DNA of 64,000 nt. Source: Mimachlamys varia (lineage: Eukaryota > Mollusca > Bivalvia > Pectinida > Pectinidae). The stretch spans positions 37,577,426 to 37,641,425 of the forward strand of contig OX392534.1 in the NCBI GenBank assembly GCA_947623455.1, given 5' to 3'. Each line of letters opens with the position of its first letter. The first letter of the stretch is position 1. Positions 1 through 64,000 of the stretch are shown here, piece by piece. The notes beneath the pieces are model-generated. The model was not told where the DNA came from, made no database searches, and saw only the letters and a list, made by a program, of their open reading frames with translations. The translations under genes and the position numbers were made by a program.

Positions 1-3000
1 CGAGCATTGGTTGTTGTTCTGCACATTTAACAGGCCATTAGTGGTTGTTCTTTACTCTTTGACTGGTCAATTATGGTTACGTTATACTCTTTGGGTAGTC
101 ATTGATGGTTGTTCAATATTGTTTGATCGTTGTTTATATGTGGTTGTTCTATACTCTTTGGTCGGTCATTGATGGTTGTTATATTCCCTTTGGGTGGTCA
201 TTGATGGTTGTTCTATACTCTTTGGGTGGTTATTGGTGGTTGTTCTCTATTCTTTGATCGGTCATTGGTGGTTGTTCTATACTCTTTAGCCAGTCATTCA
301 TGGTTGTTCTATATTCTTTGATCGATCATTGGTGGTTATTTTCTACTCATTGTGTGGTCATTGGTGGTTGTTAAATAGTCTTTTAATCGATCATTGGTGG
401 TTGTTCTATACTCTTTAGCCAGTCATTGGTAGTTTTTATAATACTCTTTGATCACTTATTGGTGGTTGTTCTATACTATTTTGGTGGTATTTGATGGTTG
501 TTCTATATTTGTGATCGGTCATTGGTTATTGTTTTTCTTTTTGGGTGGTTATTGGAGGTTGTTCTATATTCTTTTGGACGGTCCTTGCTGGTTGCTTTAT
601 ACTCTTTGGACGGTCATTTGTGGTTGTTCTCTACTCTATAGGTGGTCATTGGTGGTTATTCTATACTCTTTGCGTGGTCATTGGTGGTTATTCTATACTC
701 TTTGGGTGGTCATTGAAGGTTGTTCTACACTCTTTGGGTGGTCACTAATGGTTGTTCTATACTCTTTGGGTGGTCATTGGTGGTTGTTCTATATTCTTTG
801 GGTGGTCATTGATGGTTGTTCTATACTCTTTGGGTGGTCATTGGTGGTTGTTCTATACTCTTTGGGTGGTCATTGAAGAATGTTCTATAATCTTGGGTAA
901 GTCATTGGTGATTGTGTTATATACTTTTGGTCGGTCCTTATTGGTTGCTTTATTCTTTTCTATGCTTTTTCGTTGTTCATTGGTTGTCGTTCTATTCTCT
1001 TTAGACGGTCATTAATGGTTGTTCTATACTCTTTGATCGGTAATTAGTGGTTGTTCCATACTTTGTCGATGGTAACTGATGGTGGTTCTATACTCTTTGG
1101 GTGGTCATTGAAGGTTATTCTATACTCTTTGGATGGTCATTGATGGTTGTTCTGTACTCTTTGGGTGGTCATTGATGGTTGTTCTATACTCATTGGGTGG
1201 CCATTGACGGTTGTTCTATACTCTTTGGGTTGTCATTGAAGGTTATTCTATACTCTTGGGGTGGTAATTGGTGGTTGTTGTATAATCTTGGGGTGGTAAT
1301 TGGTGGCTCTGTTATATACTTTTGGTCGGTCCTTGTTGGCTGCTTTATACTCTTCTATGCTTTTTCGTTGTTCATTGGTTGTCGTTCTATTCTCTTTAGA
1401 CGGTCATTAATGGTTGTTCTATACTCTTTGATCGGTAATTGGTGGTTGTTCTAAATCCTTTGGGTGGTCATTTTTGGTTGTTCTATACTTGTTGGTGGTC
1501 ACTAGTGGTTGTTCTATACTCTTTTGTTGGTTATTGGTGGTTATTCTTTTCTCTTGAGACAGTCATTGGTGGTTGTTCTTTACTTTTTGGGTGGTAACTG
1601 ATGGTTGTTCAATACTCTTTGGTCGGTCACTGATGGTTGTTCTATACTTTGAAGCTGGTAATTGGTGGTTGTTCTATACTTTTTGATCGGTCATTAAAGG
1701 TTGTTCTATACTCTTTGGATGGTCATTGATGGTTATTCTATACTCTTTGGATGGTCATTGAAGGTTATTCTATACTCTTTGGATAGTCACTGACGGTTGT
1801 TCTATACTCTTTTGGATGGTAATTGACGGTTGTTCTATACTCTTTGGGTTGTCACTGATGGTTGTTGTATAATCTTGGGTCGGTCATTGGTGGTTGTTCC
1901 ATACTTTGTAGCCGGTAATTGGTGGTTGTTCTATACTTTTTGATCGGTCATTAAAAGTTGTTCTGTACTCTTTGGGTGGTCATTGATGGTTGTTCTATAC
2001 TCTTTGGGTGGCCATTGACGGTTGTTCTATACTCTTTGGGTTGTCATTGAAGGTTATTCTATACTCTTTGGGTGGTCATTGATGGTTGTTGTATAATCTT
2101 GGGTCAGTTATTGGTGGCTCTGTTATATACTTTTGGTCGGTCCTTGTTGGCTGCTTTATACTCTTCTATGCTTTTTCGTCGTCATTGGTTGTCGTTCTAT
2201 TCTCTTTAGACGGTCATTAATTGTTGTTCTATACTCTTTGATTGGTAATTGGTGGTTGTTCTAAATCCTTTGGGTGGTCATTTTTGGTTGTTCTATACTT
2301 TTTGGTGGTCACTAGTGGTTGTTCTATACTCTTTGGTCGGTCACTGGTGGTTGTTCCATACTTTGTAGCTGGTAATTGGTGGTTGTTCTATACTTTTTGA
2401 TCGGTCATTAAAGGTTATTCTTTACTCTTTGGATGGCCATTGGCAGTTGTTCTATACTTTTTGGTTGGTCATTGACAGTTGTTCTATACTCTTTGGGTGG
2501 CCATTGACGGTTGTTCTATACTCTTTGGGTGGTCATTGAAGGTTATTCTATACTCTTTGGATGGTCATTGAAGGTTGTTCTATACTCTTTGGATGGTCAT
2601 TGAAGGTTATTCTATACTCTTTGGATGGTCATTGAAGGTTGTTCTATACTCTTTGGATGGTCATTGAAGGTTGTTCTATACTCTTTGGATGGTCATTGAA
2701 GGTTATTCTTTACTCTTTGGGTGGTCATTGAAGGTTATTCTATACTCTTGGGGTGGTAATTGGTGGTTGTTGTATAATCTTGGGGTGGTAATTGGTGGCT
2801 CTGTTATATACTTTTGGTCGGTCCTTGTTGGCTGCTTTATACTCTTCTATGCTTTTTCGTTGTTCATTGGTTGTCGTTCTATTCTCTTTAGACGGTCATT
2901 AATGGTTGTTCTATACTCTTTGATCGGTAATTAGTGGTTGTTCCATACTTTGTCGATGGTAACTGATGGTTGTTTTATACTCTTTGGGTGGTCATTTATG

Positions 3001-4040
3001 GTTGTTCTATACTTTTTGGTGGTCACTGGTGGCTGTTCTATACTCTTTTGTTGGTTATTGGTGGTTATTATTTTCTCTTGAGACAGTCATTGGTGGTTGT
3101 TCTTTACTTTTTGGGTGGTAACTGATGGTTGTTCTATAGTCTTTGGTCGGTCACTGATGGTTGTTCTATACTTTGTAGCCGGTAATTGATGGTTGTTCTA
3201 TACTTTGTAGCCGGTAATTGGTGGTTGTTCTATACTTTGTAGCCGGTAATTGGTGGTTGTTCTATACTTTTTGATCGGTCATTAAAGGTTGTTCTATACT
3301 CTTTGGGTGGCCATTGACGGTTGTTCTATACTCTTTTGGTTGTCATTGAAGGTTATTCTATACTCTTTGGATGGTCATTGAAGGTTGTTGTATACTCTTT
3401 GGGTGGTCATTGAAGGTTATTCTATACTCTTTGGGTGGTCATTGAAGGTTGCTCTTTACTCTTTGGATGGTCATTGATGGTTGTTCTATACTCTTTGGGT
3501 CAGTCATTGGTGGCTCTGTTATATACTTTTGGTCGGTCCTTGTTGGTTGCTTTATACTCTTCTACGCTTTTTCGTTGTTCATTGGTTGTCGTTCTATTCT
3601 CTTTAGACGGTCATTAATGTTTGTTCTATACTCTTTGATCAGTCAATGGTGGTGGTTCTATACTGTTTTTGTTGGTCCTTGGTGGTGGTTCTACTCTTTA
3701 AACAGTCATTAGTGGTTGTTTAATTCTCTTTCGGTAGTCATTGATGGTTTATGCCCTTTCGTTGGTTATCTGTGGTAGTTCTCTTCTGTTTGGGTGGTCA
3801 TTTATGATTGTTCTATACTTTATACTCCGAGCGGGTATTGGTGATTGTTCTATTCTCTTTGATCGGTTCTTGGTGTTCTATACTCTTTTGTGCCGGCAAT
3901 GTTGGTTGTTTTATAATCTTTCGCCGGTCATTGATGATGGTTATGCGCATTATCATTTGTCTGTCGTTGGCGGTTGTTCAACATTCTTTAGTCTGTTATT
4001 GGTGGTTTTTCCGCACAGCATTTCTGCATCCTGTTTGGTA
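1..4040. repeat. 32-bp T/G-rich minisatellite array
   Basis: A tandem array with a basic period of 32 bp, built on the motif GGTTGTTCTATACTCTTTGG followed by GTGGTCATTGAT. There are roughly 125 diverged units, and the array continues past the left edge. The + strand is nearly stop-free in all three frames because 32 is not a multiple of three, so the long Trp/Leu/Phe-rich frames here are by-products and not genes. A larger block of several units (containing GGTCGGTCCTTGTTGG and CTTCTATGCTTTTTCG) recurs near 920-1050, 1310-1440, 2110-2260, 2795-2935 and 3510-3640, which shows higher-order duplication. Diverged outliers of the same motif appear near 4900-4940. Confidence 0.95.
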
Positions 4041-4258
4041 ATAATAAAAATAATAATATACACCATTTGATATAGAGCCCTATCTAGCTAACATAAGTCA
4101 CTCTAAAGCGCTTTACAGTACATTGATATACAGTTCTCATACAACCAATACAATTAACAAATACAGTTCTATCATATACAATTCTGAGGAGTTCGCAGGA
4201 GCTGCCATATCAGACACTAACTACATGTCCTATACCATTTAGCTAATATCTCCATATT

Positions 4259-4534
4259 ATGGGTGTGTATGTATGTGTGTGTGCTAGAGATGAATTGTGT
4301 TCTGTTTGTAGTGGGACCGTGTTTCTTACGGCATCTTTTAGAGTGCCACCTCACTTGAATGCTACAGCACAACCACCCCAGACCCCAGACCATTTTATAC
4401 TCCACCGGGTTGTTGGAGTTGTGTGGGCAGGAGAAAATCACTTTCTCTGAATGTTCCATGCGTATGACGATTACGGGGATCGAACCCCGGCCGCCTGCAT
4501 GGAAGGCCGGAGTGTTGACCACTCGACTAATCCT
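4259..4534 (-). mobile_element. tRNA-derived SINE-like element
   Basis: On the minus strand the head looks like a tRNA. An A-box-like TTAGTCGAGTGG lies at about 4519-4530 and a B-box-like GGGGTTCGATCCCC at about 4475-4488. Between them is an anticodon-like loop CTTCCAT that would read TCC (Gly). The acceptor stem does not pair and the T loop is one base short, so this is not a working tRNA gene. A non-tRNA body of about 200 bp follows, ending in a CA-rich simple repeat near 4260-4285, as is usual for SINE tails. It could alternatively be a lone tRNA pseudogene. Confidence 0.5.
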
Positions 4535-5741
4535 GTTAGAGATAACAAATACACTGTGGTTATTTCCTGCGATACCCTAATGCCACTAAATGTGTATATA
4601 CAGTCGAACATCGTTATCTCGAAGTCAACGGGACCATACGAAAAATATCTGATATATTAACATAATTAAACGTTAGCAAATTTGTACCCAGTGACATAGG
4701 ATAATGTTCTTAAAATGAGTTTATTTTAGATCTGTGATAGTTTATGTAATATGAATTATACATGTGTTTTAAGAAATTTGTGTTGTCAACGCTAGACTGG
4801 TACGAAATTATGTGTGTAGTTACCTGAATGTTCTGTAAATGGTTGTCATAGCAATGGTGATCTTTCTTGGACTGATGCCCTCAAACAAATTGTTACTTCC
4901 ATCAATTATATTTTGGTCCGTCATTGACAATTGTTCCATCACCCATCACAGGAGTCCTACGTGGTCATATGCTTGTCTGCATCTCTGCATCCTATTTTAT
5001 CCTATAGAAGATATTAAACTTATTTAAAAAATAAGTGCCACTAAATACCTATATTTTTCAACACATCATGTTCAGATTTATTGCTTACAAATCAGTTACT
5101 AAAATATACCAGAAAGTGACATATAGGTTGAGGTTAAAATGTTTTTAACCAATAAACATAAAACCTTCAATAATCATGTTCAGAAAACCTAGGACTGTGA
5201 AATATCAATAATACCTGTTTAATAATTAATCGGCGCTGTCAACGTTGGAACGTATGTGTTCTATTCTGGCTTGGATGGCGTTTCTTGGATAAGTGTCTTC
5301 AAGATTCATCCGTATTTGTTGTTTGTTTTCTCTGTAGTTGTGGGTTGGGGTTCTATTTACGCTGGGAAATGATATATTGTGTCCCTTGCTTAATTAACTT
5401 GCGTTTGTTATGTATTTGCAGTTCATTCGTTTGCTACGTTGTAAGGTTTTTGTTGTTTGTGATTAGTAGATCCGCTGTGTTGATGCATTCCACGTAGGTC
5501 GGTCGGTGAGGTGCAACAATTGAGCCTTTCTTGTCCTTTCTTGTTTATTATTTCAGATACATTCGGTTGTCACAAACTGTGGTCTGACACTGTCTGTAGC
5601 GGGTGGTTGTACAATACTCATTGTGCTGTCACTTGGATCAATTTTCTAGTCTGTATTTCTTGATTGATCCACTATTTGGTCTGTTCTAGATTATAATATG
5701 CTCTGGTCAGTCTTCGGTTGTGCTTCTTTCTTTGGATTGCC
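4535..5741. other. Intergenic spacer with no gene seen
   Basis: AT-rich spacer. A fragment near 4598-4655 begins CAGTCGAACATCGTTATCTC, which resembles the end of pogo/Tigger-type transposons, but I see no matching second end. Traces of the upstream 32-bp minisatellite occur near 4900-4940. I see no coding exon, RNA gene or conserved regulatory block. Confidence 0.5.
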
Positions 5742-8700
5742 TTCCTCCATCCCTGCTCCAGTACAGCCAAACTAGGAATCTGCTACGGACAGCTCCAGCA
5801 CTGCCATACGTGGTCTGGTATTCCCAGGATCTGCAATATGTTATTCTGACAGAGTGTAATCATTTTGAAAGATTTGCCATGGTACCGTTTTACCAAACCA
5901 ATTTTTGGTAAAATCGGCGATACCATACCGCCGCCACGTATAAAAACGAAACCTTCAGACTATTGTCATCAGGCCGCGTACTGTTTATTACAAAGCACTT
6001 TCGCTTGTAATAACAGTAAATATGCTGTAGAAGAAGGATAAGAAATGGTGAAAAACCCAATCCAAGTCGGCCTATACAAACACTATCATACCCCTCATAT
6101 CAATCAAATTATGAACGCTGATGATTTCTCTCAAGTCAACCTCCCCGCATTCAACCTTTTATCACATGCTTTCAAACAAGTTAATCCCAAAACAATCACA
6201 CACCAATGATTTTAAGGGATTTTCTTGAAGTAAACAATGCAAAGCCAGAGAAAAACCGGTTTGAAAGACCCGATCAAAGATCAACATTGTCCATTTCTTC
6301 GACTGCTAGAGTGAGTTAGGTTTGAAAGTAGCCTAGTTGGAATTGAGATCCGACGCATTATCTTTCCTTCGTTCTCACAACAAAATAAGAAAAAGAATGA
6401 ATATTACCGTTCTGCAGATGAAAATACCTGACCGCGCAGCGGTCAAGTGCTCCACATCCAGTACAGCCATTGAGGTATGTCGGCAGTAACTCCTCTGCAT
6501 CCAGTACAGCATATCGAGGTATCTCTCCTCCATCCCCGCTCCAGTACAGCCAAACTAGGAATCTGCTACGGACAGCTCCAGTACTGCCATACGTGGTATG
6601 GTATTCCCCGGATCTGCAATATGTTATTCTGACAGAGTGTAATCATTTTGAAAGATTTGCCATGGTACCGTTTTACCAAACCAATTTTTGGTAAAATCGG
6701 CGATACCTTACCGCCGCCACGTATAAAAACGAAACCTTCAGACTATTGTCATCAGGCCGCGTACTGTTTATTACAAAGCACTTTCGCTTGTGATAACAGT
6801 AAATATGTTGTAGAAGAAGGATAAGAAATGGTGAAAAACCCAATCCAAGTCGGCCTATCCAAACACTATCATACCCCTCATATCAATCAAATTATGAACG
6901 CTGATGATTTCTCTCAAGTCAACCGCCCCGCATTCAACCTTTTTTCACATGCTTTCAAACAAGTTAATCCCAAAACAATCACACACCAATGATTTTAAGG
7001 GATTTTCTTGAAGTAAACAATGCAAAGCCAGAGAAAAACCGGTTTGAAAGACCCGATCAAAGATCAACATTGTCCATTTCTTCGACTGCGAGAGTGAGTT
7101 AGGTTTGAAAGCAGCCTAGTTGGAATTGAGATCCGACGCATTATCTTTCCTTCGTTCTCACAACAAAATGAGAAAAAGAAAGAATATTACCGTTCTGCAG
7201 ATGAAAATACCTGACCGCGCAGCGGTCAAGTGCTCCACATCCAGTACAGCCATTGAGGTATGTCGGCAGTAACTCCTCTGCATCCAGTACAGCATATCGA
7301 GGTATCTCTCCTCCATCCCTGCTCCAGTACAGCCAAACTAGGAATCTGCTACGGACAGCTCCAGTACTGCCATACGTGGTATGGTATTCCCAGGATCTGC
7401 AATATGTTATTCTGACAGAGTGTAATCATTTTGAAAGATTTGCCATGGTACCGTTTTACCAAACCAATCTTTGGTAAAATCGGCGATACCTTACCGCCGC
7501 CACGTATAAAAACGAAACCTTCAGACTATTGTCATCAGGCCGCGTACTGTTTATTACAAAGCATTTTCGCTTGTAATAACAGTAAATATTTTGTAGAAGA
7601 AGGACAGGAAATGGTGAAAAACCCAATCCAAGTCGGCCTATCCAAACACTATCATACCCCTCATATCAATCAAATTATGAACGCTGATGATTTCTCTCAA
7701 GTCAACCGCCCCGCATTCAACCTTTTTTCACATGCTTTCAAACAAGTTAATCCAAAAACAATCACACACCAATGATTTTAAGGGATTTTCTTGAAGTAAA
7801 CAATGCAAAGCCAGAAAAAAACCGGTTTGAAAGACCCGATCAAAGATCAACATTGTCCATTTCTTCGACTGCGAGAGTGAGTTAGGTTTGAAAGCAGCCT
7901 AGTTGGAATTGAGATCCGACTCATTATCTTTCCTTCGTTCTCACAATAAAATGAGAAAAAGAAAGAATATTACCGTTCTGCAGATGAAAATACCTGACCG
8001 CGCAGCGGTCAAGTGCTCCACATCCAGTACAGCCATTGAGGTATGTCGGCAGTAACTCCTCTGCATCCAGTACAGCATATCGAGGTATCTATCCTCCATC
8101 CCCGCTCCAGTACAGCCAAACTAGGAATCTGCTACGGACAGCTCCAGTACTGCCATACGTGGTATGGTATTCCCCGGATCTGCAATATGTTATTCTGACA
8201 GAGTGTAATCATTTTGAAAGCTTTGCCATGGTACCGTTTTACCAAACCAATTTTTGGTAAAATCGGCGATACCTTACCGCCGCCACGTATAAAAACGAAA
8301 CCTTCAGACTATTGTCATCAGGCCGCGTACTGTTTATTACAAAGTACTTTCGCTTGTAATAACAGTAAATATGTTGTAGAAGAAGGACAGGAAATGGTGA
8401 AAAACCCAATCCAAGTCGGCCTATCCAAACAATATCATACTCCTCATGCAAGAGGGATGTAGGTTTGAAAGCAGCCTAGTTGGAATTGAGATCCGACGCA
8501 TTTTCTTTCCTTCGTTCTCACAACAAAATGAGAAAAAGAAAGAATATTACCGTTCTGCAGATGAAAATACCTGACCGCGCAGCGGTCAAGTGCTCCACAT
8601 CCAGTACAGCCATTGAGGTATGTCGGCAGTAACTCCTCTGCATCCAGTACAGCATATCGAGGTATCTCTCCTCCATCCCCGCTCCAGTACAGCCAAACTA

Positions 8701-11700
8701 GGAATCTGCTACGGACAGCTCCAGTACTGCCATACGTGGTATGGTATTCCCCGGATCTGCAATATGTTATTCTGACAGAGTGTAATCATTTTGAAAGATT
8801 TGCCATGGTACCGTTTTACCAAACCAATTTTTGGTAAAATCGGCGATACCTTACCGCCGCCACGTATAAAAACGAAACCTTCAGACTATTGTCATCAGGC
8901 CGCGTACTGTTTATTACAAGGCACTTTCGATTGTAATAACAGTAAATATGTTGTAGAAGAAGGACAGGAAATGGTGAAAAACTAAATCCAAGTCGCCCTA
9001 ACCAAACACTATCATACTCCTCATGCAAGAGGGATGTAGGTTTGAAAGCAGCCTAGTTGGAATTTAGATCCGACGCATTATCTTTCCTTCGTTCTCACAA
9101 CAAAATGAGAAAAAGAATATTACCGTTCTGCAGATGAAAATACCTGACCGCGCAGCGGTCAAGTGCTCCACATCCAGTACAGCCATTGAGGTATGTCGGC
9201 AGTAACTCCTCTGCATCCAGTACAGCATATCGAGGTATCTCTCCTCCATCCCCGCTCCAGTACAGCCAAACTAGGAATCTGCTACGGACAGCTCCAGTAC
9301 TGCCATACGTGGTCTGGTAATCCCAGGATCTGCAATATGTTATTCTGACAGAGTGTAATCATTTTGAAAGCTTTGCCATGGTACCGTTTTACCAAACCAA
9401 TTTTTGGTAAAATCGGCGATACCATACCGCCGCCACGTATAAAAACGAAACCTTCAGACTATTGTCATCAGGCCGCGTACTGTTTATTACAAAGCACTTT
9501 CGCTTGTAATAACAGTAAATATGTTGTAGAAGAAGGACAGGAAATGGGGAAAAACCCAATCCAAGTCGGCCTATCCAAACACTATCATACTCCTCATGCA
9601 AGAGGGATGTAGGTTTGAAAGCAGCCTAGTTGGAATTGAGATCCGACGCATTATCTTTCCTTCGTTCTCGCAACAAAATGAGAAAAAAAAGAATATTACC
9701 GTTCTGTAGATGAAAATACCTGACCGGGCAGCGGTCAAGTGCTCCACATCCAGTACAGCCATTGAGGTATGTCGGCAGTAACTCCTCTGCATCCAGTACA
9801 GCATATCGAGGTATCTCTCCTCCATCCCCGCTCCAGTACAGCCAAACTAGGAATCTGCTACGGACAGCTCCAGTACTGCCATACGTGGTCTGGTAATCCC
9901 AGGATCTGCAATGTTATTCTGACAGAGTGTAATCATTTTGAAAGCATTGCCATGGTATCGTTTTACCAAACCAATTTTTGGTAAAATCGGCGATACCTTA
10001 CCGCCGCCACGTATAAAAACGAAACCTTCAGACTATTGTCATCAGGCCGCGTACTGTTTATTACAAAGTACTTTCGCTTGTAATAACGGTAAATATGTTG
10101 TAGAAGAAGGACAGGAAATGGTGAAAAACCCAATCCAAGTCGGCCTATCCAAACACTATCATACTCCTCATGCAAGAGGGATGTAGGTTTGAAAGCAGCC
10201 TAGTTGGAATTGAGATCCGACGCATTATCTTTCCTTCGTTCTCGCAACAAAATGAGAAAAAAAAGAATATTACCGTTCTGTAGATGAAAATACCTGACCG
10301 GGCAGCGGTCAAGTGCTCCACATCCAGTACAGCCATTGAGGTATGTCGGCAGTAACTCCTCTGCATCCTGTACAGCATATCGAGGTATCTCTCCTCCATC
10401 CCTGCTCCAGTACAGCCAAACTAGGAATCTGCTACGGACAGCTCCAGTACTGCCATACGTGGTCTGGTATTCCCCGGATCTGCAATATGTTATTCTGACA
10501 GAGTGTAATCATTTTCAAAGATTTGCCATGGTACCGTTTTACCAAACCAATTTTTGGTAAAATCGGCGATACCTTACCGCCGCCACGTATAAAAACGAAA
10601 CCTTCAGACTATTGTCATCAGGCCGCGTACTGTTTATTACAAAGTACTTTCGCTTGTAATAACAGTAAATATGTTGTAGAAGAAGGACAGGAAATGGTGA
10701 AAAACTAAATCCAAGTCGCCCTAACCAAACACTATCATACTCCTCATGCAAGAGGGATGTAGGTTTGAAAGCAGCCTAGTTGGAATTGAGATCCGACGCA
10801 TTATCTTTCCTTCGTTCTCGCAACAAAATGAGAAAAAAAAAGAATATTACCGTTCTGTAGATGAAAATACCTGACCGGGCAGCGGTCAAGTGCTCCACAT
10901 CCAGTACAGCCATTGAGGTATGTCGGCAGTAACTCCTCTGCATCCAGTACAGCATATCGAGGTATCTCTCCTCCATCCCCGCTCCAGTACAGCCAAACTA
11001 GGAATCTGCTACGGACAGCTCCAGTACTGCCATACGTGGTCTGGTATTCCCAGGATCTGCAATATGTTATTCTGACAGAGTGTAATCATTTTGAAAGCTT
11101 TGCCATGGTACCGTTTTACCAAACCAATTTTTGGTAAAATCGGCGATACCTTACCGCCGCCACGTATAAAAACGAAACCTTCAGACTATTGTCATCAGGC
11201 CGCGTACTGTTTATTACAAGGCACTTTCGATTGTAATAACAGTAAATATGTTGTAGAAGAAGGACAGGAAATGGTGAAAAACTAAATCCAAGTCGCCCTA
11301 ACCAAACACTATCATACTCCTCATGCAAGAGGGATGTAGGTTTGAAAGCAGCCTAGTTGGAATTTAGATCCGACGCATTATCTTTCCTTCGTTCTCACAA
11401 CAAAATGAGAAAAAGAATATTACCGTTCTGCAGATGAAAATACCTGACCGCGCAGCGGTCAAGTGCTCCACATCCAGTACAGCCATTGAGGTATGTCGGC
11501 AGTAACTCCTCTGCATCCAGTACAGCATATCGAGGTATCTCTCCTCCATCCCCGCTCCAGTACAGCCAAACTAGGAATCTGCTACGGACAGCTCCAGTAC
11601 TGCCATACGTGGTCTGGTAATCCCAGGATCTGCAATATGTTATTCTGACAGAGTGTAATCATTTTGAAAGCTTTGCCATGGTACCGTTTTACCAAACCAA

Positions 11701-14700
11701 TTTTTGGTAAAATCGGCGATACCATACCGCCGCCACGTATAAAAACGAAACCTTCAGACTATTGTCATCAGGCCGCATACTGTTTATTACAAAGCACTTT
11801 CGCTTGTAATTACAGTAAATATGTTGTAGAAGAAGGACAGGAAATGGGGAAAAACCCAATCCAAGTCGGCCTATCCAAACACTATCATACTCCTCATGCA
11901 AGAGGGATGTAGGTTTGAAAGCAGCCTAGTTGGAATTGAGATCCGACGCATTATCTTTCCTTCGTTCTCGCAACAAAATGAGAAAAAAAAGAATATTACC
12001 GTTCTGTAGATGAAAATACCTGACCGGGCAGCGGTCAAGTGCTCCACATCCAGTACAGCCATTGAGGTATGTCGGCAGTAACTCCTCTGCATCCTGTACA
12101 GCATATCGAGGTATCTCTCCTCCATCCCTGCTCCAGTACAGCCAAACTAGGAATCTGCTACGGACAGCTCCAGTACTGCCATACGTGGTCTGGTATTCCC
12201 CGGATCTGCAATATGTTATTCTGACAGAGTGTAATCATTTTCAAAGATTTGCCATGGTACCGTTTTACCAAACCAATTTTTGGTAAAATCGGCGATACCT
12301 TACCGCCGCCACGTATAAAAACGAAACCTTCAGACTATTGTCATCAGGCCGCGTACTGTTTATTACAAAGTACTTTCGCTTGTAATAACAGTAAATATGT
12401 TGTAGAAGAAGGACAGGAAATGGTGAAAAACTAAATCCAAGTCGCCCTAACCAAACACTATCATACTCCTCATGCAAGAGGGATGTAGGTTTGAAAGCAG
12501 CCTAGTTGGAATTGAGATCCGACGCATTATCTTTCCTTCGTTCTCGCAACAAAATGAGAAAAAAAAGAATATTACCGTTCTGTAGATGAAAATACCTGAC
12601 CGGGCAGCGGTCAAGTGCTCCACATCCAGTACAGCCATTGAGGTATGTCGGCAGTAACTCCTCTGCATCCAGTACAGCATATCGAGGTATCTCTCCTCCA
12701 TCCCCGCTCCAGTACAGCCAAACTAGGAATCTGCTACGGACAGCTCCAGTACTGCCATACGTGGTCTGGTATTCCCAGGATCTGCAATATGTTATTCTGA
12801 CAGAGTGTAATCATTTTGAAAGCTTTGCCATGGTACCGTTTTACCAAACCAATTTTTGGTAAAATCGGCGATACCTTACCGCCGCCACGTATAAAAACGA
12901 AACCTTCAGACTATTGTCATCAGGCCGCGTACTGTTTATTACAAGGCACTTTCGATTGTAATAACAGTAAATATGTTGTAGAAGAAGGACAGGAAATGGT
13001 GAAAAACTAAATCCAAGTCGCCCTAACCAAACACTATCATACTCCTCATGCAAGAGGGATGTAGGTTTGAAAGCAGCCTAGTTGGAATTTAGATCCGACG
13101 CATTATCTTTCCTTCGTTCTCACAACAAAATGAGAAAAAGAATATTACCGTTCTGCAGATGAAAATACCTGACCGCGCAGCGGTCAAGTGCTCCACATCC
13201 AGTACAGCCATTGAGGTATGTCGGCAGTAACTCCTCTGCATCCAGTACAGCATATCGAGGTATCTCTCCTCCATCCCCGCTCCAGTACAGCCAAACTAGG
13301 AATCTGCTACGGACAGCTCCAGTACTGCCATACGTGGTCTGGTAATCCCAGGATCTGCAATATGTTATTCTGACAGAGTGTAATCATTTTGAAAGCTTTG
13401 CCATGGTACCGTTTTACCAAACCAATTTTTGGTAAAATCGGCGATACCATACCGCCGCCACGTATAAAAACGAAACCTTCAGACTATTGTCATCAGGCCG
13501 CGTACTGTTTATTACAAAGCACTTTCGCTTGTAATAACAGTAAATATGTTGTAGAAGAAGGACAGGAAATGGGGAAAAACCCAATCCAAGTCGGCCTATC
13601 CAAACACTATCATACTCCTCATGCAAGAGGGATGTAGGTTTGAAAGCAGCCTAGTTGGAATTGAGATCCGACGCATTATCTTTCCTTCGTTCTCGCAACA
13701 AAATGAGAAAAAAAAGAATATTACCGTTCTGTAGATGAAAATACCTGACCGGGCAGCGGTCAAGTGCTCCACATCCAGTACAGCCATTGAGGTATGTCGG
13801 CAGTAACTCCTCTGCATCCAGTACAGCATATCGAGGTATCTCTCCTCCATCCCCGCTCCAGTACAGCCAAACTAGGAATCTGCTACGGACAGCTCCAGTA
13901 CTGCCATACGTGGTCTGGTAATCCCAGGATCTGCAATGTTATTCTGACAGAGTGTAATCATTTTGAAAGCATTGCCATGGTATCGTTTTACCAAACCAAT
14001 TTTTGGTAAAATCGGCGATACCTTACCGCCGCCACGTATAAAAACGAAACCTTCAGACTATTGTCATCAGGCCGCGTACTGTTTATTACAAAGTACTTTC
14101 GCTTGTAATAACGGTAAATATGTTGTAGAAGAAGGACAGGAAATGGTGAAAAACCCAATCCAAGTCGGCCTATCCAAACACTATCATACTCCTCATGCAA
14201 GAGGGATGTAGGTTTGAAAGCAGCCTAGTTGGAATTGAGATCCGACGCATTATCTTTCCTTCGTTCTCGCAACAAAATGAGAAAAAAAAGAATATTACCG
14301 TTCTGTAGATGAAAATACCTGACCGGGCAGCGGTCAAGTGCTCCACATCCAGTACAGCCATTGAGGTATGTCGGCAGTAACTCCTCTGCATCCTGTACAG
14401 CATATCGAGGTATCTCTCCTCCATCCCTGCTCCAGTACAGCCAAACTAGGAATCTGCTACGGACAGCTCCAGTACTGCCATACGTGGTCTGGTATTCCCC
14501 GGATCTGCAATATGTTATTCTGACAGAGTGTAATCATTTTCAAAGATTTGCCATGGTACCGTTTTACCAAACCAATTTTTGGTAAAATCGGCGATACCTT
14601 ACCGCCGCCACGTATAAAAACGAAACCTTCAGACTATTGTCATCAGGCCGCGTACTGTTTATTACAAAGTACTTTCGCTTGTAATAACAGTAAATATGTT

Positions 14701-17700
14701 GTAGAAGAAGGACAGGAAATGGTGAAAAACTAAATCCAAGTCGCCCTAACCAAACACTATCATACTCCTCATGCAAGAGGGATGTAGGTTTGAAAGCAGC
14801 CTAGTTGGAATTGAGATCCGACGCATTATCTTTCCTTCGTTCTCGCAACAAAATGAGAAAAAAAAAGAATATTACCGTTCTGTAGATGAAAATACCTGAC
14901 CGGGCAGCGGTCAAGTGCTCCACATCCAGTACAGCCATTGAGGTATGTCGGCAGTAACTCCTCTGCATCCAGTACAGCATATCGAGGTATCTCTCCTCCA
15001 TCCCCGCTCCAGTACAGCCAAACTAGGAATCTGCTACGGACAGCTCCAGTACTGCCATACGTGGTCTGGTATTCCCAGGATCTGCAATATGTTATTCTGA
15101 CAGAGTGTAATCATTTTGAAAGCTTTGCCATGGTACCGTTTTACCAAACCAATTTTTGGTAAAATCGGCGATACCTTACCGCCGCCACGTATAAAAACGA
15201 AACCTTCAGACTATTGTCATCAGGCCGCGTACTGTTTATTACAAGGCACTTTCGATTGTAATAACAGTAAATATGTTGTAGAAGAAGGACAGGCAATGGT
15301 GAAAAACTAAATCCAAGTCGCCCTAACCAAACACTATCATACTCCTCATGCAAGAGGGATGTAGGTTTGAAAGCAGCCTAGTTGGAATTTAGATCCGACG
15401 CATTATCTTTCCTTCGTTCTCACAACAAAATGAGAAAAAGAATATTACCGTTCTGCAGATGAAAATACCTGACCGCGCAGCGGTCAAGTGCTCCACATCC
15501 AGTACAGCCATTGAGGTATGTCGGCAGTAACTCCTCTGCATCCAGTACAGCATATCGAGGTATCTCTCCTCCATCCCCGCTCCAGTACAGCCAAACTAGG
15601 AATCTGCTACGGACAGCTCCAGTACTGCCATACGTGGTCTGGTAATCCCAGGATCTGCAATATGTTATTCTGACAGAGTGTAATCATTTTGAAAGCTTTG
15701 CCATGGTACCGTTTTACCAAACCAATTTTTGGTAAAATCGGCGATACCATACCGCCGCCACGTATAAAAACGAAACCTTCAGACTATTGTCATCAGGCCG
15801 CATACTGTTTATTACAAAGCACTTTCGCTTGTAATTACAGTAAATATGTTGTAGAAGAAGGACAGGAAATGGGGAAAAACCCAATCCAAGTCGGCCTATC
15901 CAAACAATATCATACTCCTCATGCAAGAGGGATGTAGGTTTGAAAGCAGCCTAGTTGGAATTGAGATCCGACGCATTATCTTTCCTTCGTTCTCGCAACA
16001 AAATGAGAAAAAAAAGAATATTACCGTTCTGTAGATGAAAATACCTGACCGGGCAGCGGTCAAGTGCTCCACATCCAGTACAGCCATTGAGGTATGTCGG
16101 CAGTAACTCCTCTGCATCCAGTACAGCATATCGAGGTATCTCTCCTCCATCCCCGCTCCAGTACAGCCAAACTAGGAATCTGCTACGGACAGCTCCAGTA
16201 CTGCCATACGTGGTCTGGTAATCCCAGGATCTGCAATGTTATTCTGACAGAGTGTAATCATTTTGAAAGCATTGCCATGGTATCGTTTTACCAAACCAAT
16301 TTTTGGTAAAATCGGCGATACCTTACCGCCGCCACGTATAAAAACGAAACCTTCAGACTATTGTCATCAGGCCGCGTACTGTTTATTACAAAGTACTTTC
16401 GCTTGTAATAACGGTAAATATGTTGTAGAAGAAGGACAGGAAATGGTGAAAAACCCAATCCAAGTCGGCCTATCCAAACACTATCATACTCCTCATGCAA
16501 GAGGGATGTAGGTTTGAAAGCAGCCTAGTTGGAATTGAGATCCGACGCATTATCTTTCCTTCGTTCTCGCAACAAAATGAGAAAAAAAAGAATATTACCG
16601 TTCTGTAGATGAAAATACCTGACCGGGCAGCGGTCAAGTGCTCCACATCCAGTACAGCCATTGAGGTATGTCGGCAGTAACTCCTCTGCATCCTGTACAG
16701 CATATCGAGGTATCTCTCCTCCATCCCTGCTCCAGTACAGCCAAACTAGGAATCTGCTACGGACAGCTCCAGTACTGCCATACGTGGTCTGGTATTCCCC
16801 GGATCTGCAATATGTTATTCTGACAGAGTGTAATCATTTTCAAAGATTTGCCATGGTACCGTTTTACCAAACCAATTTTTGGTAAAATCGGCGATACCTT
16901 ACCGCCGCCACGTATAAAAACGAAACCTTCAGACTATTGTCATCAGGCCGCGTACTGTTTATTACAAAGTACTTTCGCTTGTAATAACAGTAAATATGTT
17001 GTAGAAGAAGGACAGGAAATGGTGAAAAACTAAATCCAAGTCGCCCTAACCAAACACTATCATACTCCTCATGCAAGAGGGATGTAGGTTTGAAAGCAGC
17101 CTAGTTGGAATTGAGATCCGACGCATTATCTTTCCTTCGTTCTCGCAACAAAATGAGAAAAAAAAAGAATATTACCGTTCTGTAGATGAAAATACCTGAC
17201 CGGGCAGCGGTCAAGTGCTCCACATCCAGTACAGCCATTGAGGTATGTCGGCAGTAACTCCTCTGCATCCAGTACAGCATATCGAGGTATCTCTCCTCCA
17301 TCCCCGCTCCAGTACAGCCAAACTAGGAATCTGCTACGGACAGCTCCAGTACTGCCATACGTGGTCTGGTATTCCCAGGATCTGCAATATGTTATTCTGA
17401 CAGAGTGTAATCATTTTGAAAGCTTTGCCATGGTACCGTTTTACCAAACCAATTTTTGGTAAAATCGGCGATACCTTACCGCCGCCACGTATAAAAACGA
17501 AACCTTCAGACTATTGTCATCAGGCCGCGTACTGTTTATTACAAGGCACTTTCGATTGTAATAACAGTAAATATGTTGTAGAAGAAGGACAGGCAATGGT
17601 GAAAAACTAAATCCAAGTCGCCCTAACCAAACACTATCATACTCCTCATGCAAGAGGGATGTAGGTTTGAAAGCAGCCTAGTTGGAATTTAGATCCGACG

Positions 17701-20700
17701 CATTATCTTTCCTTCGTTCTCACAACAAAATGAGAAAAAGAATATTACCGTTCTGCAGATGAAAATACCTGACCGCGCAGCGGTCAAGTGCTCCACATCC
17801 AGTACAGCCATTGAGGTATGTCGGCAGTAACTCCTCTGCATCCAGTACAGCATATCGAGGTATCTCTCCTCCATCCCCGCTCCAGTACAGCCAAACTAGG
17901 AATCTGCTACGGACAGCTCCAGTACTGCCATACGTGGTCTGGTAATCCCAGGATCTGCAATATGTTATTCTGACAGAGTGTAATCATTTTGAAAGCTTTG
18001 CCATGGTACCGTTTTACCAAACCAATTTTTGGTAAAATCGGCGATACCATACCGCCGCCACGTATAAAAACGAAACCTTCAGACTATTGTCATCAGGCCG
18101 CATACTGTTTATTACAAAGCACTTTCGCTTGTAATTACAGTAAATATGTTGTAGAAGAAGGACAGGAAATGGGGAAAAACCCAATCCAAGTCGGCCTATC
18201 CAAACAATATCATACTCCTCATGCAAGAGGGATGTAGGTTTGAAAGCAGCCTAGTTGGAATTGAGATCCGACGCATTATCTTTCCTTCGTTCTCGCAACA
18301 AAATGAGAAAAAAAAGAATATTACCGTTCTGTAGATGAAAATACCTGACCGGGCAGCGGTCAAGTGCTCCACATCCAGTACAGCCATTGAGGTATGTCGG
18401 CAGTAACTCCTCTGCATCCTGTACAGCATATCGAGGTATCTCTCCTCCATCCCTGCTCCAGTACAGCCAAACTAGGAATCTGCTACGGACAGCTCCAGTA
18501 CTGCCATACGTGGTCTGGTATTCCCCGGATCTGCAATATGTTATTCTGACAGAGTGTAATCATTTTCAAAGATTTGCCATGGTACCGTTTTACCAAACCA
18601 ATTTTTGGTAAAATCGGCGATACCTTACCGCCGCCACGTATAAAAACGAAACCTTCAGACTATTGTCATCAGGCCGCGTACTGTTTATTACAAAGTACTT
18701 TCGCTTGTAATAACAGTAAATATGTTGTAGAAGAAGGACAGGAAATGGTGAAAAACTAAATCCAAGTCGCCCTAACCAAACACTATCATACTCCTCATGC
18801 AAGAGGGATGTAGGTTTGAAAGCAGCCTAGTTGGAATTGAGATCCGACGCATTATCTTTCCTTCGTTCTCGCAACAAAATGAGAAAAAAAAGAATATTAC
18901 CGTTCTGTAGATGAAAATACCTGACCGGGCAGCGGTCAAGTGCTCCACATCCAGTACAGCCATTGAGGTATGTCGGCAGTAACTCCTCTGCATCCAGTAC
19001 AGCATATCGAGGTATCTCTCCTCCATCCCCGCTCCAGTACAGCCAAACTAGGAATCTGCTACGGACAGCTCCAGTACTGCCATACGTGGTCTGGTATTCC
19101 CAGGATCTGCAATATGTTATTCTGACAGAGTGTAATCATTTTGAAAGCTTTGCCATGGTACCGTTTTACCAAACCAATTTTTGGTAAAATCGGCGATACC
19201 TTACCGCCGCCACGTATAAAAACGAAACCTTCAGACTATTGTCATCAGGCCGCGTACTGTTTATTACAAAGTACTTTCGCTTGTAATAACAGTAAATATG
19301 TTGTAGAAGAAGGACAGGAAATGGTGAGAAACCAAATCCAAGTCGGCCTATCCAAATACTATAATACCCCTCATGTCAGTCAAATTATGAACGCTGCTGA
19401 TTTCTTTCAAGTCCAGTCGCCCCATATTCAACTCAAGTTTCACAAATCTTCAGAGGAAGAAAACCCTGGAATCTCAAATACAATATCATTCTCGCCACAT
19501 GCGGGTGTATGGCATACCAAATGTACATTTGATGCAACTTGACATGCCCACATGATTTGAGAAGGAATTGTTGTATTAGAATAGCAGACATTTTCTCATA
19601 AAGGTATTTGTAATAGTAGAGAGGAACACAGTTTGAAAGACCCGATCGAAGATCAACATTGTACATTTCTTCGACTGCAAGAGTGAGTTAGGTTTGAAAG
19701 CAGCCTAGTTGGAATTTAGATCCGACGCATTATCCTTCCTTCATTCTTACAACAGAATGAAAAAAGAAAAAATATTACCGTTCTGTAGATGAAAATACCT
19801 GACCGCGCAGCGGTCAAGTGCTCCACATCCAGTACAGCCATTGAGGTATGTCGACAGTATCTCCTCTGCATCCAGTACAGCATATCGAGGTATCTCTCCT
19901 CCATCCCCGCTCTAGTACAGCCAAACTAGGAATCTGCTACGGACAGTTCCAGTACTGCCATACGCGGTCTGGTATTCCCAATGATCTGCAATATGTTATT
20001 CTGACAGAGTGTAATCATTTTGAAAGATTTGCCATGGTATCGTTTTACCAAACCAATTTTTGGTTAAAATCGGCGATACCTTACCGCCGCCACGTATAAA
20101 AACGAAACCTTCAGACTATTGTCATCAGGCCGCGTACTGTCCATTACAAAGCACTTTCGCTTGTAATAACAGTAAATATGTTGTAGAAGAAGGACAGGAA
20201 ATGGTGAGAAACCAAATCCAAGTCGGCCTATCCAAACACTATAATACCCCTCATGTCAGTCAAATTATGAACGCTGCTGATTTCTTTCAAGTCCAGTCGC
20301 CCCATATTCAACTCAAGTTTCACAAATCTTCAGAGGAAGAAAACCATGGATCTTCAAATACAATATCATTCTCGCCAGATGCGGGTGTATGGCATACCAA
20401 ATGTACACTTGATGCAACTTGACATGCCCACATGATTTGAGAAGGAATTGTTGTATTAGAATAGCAGACAATTTCTTCATAAAGGTATTTGTAATAGTAG
20501 AGAGGAACACAGTTTGAAAGACCCGATCAAAGATCAACATTGTCCATTTCTTCAACTGCAAGAGTGAGTTAGGTTTGAAAGCAGCCTAGTTGGAATTTAG
20601 ATCCGACGCATTATCTTTCCTTCATTCTCGCAACAAAATGAGAAAAAGAAAGAATATTACCGTTCTGCAGATGAAAATACCTGACCGCGCAGCGGTCAAG

Positions 20701-20963
20701 TGCTCCACATCCAGTACAGCCATTGAGGTATGTCGACAGTGTCTCCTCTGCATCCTGTACAGCATATCGAGGTATCTCTCCTCCATCCCTGCTCCAGTAC
20801 AGCCAAACTAGGAATCTGCTACGGACAGCTCCAGTACTGCCATACGCTATCCGGTTTTCCCATGATCTGCAATAAGTTTTTGACAGAGTGTACTCATGAT
20901 TTGCAATATTTATTTTACCAAACCAATTTTTGGTGAAATCGACAATACCTTACCGCCCGCAAT
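5742..20963. repeat. Large satellite array, ~575/783/880-bp units with higher-order repeats
   Basis: About 25 head-to-tail units. Unit anchors (ATTGAGGTATGTCG) fall near 6469, 7252, 8035, 8612, 9187, 9762, 10335, 10912, 11487, 12061, 12637 and so on to 18962, 19840 and 20722. There are three length classes: about 783 bp (left), about 575 bp (middle; equals the 783-bp unit less about 206 bp) and about 880 bp (right; a different insert in the same place). In the middle the subtypes recur every 2300 bp (four units) or 1725 bp (three units) with near identity. Each unit holds three to four copies of CCAGTACAGC, an inverted repeat TTTTACCAAA/TTTGGTAAAA and a small GC hairpin. Short frames occur on both strands but have no protein-like conservation. 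Both array edges are truncated units. Confidence 0.93.
8036..19340. repeat. Homogenised core of the satellite (4-unit higher-order repeat)
   Basis: This sub-region contains only 575-bp units. One subtype has GATACCATACC after the palindrome and a GCGC hairpin; it lies near 9187, 11487, 13212, 15512 and 17812, giving spacings of 2300, 1725, 2300 and 2300. Neighbouring subtypes keep the same order. The 1725-bp steps are higher-order units that lost one monomer. Such a pattern is classic for unequal exchange or recent amplification. Confidence 0.85.
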
Positions 20964-22100
20964 CAATGATATGGATACCCATCGGCAACAGCCAACACAA
21001 TTCGGTAACATAAAATGTTTAAACAGTTATTATGATTTAGTTTTCGGCGCCCACCATCAACGATCTTCATTTGTTCGATCTCTCCTACATGTATTTAATC
21101 TCAATCATATGCCACTCTATTCAGCCATTTAGTTTTCTAGATCATTCAAAAATAAAGCAAATGTGACACTACTTAAGACGAAGTAAAGGGAAAGATCCGA
21201 TATGTAATCCTTACAAAAATTAGTCAAAAGCACAACTAGGGACATTCATATGAAATTTGAAAATGTTTCATACTGCACTTCAAGATATAGCGATAACAAT
21301 CTATAAATACGAAAATCCAAGATAGCTGCCTGATGGCCAAATTGCTTTTTAGGGATGCCAGAAAATGGGACATTGCGTCATGAGGGACCGCAGGGAACCA
21401 TTTTAGGGACATTCATATGAAATTTGAAAATGTTTCATCCTGTACTTATCAAGAAATAGCGGTAACAAACTACTGCAAGAAATCCAAGGCTTACTTACAG
21501 GTATGGCCTATTTTCAAAGCCGGCATATTTTCAAGATATATTTGACTGCAAGAAATCCATGGCTTATTTTCAATACCGGCCTATTTTCGATTTAGGCTTA
21601 TTATCGAGAGTTTAGGGTATATTACTCCAAAAATCCAAGATAGCCATATTGATCGGTACGATAAGTAGACAATGAAAAGTATGGACAATGGGGAACCTTT
21701 ATATGAAATTTGAAAATGTTTCATACTGCACTTCAAGATATAGCGATAACAATCTATAAATACGAAAATCCAAGATAGCTGCCTGATGGCCAAATTGCTT
21801 TTTAGGGATGCCAGAAAATGGGACACTGCGTCATGAGGGACCGCAGGGAACAATCATGTGAAAATGTTTCATCCTATAATTATCAAGAAATTTAAATAGC
21901 GGTAACAAACTATTACTCCTAAAATCCCAGATGGCCGCCTGTCGGCCATATTTTTTTCTGATCAGTCCGAAATTAGACAATGCTCAACTAGGGACCTAGG
22001 GGAAACTACATATTAAGGACGGACGGACGACGGACAGCTTACACAGGCTGATTTGAATAGCCAGCCAACCGTCTGTTGATGGTGGATTAACCAGAGATGG
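20964..22100. repeat. Dispersed repeat copies (ATATGAAATTTGAAAATG family)
   Basis: At least three partial copies of one dispersed family occur, each with ATATGAAATTTGAAAATG, then AAGATATAGCGATAACAA, then AAAATCCAAGATAGCTGCC. Blocks at about 21260-21410 and 21700-21850 are close duplicates. The last copy ends in a GGACGGACGACGGACAG tail near 22018-22038. Similar family members recur at 23450-25740 and, reversed, in intron 3 of the downstream gene. No open reading frame of note was seen. Confidence 0.75.
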
Positions 22101-22169
22101 TGTCAAAGCCATCCGATGCTTGGGTGTACACACATAATTCGTAATTTTATATTTACTGTGTAGTCATCC

Positions 22170-22505
22170 AAGTCCACAAACATGGTCATTCAAGCAGAAA
22201 ATAAAGGTCAAATCCAGCATCCGAAGGTTAGCATGTGCTGTGTATCCTTAGACACATCATGCATATAAGTTTGGTTGATGTAGGACTTATAGTTACTTCA
22301 CAACGGACTCAACCATTCTTTTTAAACAAACTCACTAAGTTCACAAACATGGTCATTCAAGCAGAAAATAAAGGTCAAATCCAGCATCCGAAGGTTAGCA
22401 TGTGCTGTGTATCCTTCAACACATTAAGCATGTAAGTTTGGTTGATGTAGGACTTATAGTTACTTCACAACGGACTCAACCATTCTTCTTAACCATTTTC
22501 ACGCT
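22170..22505. repeat. Two-copy tandem duplication, ~168 bp
   Basis: Two nearly identical blocks start at about 22172 and 22340. Each includes CACAAACATGGTCATTCAAG, CATCCGAAGGTTAGCATG and GTAGGACTTATAGTTACTTC. After the second copy comes GTTCTTCGAACAGGCGAGCTAAAAA (near 22530-22555), which resembles the end of the dispersed families seen at 26060 and 33300. Confidence 0.8.
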
Positions 22506-22559
22506 GACGGTATTACAATAGCTCTCCCTGTTCTTCGAACAGGCGAGCTAAAAATCTAA

Positions 22560-25500
22560 ATACTAGACAAACGCCTTAAATACGTTAACAGAAGATCAAA
22601 TTTTGAGTTGAAATAGTATTTGAAAACTAACAGCAACACATTAATTCTAAAGTCCATTATTTAAGTACAAAATATGGGAAATAAGAATAACTCCAAATGC
22701 TTTCAAAACTTAATTGTCAATTAATTCTACACAAGACTTACATGACGGTAATGGTATGTCTCATGTGTCCCGGCATCTCTAACATGTCAACTTGGAATCA
22801 TCATATTCATTCTTCTTATAGTCACAAACCATTTTTCAAAGATCTTATAGCTTTGCCTCTTAAAATTTCAACAAGAGATCCCAGAGGGATCTTGGCGCCC
22901 ACCATCGATGATTTTTCAGTCATTCTTAGAAAGATGGATCTTTTCCCTTAAACAGGTATATTTTATATATTAAATTATATTTCATTTCAAGATACATAAT
23001 TGTAACACTTATTACAATTTACATTATGACAATTTATTTCACTTTTACCCTAACTTTGACCTGACCACGTGTATGTCTGCTGTTAGATATTTAACAGTAT
23101 AGACAAGGTTGTTAAATGTAATTATATTAATTAAATTAACTATATATAAAGAATCTCCAATAAACTAGTTAAATACTTTATTATAATAAAGATATATACT
23201 AGGTCTATACCGTGCAGGGTCTAAATGTGTTGTGGGTCATACTCGCCTGGGCCTGCTTCCACGTTCACGGTTATAGGGTCATGCCAAGGCGTTGCAGACC
23301 CAGGGGTCAAATCTAAAATCATACTTGTGACCGTCTCTTTATGCTCATCAATTGTATGTATAGTTTTGGGGTGGGGATCTCAACCCTTTTAAAAATTATG
23401 ACTCAAATTAAGAGTCAAGTCTGCAAGGGCGTGGCAGACCCTGGGGTTTGAAATTTGAGAATGATCCATCTAGTACTCAGAAAAAGCGATAAACTATTAC
23501 TCACAAATCCAAAATGGCCGTCTTTCGGCCATATCATTTTCATTTATCTGATTTGTCCGAAAATGAAATGTGCACAACTAGTCATCAAGGGGAACTACAT
23601 ATGAAATCTGAGAATGATCCATCCTGTACTTCTCAAGAAATAGTGATAGCAAACTTTTATTCACAAGTCCAAGCTGGCCCCCAGCTGGTGGCCATAATGG
23701 CATATTGTTTATGATATCCGATTTGTCCAAAAATGGAATATGCAAAACTAGGCATAAAAGGAAACCTACAAATGAAATTTTAGAATTATCCATCCAGTAC
23801 TTCTCCAGAAATAGCGATAACGAGAATTGTTTAAGGACGGAAGACAGACCACGGACCACGGGATTTGATAAAAATTCATTTTATATTTCAGAAAACAATA
23901 AAAACACAAACTTCATAATGTTATAACGAAATGTTCATCAGTATAAAGTTACAAAATTTGACCTTGACCTTTGACCTGGTGACCTTGACTTTTGGTTCGT
24001 TGATTTCTCATTTGATTCTGACCAACTTTGCTTCAAAATGGCCTAGCAAAATGATCATCAAAGAAAAGTTACAAAATTTTACCTTGACCTTTGACCTGGA
24101 CTTTTGGCAAATTGAATCAATATCATTTAATTCTGATCATAGTGTCAAAACAAAATGTTCGTCAGAGAAAAGATACAAAATTTGACCTCTGACCTTTTAT
24201 TTGATGGCACTATTTATTAATAAAGTCCAATTAAAAGTAGTCAACTGTAAAAAGTAAAAATTAAAATCGGAAAAATGCAGGGAAAGTTATTTTACACAGC
24301 CTACTTTTTGAGAAATAATGCTCAATAAAGCAAAAACTTCAACATGGCCAAATTAATTAAACAAATTCCCATTAATAGTTAATATTTGACAGAATTAAGC
24401 TGAACGTGGAGCTAAATGCAATTCATTAATTCATAAAGCCATAACAAAATGATCATATGTGAAAAGATATAAAATTTGACCTTGACCTTTGACACAGTGA
24501 CCTTGATATCCAATAAGTTGACTCCTTGCTTGATTCTGATCAACTTTACTTCAAAATGTCATTACAAAAATCAGTAACAAGAGGGCCTAGAATGATCTTG
24601 GCACCCACCATTGATGATTTTTCATTAATTCTTGAAAAGTGCATCTTTTCCCTTATTATTTTTACTTTCATTTATCTATTTAATATTAGTTCTATGAATT
24701 TCTACTAAGTAACTAATAATTGAGAGAAGGTCTCTCTTCTGGCGCTTTGTTTTTTTTATCAGTCCCAAATTTATCTTGTATTTACTAAAAAACAGATCCC
24801 AGAGGGATCTTGGCGCCCACCATTGAAGATTTTTCAAATACAAGATGGCTGCTTGTTGGCCATATTGTTTATGGGATTTGCTCAAAAATGGACTAGGCAC
24901 AACAAGGCACCAAGGGGAACTTACATATGAAATAGGAAGGATGACAGACGGACCAAGGTGATTTGATAAGCCAACCATCTGATGGTGGGCTAAAAATAGC
25001 CAAAATATACTTTCAAAGTCAACATACAAGATAGCTGTCTGGCAGCCATATTTTCACCCTGGAGCAGTCCAAAAATTACACAATGCACAACTAGGTATAT
25101 ATAACAAAACTGTTTATGAAATTTGATAAGGATCCATCCAGTACTTCTCAAGAAATAGCAAATGACAAACTATCGCTGTCAAAATCAAAGATGGCTGCCT
25201 GTCAGCCATATTATCAGTCCAAAAATAAACCATGCACAACAAGGCACCAAGGGGAACCGACATGTGAAATTCAAGAATGGTCTATCCAATACTACTCAAG
25301 ATATAGCGATAACAAACTATTACTCACAAACCCAAGATGGCCAACTGTCGGCCATATTGTTTACGGATCTAACGGAAAATGAACCATGCACAACTAAGCA
25401 CCAGGGGGAACCAACATATGCAATTTGAGAATGATCCATCCAGTATGTCAAGTAATAGCGATAACAAACTATTAATAGCTAATTCAACATGGCCGCTTTT

Positions 25501-25745
25501 CAGCCATACTGTTTATCGGGTCTGTCCAAAAAGTGAACCATGCACTACTAGGCACCAAAGGGAACTTAAATTTTACATATGATATTTGTGAATGATCCAT
25601 CCAGTACTTCTCAAGAAATAGCGATAACAAATTATTACTCGTAAATCCAAGATGGCCACCTGTCAGCCATATTGTTTACCGAATCTGTCCAAAAATAAAC
25701 CATGTACAACTAGGCACCAAAGGGAACCAGCCACCTTGGGAAGCT
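22560..25745. repeat. Cluster of degraded dispersed repeats
   Basis: The stretch is filled by overlapping remnants of one bivalve-type family. Recurrent pieces are GATCCCAGAGGGATCTTGGC (about 22866, 24796), ACTTCTCAAGAAATAGCGAT, CAAGATGGCCxxCTGTCGGCC and CACAACTAGGCACCAAGGGG, each seen several times between 23470 and 25740. A sub-block at 23940-24190 and 24470-24530 is built of GACCTTGACCTTTGACCT. Short frames are broken and not gene-like. Confidence 0.7.
23951..24500. repeat. Repeat-borne TGACCTTTGACCT motifs
   Basis: The 13-mer TGACCTTTGACCT occurs near 23963 and 24090, with a weaker version near 24480. It equals a direct repeat of the nuclear-receptor half site AGGTCA with one-base spacing, read on the other strand. 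It sits inside a dispersed repeat, so the match may have no regulatory role; I report the motif only. Confidence 0.5.
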
Positions 25746-26560
25746 TTCTGCTATCATTAAAATATAAAGGTTATACGTTGCTTAGTTTCAGAGGAGTTGT
25801 TAGTAATAGAAGTCAGGGGAGGGGGGTTCAGCCTCATCATTTGCATAAATTTGAATCCCAGTCGCCTAGGGATGATACCACTGAAATATCAATATCATAC
25901 ATAGCTAAGTTAGATCCATATTAAAAGAATATTGCCATATGGACCTCTTTCGGCCCCGCCCCTCAGGCCCCTGTGGGGACAACCCAATCATTTGTATCAA
26001 TTTGAATCTCGGTCATATAGGGATGCTTCCTTACAAATTCAATTAAATTCATTCGGACCTGTCTGGTGAGCTAAAAATTGAACCAAAAAACACAATTTTT
26101 CTGTAATTCACGGTGCACAATTTTTTTGGTGTGACCAATTTATCAAAGTATGTTTGTTTTAAAAGGTAAAACAGGTTCTTATGAACAAAATAAGGTGTAA
26201 TAAGTTTCTGCATGATTATTCCTTGCCTTTATTATGGAGCTATTTCTGAACTTTCTCACACCTTTACTAACGTCACAAAGAAGTTCATTATTCCAGGCCC
26301 TATGAACCTTTTGATTTTTAAGGACACTCGACCCTACATAATACACAAGTTTTGATTCTCGTTTTGTGGTGACGTAGCTTCCTATTTGTGTACCCAGTCA
26401 ACAATGGTGAGATGAGAGGGGACAGTTCAAGTCTTCAACTCAAGATTACGAGGAAATAAAGTATTGTTAGGACCACTGCTATTGCAAAACAACAACAAAA
26501 ATAGATGTACATGATATTGACACATGGTCGGAAACTAACTGACAGCAACGACAACTTTAT
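25746..26560. other. Repeat remnants, no gene seen
   Basis: There are fragments of the GCCCCTCAGGCCCCTGTGGG family near 25960, ending in GTCTGGTGAGCTAAAAATTG near 26060. The rest is unassigned AT-rich sequence. No coding exon or RNA was recognised. Confidence 0.5.
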
Positions 26561-26760
26561 AGAAACAGAATCGGAAGGTATAGCTTAATGACACAGATTT
26601 TTGCCCTACCCCTCAGACTCCCTACCATTTGTTTACAATTATTTGTACAATCATTTAAATTTAATTATTTAAATTTAATTTGCGATGATGTCGGTATGCT
26701 TACAATTTTATATTGCTGATATCTCTTGTATAGATATGCCCCACCCCTCGGCCTCCTGGA

Positions 26761-26817
26761 GTGGGGGGGGGGGGGGGGGGGGGAGGAGGGGGGGGGGGGG
26801 GAGGAGGGGGGGGGGGC
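26761..26817 (+). repeat. Poly-G tract
   Basis: About 57 bases made almost only of G, broken by a few A residues. It lies at the poly-G position of one ~150-bp unit. Exact length is uncertain because sequencing and assembly are unreliable in homopolymers. Confidence 0.9.
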
Positions 26818-27404
26818 TCAGCCCTACCATTTGTACAATCATAATCCCCACCATCTAAGTTATGCTTACAATTTGATATTGCTGATATCTATATCTTGTA
26901 TAGCTTAATTACACAGATTTACCCTGCCCGCCAGCCTCCTGGAGTGGGGGAGGGGGGCTCAGACCTACCATTTGACAAATTAAAATAGCCTCCACCTATA
27001 AATGCTTACAATTTTGATATTGCTGATATCTATATCTTATATAGCTGAATTACACAGATTTTCCCTGCCCCTCAGCAACTTACGCCCCACCCCTAGACCT
27101 CCTGGAATGTGGGGAGGGGGTGGCTCAGCCCTAAAATTTGTACAGTCATAATCCCCATCCACCTACCTTGATATGCTTACAATATGTATAGCTAAATGAC
27201 AGATTTTGCCCGCCCCCAACCTCCTGCAGGTCTTGGGTATGGGGGGGGGGGGGGGGGGGGAGGGGGGGAGAGCCTTTTCATTTGTACAATTATATTTGCC
27301 ACCATCTAGGTATGCTTACAATTTGATATTGTCGATACATGACATATCTCTCTCTTATAGCTTAATTACACAGATTTGCCCGGTTCTCAGCCTCCTTTGG
27401 TTGG

Positions 27405-28970
27405 GGATGGTGGGGGGAAGGGGTCCTCCTTGGGTAGGGTGTGGATGGTGTGGATGGTGGGGGGAAGGGGTCCTCCTTGGGTGGGGTGTGGATGGTGGGG
27501 GGAAGGGGTCCTCCTTGGGTGGGGTGTGGATGGTGGGGGAAGGGGTCCTCCTTGGGTGGGGTGTGGATGGTGGAGGGAAGGTGTCCTTCTTGGGTGGGGT
27601 GTAAATGGTGGGGGAAGGGGTCCTCCTTGGGTGGCCTGGGTGTGGATGGTGAGGGAGGGGTCCTCCTTGGGTGGGGGTGTGGATGGTGGGGGGAAGGGGT
27701 CCTCCTTGGGTGGGGTGTGGATGGTGGGAGAAGGGGTCCTCCTTGGGTGGGGTGTGGATGGTGGAGGGAAGGTGTCCTTCTTGGGTCGGGTGTAAATGGT
27801 GGGGGAAGGGGTCCTCCTTGGGTGGGGGTGTGGGGGTGTGGAAGGTTGGGGAAGGGGTCCTCCTTGGTCGGGGTGTGGATTGTGGGGGAAGGGGTCCTCC
27901 TTGGGTGGGGTGTAAATGGTGGGGGAAGGGGTCCTCCTTGGGTGGGGGTGTGGGGGTGTGGAAGGTTGGGGAAGGGGTCCTCCTTGGGTGGCCTGGGTGT
28001 GGATGGTGAGGGAGGGGTCCTCCTTGGGTGGGGGTGTGGATGGTGGGGGGAAGGGGTCCTCCTTGGGTGGGGTGTGGATGGTGGGAGAAGGGGTCCTCCT
28101 TGGGTGGGGTGTGGATGGTGGAGGGAAGGTGTCCTTCTTGGGTGGGGGTGTGGATTGTGGGGGAAGGGGTCCTCCTTGGGTGGGGGTGTGGATGGTGGGG
28201 GGAAAGGGGTCCTCCTTGGGTGGGGGTGTGGATGGTGGGGGAAGGGGTCCTCCTTGGGTGGGGGTGTGGATGGTGGGGGGGAAGGGGTCCTCCTTGGGTG
28301 GGATGTGGATTGTGGGGGAAGGGGTCCTCCTTGGGTGGGGGTGTGGATGGTGGGGGGGAAGGGGTCCTCCTTGGTTGGGGGTGTGGATTGTGGGGGAAGG
28401 GGTCCTCCTTGGATGGAGTGTGGATGGTGGGGGGAAGGGGTCCTCCATGGGTTGGGTGTGGATGGTGGGGGGAAGTGGTCCTCCTTGGGTGGGGTGTGGA
28501 TGGTGGGGGAAGGGGTCCTCCTTGGGTGGGGTGTGGATGGTGGGGGAAGGGGTCCTCCTTGGGTGGGGTGTGGATGGTGGGGGGGAAGGGGTCCTCCTTT
28601 GGTGGGGGTGTGGATTGGTGGGGAAGGGGTCCTCCTTGGGTGGGGATGTGGATTGTTGGGGAAGGGGTCCTCCTTGGGTTGGGTGTGGATGGTGGGGGGT
28701 AAGGGGTCCTCCTTGGTTGGGGTGTGGATTGTTGGGAAAGGGGTCCTCCTTGGGTGGGGTGTGGCTGGTGGGGGACGGAGTCCTCCTTGGGTGGGGTGTG
28801 GATGGTGGGGGGAAGGGGTCCTCCTTGGGTGGGGGTGTGGATTATGGGGGAAGGGGTACTCCTTGGGTGGGGGTATGGATTATGGGGGAAGGGGTCCTCC
28901 TTTGGTGAGGGTGTGGATTGTGGAGGAAGGGGTCCTCCTTTGGTGGGGGTGTGGATGGGGGGGAGGGGTG
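27405..28970. repeat. Purine-rich ~36-bp minisatellite
   Basis: About 43 units of GGGGAAGGGGTCCTCCTTGG followed by GTGGGGTGTGGATGGTG, with lengths of 35 to 39 bases. Because stop codons are absent from the motif, long frames are open on both strands: Gly/Val/Trp-rich on +, and a 577-residue Pro/Thr/His-rich frame on -. The array is an expansion inside one unit of the surrounding ~150-bp repeat, whose CAGCCCTACCATTTGT flank resumes at about 28975. Sub-blocks of several units are duplicated (for example about 27655-27830 and 28000-28140). Confidence 0.93.
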
Positions 28971-31300
28971 GCCTCAGCCCTACCATTTGTACAATTATTA
29001 TCACCACCACGTACCTATGTACCGGTATGCTTACAATTTGATATTGCTGATATATGACATATCTATCTCTTGTATAGCTTAACGACACAGATTTGCCCCA
29101 CCCCTCAGCATCCTGGGGGGTTGGGGTGGGGGGGGGGGGGGGGCGTTCAGCCCTACCATTTGACCAATAATGTTTACGACCACCTAGGTATGCTTACAAT
29201 TTGATAATGCTGATATCTATCTCTTGTACAGCTTAATGACACAGATTTGCCCCACCCCTCAGTCTCCTAGAGTGGGGGAGGGGGAAGGGGGAAGCGGGCG
29301 ATGGGGGTCTCAGTCTTATGATTTGACCAATTATATTTGTGACCACCTAGGTATGCTTACATTTTGATATTGCAGATATTAATCTCTTGTATAGATTAAT
29401 GACACAGATTTTCCCCGACCCTCAGCATCCTAGGATTGGATGGGGGGGGGGGGGGTTAATTTGCTGATATATACCTCTTGTATAGCATAATTACACAGTT
29501 ATGCCCCATCCTTCAGCCTCTTGGGTTGGGGGAGGGGGGTATGGGGGGTGAGCCCTTTCATTTGTACAATCATAATCCCCACCACCTTGATATGCTAACA
29601 GTTTTATAATGGTGATATCTATCTCCTGTATAGCTTAATTACAGATTTACTCCACACATCAGCCTCCTAGAGTGGGGGTGGGGGAAGGGGGGATGGGGGG
29701 CTCAGCCCTACCATTTGACAAATTATATTTGCGACCACCTAGGTATGCTTACAAATTGATATTGCTGATATGTATCTATCTCTTGTATAGCTTAATGACA
29801 CAGATTTGCCCCGCCCCTCAGTCTCCTGGAGTGGGGGTGGGGGAAGGGGGCGATGGGGGGCTCAGCCCTACCATTTGACCAATAATATTTGCAACCAGCT
29901 ACATATGCTTACAATTTGATATTGCTGATATCTATCTATCTCTTGTATTGCTTAATTACACAGATATGCCCTACCCCTGGGCCTCCTGGAGTGGGTGGGG
30001 GGGGGGGAGGGGGGGGGGCTCGCTCCTACCACCTGGGTATGCTTACAATTTGATGTTGCAGATATTCATCTCTTGTATAGCTTAATGACACAGATTTCCT
30101 GGCCCCTCAGCATCCTAGGATGGGAGGGGGAGGGTAATTTGCTGATATCTATACCTCTGGTATAGCTTAATTACACAGATATGGCCCACTCCTCAGCCTC
30201 CTGGGTTGGGGGAGGGGATATGGAAGGACGAGCCCTTCCATTTGTACAATCATAATCCCCACCATATTGGTATGCTTACAATTTTATATTGCTGATATCT
30301 ATATCTTGTATAGCTTAATAACACAGATTTGTCCCGCCCCTCAGCAACCTACACCCCACCCCTCAACCTCCTGGAGTGTGGGGAGGGAGGTAGCTCAGCC
30401 CTACAATTTGGATAGTCATAATAAGCCACCTACCTAGGTATGTTTACAATATGTATACTTTAATGACAGATTTACGCCACCACTCAGGGGGGGGGGGGGA
30501 GGCAGCCCTTCCATTTGTACAATTATATTTGCCACCAACTAGGTATGCTTACAATTTGATATTACTGATATATGACATATCTATCTCTTGTATAGCTTAA
30601 ACACACAGATTTTCCCTGTCCTTGAGCTTACTGGAGTTGGTTAGGATCAGTCCTACCATTTGTACAATTATAATCCCCACCACTTAGGAATGCTTACAAC
30701 TTGGTATTGCTAATATCTATTTCTTGTATAGCTTAATGACACAGATTTGCCCCACCCCTCAGCATCCTGGGTGGGGGCTTTCAGCCCGACCATTTGACCA
30801 ATAATATTTGCGAGTACCTAGGTGTGCTTACAATTTGATATTGCTGATATCTATCACTTGTATAGCTTAATGACACAGATTCTCCCCACCCCTCAGCATC
30901 CTGGGGGGTGGGGGTGAGGGGTGAGGGTGGGGCGTTCAACCCTGCCATTTGTACAATTATAATCCCCACCACTTACATGTAGGAATGCTTACAACTTTGT
31001 ATTGCTAATATCTATTTCTTGTATAGCTTAATGACACAGATTTGCCCCACTCATCAGCCGCCTCCTGGAGTAGGGGGGGGGGGGAGGGTCCGCCCTACCA
31101 TCATTTGTACAAGTATAATCCCCACCACTTAGGAATGCTTACAACTTGGTATTGCTAATATCTATTTCTTGTATAGCTTAACTATACAGATTTACACTCA
31201 GCCTCCTGGAGTGTGTGTGTGTATTTGGGGGGTGGGGGGGGGCGGGCGGGGCTCAGCCCAACCATTTTTACAATTATAATCCCCACCATCTAAGTTTCCT

Positions 31301-33320
31301 ACTAGTGAAATATGTTTGGTATAAATTGGTTTATTCAAGAGAACAAGTATATAAAACAAATACTGTTGAATAACTGTTTTTGCACCCCAGGTATTTAATC
31401 AAATTGCCCCCCTTTTATCCCCTTAATTCAGCCCCTGGAGGGTCAGTCCTACTATTTGTTCAATTTTGATTGGTTTACATCCAATGTTTGGCTCCAGAAC
31501 TAATGATAAGAGCTCCAGATCCCTGCAGGGAGTCCATGAACCTACAGGGTACTTCTTTGGGAATTAGCTACCAGTATAAAATGGTTGCTATTCATTGCTT
31601 GGTCCCCACCTCCCCACCCCCCAGCCCTCTGGGGGGCAGCCCCTCCATTTTTAAAATTTTCTAACCAAACCTGATTGATCAAGAGTCAAGAATTGTCCTC
31701 ATCAGCCCCCTTAGGGCTTGACCCTACCATTTGTACAATTTTGATACCCAGCATACCTAAGGATGATTCCAGCCAAATATTATGATGAATTTTAAATCAA
31801 CATGCAATTATTGAGCGCAAGTCGCGATCGTTGAAAAAAATTGTTGTCGTATGGAGAAATTGTTGACGGATGGACGCTGCGGTTTGATAATACAAGAGGC
31901 CCAGAGGGCCTGTATCGCTCACCTGGATAAATTGGTATCTAGGTATCATGGTAAAATATTCATTTTTGGCCCTTCCCCTCAGCCCCCTGGGGGATCAGTC
32001 CCACCATTAATACAATTTTGAATCCTTAGCACTTAAGGATGCTTCCTGCCAAATAAGGCTGATTTCCAATCGGTTGTTATGGAGAAGAAGTTACTTAAAC
32101 CATGATATAGCTAAATAACCCTTTTTGGCCCCGCTCCTAAGCCCCCTAGGGGGTCAGTCCCACCATGAGTACAATTTTGAATCCTGGCCACCTAAGGATG
32201 CTTCCTGCCAAAAGGTTGATTTCAAATCATTGATTATGGTGAAGAAGTTGCTAATACAATATAGTTCAATAATTCTTTTGGCCCTGCCCCTCAGCCCCCT
32301 TGGGGGTCAGTCCCACAATTAGTACATTTTGAATCCTGAGCACCTAGGGATACTTCCTGCCAAATAAAGCTGATTTCCAATCAGTGGTTATGGAGAAGAA
32401 GTCACTTAAACCATTATAGCTATATTACCTTTTTTGGCCCCACCCCTCAGCCCCCCAGAGGGCCTGTATCTCTCACCTGGATACAATGGAATATAGGTAA
32501 TCACGGTAAAAAAAATTTGGCCCCGCCCCTCAGGCCCCTTTGGGGGTCAGTCCCACCATGAGTACAATTTTGAATCCTGAGCACCTAAGGATGCTTCCTG
32601 CCAAATAAAGCTGATTTCCAATCAGTGGTTATGGAGAAGAAGTCGCTTTAACCAATATAGCTAAATAACCCTTTTTGGCCCCACCCCTCAGCCCCCCAGA
32701 GGGACTGTATCTCTCACCTGGATACAATGGAATATAGGTAATCACGGTAAAAAAAACATTTTGGCCCTGCCCCTCAGCCCCCTTGGGGCTCAGTCCCACC
32801 ATGAGTACAATTTTGAATCCTGAGCACCTAAGGATGCTTCCTGACAAAAGGTTGATTTCCAATCATTGGTTATGGTGAAGAAGTTGCTAATAAAATATAG
32901 TTCAATAATTTTGAATCCTGAGCACCTAGGGATACTTCCTGCCAAATAAAGCTGATTTCCAATCAGTGGATATGGAGAAGAAGTCGCTTAAACCAATCTA
33001 GCTAAATGACCCTTTTTGGCCCCACCCCTCAGCCCCCCAGAGGGCCTGTATCTCTCACCTGGATACAATGGTATAAAGGTAATCACGGTAAAAAAAATGT
33101 TTGGCCCCGCCCCTCAGTCCCCTGGGGGGTCAGTCCCATCATTATGACAATTTTGAATCCTGAGCACCTAAGGATGCTTCCTGCCAAATTAGTTTGATTT
33201 CCTTTCAGTGGTTATGGAGAAGAAGTCATTTAAACAATTGTTGACGGACGACGGACGCCACGGTATGGCATAAGCTCACCTCGGTCCTTCTGACCAGGTG
33301 AGCTAATAAATATAAGCTCA
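31301..33320. repeat. Dispersed repeat family with terminal hairpin
   Basis: Several copies of a ~300-bp module occur: TTTGGCCCCACCCCTCAGCC, CAGTCCCACCATGAGTACAA, GAATCCTGAGCACCTAAGGA, then CAATCAGTGGTTATGGAGAA. A left end AGAGGCCCAGAGGGCC leading into GCTCACCTGG lies near 31892-31925. The right end near 33270-33305 has GACGGACGACGGACGCC and then a hairpin with arms AGCTCACCT and AGGTGAGCT, followed by TAA. A second end-like copy is at 33320-33355. The hairpin near a CTAA end is reminiscent of Helitron-type termini, but no 5' TC end or enzyme was seen. Confidence 0.7.
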
Positions 33321-33355
33321 CTTGCATTGGCCTTTCAGACCATAGCCAGGTGAGC

Positions 33356-34107
33356 TTAAAGTCAAGCATTCACGAAAACACACTTAATATTCACCAGAGG
33401 TTTACGTATAAACGTACCCCCATTCCATATACACTTATACAAATCGTACATACTCTCTTTAAATACCAACTGTACGTGCGTATGAAATGAACATATATAA
33501 TTTGCTATAAACCTGCAGAGTTGATTTCATATATCGTTAACCACATGCTACGAGTTAATGTAAAGGTTAACAAATGGTCACAAAAGCTTATCATAGCACA
33601 TAGAATATGGAAGATAAAGAAAGAGACGGAAATAGCTACATTGTTTTACCTTGTCCGGCCGGTCAGACAGCTTTCTCGTAATGGTGGGTGATCCAGACTC
33701 GCGCCGAAACGTGAACCATGGCAATGAGGAATAAATTTCATTGGCGGACATGATCACGTGCCTAGGCTATATTCGTGCGCGTGATTTGTACTCACTACGT
33801 ATATGAGAGAAACAATTAAATAATTAAAATTCATATCAAATTTCTATATTTTTATATTAATGCACAAGAATATCTAAAGAAACTGTATTCCGATGCAATT
33901 CTCATTTCATGTGGCTGAGTTGCAACGGACATTATTACACCTTGACATGGGAACTCTTTCGTGTCCCACAGGTGTACGTATAGACATTGGGCTCCGGCCA
34001 AATCGCACGTGCTCGCGTCGTGTACTGGATGAGTAAAGGAACTTATAAGATGAATATCAACAGAGAACATTATGAAAATATTTACCAGTAGAAAAATATC
34101 TGAAACA
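33356..34107. other. Unassigned spacer
   Basis: No repeat family, exon or RNA gene was recognised. A short GC-richer patch near 33655-33775 contains GATCACGTG and several CpGs, which might mark a promoter or CpG-rich relic, but nothing transcribed next to it is visible. Confidence 0.4.
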
Positions 34108-34111
34108 TTAA

Positions 34112-34500
34112 AGGCCAAATATACGTAACTTCAGGGAAATTTTCGGGATTCTGAAAAATTCTGAAAAAAAAATCCAGTTAACCATGCAAAAATAAGTCTT
34201 AAACGAAGTAAACCTGAGCGGTAACTAACAAGACATTCTTGACAGAAAAATCCAAAGAATGAAAAATAATTCAGGTGTAGTTCACTTCAACAACAAGCTG
34301 AAGTTAGAAGACATAAATATGCTGTATAAAGTTCTTATATATTTATGTGCCCAGCACCTGCTGCTGTACCGGTTACCACGTAAGAATCCATCATGAATAT
34401 TGCTGATATCAATTAAATCTTAACTAAATCTATGATTATAAAAAGTTATTAGGCTTGATTTTTGCTTCAAGTTTTGCCGAAAGTTACGTATATTGGGTCT
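34112..34500. mobile_element. TTAA-flanked MITE, 389 bp
   Basis: The terminal inverted repeats are AGGCCAAATATACGTAACTT on the left (34112-34131) and its imperfect complement AAGTTACGTATATTGGGTCT on the right (34481-34500). Each end abuts TTAA (34108-34111 and 34501-34504), the target duplication of piggyBac-type transposons. No transposase is encoded, so the element is non-autonomous. Family assignment rests on the TTAA duplication only. Confidence 0.65.
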
Positions 34501-34504
34501 TTAA

Positions 34505-35085
34505 TTACATGATAAATTATCACAAATTGTCATTGAATGCACAACTGAGAGACGAGTGTCTAGATGCTGTGAACGGTAACATATAACCAAAAAAAATGTG
34601 TCAGTGTGACCCAAATGCCATCACTATAAAAAATGCATTTTCTGTGGTTTTATTTAAAATTGACAAGGCACTCAAATGTCGGTTATGACTTTTTCCTTTT
34701 TTTTGTGTGTGAAAATCATGCAACCCTTGCCAAACCAGAACTTGGCCTGCATTGTATCATCATACAACTTCGTACCAAATCACAGTCTATATCTTTATAT
34801 TACATAAAATCTGTTTTATGTTTCATTTCTTAAAAATGTCCTTACCGTGAAAGTCCTTGTTAATTCAAATTGGTGATCTATCAATGTGTAACTGTTGATT
34901 TTGTTACAAAATATTCGCAGTAAATTTCTCAAAGTGACGTCAATTCGCTTCACTTTCCTCATGTCCCTTGCAAACTTTTAAAATCGCCATATAGGCTACC
35001 ATATAAGAGAAAAGGCTTAGTAAAAAGTTATGTTAACCAAATGTTTTATCTACTTTTATCTTATACAAAGTGGTACCAACGCACT
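34505..35085. other. Unassigned AT-rich spacer
   Basis: I see no exon, RNA or recognisable repeat here. Short frames look random. Confidence 0.4.
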
Positions 35086-35222
35086 GAAATTGACAATTCG
35101 TGCGCACCGATTACTAAAACCTGCGAACAGATTGACAACTCGTGCGCACAGATTACTAAAACGTGCATACAGGTTGACTATTCGTGCGCACAGATTACTA
35201 AAATGTGCGCACAGATTGATAA
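35086..35222. repeat. 42-bp tandem repeat, ~3 copies
   Basis: Three units run ATTGACAATTCGTGCGCACC then GATTACTAAAACCTGCG. The 42-bp period is a multiple of three, which leaves frames open on both strands. No flanking coding context supports translation. Confidence 0.8.
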
Positions 35223-35824
35223 ATATATTACCCTGTCCCTTCGCGGGAAGGTTGCTGTTTGATATAAATATAATGGACAAGAACTACGGAGACTTGAGGA
35301 TTTGTTACAGATATTTATGGATGTAAACTAAGGGGTTTAGAGTAATTTTATACTGTTTGTGTTTGTGGGCGAAGACAAAAAAATGCCCCCCCCCCCCCTC
35401 CTCCTAAATGGTCATACCTGTATGTACTTGAGCATCAACAGTTTACTCCATGGAGATGGAGATGTGCAGAAGATTATAAAGAGGCGCACCGTCGAAGAGA
35501 CCGACATTTTATTTGGACTAAAAAAAGTAGATTTTTACGTCATTTTTTTTATTAAAATATAAAATGTTTTATTATTTCTTCTGTTTATTAAAATATACAT
35601 TATGTGTACATAAAGTTTTGTCTACTGCCATGCAGTACTTCGTAGCTGCAACAAATTGCTTAAAGCAGTTACTAAAAATAAGGAGCCAGATTTAAATTGT
35701 AGCAATCACATGATACAAGAAGTGATGGGCCGGGGCTAAACGTCCGCATGAAGAGCAAAACCTTTTGTTTTTATAGACCTTTACCCGAGATTTGTACAAA
35801 TGTTTTGTCCTTTCACGACTGGAT
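35223..35824. other. Unassigned spacer
   Basis: Apart from a poly-C run near 35385-35398 I see no structured feature or gene. Confidence 0.4.
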
Positions 35825-36272
35825 CACAGGGACCTGACAATTTGTTACAGCTAGTTTTGGACCTAAACTATGGTGTTTAGAGTAATTTTACACTTTTGGG
35901 AGGTTTAGATTAATTTTCGATAAAAATGCCCCCTCAATGGTCTTAGCCTTTATGACCAGTAATTGAGGGGGCATTTTTATCGAAAACTGATCTGAACACC
36001 CCCCAGTGTGAAATTGTTTGTTCTAAACACCCTGGTTTAGGTACAAAACTATCTGTAACAAATTCTCAGGCCCCGGTTTCATCAACGTTCCTTAACTTAA
36101 GGAAATTCCTTAACTTAAAAATCTCCATAGGAAACCATTACAGAATTTAAGGGGGAAATCCTTAGCTAAGGAACTTTCCTTAAATTCTGTAATGCTTTCC
36201 TATGGAGATTTTTAAGTTAAGGAATTTCCTTAAGTTAAGGAACGTTGATGAAACCGGGGCCAGTTCCCTGTG
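35825..36272. mobile_element. Foldback element copy 1, interrupted by a MITE
   Basis: Left arm CACAGGGACCTGACAATTTG, then TTTTGGACCTAAACTATGGT and TCGATAAAAATGCCCCCTCA, is mirrored on the right by AATTGAGGGGGCATTTTTAT, TTTAGGTACAAAACTATCTG and CAAATTCTCAG...TTCCCTGTG. The arms can fold into a long hairpin with a loop near 35940-35960. The last dozen bases (36264-36272) are separated from the rest by the MITE at 36070-36260. Related copies lie at 40674-40904 and about 42238-42360. Confidence 0.75.
36070..36260. mobile_element. Hairpin MITE, copy 1 (nested)
   Basis: An almost perfect inverted repeat with arms of about 80 bp, starting GCCCCGGTTTCATCAACG and ending with its complement. Internal motif CCTTAACTTAAGG is repeated. 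The element is flanked by CAG on both sides (36067-36069, 36261-36263). The foldback copy at 40674-40904 shows the matching empty site with a single CAG, which supports a 3-bp target duplication as in PIF/Harbinger-type MITEs. Confidence 0.8.
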
Positions 36273-36371
36273 AATTTACACGAGCAGTATGATTTCCTTA
36301 TAAAACATATTATTAAATTGATACAAAAAGTATCATGTCCAGCTACAATTTAACATTGAACATGCTGACCT

Positions 36372-36555
36372 GGCCCTGGTTTCATCAACGTTCCTTAACT
36401 TAAGGAAACTCCTTAACTTAAAAATCTCCATATGAATGCATTACAGAATTTAAGGAGAAGATCCTTAGTTAAGGAACTTTCCTTAAATTCTGTAATGCTT
36501 CCCTATGGAGAATTTTAAGTCAAGGAAGTTAAGGAACGTTGATGAAACCGAGGCC
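36372..36555. mobile_element. Hairpin MITE, copy 2
   Basis: Same family as the element at 36070-36260, beginning GGCCCTGGTTTCATCAACG and ending CGTTGATGAAACCGAGGCC. The right arm has lost a few bases in the AAGTTAAGG region. The two copies lie about 110 bp apart in the same orientation. Confidence 0.8.
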
Positions 36556-37190
36556 AGTACTGAAGATCCAATCTCGCATTACCAGCAACACAATACAATG
36601 TATTATTTTTTTTAGATATTACTTCAAACTTTTAGATAATCATAAAGATTGTTCATGGAAATTAACACCTTTGATAATAATAAAAAATACAATAATGACG
36701 CATATGCAAAACATGGACTCCTGTTCATATAATTCTAGATATCGATTTATAAAGAGGCATTTGTTTTGCATGCGTACATTATAAGCTTCAACTTAAACCA
36801 TTACAAAAAAGGTGTTTGTGTGGTCACGCCATTATGCATGATCCATGGTGTGCGTGATAAAAGTAATAATGTATGAAAATAGAATACAAATTTAGTCCTC
36901 GTGAAGCGGGAAAATTTAACTTCAGAATAAGATCGGTCGAAGTCTGGATCCGTTTTCTTTAAACTGATATTACTTATGGAAGACATGTCAAAAGATCAAA
37001 GGTAAATATTGCAAATGGATCTTGATTTTGTAACCAACCAAATGATAGTTTTAAATCAACTATAGCCTAGCCGCAAAAAAAAAAAAAAGAGTTTTTGGCC
37101 TGTGCACAAAATCCATGCTTGAGCATGAGAACAGTTTCATGAATACGCGCCGCGCATTACATGAAAATGTTACATATAGCCATTAATCAA
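36556..37190. other. Unassigned spacer
   Basis: AT-rich with a 14-base poly-A near 37075. No exon or RNA recognised. The part next to 37190 may be decayed upstream sequence of the Penelope-like element. Confidence 0.4.
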
Positions 37191-40147
37191 AACTTCTTTC
37201 TACCATTCTTAGTACCGTTAAATCAGGGCTTCAGTCTTATTGTGACACTGTATACTTCAGGATTGGCATTAAAGGGGCATCTCGCGAAAGCCTAAATGCC
37301 TGTTCTTGAATATACATGACGTCTGCACTACTAATTATACTTTCCTGTTATTCCCATATTCAAAGTCCACTCAAAATGTCTATAATGACCACTTGCAAAA
37401 TTGCATTCCTCGGGGAAGCCCAGATAAAAATAGCAGGGATGACGCAGCGTGAGGTGTGCCGCAATTTCCCTGATCGGTTTGACGGAAGGGGCCATACGGG
37501 AGGGGACGCGTAATGTATACGGCTGATGAAACAGAGACAAAGTCCGTGTATAAACTTATTGAATCACATTCACTTTAAAAATAGACATCAATTGCACACA
37601 TACCGATATTCAAATGAAGAATAATTGTCGGCATATCGGCACCATATATCGACACTAGTAATTATCTATATTATATTTACCTGACCGAGGCCGGTACACA
37701 TGGGTACGGAATACGGCCATGGTACAAACCTTAATTTATGTAAAAGGTAATTTTCACGAACCCAACTTTTCAGATGATTTTATAAAATGTATGTAGCATG
37801 CATTGAAAAGTACGAAAATAAAATGACATGAAATGTTTGCGATTTTTTTTACAACTCAATGTCTTGATGATTTTTTCAGAATATCTATATATATACAATG
37901 TACATTCATATTCATTTAAAATCTATCCAACTTTCAGCGTCTTCACACGTTAACACGTAGCACGGAATGCGAACATTTAAGTCCATACAATCATATAACG
38001 CACCATAATCTTAGCATGACTACGTGTATATCAGATTTGGAACTGTGGAAATACTTAATTATAACTACCCGTTATGAATATGTTATGATAATTCCGCTTT
38101 CTTTTTACATCTTTTTTTGTCGTCTTGTAAAGGGACGGTGCCTTTTTTTAAAAAAACCTGCAGGAATGGAATATACATATAGATATATGTTGTATATATT
38201 TTTTTTTTTTTTATTTTTTTTCCCGCGTTATGTATATATTTTCGTAACAAATTCAATACCGGGGTCGCAACCCAGTGATATTTGTACCTTCACTAATTTA
38301 TAGATTAAGTATGAATATCACTTTTTTTTACGCGTACAAACATTTTTTTTCATTCTTTTTGTCCAAATTGAAGCCGTATGTACCTCGGTCGCACGTCCCG
38401 TTTTACAACGTAATCAAACGACTTTTTCTGTTATGATATATATTGTTTTTGAAAATGTCTTTCTATCCAGCAATATAATTAGCTCATACTGTTTTACTGG
38501 AACATAAGATTTTATAAAGGGAATATTATGAAACACACTTTTAAGTTTAAAATTACACACGCATTTTGTGCAACAGAAGACTAAAACAGTTTCCCCTTGG
38601 GTAGCCTCAAAACCAAATCAAAGCTTTATTTGTGCATGTTACCGTTACTCAGAAGAAATATGTAACATACACACAATAGAGCAGGTAGTTTCTCCTTTGA
38701 ATACTTCCCATCTATCAATATGATTCCGTAACGCAGTCTTGCGTCATATTTTGACCATTCGGCAACTTTTCGCTTAGTAGTTGGGCCTTATAGCGGTGTA
38801 ACGGTAATACAATATAGAGTGTTTACAATGGAAACGGCGCTCGCTGCGCATGCGTTGGTAGGTGGAAATCCCAAATCAGAACGTCTGGCCAGACGTTTTG
38901 GGATTCCACTAGTTATTTTGAAATGATTTATTTTATGAATACATATCAGCAAAATCCGATCGTCGTAGTCCATAAGAATACCCACTGGATATGTGTATGT
39001 AATATTTTGAAAAAAAAATAATATGAAAAAAACTTACTTTCGCGGGATGCCCCTTTAACGGGATGTGGATTTTGGAAAACTCAAAAGATCTTCTGATCAG
39101 TCTTGAGCAACTCCTTCTCAAAAATGTTTCGTCTATCAAAACATTTGATTTGTCCACCCTGTGCACTACCATACCACATACCAAACTGAAAGAACGTCTT
39201 CGGTCTCTCGTTATTAGAGCTTTCTGTTCCAAGAAAGGTGAACGGCGATACAAATACATGGTTGTGAGCTATCTTGGGGCATACTTTGTGAAAAACATAA
39301 TAAAAGCTAGGTTGAAATATACTGAGGAAGATATAGCACGAAGGATAGAATTCCTGGTTGACAATATCTTTGTTGAGTTCGGAGGAAAGATTTTCCAACA
39401 GACTTTTGGCGTTCCAATGGTCAGTAACTGTGCCCCACATTTGGCTGACTTGTTTTATTTTCTTACGAGGCTGAATTTGTCGAGAACTAATCAGGACGGG
39501 TAACAAAAACCTTGCCAAATCTTTCAATTTCACTTCCATGTATATCGACGATGTGTTGTCTATAAACAAGAAGTTTGCTGACCTAGTCGATCGTATATAC
39601 CCTACTGAACTTGAGATTAAAGACACAATAGGTTACTCTACATCAGCTTCTTACCTCGATCTTTACTTCAACTATGACCAACACGGGCAACTTACTAATA
39701 AGCTGTATGATAAACGTGACGATTTCGATTTTTCTATTGTAAACTTCCCTCCTCTTGATAGTAACATCCCTGCTTCTCCATCCTATGGTGTATAAATGGC
39801 GCAGCTGATTCGTAATTGTAGGGCTTGGTCTGAATATCGCGATTTTCGTGATAAATATCGACTGCTGATGAACAAACTTATATAATTACGGCACAGGGAT
39901 TCGAGAGATGCAGGCTGGTAATTAAGACTATGCGGTTTTATGGTCGCCATTTTGATCGCATCGAGAACTATTCTGTATCTTTGTGCGATATGAAGATGGA
40001 CGTTTATGAGTTTGCTTATTAGTGTGCTTACTTGTTGTGATTGACAATGTTGACTTGGTTCTCATTTTGAGGTTTGATACTTACTTCGATGTGACCTAAG
40101 ATTTACACGGCGGGTGTCGTCGAAGAAGCAGAAGGCGCTTACTCTTC
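37191..40147 (+). pseudogene. Penelope-like element reverse transcriptase pseudogene, split by an insertion
   Basis: Residues readable at 37193-37270 (LLSTILSTVKSGLQSYCDTV and on) continue at 39059 with GMWILENSKDLL, FDLSTLCTTIPHTKL and QQTFGVPMVSNCAP. These fit the reverse transcriptase of Penelope-like elements. The catalytic motif MYIDDVL lies at about 39538-39558, followed by KDTIGYSTSASYLDLYFN and KRDDFDFSIVNFP. The frame shifts near 39455 and 39505, and a stop replaces the usual Tyr after PSYGV at about 39793. Decayed C-terminal pieces (QLIRN, RFYGR) run to about 40010, and 3' sequence GGCGGGTGTCGTCGAAGAAG lies near 40108-40128. A 1.78-kb TTAA element interrupts the frame at 37272/39055. 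The element is dead. Its upstream part was not found. Confidence 0.85.
37273..39054. mobile_element. TTAA-flanked non-autonomous DNA element inside the Penelope-like pseudogene
   Basis: Inverted ends AGGGGCATCTCGCGAAAG (left, 37273-37290) and CTTTCGCGGGATGCCCCT (right, 39037-39054) differ at one position. TTAA flanks both ends (37269-37272, 39055-39058). If one TTAA is counted once, the surrounding retroelement reading frame is continuous (Ile-Gly-Ile-Asn-Gly-Met-Trp), which proves insertion rather than chance. The interior is AT-rich with no transposase, so the element needed an enzyme supplied elsewhere. The TTAA target suggests the piggyBac group. Confidence 0.75.
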
Positions 40148-40148
40148 G

Positions 40149-40207
40149 CACAAAAAATCGACTATCAGACACGGAAAAAGAGAATTTCTGATTGTCGATT
40201 TTTTGTG
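40149..40207. repeat. Perfect-stem hairpin
   Basis: Arms CACAAAAAATCGACTATCAGA (shown less one base: 40149-40169) and the complement at 40187-40207 pair at 20 of 21 positions around a 17-base loop. It lies just downstream of the Penelope-like 3' sequence and may be its terminal structure or a separate small foldback. Confidence 0.7.
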
Positions 40208-40673
40208 AAATTTGATATCTATATATACATGGTTATCCTCCTCGCCAAATGTGCTTGTGATTTCTTCAACACATTTTCACGCAGCCAGCAAGTTAATATA
40301 GAAAAAATGACTAACTCTTTACTTGTTTTCAACGTTTTTTATGCCCTCGCCATGAAATATGGTGTTACCCATGGTAACGTAACCAGTTTATTTAAATAAC
40401 TACGTATACTGATCCGATTGTCATCAAACTTCGCATACGTAAAAAGCACAAAGAACTTATTTCATATAGGGAAGAGGGCATTTATGTCTCACAGACATTT
40501 CTAGTTTTTCTTATAGTTTTCAAAGACAGTTTAGTTATTGCTACATCATCATGTTATAGTATGAATCATTTAAAACGGGTAACGTCATATCCCAATTTTT
40601 GTAAAAATGAATATGCAAATTAAATAGCATATATTAATATGTTTCGTGTCATAAATGGAAAAATATATGTGGC
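40208..40673. other. Repeat remnant with CATGGTAAC motif
   Basis: Contains ATGCCCTCGCCATGAAATAT and TTACCCATGGTAACG near 40340-40380, related to the repeat in intron 14 of the downstream gene (58551-59210). A GAGGGCATTTATGTCTC block follows at about 40474. No gene seen. Confidence 0.5.
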
Positions 40674-40904
40674 CTAGACCACAGGGACCTGAGAATTTGT
40701 TACAGCTAGTTTTGGACCTAAACTAGGGTGTTAGAATAATTTTACACTTTCGCGGGGTTTAGATCAATTTTCGATAGAAATGCCCCTCAATGGTGTAAAA
40801 CTACTCTAAACACCCCAATCTAGGTCCAAAACTAGCTTTAACCACGGACTTAGATAGCAATCTTAGTCCGTGCTATAATACACTCTCAGGTCCCTGTGGT
40901 CTAG
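40674..40904. mobile_element. Foldback element copy 2
   Basis: Perfect 21-bp terminal inverted repeats CTAGACCACAGGGACCTGAG(A) at 40674 and the complement ending at 40904. Internal arms hold TTTTGGACCTAAACTAGGGT and its mirror near 40820-40850. This copy is uninterrupted and gives the empty-site reference for the nested MITE in copy 1. Confidence 0.8.
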
Positions 40905-40943
40905 ACCTATCTGGAAGAGCTGTTGGTGTATATATATGATAAG

Positions 40944-41425
40944 TTAAGTTAAGTTAAGTTAAGTTTATTACCAGAACAGGATTATTTATCCCCTACTCTG
41001 GTCTCAAAACATACAATATATATATACATGATATTCCATATAATAAATATAGTATGTACATATCAATTAATATTTGTTTAGTTAAAGTTCCGTAATCTTA
41101 CTAGTAAAACAGTTCATATTGATATATCAGCTCTATAATTATAAATAATTTCTTGGTTTTCCCAGAATTTATCTATAGTCTATTTTTGAAACAGTTTGTG
41201 TTTGGAGCAGATACAACAGTCTCTGGTAAAGAGTTCCAAATACGTGCTTCGAATTCTCTTAAAGTGAAGTAATTACTTCTGAGCGAAGAATTTGCTCGTT
41301 GTGGAAAGAGTTTTTTAGTGTTTATTCTTGTGCTATGTTAGGCCTAAATGAAATGTGGTTTTTGAGAGGTGAATACTTACAGTGTAAGACGGGTGACTTT
41401 GTCAGTTTATTATTGAAAAGAGAAT
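40944..41425 (-). pseudogene. LINE ORF2 C-terminal fragment and 3' tail
   Basis: Read on the minus strand, the sequence gives HPYHSLFNNKLTKSPVLHC, SPLKNHISFRPNIAQE, then FEARIWNSLPETVVSAPNTN and DKFWENQEII. The IWNSLP...V..A...FK pattern is the usual C-terminus of LINE reverse transcriptase proteins (CR1/jockey-like groups). Stops and frame breaks show it is decayed. The 3' end is a TTAACT microsatellite (40945-40968), as expected for a LINE tail. Only the 3' end is present, typical of 5' truncation on insertion. Confidence 0.7.
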
Positions 41426-41820
41426 GATAAGGATGTGTAGATACATATTATATGTGTACCACAGACTTACATAGCAATCCAATCCAATTCCGTGGTAGAT
41501 ACATATAAACGTGTATGGTACATTCAGGACATGTACATGTGTATGTACGTCCCTCGGTAAGATAGTGTAAAATCAGACACGTATAAAACCACGTCTTTGG
41601 TAAAATAAAAAAAACGTACACACATACACTTCTGAAATGAAGATATCTTTTACACGAAGTTCCTGATATTACCATTTTTTATAGGAAATATATCTAGTAA
41701 CTTATTCAGATGTGTGCCTCGGCTAGGTCCTTAAATTTAAATAACATGTAATTTTCGCGCGAAAAATAATGCATTCGGAACCTTTCAAAATTTTATATCG
41801 ATTATACGAACACACGCGAA
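41426..41820. other. Unassigned spacer
   Basis: No exon, RNA or named repeat recognised between the LINE fragment and the likely promoter of the downstream gene. Confidence 0.4.
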
Positions 41821-41910
41821 GACTACAGAATTATACAAAATGGCGCCAGGCATGAAAACATTGCCATGCTGAAAGTGTCAGCGTGACGAAAATAACAATT
41901 TTATGGTACA
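41800..41910 (+). promoter_or_regulatory. Possible GTF3C1 promoter / 5' noncoding exon region
   Basis: The motif CAAAATGGCGCCAGG near 41837-41851 matches the AAnATGGCG pattern bound by YY1 and common just downstream of animal transcription starts. The first coding exon is preceded by a good 3' splice site (TTTTTGATTTTCAG, ending 42720), so a noncoding exon upstream is likely, and this is the best candidate zone. The ATG in the motif would open a short upstream frame of about 10 codons. All of this is inference without transcript data. Confidence 0.35.
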
Positions 41911-42237
41911 TACCAGCCAAATATACATACATGGTGAGGAACTTGAACTGTTCATAAGCTTATCTATTTGAGAACCAAATATGTCTCCAAAAGTTCACTG
42001 TCAGAGTGTCAGGGATCTTCGAACACTGTAAATTGTAATGGACATCGGACTTGTGAAATGTAACGTGATGTCGAGTTGCTGACACTGGTTGGTGTCCTTT
42101 AGCAAGGGCATAAGGCCTGCATTATCACTTGATTCCAGAAGTTTAATGCAATCGATAACTTCGTTTGTCCATGATAAATTTGAATTCATTGCTTACTTTA
42201 ATCCATTTTCAAATGATGATGCAACTGAATTTCAAAG

Positions 42238-42362
42238 GACAGTGGCCTGATATAATTTGTTACAGGAAGGCCAAGTTTGGACCAAATGTGAAGCTCTAAA
42301 ACCACGCATTAGGTCCAAAACTCTCCGTAACAAAGTGTCTAGACCCTGTGAGGTCTAGTGCA
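42238..42362. mobile_element. Foldback element copy 3, partial
   Basis: TATAATTTGTTACAGGAAGG, TTTGGACCAAATGTGAAG and the mirrored TTAGGTCCAAAACTCTCCGT, then AGACCCTGTGAGGTCTAG, mark a shorter diverged copy of the foldback family found at 35825 and 40674. Confidence 0.6.
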
Positions 42363-42738
42363 TCAATTTGTTGCACTCAGCTTAAATGGCTATGGCTACA
42401 ACATGCCTGGTGTTTTCTGAATCGGCTGCATGCAGTTAAATTAAACCAAAGGTTTTTTTTCTCACAAAATTACCTATAGGGGACCTACTTTTATCAATAA
42501 CACTGACAAGTCTATGATCTGTTTTTTGTCCTCCATTCTGTAACTTTAGGCTGGTTTATTTCTGTATTATGGGTAGATTTAGAGATGGCTTTGGTGTGTT
42601 TCTCCTAATTACAATTAGGCCTATAGGCTATAGCTATATGTTGTGTGTAAATATAAGCAGAACAATTTTACAATACATTAATCATATAGCTCGTTGAAAT
42701 GGATGTTTTTGATTTTCAGATAATTTGAGGTAAACAAG

Positions 42739-42796
42739 ATGGATACCGATTTTTTGGGGGCCATAAGAGATGAAATTGCTCTGGAAGGATTAGATG
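42739..42796 (+). CDS. GTF3C1: GTF3C1 coding exon 1
   Basis: Starts at ATG in ACAAGATGG, a fair Kozak context, and encodes MDTDFLGAIRDEIALEGLD plus the first base of Gly. The EVALEGLDG-like end is a hallmark of the family N-terminus. Donor GTAAGA, phase 1. A likely 3' splice site just upstream (ending 42720) suggests that the 5' UTR is split. Intron 1 (325 bp) shows nothing notable. Confidence 0.85.
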
Positions 42797-45700
42797 GTAA
42801 GAAACTGATTGATGTCTAATATTTATTAATGTTATTCAGTTTATTAAATTGGACAAAAATGTAACTTACATGTATCTTAATTCAACTTTGCTTTCATCAG
42901 ATTAAGAATATATTCCTACATTCATTCATGAGATGACACTTATTCAGCAAATGTTTTATTAAATATTAGTTCATAGTTTGATTTCTTTATTAATTTGAAA
43001 ACATTATATTGTTTTCTCGTCTTTTATAAAGCCATGAAATTTAATTACATGTAATTCAGTTACTTTTGACATTAAATTTTTGCACATTTTGTTTTTGTTA
43101 TGTAAATGTGGATATTTTCAGGTATAAGCATCGAGTCCCTCTGGATGAGGTTGGCCGCAAGACAGAATTTTCCCATCAAATTAACTGACAAGTCGAAAGC
43201 GTACCTGTGGAGGTGTCTGGTCACACTACAAGGCCTGGAGTACTATGAGATCCCGGAGCTTCGACCACCTTTAGTTGTTTACAATAGCCTAGAATCTTTT
43301 GACCCAGACTCGGGGCGACTCATTGAACTAGTAAGTTTCATGTGTCTATACCATAATAGGAATGGTTCTTCAAGCCATTGTGATAAATAGTTTTCAAACT
43401 CTCATTGGGATTCTTGAATCTTAAAGCTCCTCAATGGGGGTCTGCATGACTCCCATTCGGAAATGTTATTGGGGTGAAAACCTGTGACAAAATTTTTATG
43501 TCAATTAAATCTTTTTGAGTCATATGTTATTTTGTGTCCTTATATTAGGTACTATTTAGGATTGTTTCATTCTCTGTTATCAAAATACTAATTTACTTTC
43601 TTATACAGGTACTTGTAGTTTGAGCGAATTGTATAAAAGTTAGCATCATTGATCATTGTTGCATATTGAAAGCATGAATGCATCTTGAAGATCCTCTATT
43701 CCTCTCTCCCTCTTGTGGTCTTAAGCTTCAAGTACTACATATGGAATATGACAGCAGGAAACCGGGGATAAATAAATAAAATTGAAAATTGTGCATTTAT
43801 GTCAAATCTAGGTAGTTATAAACTCAAACTTGTTTGTCAAAAAATTTTACATTTTCATGCAATCTAGAATTAATATCCAGAAACTTTTTCATGCAGATTT
43901 GGGTAAAAACGGTTGTGCATGTGAAATCAAAAGTACAAAAATCGGGATTATATTGAACTGATGTTTAAGATGAAATCATCAGATGTTAAAAAATAGGAAT
44001 AGTAAATAAAGCAATCTCATAGTCTGAAATTGTTTAATTTTATGGTACAAAGTCGGTAGTCTCCCTTCTATATAGAGAGGGTTGGCAAGTATGCAAATCG
44101 ACCTGTGGGCTATTATTAAACAAATGATGAAAAGGTACACCTGGGATGACTCCCTAGGTGACTTGCACTAAAATTATCATAAACTAATAATGCAGTTACA
44201 TTAAGTACAAATAGAAATGTTTAGTTAGCTGTTGATTTTAAAATATACTATTACTAGCTTTTAAACTCAAATTGCAAATACTTGGCAAAACCTGGATAAT
44301 ATATATAATTATTAAGTTTGCTACAGTATCCAATTTATTTTTTACTAATATTAATACTTCATCCTGTTTAGAACAGTTATATAGTTTGCTGTTGATATTA
44401 AAATATACTATTGCTTGCTTTTAATTTCAAATTGCAAATACTTGGCAGAGCATGGATGATAAATTTATCAATGAAATTCGCTATATTATCCATTTTTTTT
44501 GACTACCGGTAATACTTTATCCTGTTTAGAACGGTTATATAAAGCTTAAATGTGTTTGTGTTGATAGGAACAGGTTCCAGCAGATCCATATCCCATTAAC
44601 ATTGTATGCAAAGATGGTATATATGGATCATGTGCGATGTTTGAAACCCGGAAAAATGTGACAGCTTTGGTGAAAGCAGACGGAGAAAAACCAGCGGTTA
44701 CCCTAGAGGAAGCTAGAACCACGTCAGTATTAAAACTTTCTTTTATATTCTCTGAACTCTGATTTTAGCCCACCATCATCTGTTAGTCGGCTATTCAAAT
44801 CACCCTTCATCCATGGTTTGTCGTCTGTCTGTCCTTAAACTGTTTTTGTTACCACTATTTCTTGAGAAGTACTGGACATATTCTCAAATTTCTTATTAAG
44901 ATTACCCTTAATTGGTCTCTAGTTGTATACTGTCCCATTTTCTGACTGAAGAAATACTGGATTGATCTTTCACAAATTTCATGTACCAGGTAGGTTCCCC
45001 TGGGCATCAAACCTGTTTGTTATTTCTTTTTGAAGTAATTATAAACGTTTAGTAAGTTACATATATATATTATATATACGGTATGTGTCTTGAAAATATT
45101 TATATTGTTGATTAGAATCACTCAAGGTTTATAAAGAACCAGATTATTTGATGGTTTTAAAGTTTCAGTTTGGAATTCATATCGCTGTATCTATTTGCTG
45201 TATGATTTGGTATTTCTGATATTGATTTATGTTTTTGATTTAGCTGGGGTGAGAAGCTGGTGAGTGTGGCCTCCTAGGAGATTATATCGCTGTATCTGTA
45301 TGCTGTATGATTTGGTATTTTCTGATATTGATTTATGTTTTTGATATTTAGCTGGGGTGAGAAGCTGGTGATTGTGGCCTCCCAGGAGATTATATCGCTG
45401 TATCTGTATGCTGTATGATTTGGTATTTTCTTATTTTAATTTATGTTTTTGATTTAGCTGGGGTGAGAAGCTGGTGATTGTGGCGTCTCAGGAGATTCGT
45501 GGGAATGCTATTTGTGGACATCTGTACGACCCTACTCACAACTGGTCCGTGATGACCCATGCTTACTGCATTCTGGAGAGAATCGGCAGGTAATATATCC
45601 CTAGGTGATGAAATAGAACCATATTGTTGGCAACTGATTCTCCATGATACAAAGGTCAAGTATTTGCGTTAAAGAGGTACACCTGAATTAGGGATTCACA

Positions 45701-48700
45701 TGAATTCCAGATTAGCTTTTATAAGGATGGTATTCAGAATGCTTCAAGTTACCTAAAATCTCTTTGACGATGGAATGTGTAGAATATAAGGATGATAAGA
45801 GAAAGTTTCACAATTAAAGGGAGATAATTTATCTAGAAACTTTAGGTACAATTGCACTACCGATTTAACCAGTTGAACTGGTTAAACGTGGAGCGAAAAC
45901 ACCAGGCACAAATTTGGATCGAGGCTGACCTCTGGAAAATCTGGCACGTGTAATTTGAGGGATTCAGACAAACTGCCGAAACTAAATTACTGACTATCGT
46001 TAGCATGTGTTAATTATTTTCTTAAACAATGTCAATCCAGATGAAGATGAAAATATGTAAAGATATGTTCTATAATGTAGTGGACATGTGAAATAACAGC
46101 ATTTTATTCTTTGTATATCATTAATTTCTCCTCCAAAACTGTGGATTTTTAGCTCTGCCTATAGTTCGGTCCAAGTCCGGTTGTTTATCGTGGAATATTT
46201 TTGTGCCGGTTCAACGTGTAGCATGAATGTACCCTAGATGATGATTAGAGAAAGTTTCACAATTAAAGGGAGATAATTTACCTAAAAAATGAGATAATTA
46301 GACCTGACGCTTCAATATGAATTCTAAGTTAGTAAATCTTGAGAATATTCTCTAAAAGGCATTATCCCATTTGTATTGAGCATTTCAAAAATAAATCTGT
46401 GAAGCTCAGTGTGGAATGAAACTTCAATTGTTAGCAGTAAGGAAGTGATGCATTTTAAGTATATAAAGTGTACATGATTATTTTGCTCAGTTTTATAGGC
46501 AATAGTGTATTATTTTCCCAAAATAAAAATTAAGAATATTCCCAATTTAGATAAAAAGAATTTTATCTTTTTCTATTTCTTAAAGGATTGAGCTTTTTAG
46601 ATTTTTTTTTAGTTTAAAACACTTAAGTGTCTCTTACCCTTGATTGTTTTTTAAGTCTTTGCACAATTCTGAGTGCCTTTTTTATGGTCATTGTGCAATA
46701 TCTGTATGTCACAGTTCAGTGGTTATATGTGGGTTTTTTCAGGTTGCGGTTCAATGGTTATAATGTGTTTTTTCCAGGTCGGGGTTCAATGGTTTTATGT
46801 GTTTTTCCAGGTCTTGTTTCAATGGTTATTTGTGTTTTTTCCAGGTCAAGGTCCAATGGTTAAATGTGCTTTTTCCTGGTTGTGGTTCAATGGTTATTTG
46901 TGTTTTTTCCAGGTCACGGTACAATGGTTATATGTAATTTTTCCTGGTTGTGGTTCAATGGTTATTTGTGTTTTTCCAGGTCACGGTACAATGGTTATAT
47001 GTAATTTTTCCTGGTCGTGGTTCAATGGTTATATTTGTTTTTCCAGGTCACGGTACAATGGCTGTATGTCCGTGGGTCCCTTCAGCCTACAGGTGTTCAG
47101 TATGCCTCCTAAGACCATGTTCTACCATACCAAAATTCTGGTGAAGTTAGGACTGGTCAAAAAACAAGTGAGTGTTTATTTAAATCGTTTAGTGAATAAA
47201 ATGTAAATCACTACATTTATAAGATGGTCCAGCTGTCGGGCCAAACCTTATTTATTTTTGTGGAAGTGGTTTTGTGATCTCCACCTTGGGTATGTTTCGT
47301 ACCATATATTGCTGTCCAGCTTAAAGCTTAAAGGTCTCTGGTATCTTTTTTGAATAGAAATTGAAATGTTTCGATTTTCTATACATTCAGATTTAAGCAT
47401 AACAATGATTGAGAAAATGTAGAAAGTCCTATACAAGTGTGATGGTTTTCTATAGAGGTATGTGAGCTGTCATTGTAAAGTATGTACCCTGTTACAGAGC
47501 TTAACAGTGGTGGATATAAAACACAAACAACAGATTCGCCGAATCTTCCACCTGGAGCGGTTCTACAAGGAGATCCAGTCCAAGTACAGTATACTCCTTA
47601 TGCAGGCTTGTAACTACCTGGCCAACTGTCCTAATCATCGAGATCTCGCTAGCACCATACGCGAGCACCTGGTAGGTTGTCTTTTGACCGGGTTATATCG
47701 CATGATAGAACTGACCATTAATATGTTTCAGTGAAAGTGTCTAGAGTTACAGTGACGTGTCGTAACATATTTAACCTGTTTTGTACTTAAAGTTCAGTCA
47801 AAATGCCATCAAATGTTATTTTCACGGCATGTGATTACCCTATCTAGTCAATCTCCTGACGTTGAGACAAAGATTATATGTTGGGTCCCTCGGCTTAATA
47901 CAGGAAAAGCAATGTAATATCAAAGCAATGTATTACCAAAAATGTTCCTGTGTTTGCATAATTAGGAATTCCATTTCATGTCCAAACACATTCACTACAT
48001 TTTTATTGAAGAGTTTTTCGTTGTGCATATTAGTGATTGGGTCTGTCAAGTTTTGAGCGGAAAAACAGAATTAGAGACATCTAGCGATAGCCTCTGTAAC
48101 TACTGTAAATATGGGAGACAACTTCTGTAGTATCTGGTGCTTCTCAGAGTATAAGGCTAGAAGATCATCAATTTAGAACGGTTAAATATAACCTGCATTA
48201 CAGTATTACATGGGTTTAATACGCAAAATTACATGACATCAATATATTCACTGGATAACACTACATTATGTAAGGGAGAATACTCTTGTAAGGCATCTTT
48301 ATAACTGCAGGCAATAGCATTATTTAACCTTACATACTGAAACTGTGCGAGTCCATCGTTTGATTTTGTGAGGTTTAAATGTGACTTTGTGGTGAATGGG
48401 TTACGACATAGTTGAGTCATATCTTTCATTTTCACAGATTTGTCAATTTGTGCACCTTTGATTATTGTAGGAAGTAGACGCTACCTTGTTTAAGAAGTTG
48501 TACTACACCTACCCGAATTTCCTACGTGCTGAAAGACTTACATACAGAGACATGTTTCCAGAGGCTCCCGAGGAGGAGTATATGTGCAAGTAAGTAGATC
48601 TAGTGTTACAGCCATAAGTAAGTAGATCTGGTGTTACAGCCACAAGTAAGTATGTCTAGTGTTAGAGCTACAAGTAAGTAGATCTAGTGTTACAGCCACA

Positions 48701-51700
48701 AGTAAGTTTTTCTGGTGTTAGAGCCACAAGTAAGTATGTCTGGTGTTACAGCCACAAGTAAGTATGTCTAGTGTTAGAGCTACAAGTAAGTAGATCTAGT
48801 GTTACAGCCACAAGTAAGTTTTTCTGGTGTTAGAGCCACAAGTAAGTAGATCTAGTGTTACAGCCACAAGTAAGTATATCTGGTGTTAGAGCCACAAGTA
48901 AGTAGATCTAGTGTTACAACCACAAGTAAGTATATCTGGTGTTAGAGCCACAAGTAAGTAGATCTGGTGTTACAGCCACAAGTAAGTAGATCTAGTGTTA
49001 CCGCCACAAGTAAGTAGATCTGGTGTTACAGCCACAAGTAAGTAGATCTGGTGTTACAGCCACAAGTAAGTAGATCTGGTGTTACAGCCACAAGTAAGTA
49101 GATCTAGTGTTACAGCCACACGTAAGTAGATCTAGTGTTACAGCCACAAGTAAGTAGATCTAGTGTTAGAGCCACAAGTAAGTAGATCTGGTGTTACAGC
49201 CACAAGTAAGTAGATCTGGTGGGCTGCCACAAGTAAGTAGATCTAGTGTTACAGCCACAAGTAAGTAGATCTAGTGTTACAGCCACACGTAAGTAGATCT
49301 GGTGTTACAGCCACAATTAAGTAGATCTGGTGTAAGAGCCACAAGTAAGTAGATCTAGTGTTACAGCCACAAGTAAGTAGATCTGGTGTTACAGCCACAA
49401 GTAAGTAGATCTGGTGTTACAGCCACAAGTAAGTAGATCTAGTGTTACAGCCACAAGTAAGTAGATCTAGTGTTACAGCCACAAGTAAGTTGATCTGGTG
49501 TTACAGCCACAAGTAAGTAGATCTAGTGTTACAGCCACACGTAAGTAGATCTAGTGTTACAGCCACAAGTAAGTAGATCTAGTGTTACAGCAACAAGTAA
49601 GTAGATCTGGTGTTACAGCCACAAGTAAGTAGATCTAGTGTTACAGCCACAAGTAAATATGTCCAGTGTTACAGCCACAAATAAGTAGATCTGGTGTTAC
49701 AGCCACAAGTAAGTAGATCTAGTGTTAGAGCCACAAGTAAGTAGATCTGGTGTAAGAGCCACAAGTAAGTAGATCTAGTGTTAGAGCGACAAGTAAATAT
49801 GTCCAGGTTTGTGGACAAATAAATACACTAGTACGTCACATCATGAGGAAGAGCCAATAACATAATAGTATTCTGAGACTTCTATAGAAAACCGATTCCG
49901 CAGTTATGAAACTACATGTATGTTGTTTTATCTTGTCTATGTTTGACTCGGAGACTGCCCCTATTCTTCGAATTGTTTTATATGACTGAAATTAGAATAT
50001 TTCCATGATTGCTTCAGATATCCAGGTTAGATATTGTGTTAGAGTAAACTTCATTAGCTGTACATGCGACATATAATAAAAACTTTCAAACTGTTCATTT
50101 ATTTTAATCAAGGGTAAAGTTTTCGTTTTTTGACCTTAGGAATATTGCTCTATAGAAATCAATGTTAGATTTAGGACATTTTATAAGGGAGATCTTCTTT
50201 GATATTTGATTATAAGAGGGTTTGTTTGACAAAGTGTTACTATGGTGTGCTGACCATTCCAACAGGAATCGACTCTCCGAGAAGATGGTTCACAGTATCA
50301 CCATGCTTCAGCATCCGTCTGTGAAGAAAGAAGACAGCGAGGAAGAAGGCGAGGACGAGGGGGAGGAAGATGGAGCAGGTGCCACTGGGACCGATTTGTC
50401 TAGTAAAGCAAGACTGGGTAGGTAGTATCTGGAGTATCTCTGAATTATAGATTTACTGTAAAACCCAGCTATACAGTAAAACTCCACTTTGATTTTGTGG
50501 GGATTTGATCAATAGTTCGAGAAATACATGGTATGCGAATAATCCAAGGTTGGTTGAATATACACAAACTTGGTCCGGACCAGACAAACTGTTTGATGAA
50601 TGGAGGGTAGTTGAGTAATCAGGGTTTTACTGTACATATTCATATTTAATGTTTGCTTGATTGTTAGAGTGGCTTTAAGTCGGCTTTACTTTGGATTACA
50701 TCTTTTATTCCTTTGCCAATATATCTAATGCTGATGTAGATGTAGATGACTCTTCTGAGCAGCTGTTAACACAGCCCTATAAACAGGAGTAGAATTGAGT
50801 TTCCAGGAACTTCTTAAGAAATCACCGGTAGAAAAAAATATAGATCATGTATCTCACAGCTGTTAAGAGTCTTCAACCACATATTTGTTGTTTTAACTCA
50901 TTCACCCCTGAAATTTTAAAATGAACTATTCCAACGTTTGAATTGGAAGAGTTAAAATGTGTCTTCAGGGGTAGAATGAGTTTAAACGCTTGCAACTCAT
51001 TTGAGGATGTTATATTTGTTGTTTCTGTCGGTCAGTCATTTGTACAGCATCTGGATTAGACTTTGTGTTAAGCTCCATTTCTTATCAAGCTAAAAGATGT
51101 GGTCTTAAAAAGTACAACAGTGGAACCCACTTATTATGATATTGGCTATTATCTATATTATCAGTATGATGTCAGAAATCAATAAAGAGTTTAACATTAT
51201 TGTCATAAACAACTAAAGACAACTCCTTTATTATCAATATATGCCATTTTCATTGAAAAGAATGTTTGATTATTGTTTTAAAGTAATATTTTTGCTTTTT
51301 CAGTTTATATTGTTTTATGCATGTCATAATAGGTGGGCTCCATTGTATAACATCTTGCTGATATAGGACAGTGCTGTGTCAATTGATGCATTTCTTTCAC
51401 ATTTGATTGTAACTATTCGTAATTTTGTGTGAACTTTGTAACCATTGGTAATTTTGTGTGAATTTTCAGAATAGACAGGGTTCTGTAGTAACATGAGAAA
51501 TTGTGATAATCTGAATGTAAGGCGGTGTTTTCATTGTAGAAAAATACGAGTGGGTTTACGAGAGATCTACACTTCGGCAGTGTTATGATGCCATCAGAAA
51601 TGTGGGTACGGAGGGAGTGACTCAAATAACCCTGGCAAAGATACTCGACCTCAGTGACAACATGGCGCGTGTTCTCATAAAAAACATGATTCGCATGAAC

Positions 51701-54700
51701 ATGGTTGATCAAATCCTGAAGGAAGAAGGCAAGCAGAAGGTCAAATTGTAAGTGTTCAAAGTCGTTCAATAGGGCAGGCTGATTCTGAATGTAACTCATT
51801 TCTTTTTTGCACCGTTTCTAAGAAAATGCCGACATTTTAGTTAGCCCTTACTTGGTAATAAGGATGGCTCTCGATAGGTATAAAAAGCTCATTGTCAAAC
51901 CGGTCCATTTAAATACTGTCTTACAATGCGATTCAATGCTCTGTGCACCAGGCAAATGATTTAAATAATCAAATGCACTCACGTGAAAATTTTGGAAGAC
52001 AACACTGCTAAGCTGGTTGTAATTTACTCGTCACCAAGCAGAAGAAAAACTAAAATGTCAGCACTTGGTTTAGATACGAGACAGCTGGAAGAGATTTTCA
52101 CAGAGGAACATATCAAAACAGTAAAGGCTCAATTGATAGCCTTTTAATTTGCATTGTCAGATCTAAGTATTCGTAGGATAACAAAAGATTGATTAAATGT
52201 AAAATTTTTGGTTTGTTTTTTCAAATTTTACCTTATTTAGAGAACTGAAATGACAAATCTCCACAAACATTCTAATATAAAACAATATGATTGGGACATG
52301 AAAAATGTGTCTGATTTGATCATGATGTTTGGCCATGAAATGTAAACCTTGCAAAATAAGCTCACTTTATAATAATTTGTTTGTTATATAGTATACAAGT
52401 GAAAATCTGTTTTTATTGTGCTCGTTCTTTCTAGTTTTATAGCTAAGGAACATCGACTCCAGAGTAAGATTTATCAAGAATTCTTGGAAGAAAAAGAAAA
52501 GCTCTTCCTGAAGAAAGATCTGTCTTCTGGATCTGGTGATCAGGGCTCAGGTATGCTGATTGTTCATATATCATAAGTGTTAACCTTTCATACCTTCAAT
52601 GAGGGAGATCTCCCTCACTCCATATTTCCAATGAGGGAGAAAGTGCGTGAAATGCGACTGGAACTGCATTGCTCAATTTGTCTTTTCCATTTTATGTATC
52701 AAAATAACTTCAAAAAGTATTCATTTGATCCATGGGTTGACATGTACTTGAGAAAATTTTGATCCAATTTTAAATAATGGTATAAGTATAAGAAAGCCTC
52801 AGATGGTTTGTATTTCAGGGTTTCAAAGTCATCGTCATGGTTACCATTACTATTTAATATAATTAGTCATCTAATTTAGTGACATCACTCTGTCATTACT
52901 ATTTCTTTATAAATTTAATCAAACTTTATGCAAAAATCAAATTTCAAAATATTTTGAATGATTTCTACAGAGTGTCAAGGTCGCCATTGCTATTTGTAGA
53001 AGTTTGTCAAACTGTCACACTAATTAGCATATTAGCAGGGATTGGCTGGTTTTATTTCTATTTGAAATAGGTAAGGAATAGAAGTCTGCTGTCTCACTAA
53101 TACTTTAATAATGAAACTGACGTTTATGGGTACAATATTTAAATAGATTCAAGTCCATTTAAATAAGAATGAAATCAGGGGTCAATTGAGGATAAATTTC
53201 ATTGCTGTTGGTTATTCATTATACTCGTTTGATAAAATTTATACTATGAAAATAAACAAAAATAAATTACTGTTACTGTACATCTTTAAATGGTAATCTT
53301 ATTTTAGCCTGTTTTGCGCTGGAAAATTTTTGCTAATTAATATTGCGTTAATTTCAATTTCTGTTCATTGCTTTCTATGGCACGTACTGTGGTTGTGCCC
53401 AATTTGTAATTGTGCTTATCTGTTTGAATCGGGTTATGTGCTGAAGTCTTGAGTGTGCAAAAGTTTACAGTATTCTTATAACAAAACTTAAATAAAAACT
53501 TTCAGGACCATCCCAATCAAACGCCACAACTCCAGCTCAAGCTAACAATACTGAAACTATGGACGTATCGGTCCGTGGTGATGTGAACACCAGTTATAAT
53601 GGAATAAAACAGGAGGATTCACAGTGTGAGACCACAGTCATCCGAAGTTGTGAAAACTTACTGGCCGTGAACGAGGTTAAAGAAGGGGTGAAAAAAAAGG
53701 TGAAGTTCCGAACGAGGCGGAATATGGCAAATGACCAGAGATCACAGCTAGGTAAGTTTGATGGGATTTTAGTTACTTTTTGATTTTATCTGAAGAACCA
53801 ATTTAACCAGTGAAAGTTTTGTAAAAGGATGGGACAGAATTATACGAACCTAGTCAGTCCTGTACAAACAAGTCAAGAAAGAATTTAATCCGTCAGATGG
53901 ATATTGGGCAAAGTATTACAAAATGTTACCTGTAATACATATGTACATCTTACTTCTTACCACAAATTGAGGAATTTGAAACATTTTTTATTGTATTTAT
54001 GTCGTTTTTTTTTTTTTAAATTTTCCAAGTGCTTGGAAATTGTGTTCAAACAAGCTTTTACAGCTTATGTTTGGCCATGAATGCAAATAATCAACTGCAA
54101 ACAGGACCTAATTAACACTGAAATGATTTGTTTATTCTGCAGAGACAACACTGACAAGTCGACATCTGAAAAGAATGTCCATGATACTTGAAGCAGTAGA
54201 AAAGGATAAAGTGTTGGAGAAAACCCACACCTTCATCAAGGTAAAAGTACAGGTACCAGGTGTTAAACCCACACCTTCATCAAGGTAAAAGTACAGATAC
54301 CAGGTGTTAAACCCACACCTTCATCAAGGTAAAAAGTACAGATACCAGGTGTTAAACCCACACCTTCATAAAGGTAAAAAGTACAGATACCAGGTGTTAA
54401 ACCGACACCTTCATCAAGGTAAAAAGTACAGATACCAGGTGTTAAACCCACACCTTCATCAAGGTAAAAGTACAGGTACCAGGTGTTAAACCCACACCTT
54501 CATCAAGGTAAAAAGTACAGGTACCAGGTGTTAAACCCACACCTTCATCAAGGTAAAAAGTACAGATACCAAGTGTTAAACCCACACCTTCACAGATACA
54601 AGGTGTAAAACCCACACCTTCATCAAGGTAAAAGTACAGATACCAGGCATTAAACCCACACCTTCATCAAGGTAAAAAGTACAGGTGTAAAAACCCACAC

Positions 54701-57700
54701 CTTCATCAAGGTAAAAAGTACAGATACCAGGTGTAAAACCCACACCTTCATCAAGGTAAAAAGTACAGATACCAGGTGTTAAACCCACACCTTCATCAAG
54801 GTAAAAGTACAGACACCAGGTGTTAAACCCACACCTTCATCAAGGTAAAAAGTACAGATACCAGGTGTTAAACCCACACCTTCATCAAGGTAAAAGTACA
54901 GACACCAGGTGTTAAACCCACACCTTCAAGGTAAAAAGTACAGACACCAGGTGTTAAACCCACACCTTCAAGGTAAAAAGTACAGATACCAGGTGTTAAA
55001 CCCACACCTTCATAAAGGTAAAAAGTACAGATACCAGGTGTTAAACCCACACCTTCACAGATACAAGGTGTAAAACCCACATCTTCATCAAGGTAAAAAG
55101 TACAGACACCAGGTGTTAAACCCACACCTTCACAGATACCGGTTGTAAAACCCACACCTTCATCAAGGTAAAAAGTACAGATACCAGGTGTTAAACCCAC
55201 ACCTTCATCAAGGTAAAAGTACAGACACCAGGTGTTAAACCCACACCTTCAAGGTAAAAAGTACAGATACCAGGTGTTAAACCCACACCTTCATAAAGGT
55301 AAAAAGTACAGACACCAGGTGTTAAACCCACACCTTCACAGATACCAGGTGTAAAACCCACACCTTCATCAAGGTAAAAAGTACAGATACCAGGTGTTAA
55401 ACCCACACCTTCACAGATACAAGGTGTAAAACCCACACCTTCATCAAGGTAAAAGTACAGATACCAGGTGTTAAACCCACACCTTCACAGATACAAGGTG
55501 TAAAACCCACACCTTCATCAAGGTAAAAGTACAGATACCAGGTGTTAAACCCACACCTTCATCAAGGTAAAAAGTACAGACACCAGGTGTTAACTCTTTC
55601 CGTACCGTGATTCCGGTCCGGGTTCCGTTCCGGAAGTCATTACTAGGCTCACCCCCAGACGTTTCGGCCAAAATGACGTCTCTTTGTTGTGTTTGCGTAG
55701 TGGATATTATGCCAAAATAATGCAGGTAAATGTAAACCAATGCTCATTTCGGTTCTTCTATAGTTAGAAGACATAAATAGCTTTATTTTCGCAGCAATAT
55801 TTTCGTCAGATGTGGTACCGCTATGTATAGCTAAAGCATTCGCCGTCATGAGATGTTTATATTGGTGATGACACTTCGCAGTATCTCGCGGGAAATTCAA
55901 TCTAAATGGGTCACATGACAGAAAATGTGTACTTAACGCCTGTCTTATTGATTGTTATAAACTGACGCAGTCGATTTTGTGTAAAATGTTATTCGTCAAC
56001 TCATCTGTCGGCTGCTGTACCCAGCTAATCAAAAATTATGTAACGTCAAGTAGCTTGTCGTCTGTATACGACAACGGGGATGAGACGTCACGTTTGTTTG
56101 TCGTCTGTATACGACAACGGGGAGGAGACGTCACGTTTTTTTGTCGTCTGTATACGACAACGGTACGGAAAGAGTTAAACCCACACCTTCATCAAGGTAA
56201 AAAGTACAGACACCAGGTGTTAAACCCACACCTTCACAGATACCAGGTGTAAACCCACACCTTCATCAAGGTAAAAAGTACAGATACCAGGTGTTAAACC
56301 CACACCTTCACAGATACCAGGTGTAAACCCACACCTTCATCAAGGTAAAAAGTACAGACACCAGGTGTTAAACCCACACCTTCATCAAGGTAAAAAGTAC
56401 AGACACCAGGTGTTAAACCCACACCTTCATCAAGGTAAAAAGTACATATACCAGGTGTTAAACCCACACCTTCATCAAGGTAAAAAGTACAGACACCAGG
56501 TGTTAAACCCACACCTTTATCAAGGTTAAAGTACAGACACCAGGTGTTAAACCCACACCTTCATCAAGGTAAAAGTACAGACACCAGGTGTTAAAACCCA
56601 CACCTTCATTTAGGTAAAAAGTACAAATACCAGGTGTTAAACCCACACCTTCATAGATACCAGATGTTAAAACCCACACCTTCATAAAGGTAAAAAGTAG
56701 AAATACCAAGTGTTAAACCCACACCTTCATAGATACCAGGTGTTAAAACCCACACCTTCATTAAGGTAAAAAGTACAAATACCAGGTGTTAAACCCACAC
56801 CTTCATAGATACCAGGTATTAAACCCACACCTTCATAAAGGTAAAGAGTACAAATACCAGGTGTTAAACCCACACCTTCATTAAGATAAAAGTACAGACA
56901 TCAGCTATTAAATTGAATGTTGCCAATGTTTTAGTTTTTATTACACTGAAATTTTAATCCTTCAGGGCTTACTTCATGTGCCTCAGAGACTGTATAGAAA
57001 ATTGAACGTTTGAATCAGTGTAAAATGAGATTATTTTATTTGTGTTGTTAAAACATTATATGCATTGTATGACTTTATAAAGAAGAAAAATGATCTTTAA
57101 TTCAGATGATTCGAGAACGAGAGAAAAGCGAAGGCCTTGACTGCATTATTGACAAGAAAACTTTTGACCGGCTTGCATTGTTGCTGGTGAAACAGAAAAA
57201 AATCAGAATCTTCAAAACCTCCTTCCCAGAGAGTAACAACGAACAGTTGAGAGAGGTGAGTGAAAAATGGAACATCTTGAATATAGTCCAGACAATTCTC
57301 TCTGAATGATTTGGACCCTGTAACCATTCTGTCAGTCTGTGTGTCCACAAATTATTTTCTGGCCAATAACGGCTGATATGTCGGGGGAGGGTTCACAGGG
57401 GATTACCCTTTATTACGTTAACGGTTTCTGTTCTAAATGTAGAAAGAATGAAATGAAACAGTTGTTAATGACCAAACTGTGTAGGGATTGTATCTATTAT
57501 CAGAAGTGAAAACCTAAACTGGATTTATTGGAAGCTAAATTTCTTTTTCTGATTGGCCGAAACATTTTATGGTTGAGTATTATTGTTTGCATCCTACAAG
57601 TCTACTTCTGTATTAAGGATTTCTCTTTTGAATTGTTTTGTAATGAAATCATACTGATGAGCTTTTGTGACTTCAAATTAAGACAAGAATTGTAAATGAA

Positions 57701-60700
57701 TGGCAATGATGTTTGGGATAAACAGGATGTTTTCCAGACTGGGGGGCTGGATATCACAATCTCAACCCAGGGAGTAAGATTGCCGATTGCCAGACAATAA
57801 GAATCTTGTCCGGAGGGTTGAGATTATTGCTGAGTGCCAGACATTAAGAATCTTGTCCGGAAGGTTGAGATTTTTCTGTTCTACTCCTAAAGAGGAGAAA
57901 GAGTATTCCTCCCACATCAAAATCAAGTGGTGTACATGTATATGTAATGAAAATATTTCATAATTTCTAACAAGACAGAGTTATCTTCCTTGGTATGCCA
58001 CTGATGTAGTTGTGTCATTACATTATTGGTATCACATCAATGCTTGGTTAACTGATGACACGGGAACCCTTCACCCTAGGGTAAGACAGAGTTATCTTTC
58101 CCTTACAAGATTTATGGACATCTCTGTCAAACAAATTAGAAATGACATCAATATTTCTGTCTAAGGAAATTAAAATGACATCATATTGCTGTTCCACAGA
58201 TTCAACTGTTGTGTGCCAAGCATATCCAACCAACAGATGCATTGATAAAGAGCAAGTTGGAACAGCTTCACCTGAGGTCGCGCTGTGTACCTAAGGAACG
58301 GCTCATCAAAACGAGGAACAGTCCAGGAAAACAACAACAGGTGGGTTGGTGAAACATACAAGGACAGATAGTAGTTAAGACAACATTGAGTTATTTCTTC
58401 ATTTTGAATTTCAATTCATGTCTATGATCTGTTTATATCTTGATTTTTCCTGTTAGTTTCCTTGGAACGGGGTTTTACAGTATTCAAACTCATGATAGAC
58501 CCATAGGCAATAACCATGGAAATAATACTGTTTTTCTATACGAACAATTTATTATACCCTCCGCAACAAAGTTAAGGAGGGTATACTGGAATCAGGGGAT
58601 CTCAACGAAACTTGGTTGCAATAATCCTTATACATTGTAGATGTGCGTAATCTATATAATGTTTAAAAAAAATTGGTTGCCATGGTAACCAGAACACTAT
58701 ACTTTTATTTTTGGGAGAAAATTTTGTCAGACAACTACTAATAAACCTGTGAACCGTTTCAAGTGAAACTACACAAGGATTTTAGGGACCATGTGTTAAT
58801 GTGCATGCAGGGTATTTTTCTGTAGAAATTTTGGTTGCCATGGTAACCAGGTCAAAATACTCTAATTCTTGTGGAACACTTATTTGTCAGCACAACTCCA
58901 TCTAAACCTATGAACTGATTTCAATGGAACTACACATGAATTTAAGGGACTATGTGTATGTATGCAGAATTCTTTCTTTCTAACAGACATTTAGGTTGCC
59001 ATGGCAACCAGGCCATCCATATATACAGCTTTTTGTTGGAAACTTTTGACTAGACAACTCCTCCTAACCAGTGAACCAAATTTAATGAAGTTTCACATGA
59101 ATGTTACGAACCATGTGTAGATATGCATGCAGATGACTTTTTGCAGACTTACGTTGCCATGGTAACCAGGTCACTATAAGTTTGCCAATGGCGTACAGTT
59201 CTAGTTTTCCTTATTTTATGTTATTGAATGCAAACTGTCATCTACAAGTCATTTTTACCAGGTCAAGGTCTGCTCTGTCAAAATTTCAGAAGATTATGAG
59301 AAATTTATCATAATGTAAAAATAGGGAAGAGGATCTTGACCAGTTTACAGAATTTGACATTGTTTTATCATAGATAAATTTTTTTTGTTGACAAAAGTTC
59401 ACCGGTTTACCAGAGAGTACCCAGGAGAACCTGAAAAAGTTACAGGAGTACAAGATGAAGATCAAGTCGTTTGACATGGTCTATGATCCGGTATGTACTG
59501 ACAACTGTAGTCCATTTAATATTTATCTGACAACACCTCACCACAACATGTTAATCTGTGTACAACCTCTGATCATTTTATGACTTAAGTTTGTCAGTTC
59601 TAAATATGCAATGAGTTTAACATTTAGTCTGTTTTAGATTTTTAAATGAGTTTTAAATGCATTTATTCAAATATTGAAACTTTGAGAAGAGCTGCATGTT
59701 TAATTCAAAGTTTACAGATGAATAGAGTTAATAGGTGATGGGGCCCTTGCCCTTGTCATACTTAGTATGACAACTGTCCTGTGTCAGTAGATGTTGGGGC
59801 CCCTATCATATGACAACTGTCCTGTGTCAGTAGATGATGGGGCCCTGTCATATGACAACTGTCCTGTGTCTATAGATGTTGGGGACCATGTCATATGACA
59901 ACTGTCCTGTGTCAGTAGATGTTGGGGCCCCTGTCATATGACAACTGTCCTGTGACAGTAGATGATGGGGCCCTGTCATGTGACAACTGTCCTGTGTCAG
60001 TAGATGTTGGGGCCCTGTCATATGACAACTGTCCTGTGTCAGTAGATGTTGGGGACCATGTCATATGACAACTGTCCAGTGTCAGTAGATGTTGGGGTCC
60101 TGTCATATGACAACTGTCCTGTGTCAATATATTTTCAGGCCCCTATCATATGACAACTGTCCTGTGACAGTAGATGATGGGGCCCTGTCATGTGACAACT
60201 GTCCTGTGTCAGTAGATGATGGGGACCTGTCATATGACAACTGTCCTGTGTCAGTAGATGATGGGGCCCTGTCATACGACAACTGTCCTGTGACAGTAGA
60301 TGATGGGGCCCTGTCATGTGACAACTGTCCTGTGTCAGTAGATGATGGGGACCTGTCATGTGACAACTGTCCTGTGTCAGTAGATAATGGGGCTCCTGTC
60401 ATACGACAACTGGCCTGTTTCAATAGATGATGAGGCCCCTGTCATATGATAACTGTCCTGTGTCAGTAGATAATGGGGCTCCTGTCATACGACAACTGGC
60501 CTGTTTCAATAGATGATGAGGCCCCTGTCATACGACAACTGTCCTGTGTCTATAGATGATGGGGCCCTGTCATATGACAACTATCCTGTGTCAGTAGATA
60601 ATGGGGCCCTGTCATGTGACAACTGTCCTGTGACAGTAGATGATGGGGCCCTGTCATATGACAACTGTCCTGTGACAGTAGATGATGGGGCCCTGTCATA

Positions 60701-63700
60701 TGACAACTGTCCTGTGACAGTAGATGATGGGGCCCTGTCATACGACAACTGGCCTGTTTCAATAGATGATGAGGCCCCTGTCATATGTCAACAGTCCTGT
60801 GTCAGTAGATAATGGGGCTCCTGTCATACGACAACTGGCCTGTGTCAGTAGATGTTGGGGCTCCTGTCATATGACAACTGTTCTGTGTCAATAGATGATG
60901 GGGCCCCTGTTATATGAAAACTGTTCTGTGTCAGTAGATGATGAGGCCCCTGTCATACGACAACTGTCCTGTGTCAGTAGATGTTGGGGCTCCTGTCATA
61001 TGACAACTGTTCTGTGTCAATAGATGATGGGGCTCCTGTCATATGAAAACTGTTCTGTGTCAGTAGATGATGAGGCCCCTGTCATACGACAACTGTCCTG
61101 TGTCAGTAGATGTTGGGGCTCCTGTCATATGACAACTGTCCTGTGTCAATAGAAGATGGGCCCCTGTCATATGACAACTGTTCTGTGTCAATAGATGATG
61201 GGGCCCCTGTTATATGAAAACTGTTCTGTGTCTAGATGTTAGGGCCCCTGTCATATGACAACTGTCCTGTGGCTATATATGATGGGCCTCTATCATATGA
61301 CATCTGTCTGGTGTCTTTAGATGTTGGGGCCCCTGTCATATGACAACTGTCCTGTGTCTATAGATGATGGGGCCCTGTCATATGACAACTGTCCTGTGTC
61401 AATAGATGACAACCAAACAGTTTTAGTTGAATTTGAGTTCTATTTTACCTATATGACATGAAATTCTGTTTGACACAAGTATTACAAGCTTTCCTATGAT
61501 TTGGACTAAAACAATTTGTGTCCGTACAGTAGGAGGATAGATAGTAATGGATGGATTCTTTCCTGTTGTAGCTTGCACCGAAACAGTATGGCTACTTACC
61601 AAAGATGCGGAGATTCTGTATGGCTCACAACATTTTGTGGTATTTGTGTTACGACTACAGAGGGCGCACTTCACCCGAAAGCTCGACACAGGATCCATCA
61701 GAATCCTTTTCAGCCCAAGATATGCCAGTTTCTATGGAAACTCAATCTGCGGCTGTTGATGCATTTGCAGGTGCTTTGAAGACCCCTGAGTCAACAGAGT
61801 TATCTGGAACTGATGTTGCTATGGAAACAGATCAGTCGACAGTTGAAGGTCATATGGATTCAAACAAGCCAGGCAAAAGTGAGACAGCAGGCCCTGGAAA
61901 ATTTACTGATGTAAATATACTATCATTCTCTAATAGTTTGACTGTATATACTCACAAATTATTCAAAATTCATCATCAAGAATTGTTTTTAAAGTGAATT
62001 AGGAAAATTTCTTGAAGTTTAAGCTTAGAGTGATGCGTCTTTGACAAATTAGTGTTGTTTATGTCAACGTTAAAATTCAGTGTACAATTAATAAATTTAA
62101 TTTTACAAAAAAAAACAACAAAAAATAGGCCTACTGATTTCAAACAGGAAATGAAATGGTGAAAAAATGAGTAATTCCCTCTGAAATACAGGCAGACGTT
62201 TAAAAGGAAAACCTCCTTAAATGGACCACCTGTAGTAAGTGATTTCTTATCTTAATAGGGGGATATTTTTGAACAAATACGGAAGCTGAAGGAACCGCCG
62301 TTATTCTGCGATGAAATGTCCTGGAGGCGGTACCTTCCCCCACTACCGAAACATAAAGGTACGAAATATAGAAAATATATTTCTATTTACAAAGGCTGGA
62401 AAAGCTTGTCCTAATGTGATTTGATTTGTAAATTTCAAATAATATGTTAAATATATCATATAGAATTATGTAAGTGGTTATCATGCATGTATAACTGTAT
62501 ACCTTATATTGTCATACAGATATGATAATTTGTCATAAATTCATTTCGGTGAAATTTTTTAAGGTGCAAATTTTTAAAAGATTGATTTGTTTCTGTTCAA
62601 ACACTCTTTTTAAGTGTAATTTAAGGCATAGCTTAATAGGAATAGCTTTACTTGTTGCTTTAAAGCATCAAAGTGCATACTTGCCAACTTTTAGAAATTT
62701 CCATGGGGGAGATTACACGTGCTCGGAATTGAAAACATAAATAATATGTATACATGTACATTCGGAGGAAAAATAATTCTTTTAAATGGCTTCTTTTGAG
62801 CTCTTTTAGATGAAATCATCAGATATTTATAAACAGGAACAGTTAAGAAAATTCCAAAGTTAAAAATGCAACATTTTAGGATCCAAAGTCGGGAGTCTTC
62901 CTCCTAAATAGGGAGGTTTGGCAGGTATGGAAGTGTTGTATCGTCCCAATTTATTTACAGAACATCCAAATGGCTGGTGTCTCATCTCCGACGTTCTAGT
63001 CACTCTCCCCGTCTGTCTGTTCTGTGCCATGGTTCCCGTCAGCTATAATGTAAGTATACATACTAGCGGACCACGTCTATATTTTCATACGTGAGTAAAC
63101 TGGCAAAGATTGACTTGTAGTTGTCTTTGCTTCATAGTCTATATTCTGCTCCGATTTCAATCGTAAATAATTCAAGTGTGAAACATATCATTTAGATTCT
63201 TATTTACCTTAGTCTTTTCAGTACTTTGATTTTAGGAAAATTCGTACAAATTTAATAGTCTTCATTTGCTTTAATCAACATGAATTTAATGATTTTGCAG
63301 CTCCAAGGCCTGAAAGAGATCCTGGATGATCCTGTCAAGTCCCTTTACCCCATTGTGTATCTCCCCTATCGACTCACACAACAGTTACTCTTCGCCCGCA
63401 AGTACATCTTCTCCTTCCACGAGAACTGCGAGAGACTTGCCTACATGGGTCTGCTGTCGTTTGGGACGCGACTTCTAAAGGAGAAAGACCAGGTAAGGAC
63501 TAGTCTCGGGCTTAATCTTCCAAATTATTTTATGTATGAATGAGTGATTTGTTGTATTATATGATTTTGTTAATGTTGGAATGTGTCCCAACAGAAACAA
63601 AATTAATGTGTTTCTTTAAAGAGCTATGGTCTGAAATGTTAAAAAAATAAACATTTCTTGAAAAATTGTCTGAATTTAAGGAAAACTATAATTAAAAAGG

Positions 63701-64000
63701 GATCATCTTTGTAAAAAACTGTCAGACCATTTGATGCCTTCAATTTTATGTTTTGCATGAAATATGATACGCTAGAATTATAATTAATGGAGGAAGATTC
63801 TGATATCATGTTGAACCTGTGTGAGTGAAAAAGGTCTGGGGGAAAAAAAAGAAGATATTTGATATGGAATACATAATATTTTTTTCCTTTTTATGATGCA
63901 GGTGTTTGTTTACCTGTATAAGAACGTGTATTTGAGGGACACGACCCGCTCCCTGGAGGGGTACTGTAAAATTACCATGCCTGACGGTATCCAGTGTGAA
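42739..64000 (+). CDS. GTF3C1: GTF3C1, general transcription factor 3C subunit 1 (partial, 20 exons, runs off right edge)
   Basis: This is the largest subunit of TFIIIC, the nuclear factor that binds the B box of tRNA and similar genes and recruits TFIIIB and RNA polymerase III. I joined 20 exons by GT-AG borders and similarity to the animal GTF3C1 family. All phases agree, giving 2991 coding bases (997 residues), roughly the N-terminal half of the ~2100-residue vertebrate protein. In order there is an N-terminal segment (EIALEGLDG, WGEKLVIVASQ), the B-block winged-helix region (about residues 180-285), an acidic linker (about 338-355), a second winged-helix segment (about 374-450), a basic patch VKKKVKFRTRR (about 540-550), another helical segment (about 565-650), and the conserved block PKMRRFCMAHNILWYL then MSWRRYLPPLP and KYIFSFHENCERLAYMGLL (about 730-960). 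No frameshift or premature stop was seen. Introns are loaded with tandem repeats, several of which duplicate splice junctions. Confidence 0.93.
43122..43330 (+). CDS. GTF3C1: GTF3C1 coding exon 2
   Basis: Acceptor TATTTTCAG, donor GTAAGT, ends in phase 0. It encodes ISIESLWMRLAARQNFPIKL and on to FDPDSGRLIEL. The LW.RL start, LWR..VTL.GL..YE and D...G pattern follow the family. Intron 2 (1237 bp) is AT-rich and holds a partial dispersed element ending ATAGAGAGGGTTGGCAAGTA near 44070-44095, and two ~130-bp diverged duplicates (about 44225-44375 and 44380-44545). Confidence 0.92.
44568..44722 (+). CDS. GTF3C1: GTF3C1 coding exon 3
   Basis: Acceptor TTGATAG, donor GTCAGT, ends in phase 2. Encodes EQVPADPYPINIVCKDGIYG, CAMFETRKNVT and LEEARTT. 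The PI.I...DGI.GSC..F..RKN.T pattern agrees with the family. Intron 3 (735 bp) carries a reversed dispersed repeat and duplicated copies of the next splice acceptor. Confidence 0.92.
44768..45010 (-). repeat. Dispersed repeat in intron 3, reversed
   Basis: Read on the minus strand, this is the family seen at 23450-25740: a TTTCTTGAGAAGTACTGG piece, and the GATTTGAATAGCC..CTGATGGTGGGCTAAAA end near 44768-44800. It shows that the same repeat family has inserted in this gene. Confidence 0.65.
45179..45457 (+). repeat. Duplicated intron 3 end / exon 4 start (two decoy copies)
   Basis: A ~106-bp block that joins the end of intron 3 (ATATCGCTGTATCTGTATGC ... GTTTTTGATTTAG) to the first ~38 bases of exon 4 is present twice before the true exon. 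Decoy acceptors precede 45244 and 45352; the true one precedes 45458. Copy 1 carries TAG in frame and a new CTG|GTGAGT donor-like site. Copy 2 runs into a stop 69 bases after its acceptor. Neither can replace exon 4. Confidence 0.88.
45458..45589 (+). CDS. GTF3C1: GTF3C1 coding exon 4
   Basis: Acceptor GATTTAG, donor GTAATA, ends in phase 2. Encodes WGEKLVIVASQEIRGNAICG and HAYCILERIGR. The WG.KL.IVASQ and YCILER.GR motifs are strongly conserved and mark entry into the B-block region. Only this third copy of the duplicated junction has an exon that continues in frame. Confidence 0.93.
45590..46710. other. Intron 4, left part
   Basis: Mostly AT-rich. A ~50-bp direct repeat AGAGAAAGTTTCACAATTAA + AGGGAGATAATTTA occurs at about 45793 and 46242, bracketing ~400 bp that includes AACCAGTTGAACTGGTTAAA. 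No exon seen. Confidence 0.5.
46711..47046 (+). repeat. Tandem decoy 3' splice sites before exon 5 (~34-bp unit)
   Basis: About nine units of GTTATTTGTGTTTTTTCCAG followed by GTCACGGTTCAATG run straight into exon 5, whose own start (TTTTTCCAG|GTCACGGTACAATGG) is the last unit. Six upstream units keep a full polypyrimidine-AG (exon-like starts at about 46743, 46778, 46811, 46845, 46913 and 46980); the others have CTGG in place of CAGG. By my count each would add 304, 269, 236, 202, 134 or 67 bases, none divisible by three. Confidence 0.9.
47047..47167 (+). CDS. GTF3C1: GTF3C1 coding exon 5
   Basis: Start chosen because the phase from exon 4 and the family pattern (GRSRYNG) require the last unit of the tandem array. 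Donor GTGAGT, ends in phase 0. Encodes SRYNGCMSVGPFSLQVFSMP and MFYHTKILVKLGLVKKQ. The K..FYH.KIL...GL pattern is the winged-helix core of the B-block domain that contacts DNA. Confidence 0.9.
47498..47671 (+). CDS. GTF3C1: GTF3C1 coding exon 6
   Basis: Acceptor CTGTTACAG, donor GTAGGT, phase 0 at both ends. Encodes SLTVVDIKHKQQIRRIFHLE, RFYKEIQSKY and HRDLASTIREHL. The LL.RF....SKY.IL pattern agrees with the family. Introns 5 (330 bp) and 6 (799 bp) have no notable repeat. Confidence 0.92.
48471..48589 (+). CDS. GTF3C1: GTF3C1 coding exon 7
   Basis: Acceptor TTATTGTAG, donor GTAAGT, ends in phase 2. Encodes EVDATLFKKLYYTYPNFLRA and MFPEAPEEEYMC. The K.LY.Y segment fits the family. The donor is the first member of the array that follows, so the border could shift among repeated GTAAGT sites; the first gives the phase needed by exon 8. 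Confidence 0.88.
48586..49808 (+). repeat. Tandem decoy 5' splice sites after exon 7 (28-bp unit)
   Basis: About 43 units of AGATCTAGTGTTACAGCCAC + AAGTAAGT begin at the last bases of exon 7 (TGCAAGTAAGTAGATCTAG). Most units carry AAGTAAGT, a near-perfect U1 match, and TTACAG, an acceptor-like AG six bases before it. Variant units (GTATGTCTAG, TTTTTCTGG) cluster on the left, and the right half is more uniform. It ends near GTCCAGGTTTGTGG. Confidence 0.93.
50266..50417 (+). CDS. GTF3C1: GTF3C1 coding exon 8
   Basis: Acceptor TTCCAACAG, donor GTAGGT, ends in phase 1. Encodes NRLSEKMVHSITMLQHPSVK, then the acidic run EDSEEEGEDEGEEDG and TDLSSKARL. An acidic linker at this place is a family feature. 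The left part of this intron 7 beyond the array (49809-50265) is unstructured. Confidence 0.9.
50474..50632. mobile_element. Pogo/Tigger-like MITE in intron 8
   Basis: Ends CAGTAAAACTCC (50474) and GGGTTTTACTG (ending 50632) are inverted, and each is flanked by TA, the target of Tc1/mariner-pogo elements. About 159 bp, no coding capacity. Confidence 0.6.
51115..51345. mobile_element. Second TA-flanked MITE in intron 8
   Basis: Left end AGTGGAACCCACTTATTATG and right end CATAATAGGTGGGCTCCATTG are inverted with a few differences, beside TA dinucleotides. A mariner-type origin is likely but unproven. Confidence 0.55.
51540..51747 (+). CDS. GTF3C1: GTF3C1 coding exon 9
   Basis: Acceptor TTCATTGTAG, donor GTAAGT, ends in phase 2. 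Encodes KYEWVYERSTLRQCYDAIRN, VTQITLAKILDLSDNMARVL and MNMVDQILKEEGKQKVK. It resembles the second winged-helix segment of the family (ERD...YD.I...G..G.....A......AR.L...). Confidence 0.92.
52435..52550 (+). CDS. GTF3C1: GTF3C1 coding exon 10
   Basis: Acceptor CTTTCTAG, donor GTATGC, ends in phase 1. Encodes FIAKEHRLQSKIYQEFLEEK, EKLFLKKDLSSGSGDQGS. Highly charged and probably helical. Introns 9 (687 bp) and 10 (955 bp) contain no clear repeat or extra exon. Confidence 0.88.
53506..53751 (+). CDS. GTF3C1: GTF3C1 coding exon 11
   Basis: Acceptor AACTTTCAG, donor GTAAGT, ends in phase 1. Encodes a low-conservation linker (PSQSNATTPAQANNTETMDV) ending in the basic patch VKEGVKKKVKFRTRR, a possible nuclear localisation signal, then NMANDQRSQL. 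Confidence 0.85.
54143..54240 (+). CDS. GTF3C1: GTF3C1 coding exon 12
   Basis: Acceptor TTCTGCAG, donor GTAAAA, ends in phase 0. Encodes TTLTSRHLKRMSMILEAVEK and KVLEKTHTFIK. L.RR..I.EAV resembles the family pattern. Its last ~20 bases (AAACCCACACCTTCATCAAG) and its donor are the seed of the following array. Use of the second donor would add 44 bases and shift the frame. Confidence 0.9.
54221..56935 (+). repeat. Tandem copies of exon 12 3' end plus donor (~45-bp unit)
   Basis: About 45 units of AACCCACACCTTCATCAAG|G followed by TAAAAAGTACAGATACCAGG and TGTTA. The first unit is the true end of exon 12. Many units keep the exon tail and the AAG|GTAAAA donor; some are shortened to CACCTTCACAGATACC. 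On the right, variants CATTAAGG and CATAAAGG increase. The array is interrupted by the TTAA element at 55594-56174. Confidence 0.93.
55594..56174. mobile_element. TTAA-flanked MITE inside the exon 12 array, 581 bp
   Basis: Perfect ends CTCTTTCCGTACCG (55594-55607) and CGGTACGGAAAGAG (56161-56174), each beside TTAA (55590-55593, 56175-56178). The array motif GGTGTTAAACCC is restored if one TTAA is removed, so the insertion was into a repeat unit. Near the right end, a ~40-bp motif with a hairpin (GTCGTCTGTATACGAC) occurs three times (about 56059, 56101, 56143). No transposase. Confidence 0.9.
57106..57255 (+). CDS. GTF3C1: GTF3C1 coding exon 13
   Basis: Acceptor TTAATTCAG, donor GTGAGT, phase 0 at both ends. 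Encodes MIREREKSEGLDCIIDKKTF and LALLLVKQKKIRIFKTSFPE. The MI...EK.EG.....KK.. ..L...L pattern fits the family. It joins exon 12 in frame only if the first donor of the array is used, or another one that adds a multiple of three. Confidence 0.92.
57750..57880. repeat. Small two-copy repeat in intron 13
   Basis: TTGCCAGACAATAAGAATCT.. and AGTGCCAGACATTAAGAATC.. with TTGTCCGG and GGTTGAGATT form two ~62-bp tandem copies. The rest of intron 13 is unremarkable. Confidence 0.6.
58200..58340 (+). CDS. GTF3C1: GTF3C1 coding exon 14
   Basis: Acceptor GTTCCACAG, donor GTGGGT, phase 0 at both ends. Encodes IQLLCAKHIQPTDALIKSKL, RSRCVPKERLIKTRNSPGKQ. Low conservation except the I......I...I start. Confidence 0.85.
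58551..59210. repeat. Repeat in intron 14 with four GTTGCCATGGTAACC palindromes
   Basis: Starts with a hairpin TATACCCTCC...GGAGGGTATA (58553-58585). Four ~160-bp internal units follow, each with GGTTGCCATGGTAACC or a variant (58675-58690, 58833-58848, 58994-59009, 59153-59167) and CTACACATGAATTTAAGGGA-like text. The palindrome equals the X-box bound by RFX factors. A related motif is near 40366. Confidence 0.8.
59398..59490 (+). CDS. GTF3C1: GTF3C1 coding exon 15
   Basis: Encodes FTGLPESTQENLKKLQEYKM and KIKSFDMVYDP, donor GTATGT, phase 0. The acceptor is not certain: TTGACAAAAG before 59398 follows a T-rich tract, but CAGAG six codons further in is a weaker in-frame alternative. Confidence 0.75.
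59740..61415 (+). repeat. 42/43-bp minisatellite in intron 15
   Basis: About 39 units of TGTCATATGACAACTGTCCT + GTGTCAGTAGATGATGGGGCCC. Where the period is exactly 42, frames stay open on both strands (for example SVDDGALSYDNCPV on +); these are repeat artefacts. TGACAACTGT in the unit also occurs 9 bases inside the intron after exon 15 (59499-59508), a possible seed. Confidence 0.93.
61572..61910 (+). CDS. GTF3C1: GTF3C1 coding exon 16
   Basis: Acceptor TCCTGTTGTAG, donor GTAAAT, phase 0 at both ends, the largest exon (113 codons). Encodes LAPKQYGYLPKMRRFCMAHN, ILWYLCYDY, and then a Ser/Thr/Glu-rich linker with VAMETDQSTVEGHMDSNKPG. The G.LPKM.R....H..LWYL pattern is a clear family signature. 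Confidence 0.93.
62259..62358 (+). CDS. GTF3C1: GTF3C1 coding exon 17
   Basis: Acceptor ATCTTAATAG, donor GTACGA, ends in phase 1. Encodes GDIFEQIRKLKEPPLFCDEM and SWRRYLPPLPKHK. The SW.RY.PP.P motif is conserved in animals. Confidence 0.92.
62676..62929. mobile_element. MITE-like element in intron 17
   Basis: Inverted ends CATACTTGCCAAC and TTTGGCAGGTATG. Interior motif GATGAAATCATCAGATATTT and AAGTCGGGAGTCTTCCTCCT is shared with a partial copy near 43960-44095 in intron 2. No coding capacity. Confidence 0.6.
62961..63049 (+). CDS. GTF3C1: GTF3C1 coding exon 18
   Basis: Acceptor TATTTACAG, donor GTAAGT, ends in phase 0. Encodes HPNGWCLISDVLVTLPVCLF and CAMVPVSYN. G..L.SD.L..LP...F....V.Y agrees with the family. 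Confidence 0.93.
63301..63492 (+). CDS. GTF3C1: GTF3C1 coding exon 19
   Basis: Acceptor GATTTTGCAG, donor GTAAGG, phase 0 at both ends. Encodes LQGLKEILDDPVKSLYPIVY, YRLTQQLLFARKYIFSFHEN and CERLAYMGLLSFG. One of the best conserved parts of the protein (R..QQLL..R.YIFS..EN..RL.YMGLL.FG). Confidence 0.95.
63902..64000 (+). CDS. GTF3C1: GTF3C1 coding exon 20 (cut by window edge)
   Basis: Acceptor TTTATGATGCAG, open to the last base of the window. Encodes VFVYLYKNVYLRDTTRSLEG, YCKITMPDGIQCE. The exon and the C-terminal half of the protein lie to the right. Confidence 0.9.
   Translation, partial: MFVYLYKNVYLRDTTRSLEGYCKITMPDGIQCE

Follow-up and report, generated by a model that had tools for sequence, protein, structure and literature searches.

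Introduction

Tandem repeats that extend across exon-intron boundaries were named "mirages" in the Adh3 gene of amphioxus. Two reports also describe them in the amphioxus globin genes BflGb6 and BflGb9 and in PGBD5, and cite the troponin C, retinol dehydrogenase and presenilin genes as cases (PMC3087553, PMC3902484). According to their authors, regular splicing appears undisturbed by mirages, and their length varies, at Adh3 even somatically (PMC3087553, PMC3902484). Human genes located in segmental duplications also have variable internal tandem repeats where exons meet introns (PMC2812944). A related model explains intron gain by the tandem duplication of segments bearing AG/GT (Rogers 1989; Zhuo 2007; Gao and Lynch 2009, as cited in PMC3087553). 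Among the literature matches listed, the published mirages that we found were from cephalochordates only, and no mollusc case of border-spanning repeats was recognised from their titles and abstracts, most subscription papers lying outside the search. A minisatellite within an intron has been described in abalone, and the available part of that report does not say that it spans a border (PMC6905558).

Here we analysed a window of 64,000 nucleotides from the scallop Mimachlamys varia (contig OX392534.1, positions 37,577,426 to 37,641,425 of the forward strand), in which a sequence-only reading had noticed four minisatellites at exon borders of the gene GTF3C1. That reading knew of no described name for such a pattern; the amphioxus mirages and the human border repeats cited above provide one. 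We read the GTF3C1 arrays as mirage-type, that is, as a known kind of repeat, present here in a mollusc and with larger copy numbers than the amphioxus counts reported. They probably arose by tandem duplication across splice junctions, and are likely tolerated since splicing would keep the outermost copy.

Results

A 20-exon model of GTF3C1 on the + strand (42739..64000) lies in the 3' third of the window and covers most of the gene, whose 3' end is cut off by the end of the window. Exons 1 to 5 are located at 42739-42796, 43122-43330, 44568-44722, 45458-45589 and 47047-47167, exons 6 to 10 at 47498-47671, 48471-48589, 50266-50417, 51540-51747 and 52435-52550, exons 11 to 15 at 53506-53751, 54143-54240, 57106-57255, 58200-58340 and 59398-59490, and exons 16 to 19 at 61572-61910, 62259-62358, 62961-63049 and 63301-63492, while exon 20 starts at 63902. 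The spliced model consists of 2991 bases, corresponding to 997 codons with no stop codon, and all its introns are GT-AG. The gene had been taken for GTF3C1 from the letters alone, and this identity was confirmed by the match of the model protein to human GTF3C1 (8cli_A, E 1.6e-111) and to three Pfam families of GTF3C1/TFIIIC. The best of 29 protein matches was that of Pecten maximus (74% identity), followed by Argopecten irradians (68%) and then Magallana gigas (34%), identities that point to a scallop, probably of a species other than these two pectinids. Screening of the whole window against Rfam at gathering thresholds gave no match.

TRF and copy-by-copy alignment established that the four tandem arrays, at the acceptors of exons 4 and 5 and at the donors of exons 7 and 12, are real features of the sequence. 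Each of them contains the authentic splice site, always as the outermost copy (first donor or last acceptor), and the body of the array extends on the intron side. The arrays had been described as starting at the exon borders and as using the exon edge in the repeat unit. Their location at the borders holds, but they do not start there, since 40 (exon 4 acceptor), 23 (exon 5 acceptor), 3 (exon 7 donor) and 20 (exon 12 donor) exon bases fall inside them; the exon edge does belong to the unit, although at exon 7 it amounts to merely 3 bases. A unit lying across an exon-intron boundary, which is what characterises a mirage, was thus found in all four arrays, the exon 7 case resting on these 3 bases. 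The splice dinucleotide is present in a large part of the copies and missing from some. The earlier copy numbers of 3, about 10 and about 43 were recovered, whereas the value of about 45 at the exon 12 donor was too low, 51 copies being counted. Because unit lengths and sequences differ among the arrays, they represent four separate events, as had been proposed. A common origin of the repeat units was considered and rejected: unit-versus-unit comparison revealed no clear relationship. In 2 of the 20 comparisons no more than 3 out of 300 mononucleotide shuffles attained the score, and the matches behind it were about 9 bases long.

The array at the exon 4 acceptor (array 1, 45179..45497, + strand) is made of units of about 106-108 bp (TRF 108 bp x 3.0), in each of which about 66 bases belong to the intron and 40 to the exon. 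The authentic acceptor is the last of 3 copies, and both extra copies keep the splice dinucleotide. At the exon 5 acceptor, array 2 (46708..47069, + strand) contains 10-11 copies of 33-35 bp (TRF 34 bp x 10.5) with a higher-order, alternating period of 67 bp. AG is present in 6/9 of its upstream acceptor copies and is replaced by TG in the other 3/9.

Array 3, at the exon 7 donor, spans 48587..49805 on the + strand (TRF 48587-49796, 28 bp x 43.2, with a partial copy running on to 49805) and comprises 43 full copies of 28 bp and one partial copy. GT is retained in 41 of the 43 full copies. The exact motif CAA|GTAAGT is found in 36 copies, the authentic site included, and has zero occurrences outside the array on either strand of the window. 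Raw variation in this array is lower at donor positions than at other positions. Selection on the splice signal was considered as a reason for this difference and rejected, since the kinds of change number 5 across the 9 donor positions and 17 across the other 19, where variation consists largely of a few variants, each present in many copies. The lower raw variation at the donor positions is also a possible result of selection, and as such counts against the explanation that we favour.

The array at the exon 12 donor (array 4) covers 54221-56912 as a whole, with 51 copies and 45-bp units, and is split by an insertion of 581 bp. Its first block (54221..55593, + strand) is composed of 45-bp units, including 20 bp of exon, and of short donorless units of about 30 bp; the second block (56175..56912, + strand) is degenerate at its distal end. 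Some GTAA donor is present in 38/51 copies, and 11 of the 13 donorless copies are short (29-31 bp). The exact AAG|GTAAAA occurs in 36 copies, including the real donor. The inserted element (55594..56174, no strand assigned) is bounded by perfect terminal inverted repeats of 15 bp and has TTAA on both sides (55590-55593 and 56175-56178), a target duplication typical of the piggyBac group. Joining the flanks of the element yields one perfect 45-bp unit. The element therefore sits inside a single unit, so that array 4 predates the insertion, and this greater age makes an assembly artefact less credible.

Copy number in arrays of this type is easily wrong in assemblies; in amphioxus, two assemblies disagree over PGBD5, and BflGb6 proved to be misassembled in the draft (PMC3087553, PMC3902484). 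An error of this nature, whether a false expansion of repeats or the tandem joining of heterozygous copies, is nevertheless an extremely unlikely source of the GTF3C1 arrays. Their copies differ mutually and display higher-order periods, four junctions carry four different units, and array 4 harbours an element with TTAA on either side.

A fifth array was detected in intron 15 (59766..61409, + strand, TRF 43 bp x 38.7), where it spans no border. A stretch of 10 bases immediately past the exon 15 donor is identical to part of the unit of this array, and the comparison of the unit with donor regions gave a score of 20 for exon 15 and of 9-15 for the other 18 donors. The array may be a fifth mirage, but 71 of 2000 shuffles reach the exon 15 donor score and the array begins 276 bases past this donor; it stops 163 bases ahead of exon 16. 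At about 59731, a partial unit (score 27, reached by 0/300 shuffles) adds only a little to the length of the array. Five further GTF3C1 arrays of about 2 copies, at 44222, 47906, 51407, 57779 and 58675 (TRF score of at least 50), span no border either. All 38 borders were also scanned by comparing the 50 bases around each with at most 1000 bases of adjacent intron, using 60 dinucleotide shuffles per border. A strong copy in the adjacent intron was found at 4/38 borders only (scores 56-90, shuffle maxima 25-34). The remaining 34 GTF3C1 borders scored 12-26 and gave no clear decayed mirage, two of them being marginal, namely the exon 14 acceptor (26, shuffle maximum 25) and the exon 4 donor (23, reached by 1/60 shuffles).

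The consequences for the message were deduced from the spliced model and from a protein alignment at the junctions, into which 4 of the 29 matching proteins were taken. Use of the outermost copies keeps the reading frame and adds no residues relative to Pecten and Argopecten at the four junctions, whose residues (TWGEKL, GRSRYNG, CKN and THTFIK-MIRE) aligned without insertion. Inner donors would lead to a premature stop for 43/43 candidates after exon 7, defined by a score above 4 and including one, GGT|GTAAGA at 49751, that is out of repeat register, and for 38/38 candidates after exon 12. The same holds for 2/2 extra acceptors before exon 4 and for 6/6 of those keeping AG before exon 5, some of the premature stops from alternative sites coming after a frameshift. 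Three extra exon 5 acceptors have no AG, and two of these are the sole alternative sites whose use stays open. The scores of the real donors and of their copies were 9.3 and 9.3, and 7.0 and 7.0. Many copies are as strong as the real site, and correct splicing would therefore rest on position.

Judging from the sequence, the gene is likely still to work, since splicing would use the outermost copies only. Under the explanation that we favour, four stretches of DNA spanning a junction would have been tandemly repeated, likely via slippage or unequal exchange, and the gene would likely tolerate the resulting arrays through splicing that keeps to the first donor or the last acceptor. The spliceosome may select the outermost copy by exon definition or by the order of transcription, and messages using another copy would be removed by nonsense-mediated decay. 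Later growth and homogenisation of the arrays would be neutral, as for intron sequence with no function of its own. Mammalian extracts presented with duplicated identical donors can prefer the intron-proximal one, which is the reverse of the choice required here.

The sequence-only reading had also raised selection for redundant sites. Selection that maintains the arrays, either for redundant splice sites or for control over the splicing rate or message decay of GTF3C1, would account for the exact extra donors, of which arrays 3 and 4 have 35 each, but we judge this very unlikely. Redundancy fits badly because the inner sites, nearly always leading to a premature stop, would spoil the message and hardly form a backup for the real one, and because many copies have no site at all (13/51 in array 4 and 3/9 of the extra copies in array 2). 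The fact that the only two array 2 copies staying open in frame are among the three without AG also speaks for selection; the chance of this, calculated by hand, is 3/36, and the three copies share one 67-bp higher-order repeat, so that the argument is weak. The 5 kinds of change at the array 3 donor and the 13 donorless copies of array 4 are as expected without strong selection for redundancy.

The placement of the arrays was compared with a null model in which the founding unit of each array was dropped at random outside pure exon, in this one gene. Ten arrays were used, corresponding to TRF rows with a score of at least 50 merged by hand. An array inside the inserted element (56055-56163) was excluded. 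When weak rows were added in a variant of the test, a 12-bp repeat within an exon (50337-50370), a row within the element (55598) and those nested in the arrays were likewise omitted. Border-spanning arrays numbered 4 of 10 against 1.19 expected (P 0.019, post hoc and from one gene), and 4 of 5 against 0.49 expected when arrays with at least 3 copies were considered (P 0.0003, likewise post hoc and from one gene). This excess over random founding counts against the tolerated-duplication explanation. Addition of 8 weak arrays gave a P of 0.033, and when the exon 7 array, which takes in only 3 bases of exon, was not counted, P became 0.10 for the 10 arrays and 0.0068 for the 5 arrays. The bias claimed earlier is possible in view of this excess, which comes from a post hoc test on a single gene; a border bias in array placement is no more than suggested.

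Splice junctions could accordingly be hot spots for the birth or expansion of arrays in this lineage, for instance through breaks linked to transcription or splicing, with border arrays over-represented genome-wide. Besides the excess over expectation, the 5 larger arrays include every one of the 4 at borders (chance 0.024), a pattern that would indicate expansion rather than birth. We nevertheless hold such hot spots to be unlikely, as the gene was chosen for looking odd, the P value depends on the arrays included, and tandem arrays are dense anyway, occupying 35% of the bases in introns and 56% of those in the 5' flank. G-rich coding strands favour R-loops, which had been put forward as a common cause. 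The GC skew of the four arrays is +0.45, +0.33, +0.16 and -0.24/-0.30, and because its sign differs, base composition gives no support to R-loops as a shared cause. It is similarly doubtful that scallop splice junctions in general are preferred for minisatellite expansion, many genes then holding long runs of sites of equal strength among which the spliceosome must choose by position alone. If true, preferred expansion at junctions would provide a natural system for the study of splice-site choice and of the origin of mirages in distant phyla, and minisatellite expansion would be tied to splicing or transcription were the border bias to prove genome-wide.

Discussion

The closest known counterparts of the GTF3C1 arrays are the amphioxus mirages, with which they share units spanning the boundary, at donors or acceptors, and splice signals that many copies carry and others do not. 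According to the available parts of the amphioxus reports (PMC3087553, PMC3902484), units measure 10-72 bp in Adh3, 60 and 108 bp in PGBD5 and 150-160 bp in the globins, values that lie on either side of the 28-108 bp observed here, whereas copies number up to 43-51 here and 2-7 (PGBD5) or 3-6 (BflGb6) in amphioxus, with no count given for Adh3. The present case further differs in coming from a mollusc and in bringing four arrays together in one gene. With four mirages in one conserved scallop gene, the pattern extends beyond amphioxus. Two of these arrays, in which the authentic donor is accompanied by 35 exact copies each, constitute a natural test of site choice among dozens of equals.

The human boundary repeats are likewise minisatellites at borders, with units of 30 bp on average x 4 (PMC2812944). 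They are associated there with novel introns, altered transcripts and recent paralogs, whereas the gene studied here is old and conserved and its conserved product appears to be kept. As for the intron gain model, AG|GT is found within the units of arrays 2 and 4, as that model supposes, but nothing in the comparison with the proteins of relatives points to a new intron, and the arrays lengthen introns.

Repeat units at splice sites of GTF3C1

The array of 45-bp units which spans the exon 12 donor of GTF3C1 contains, between positions 54581 and 56823, 11 short copies of 29-31 bp. These are devoid of about 15 bases, corresponding to the stretch which carries the donor. Many of them alternate with full copies, generating a higher-order repeat of 74-76 bp. 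At the exon 5 acceptor, where the last copy of the array provides the real acceptor, three of the extra copies (46879-47046) were found to lack the AG. Only two extra copies would be open in frame if used, and both are among these three, a coincidence which may be due to chance (3/36, calculated by hand).

Directly 3' of the exon 15 donor, within 59491-59765, a stretch of 10 bases is identical to part of the repeat unit of the fifth array, which lies in intron 15 and spans no exon border. On the basis of this sequence match, the fifth array may therefore also have started close to a splice site.

Tandem repeats and a possible retroelement remnant outside GTF3C1

At the start of the window (42-3819), about 116 copies of a 32-bp unit form a minisatellite with strong AT and GC skews. 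Upstream of GTF3C1, a satellite array of 25 copies (5608-20943) displays 95-100% likeness among many copies. The spacing within the array is 783 bp at its beginning, falls to about 575 bp midway and rises to about 880 bp at its end. Judged by eye, positions 39081-39860 resemble a reverse transcriptase remnant of a retroelement. The G-rich minisatellite at 27447-28969 (about 40 copies of 37-38 bp units) contains long open frames on both strands and is likely to be a source of false gene calls.
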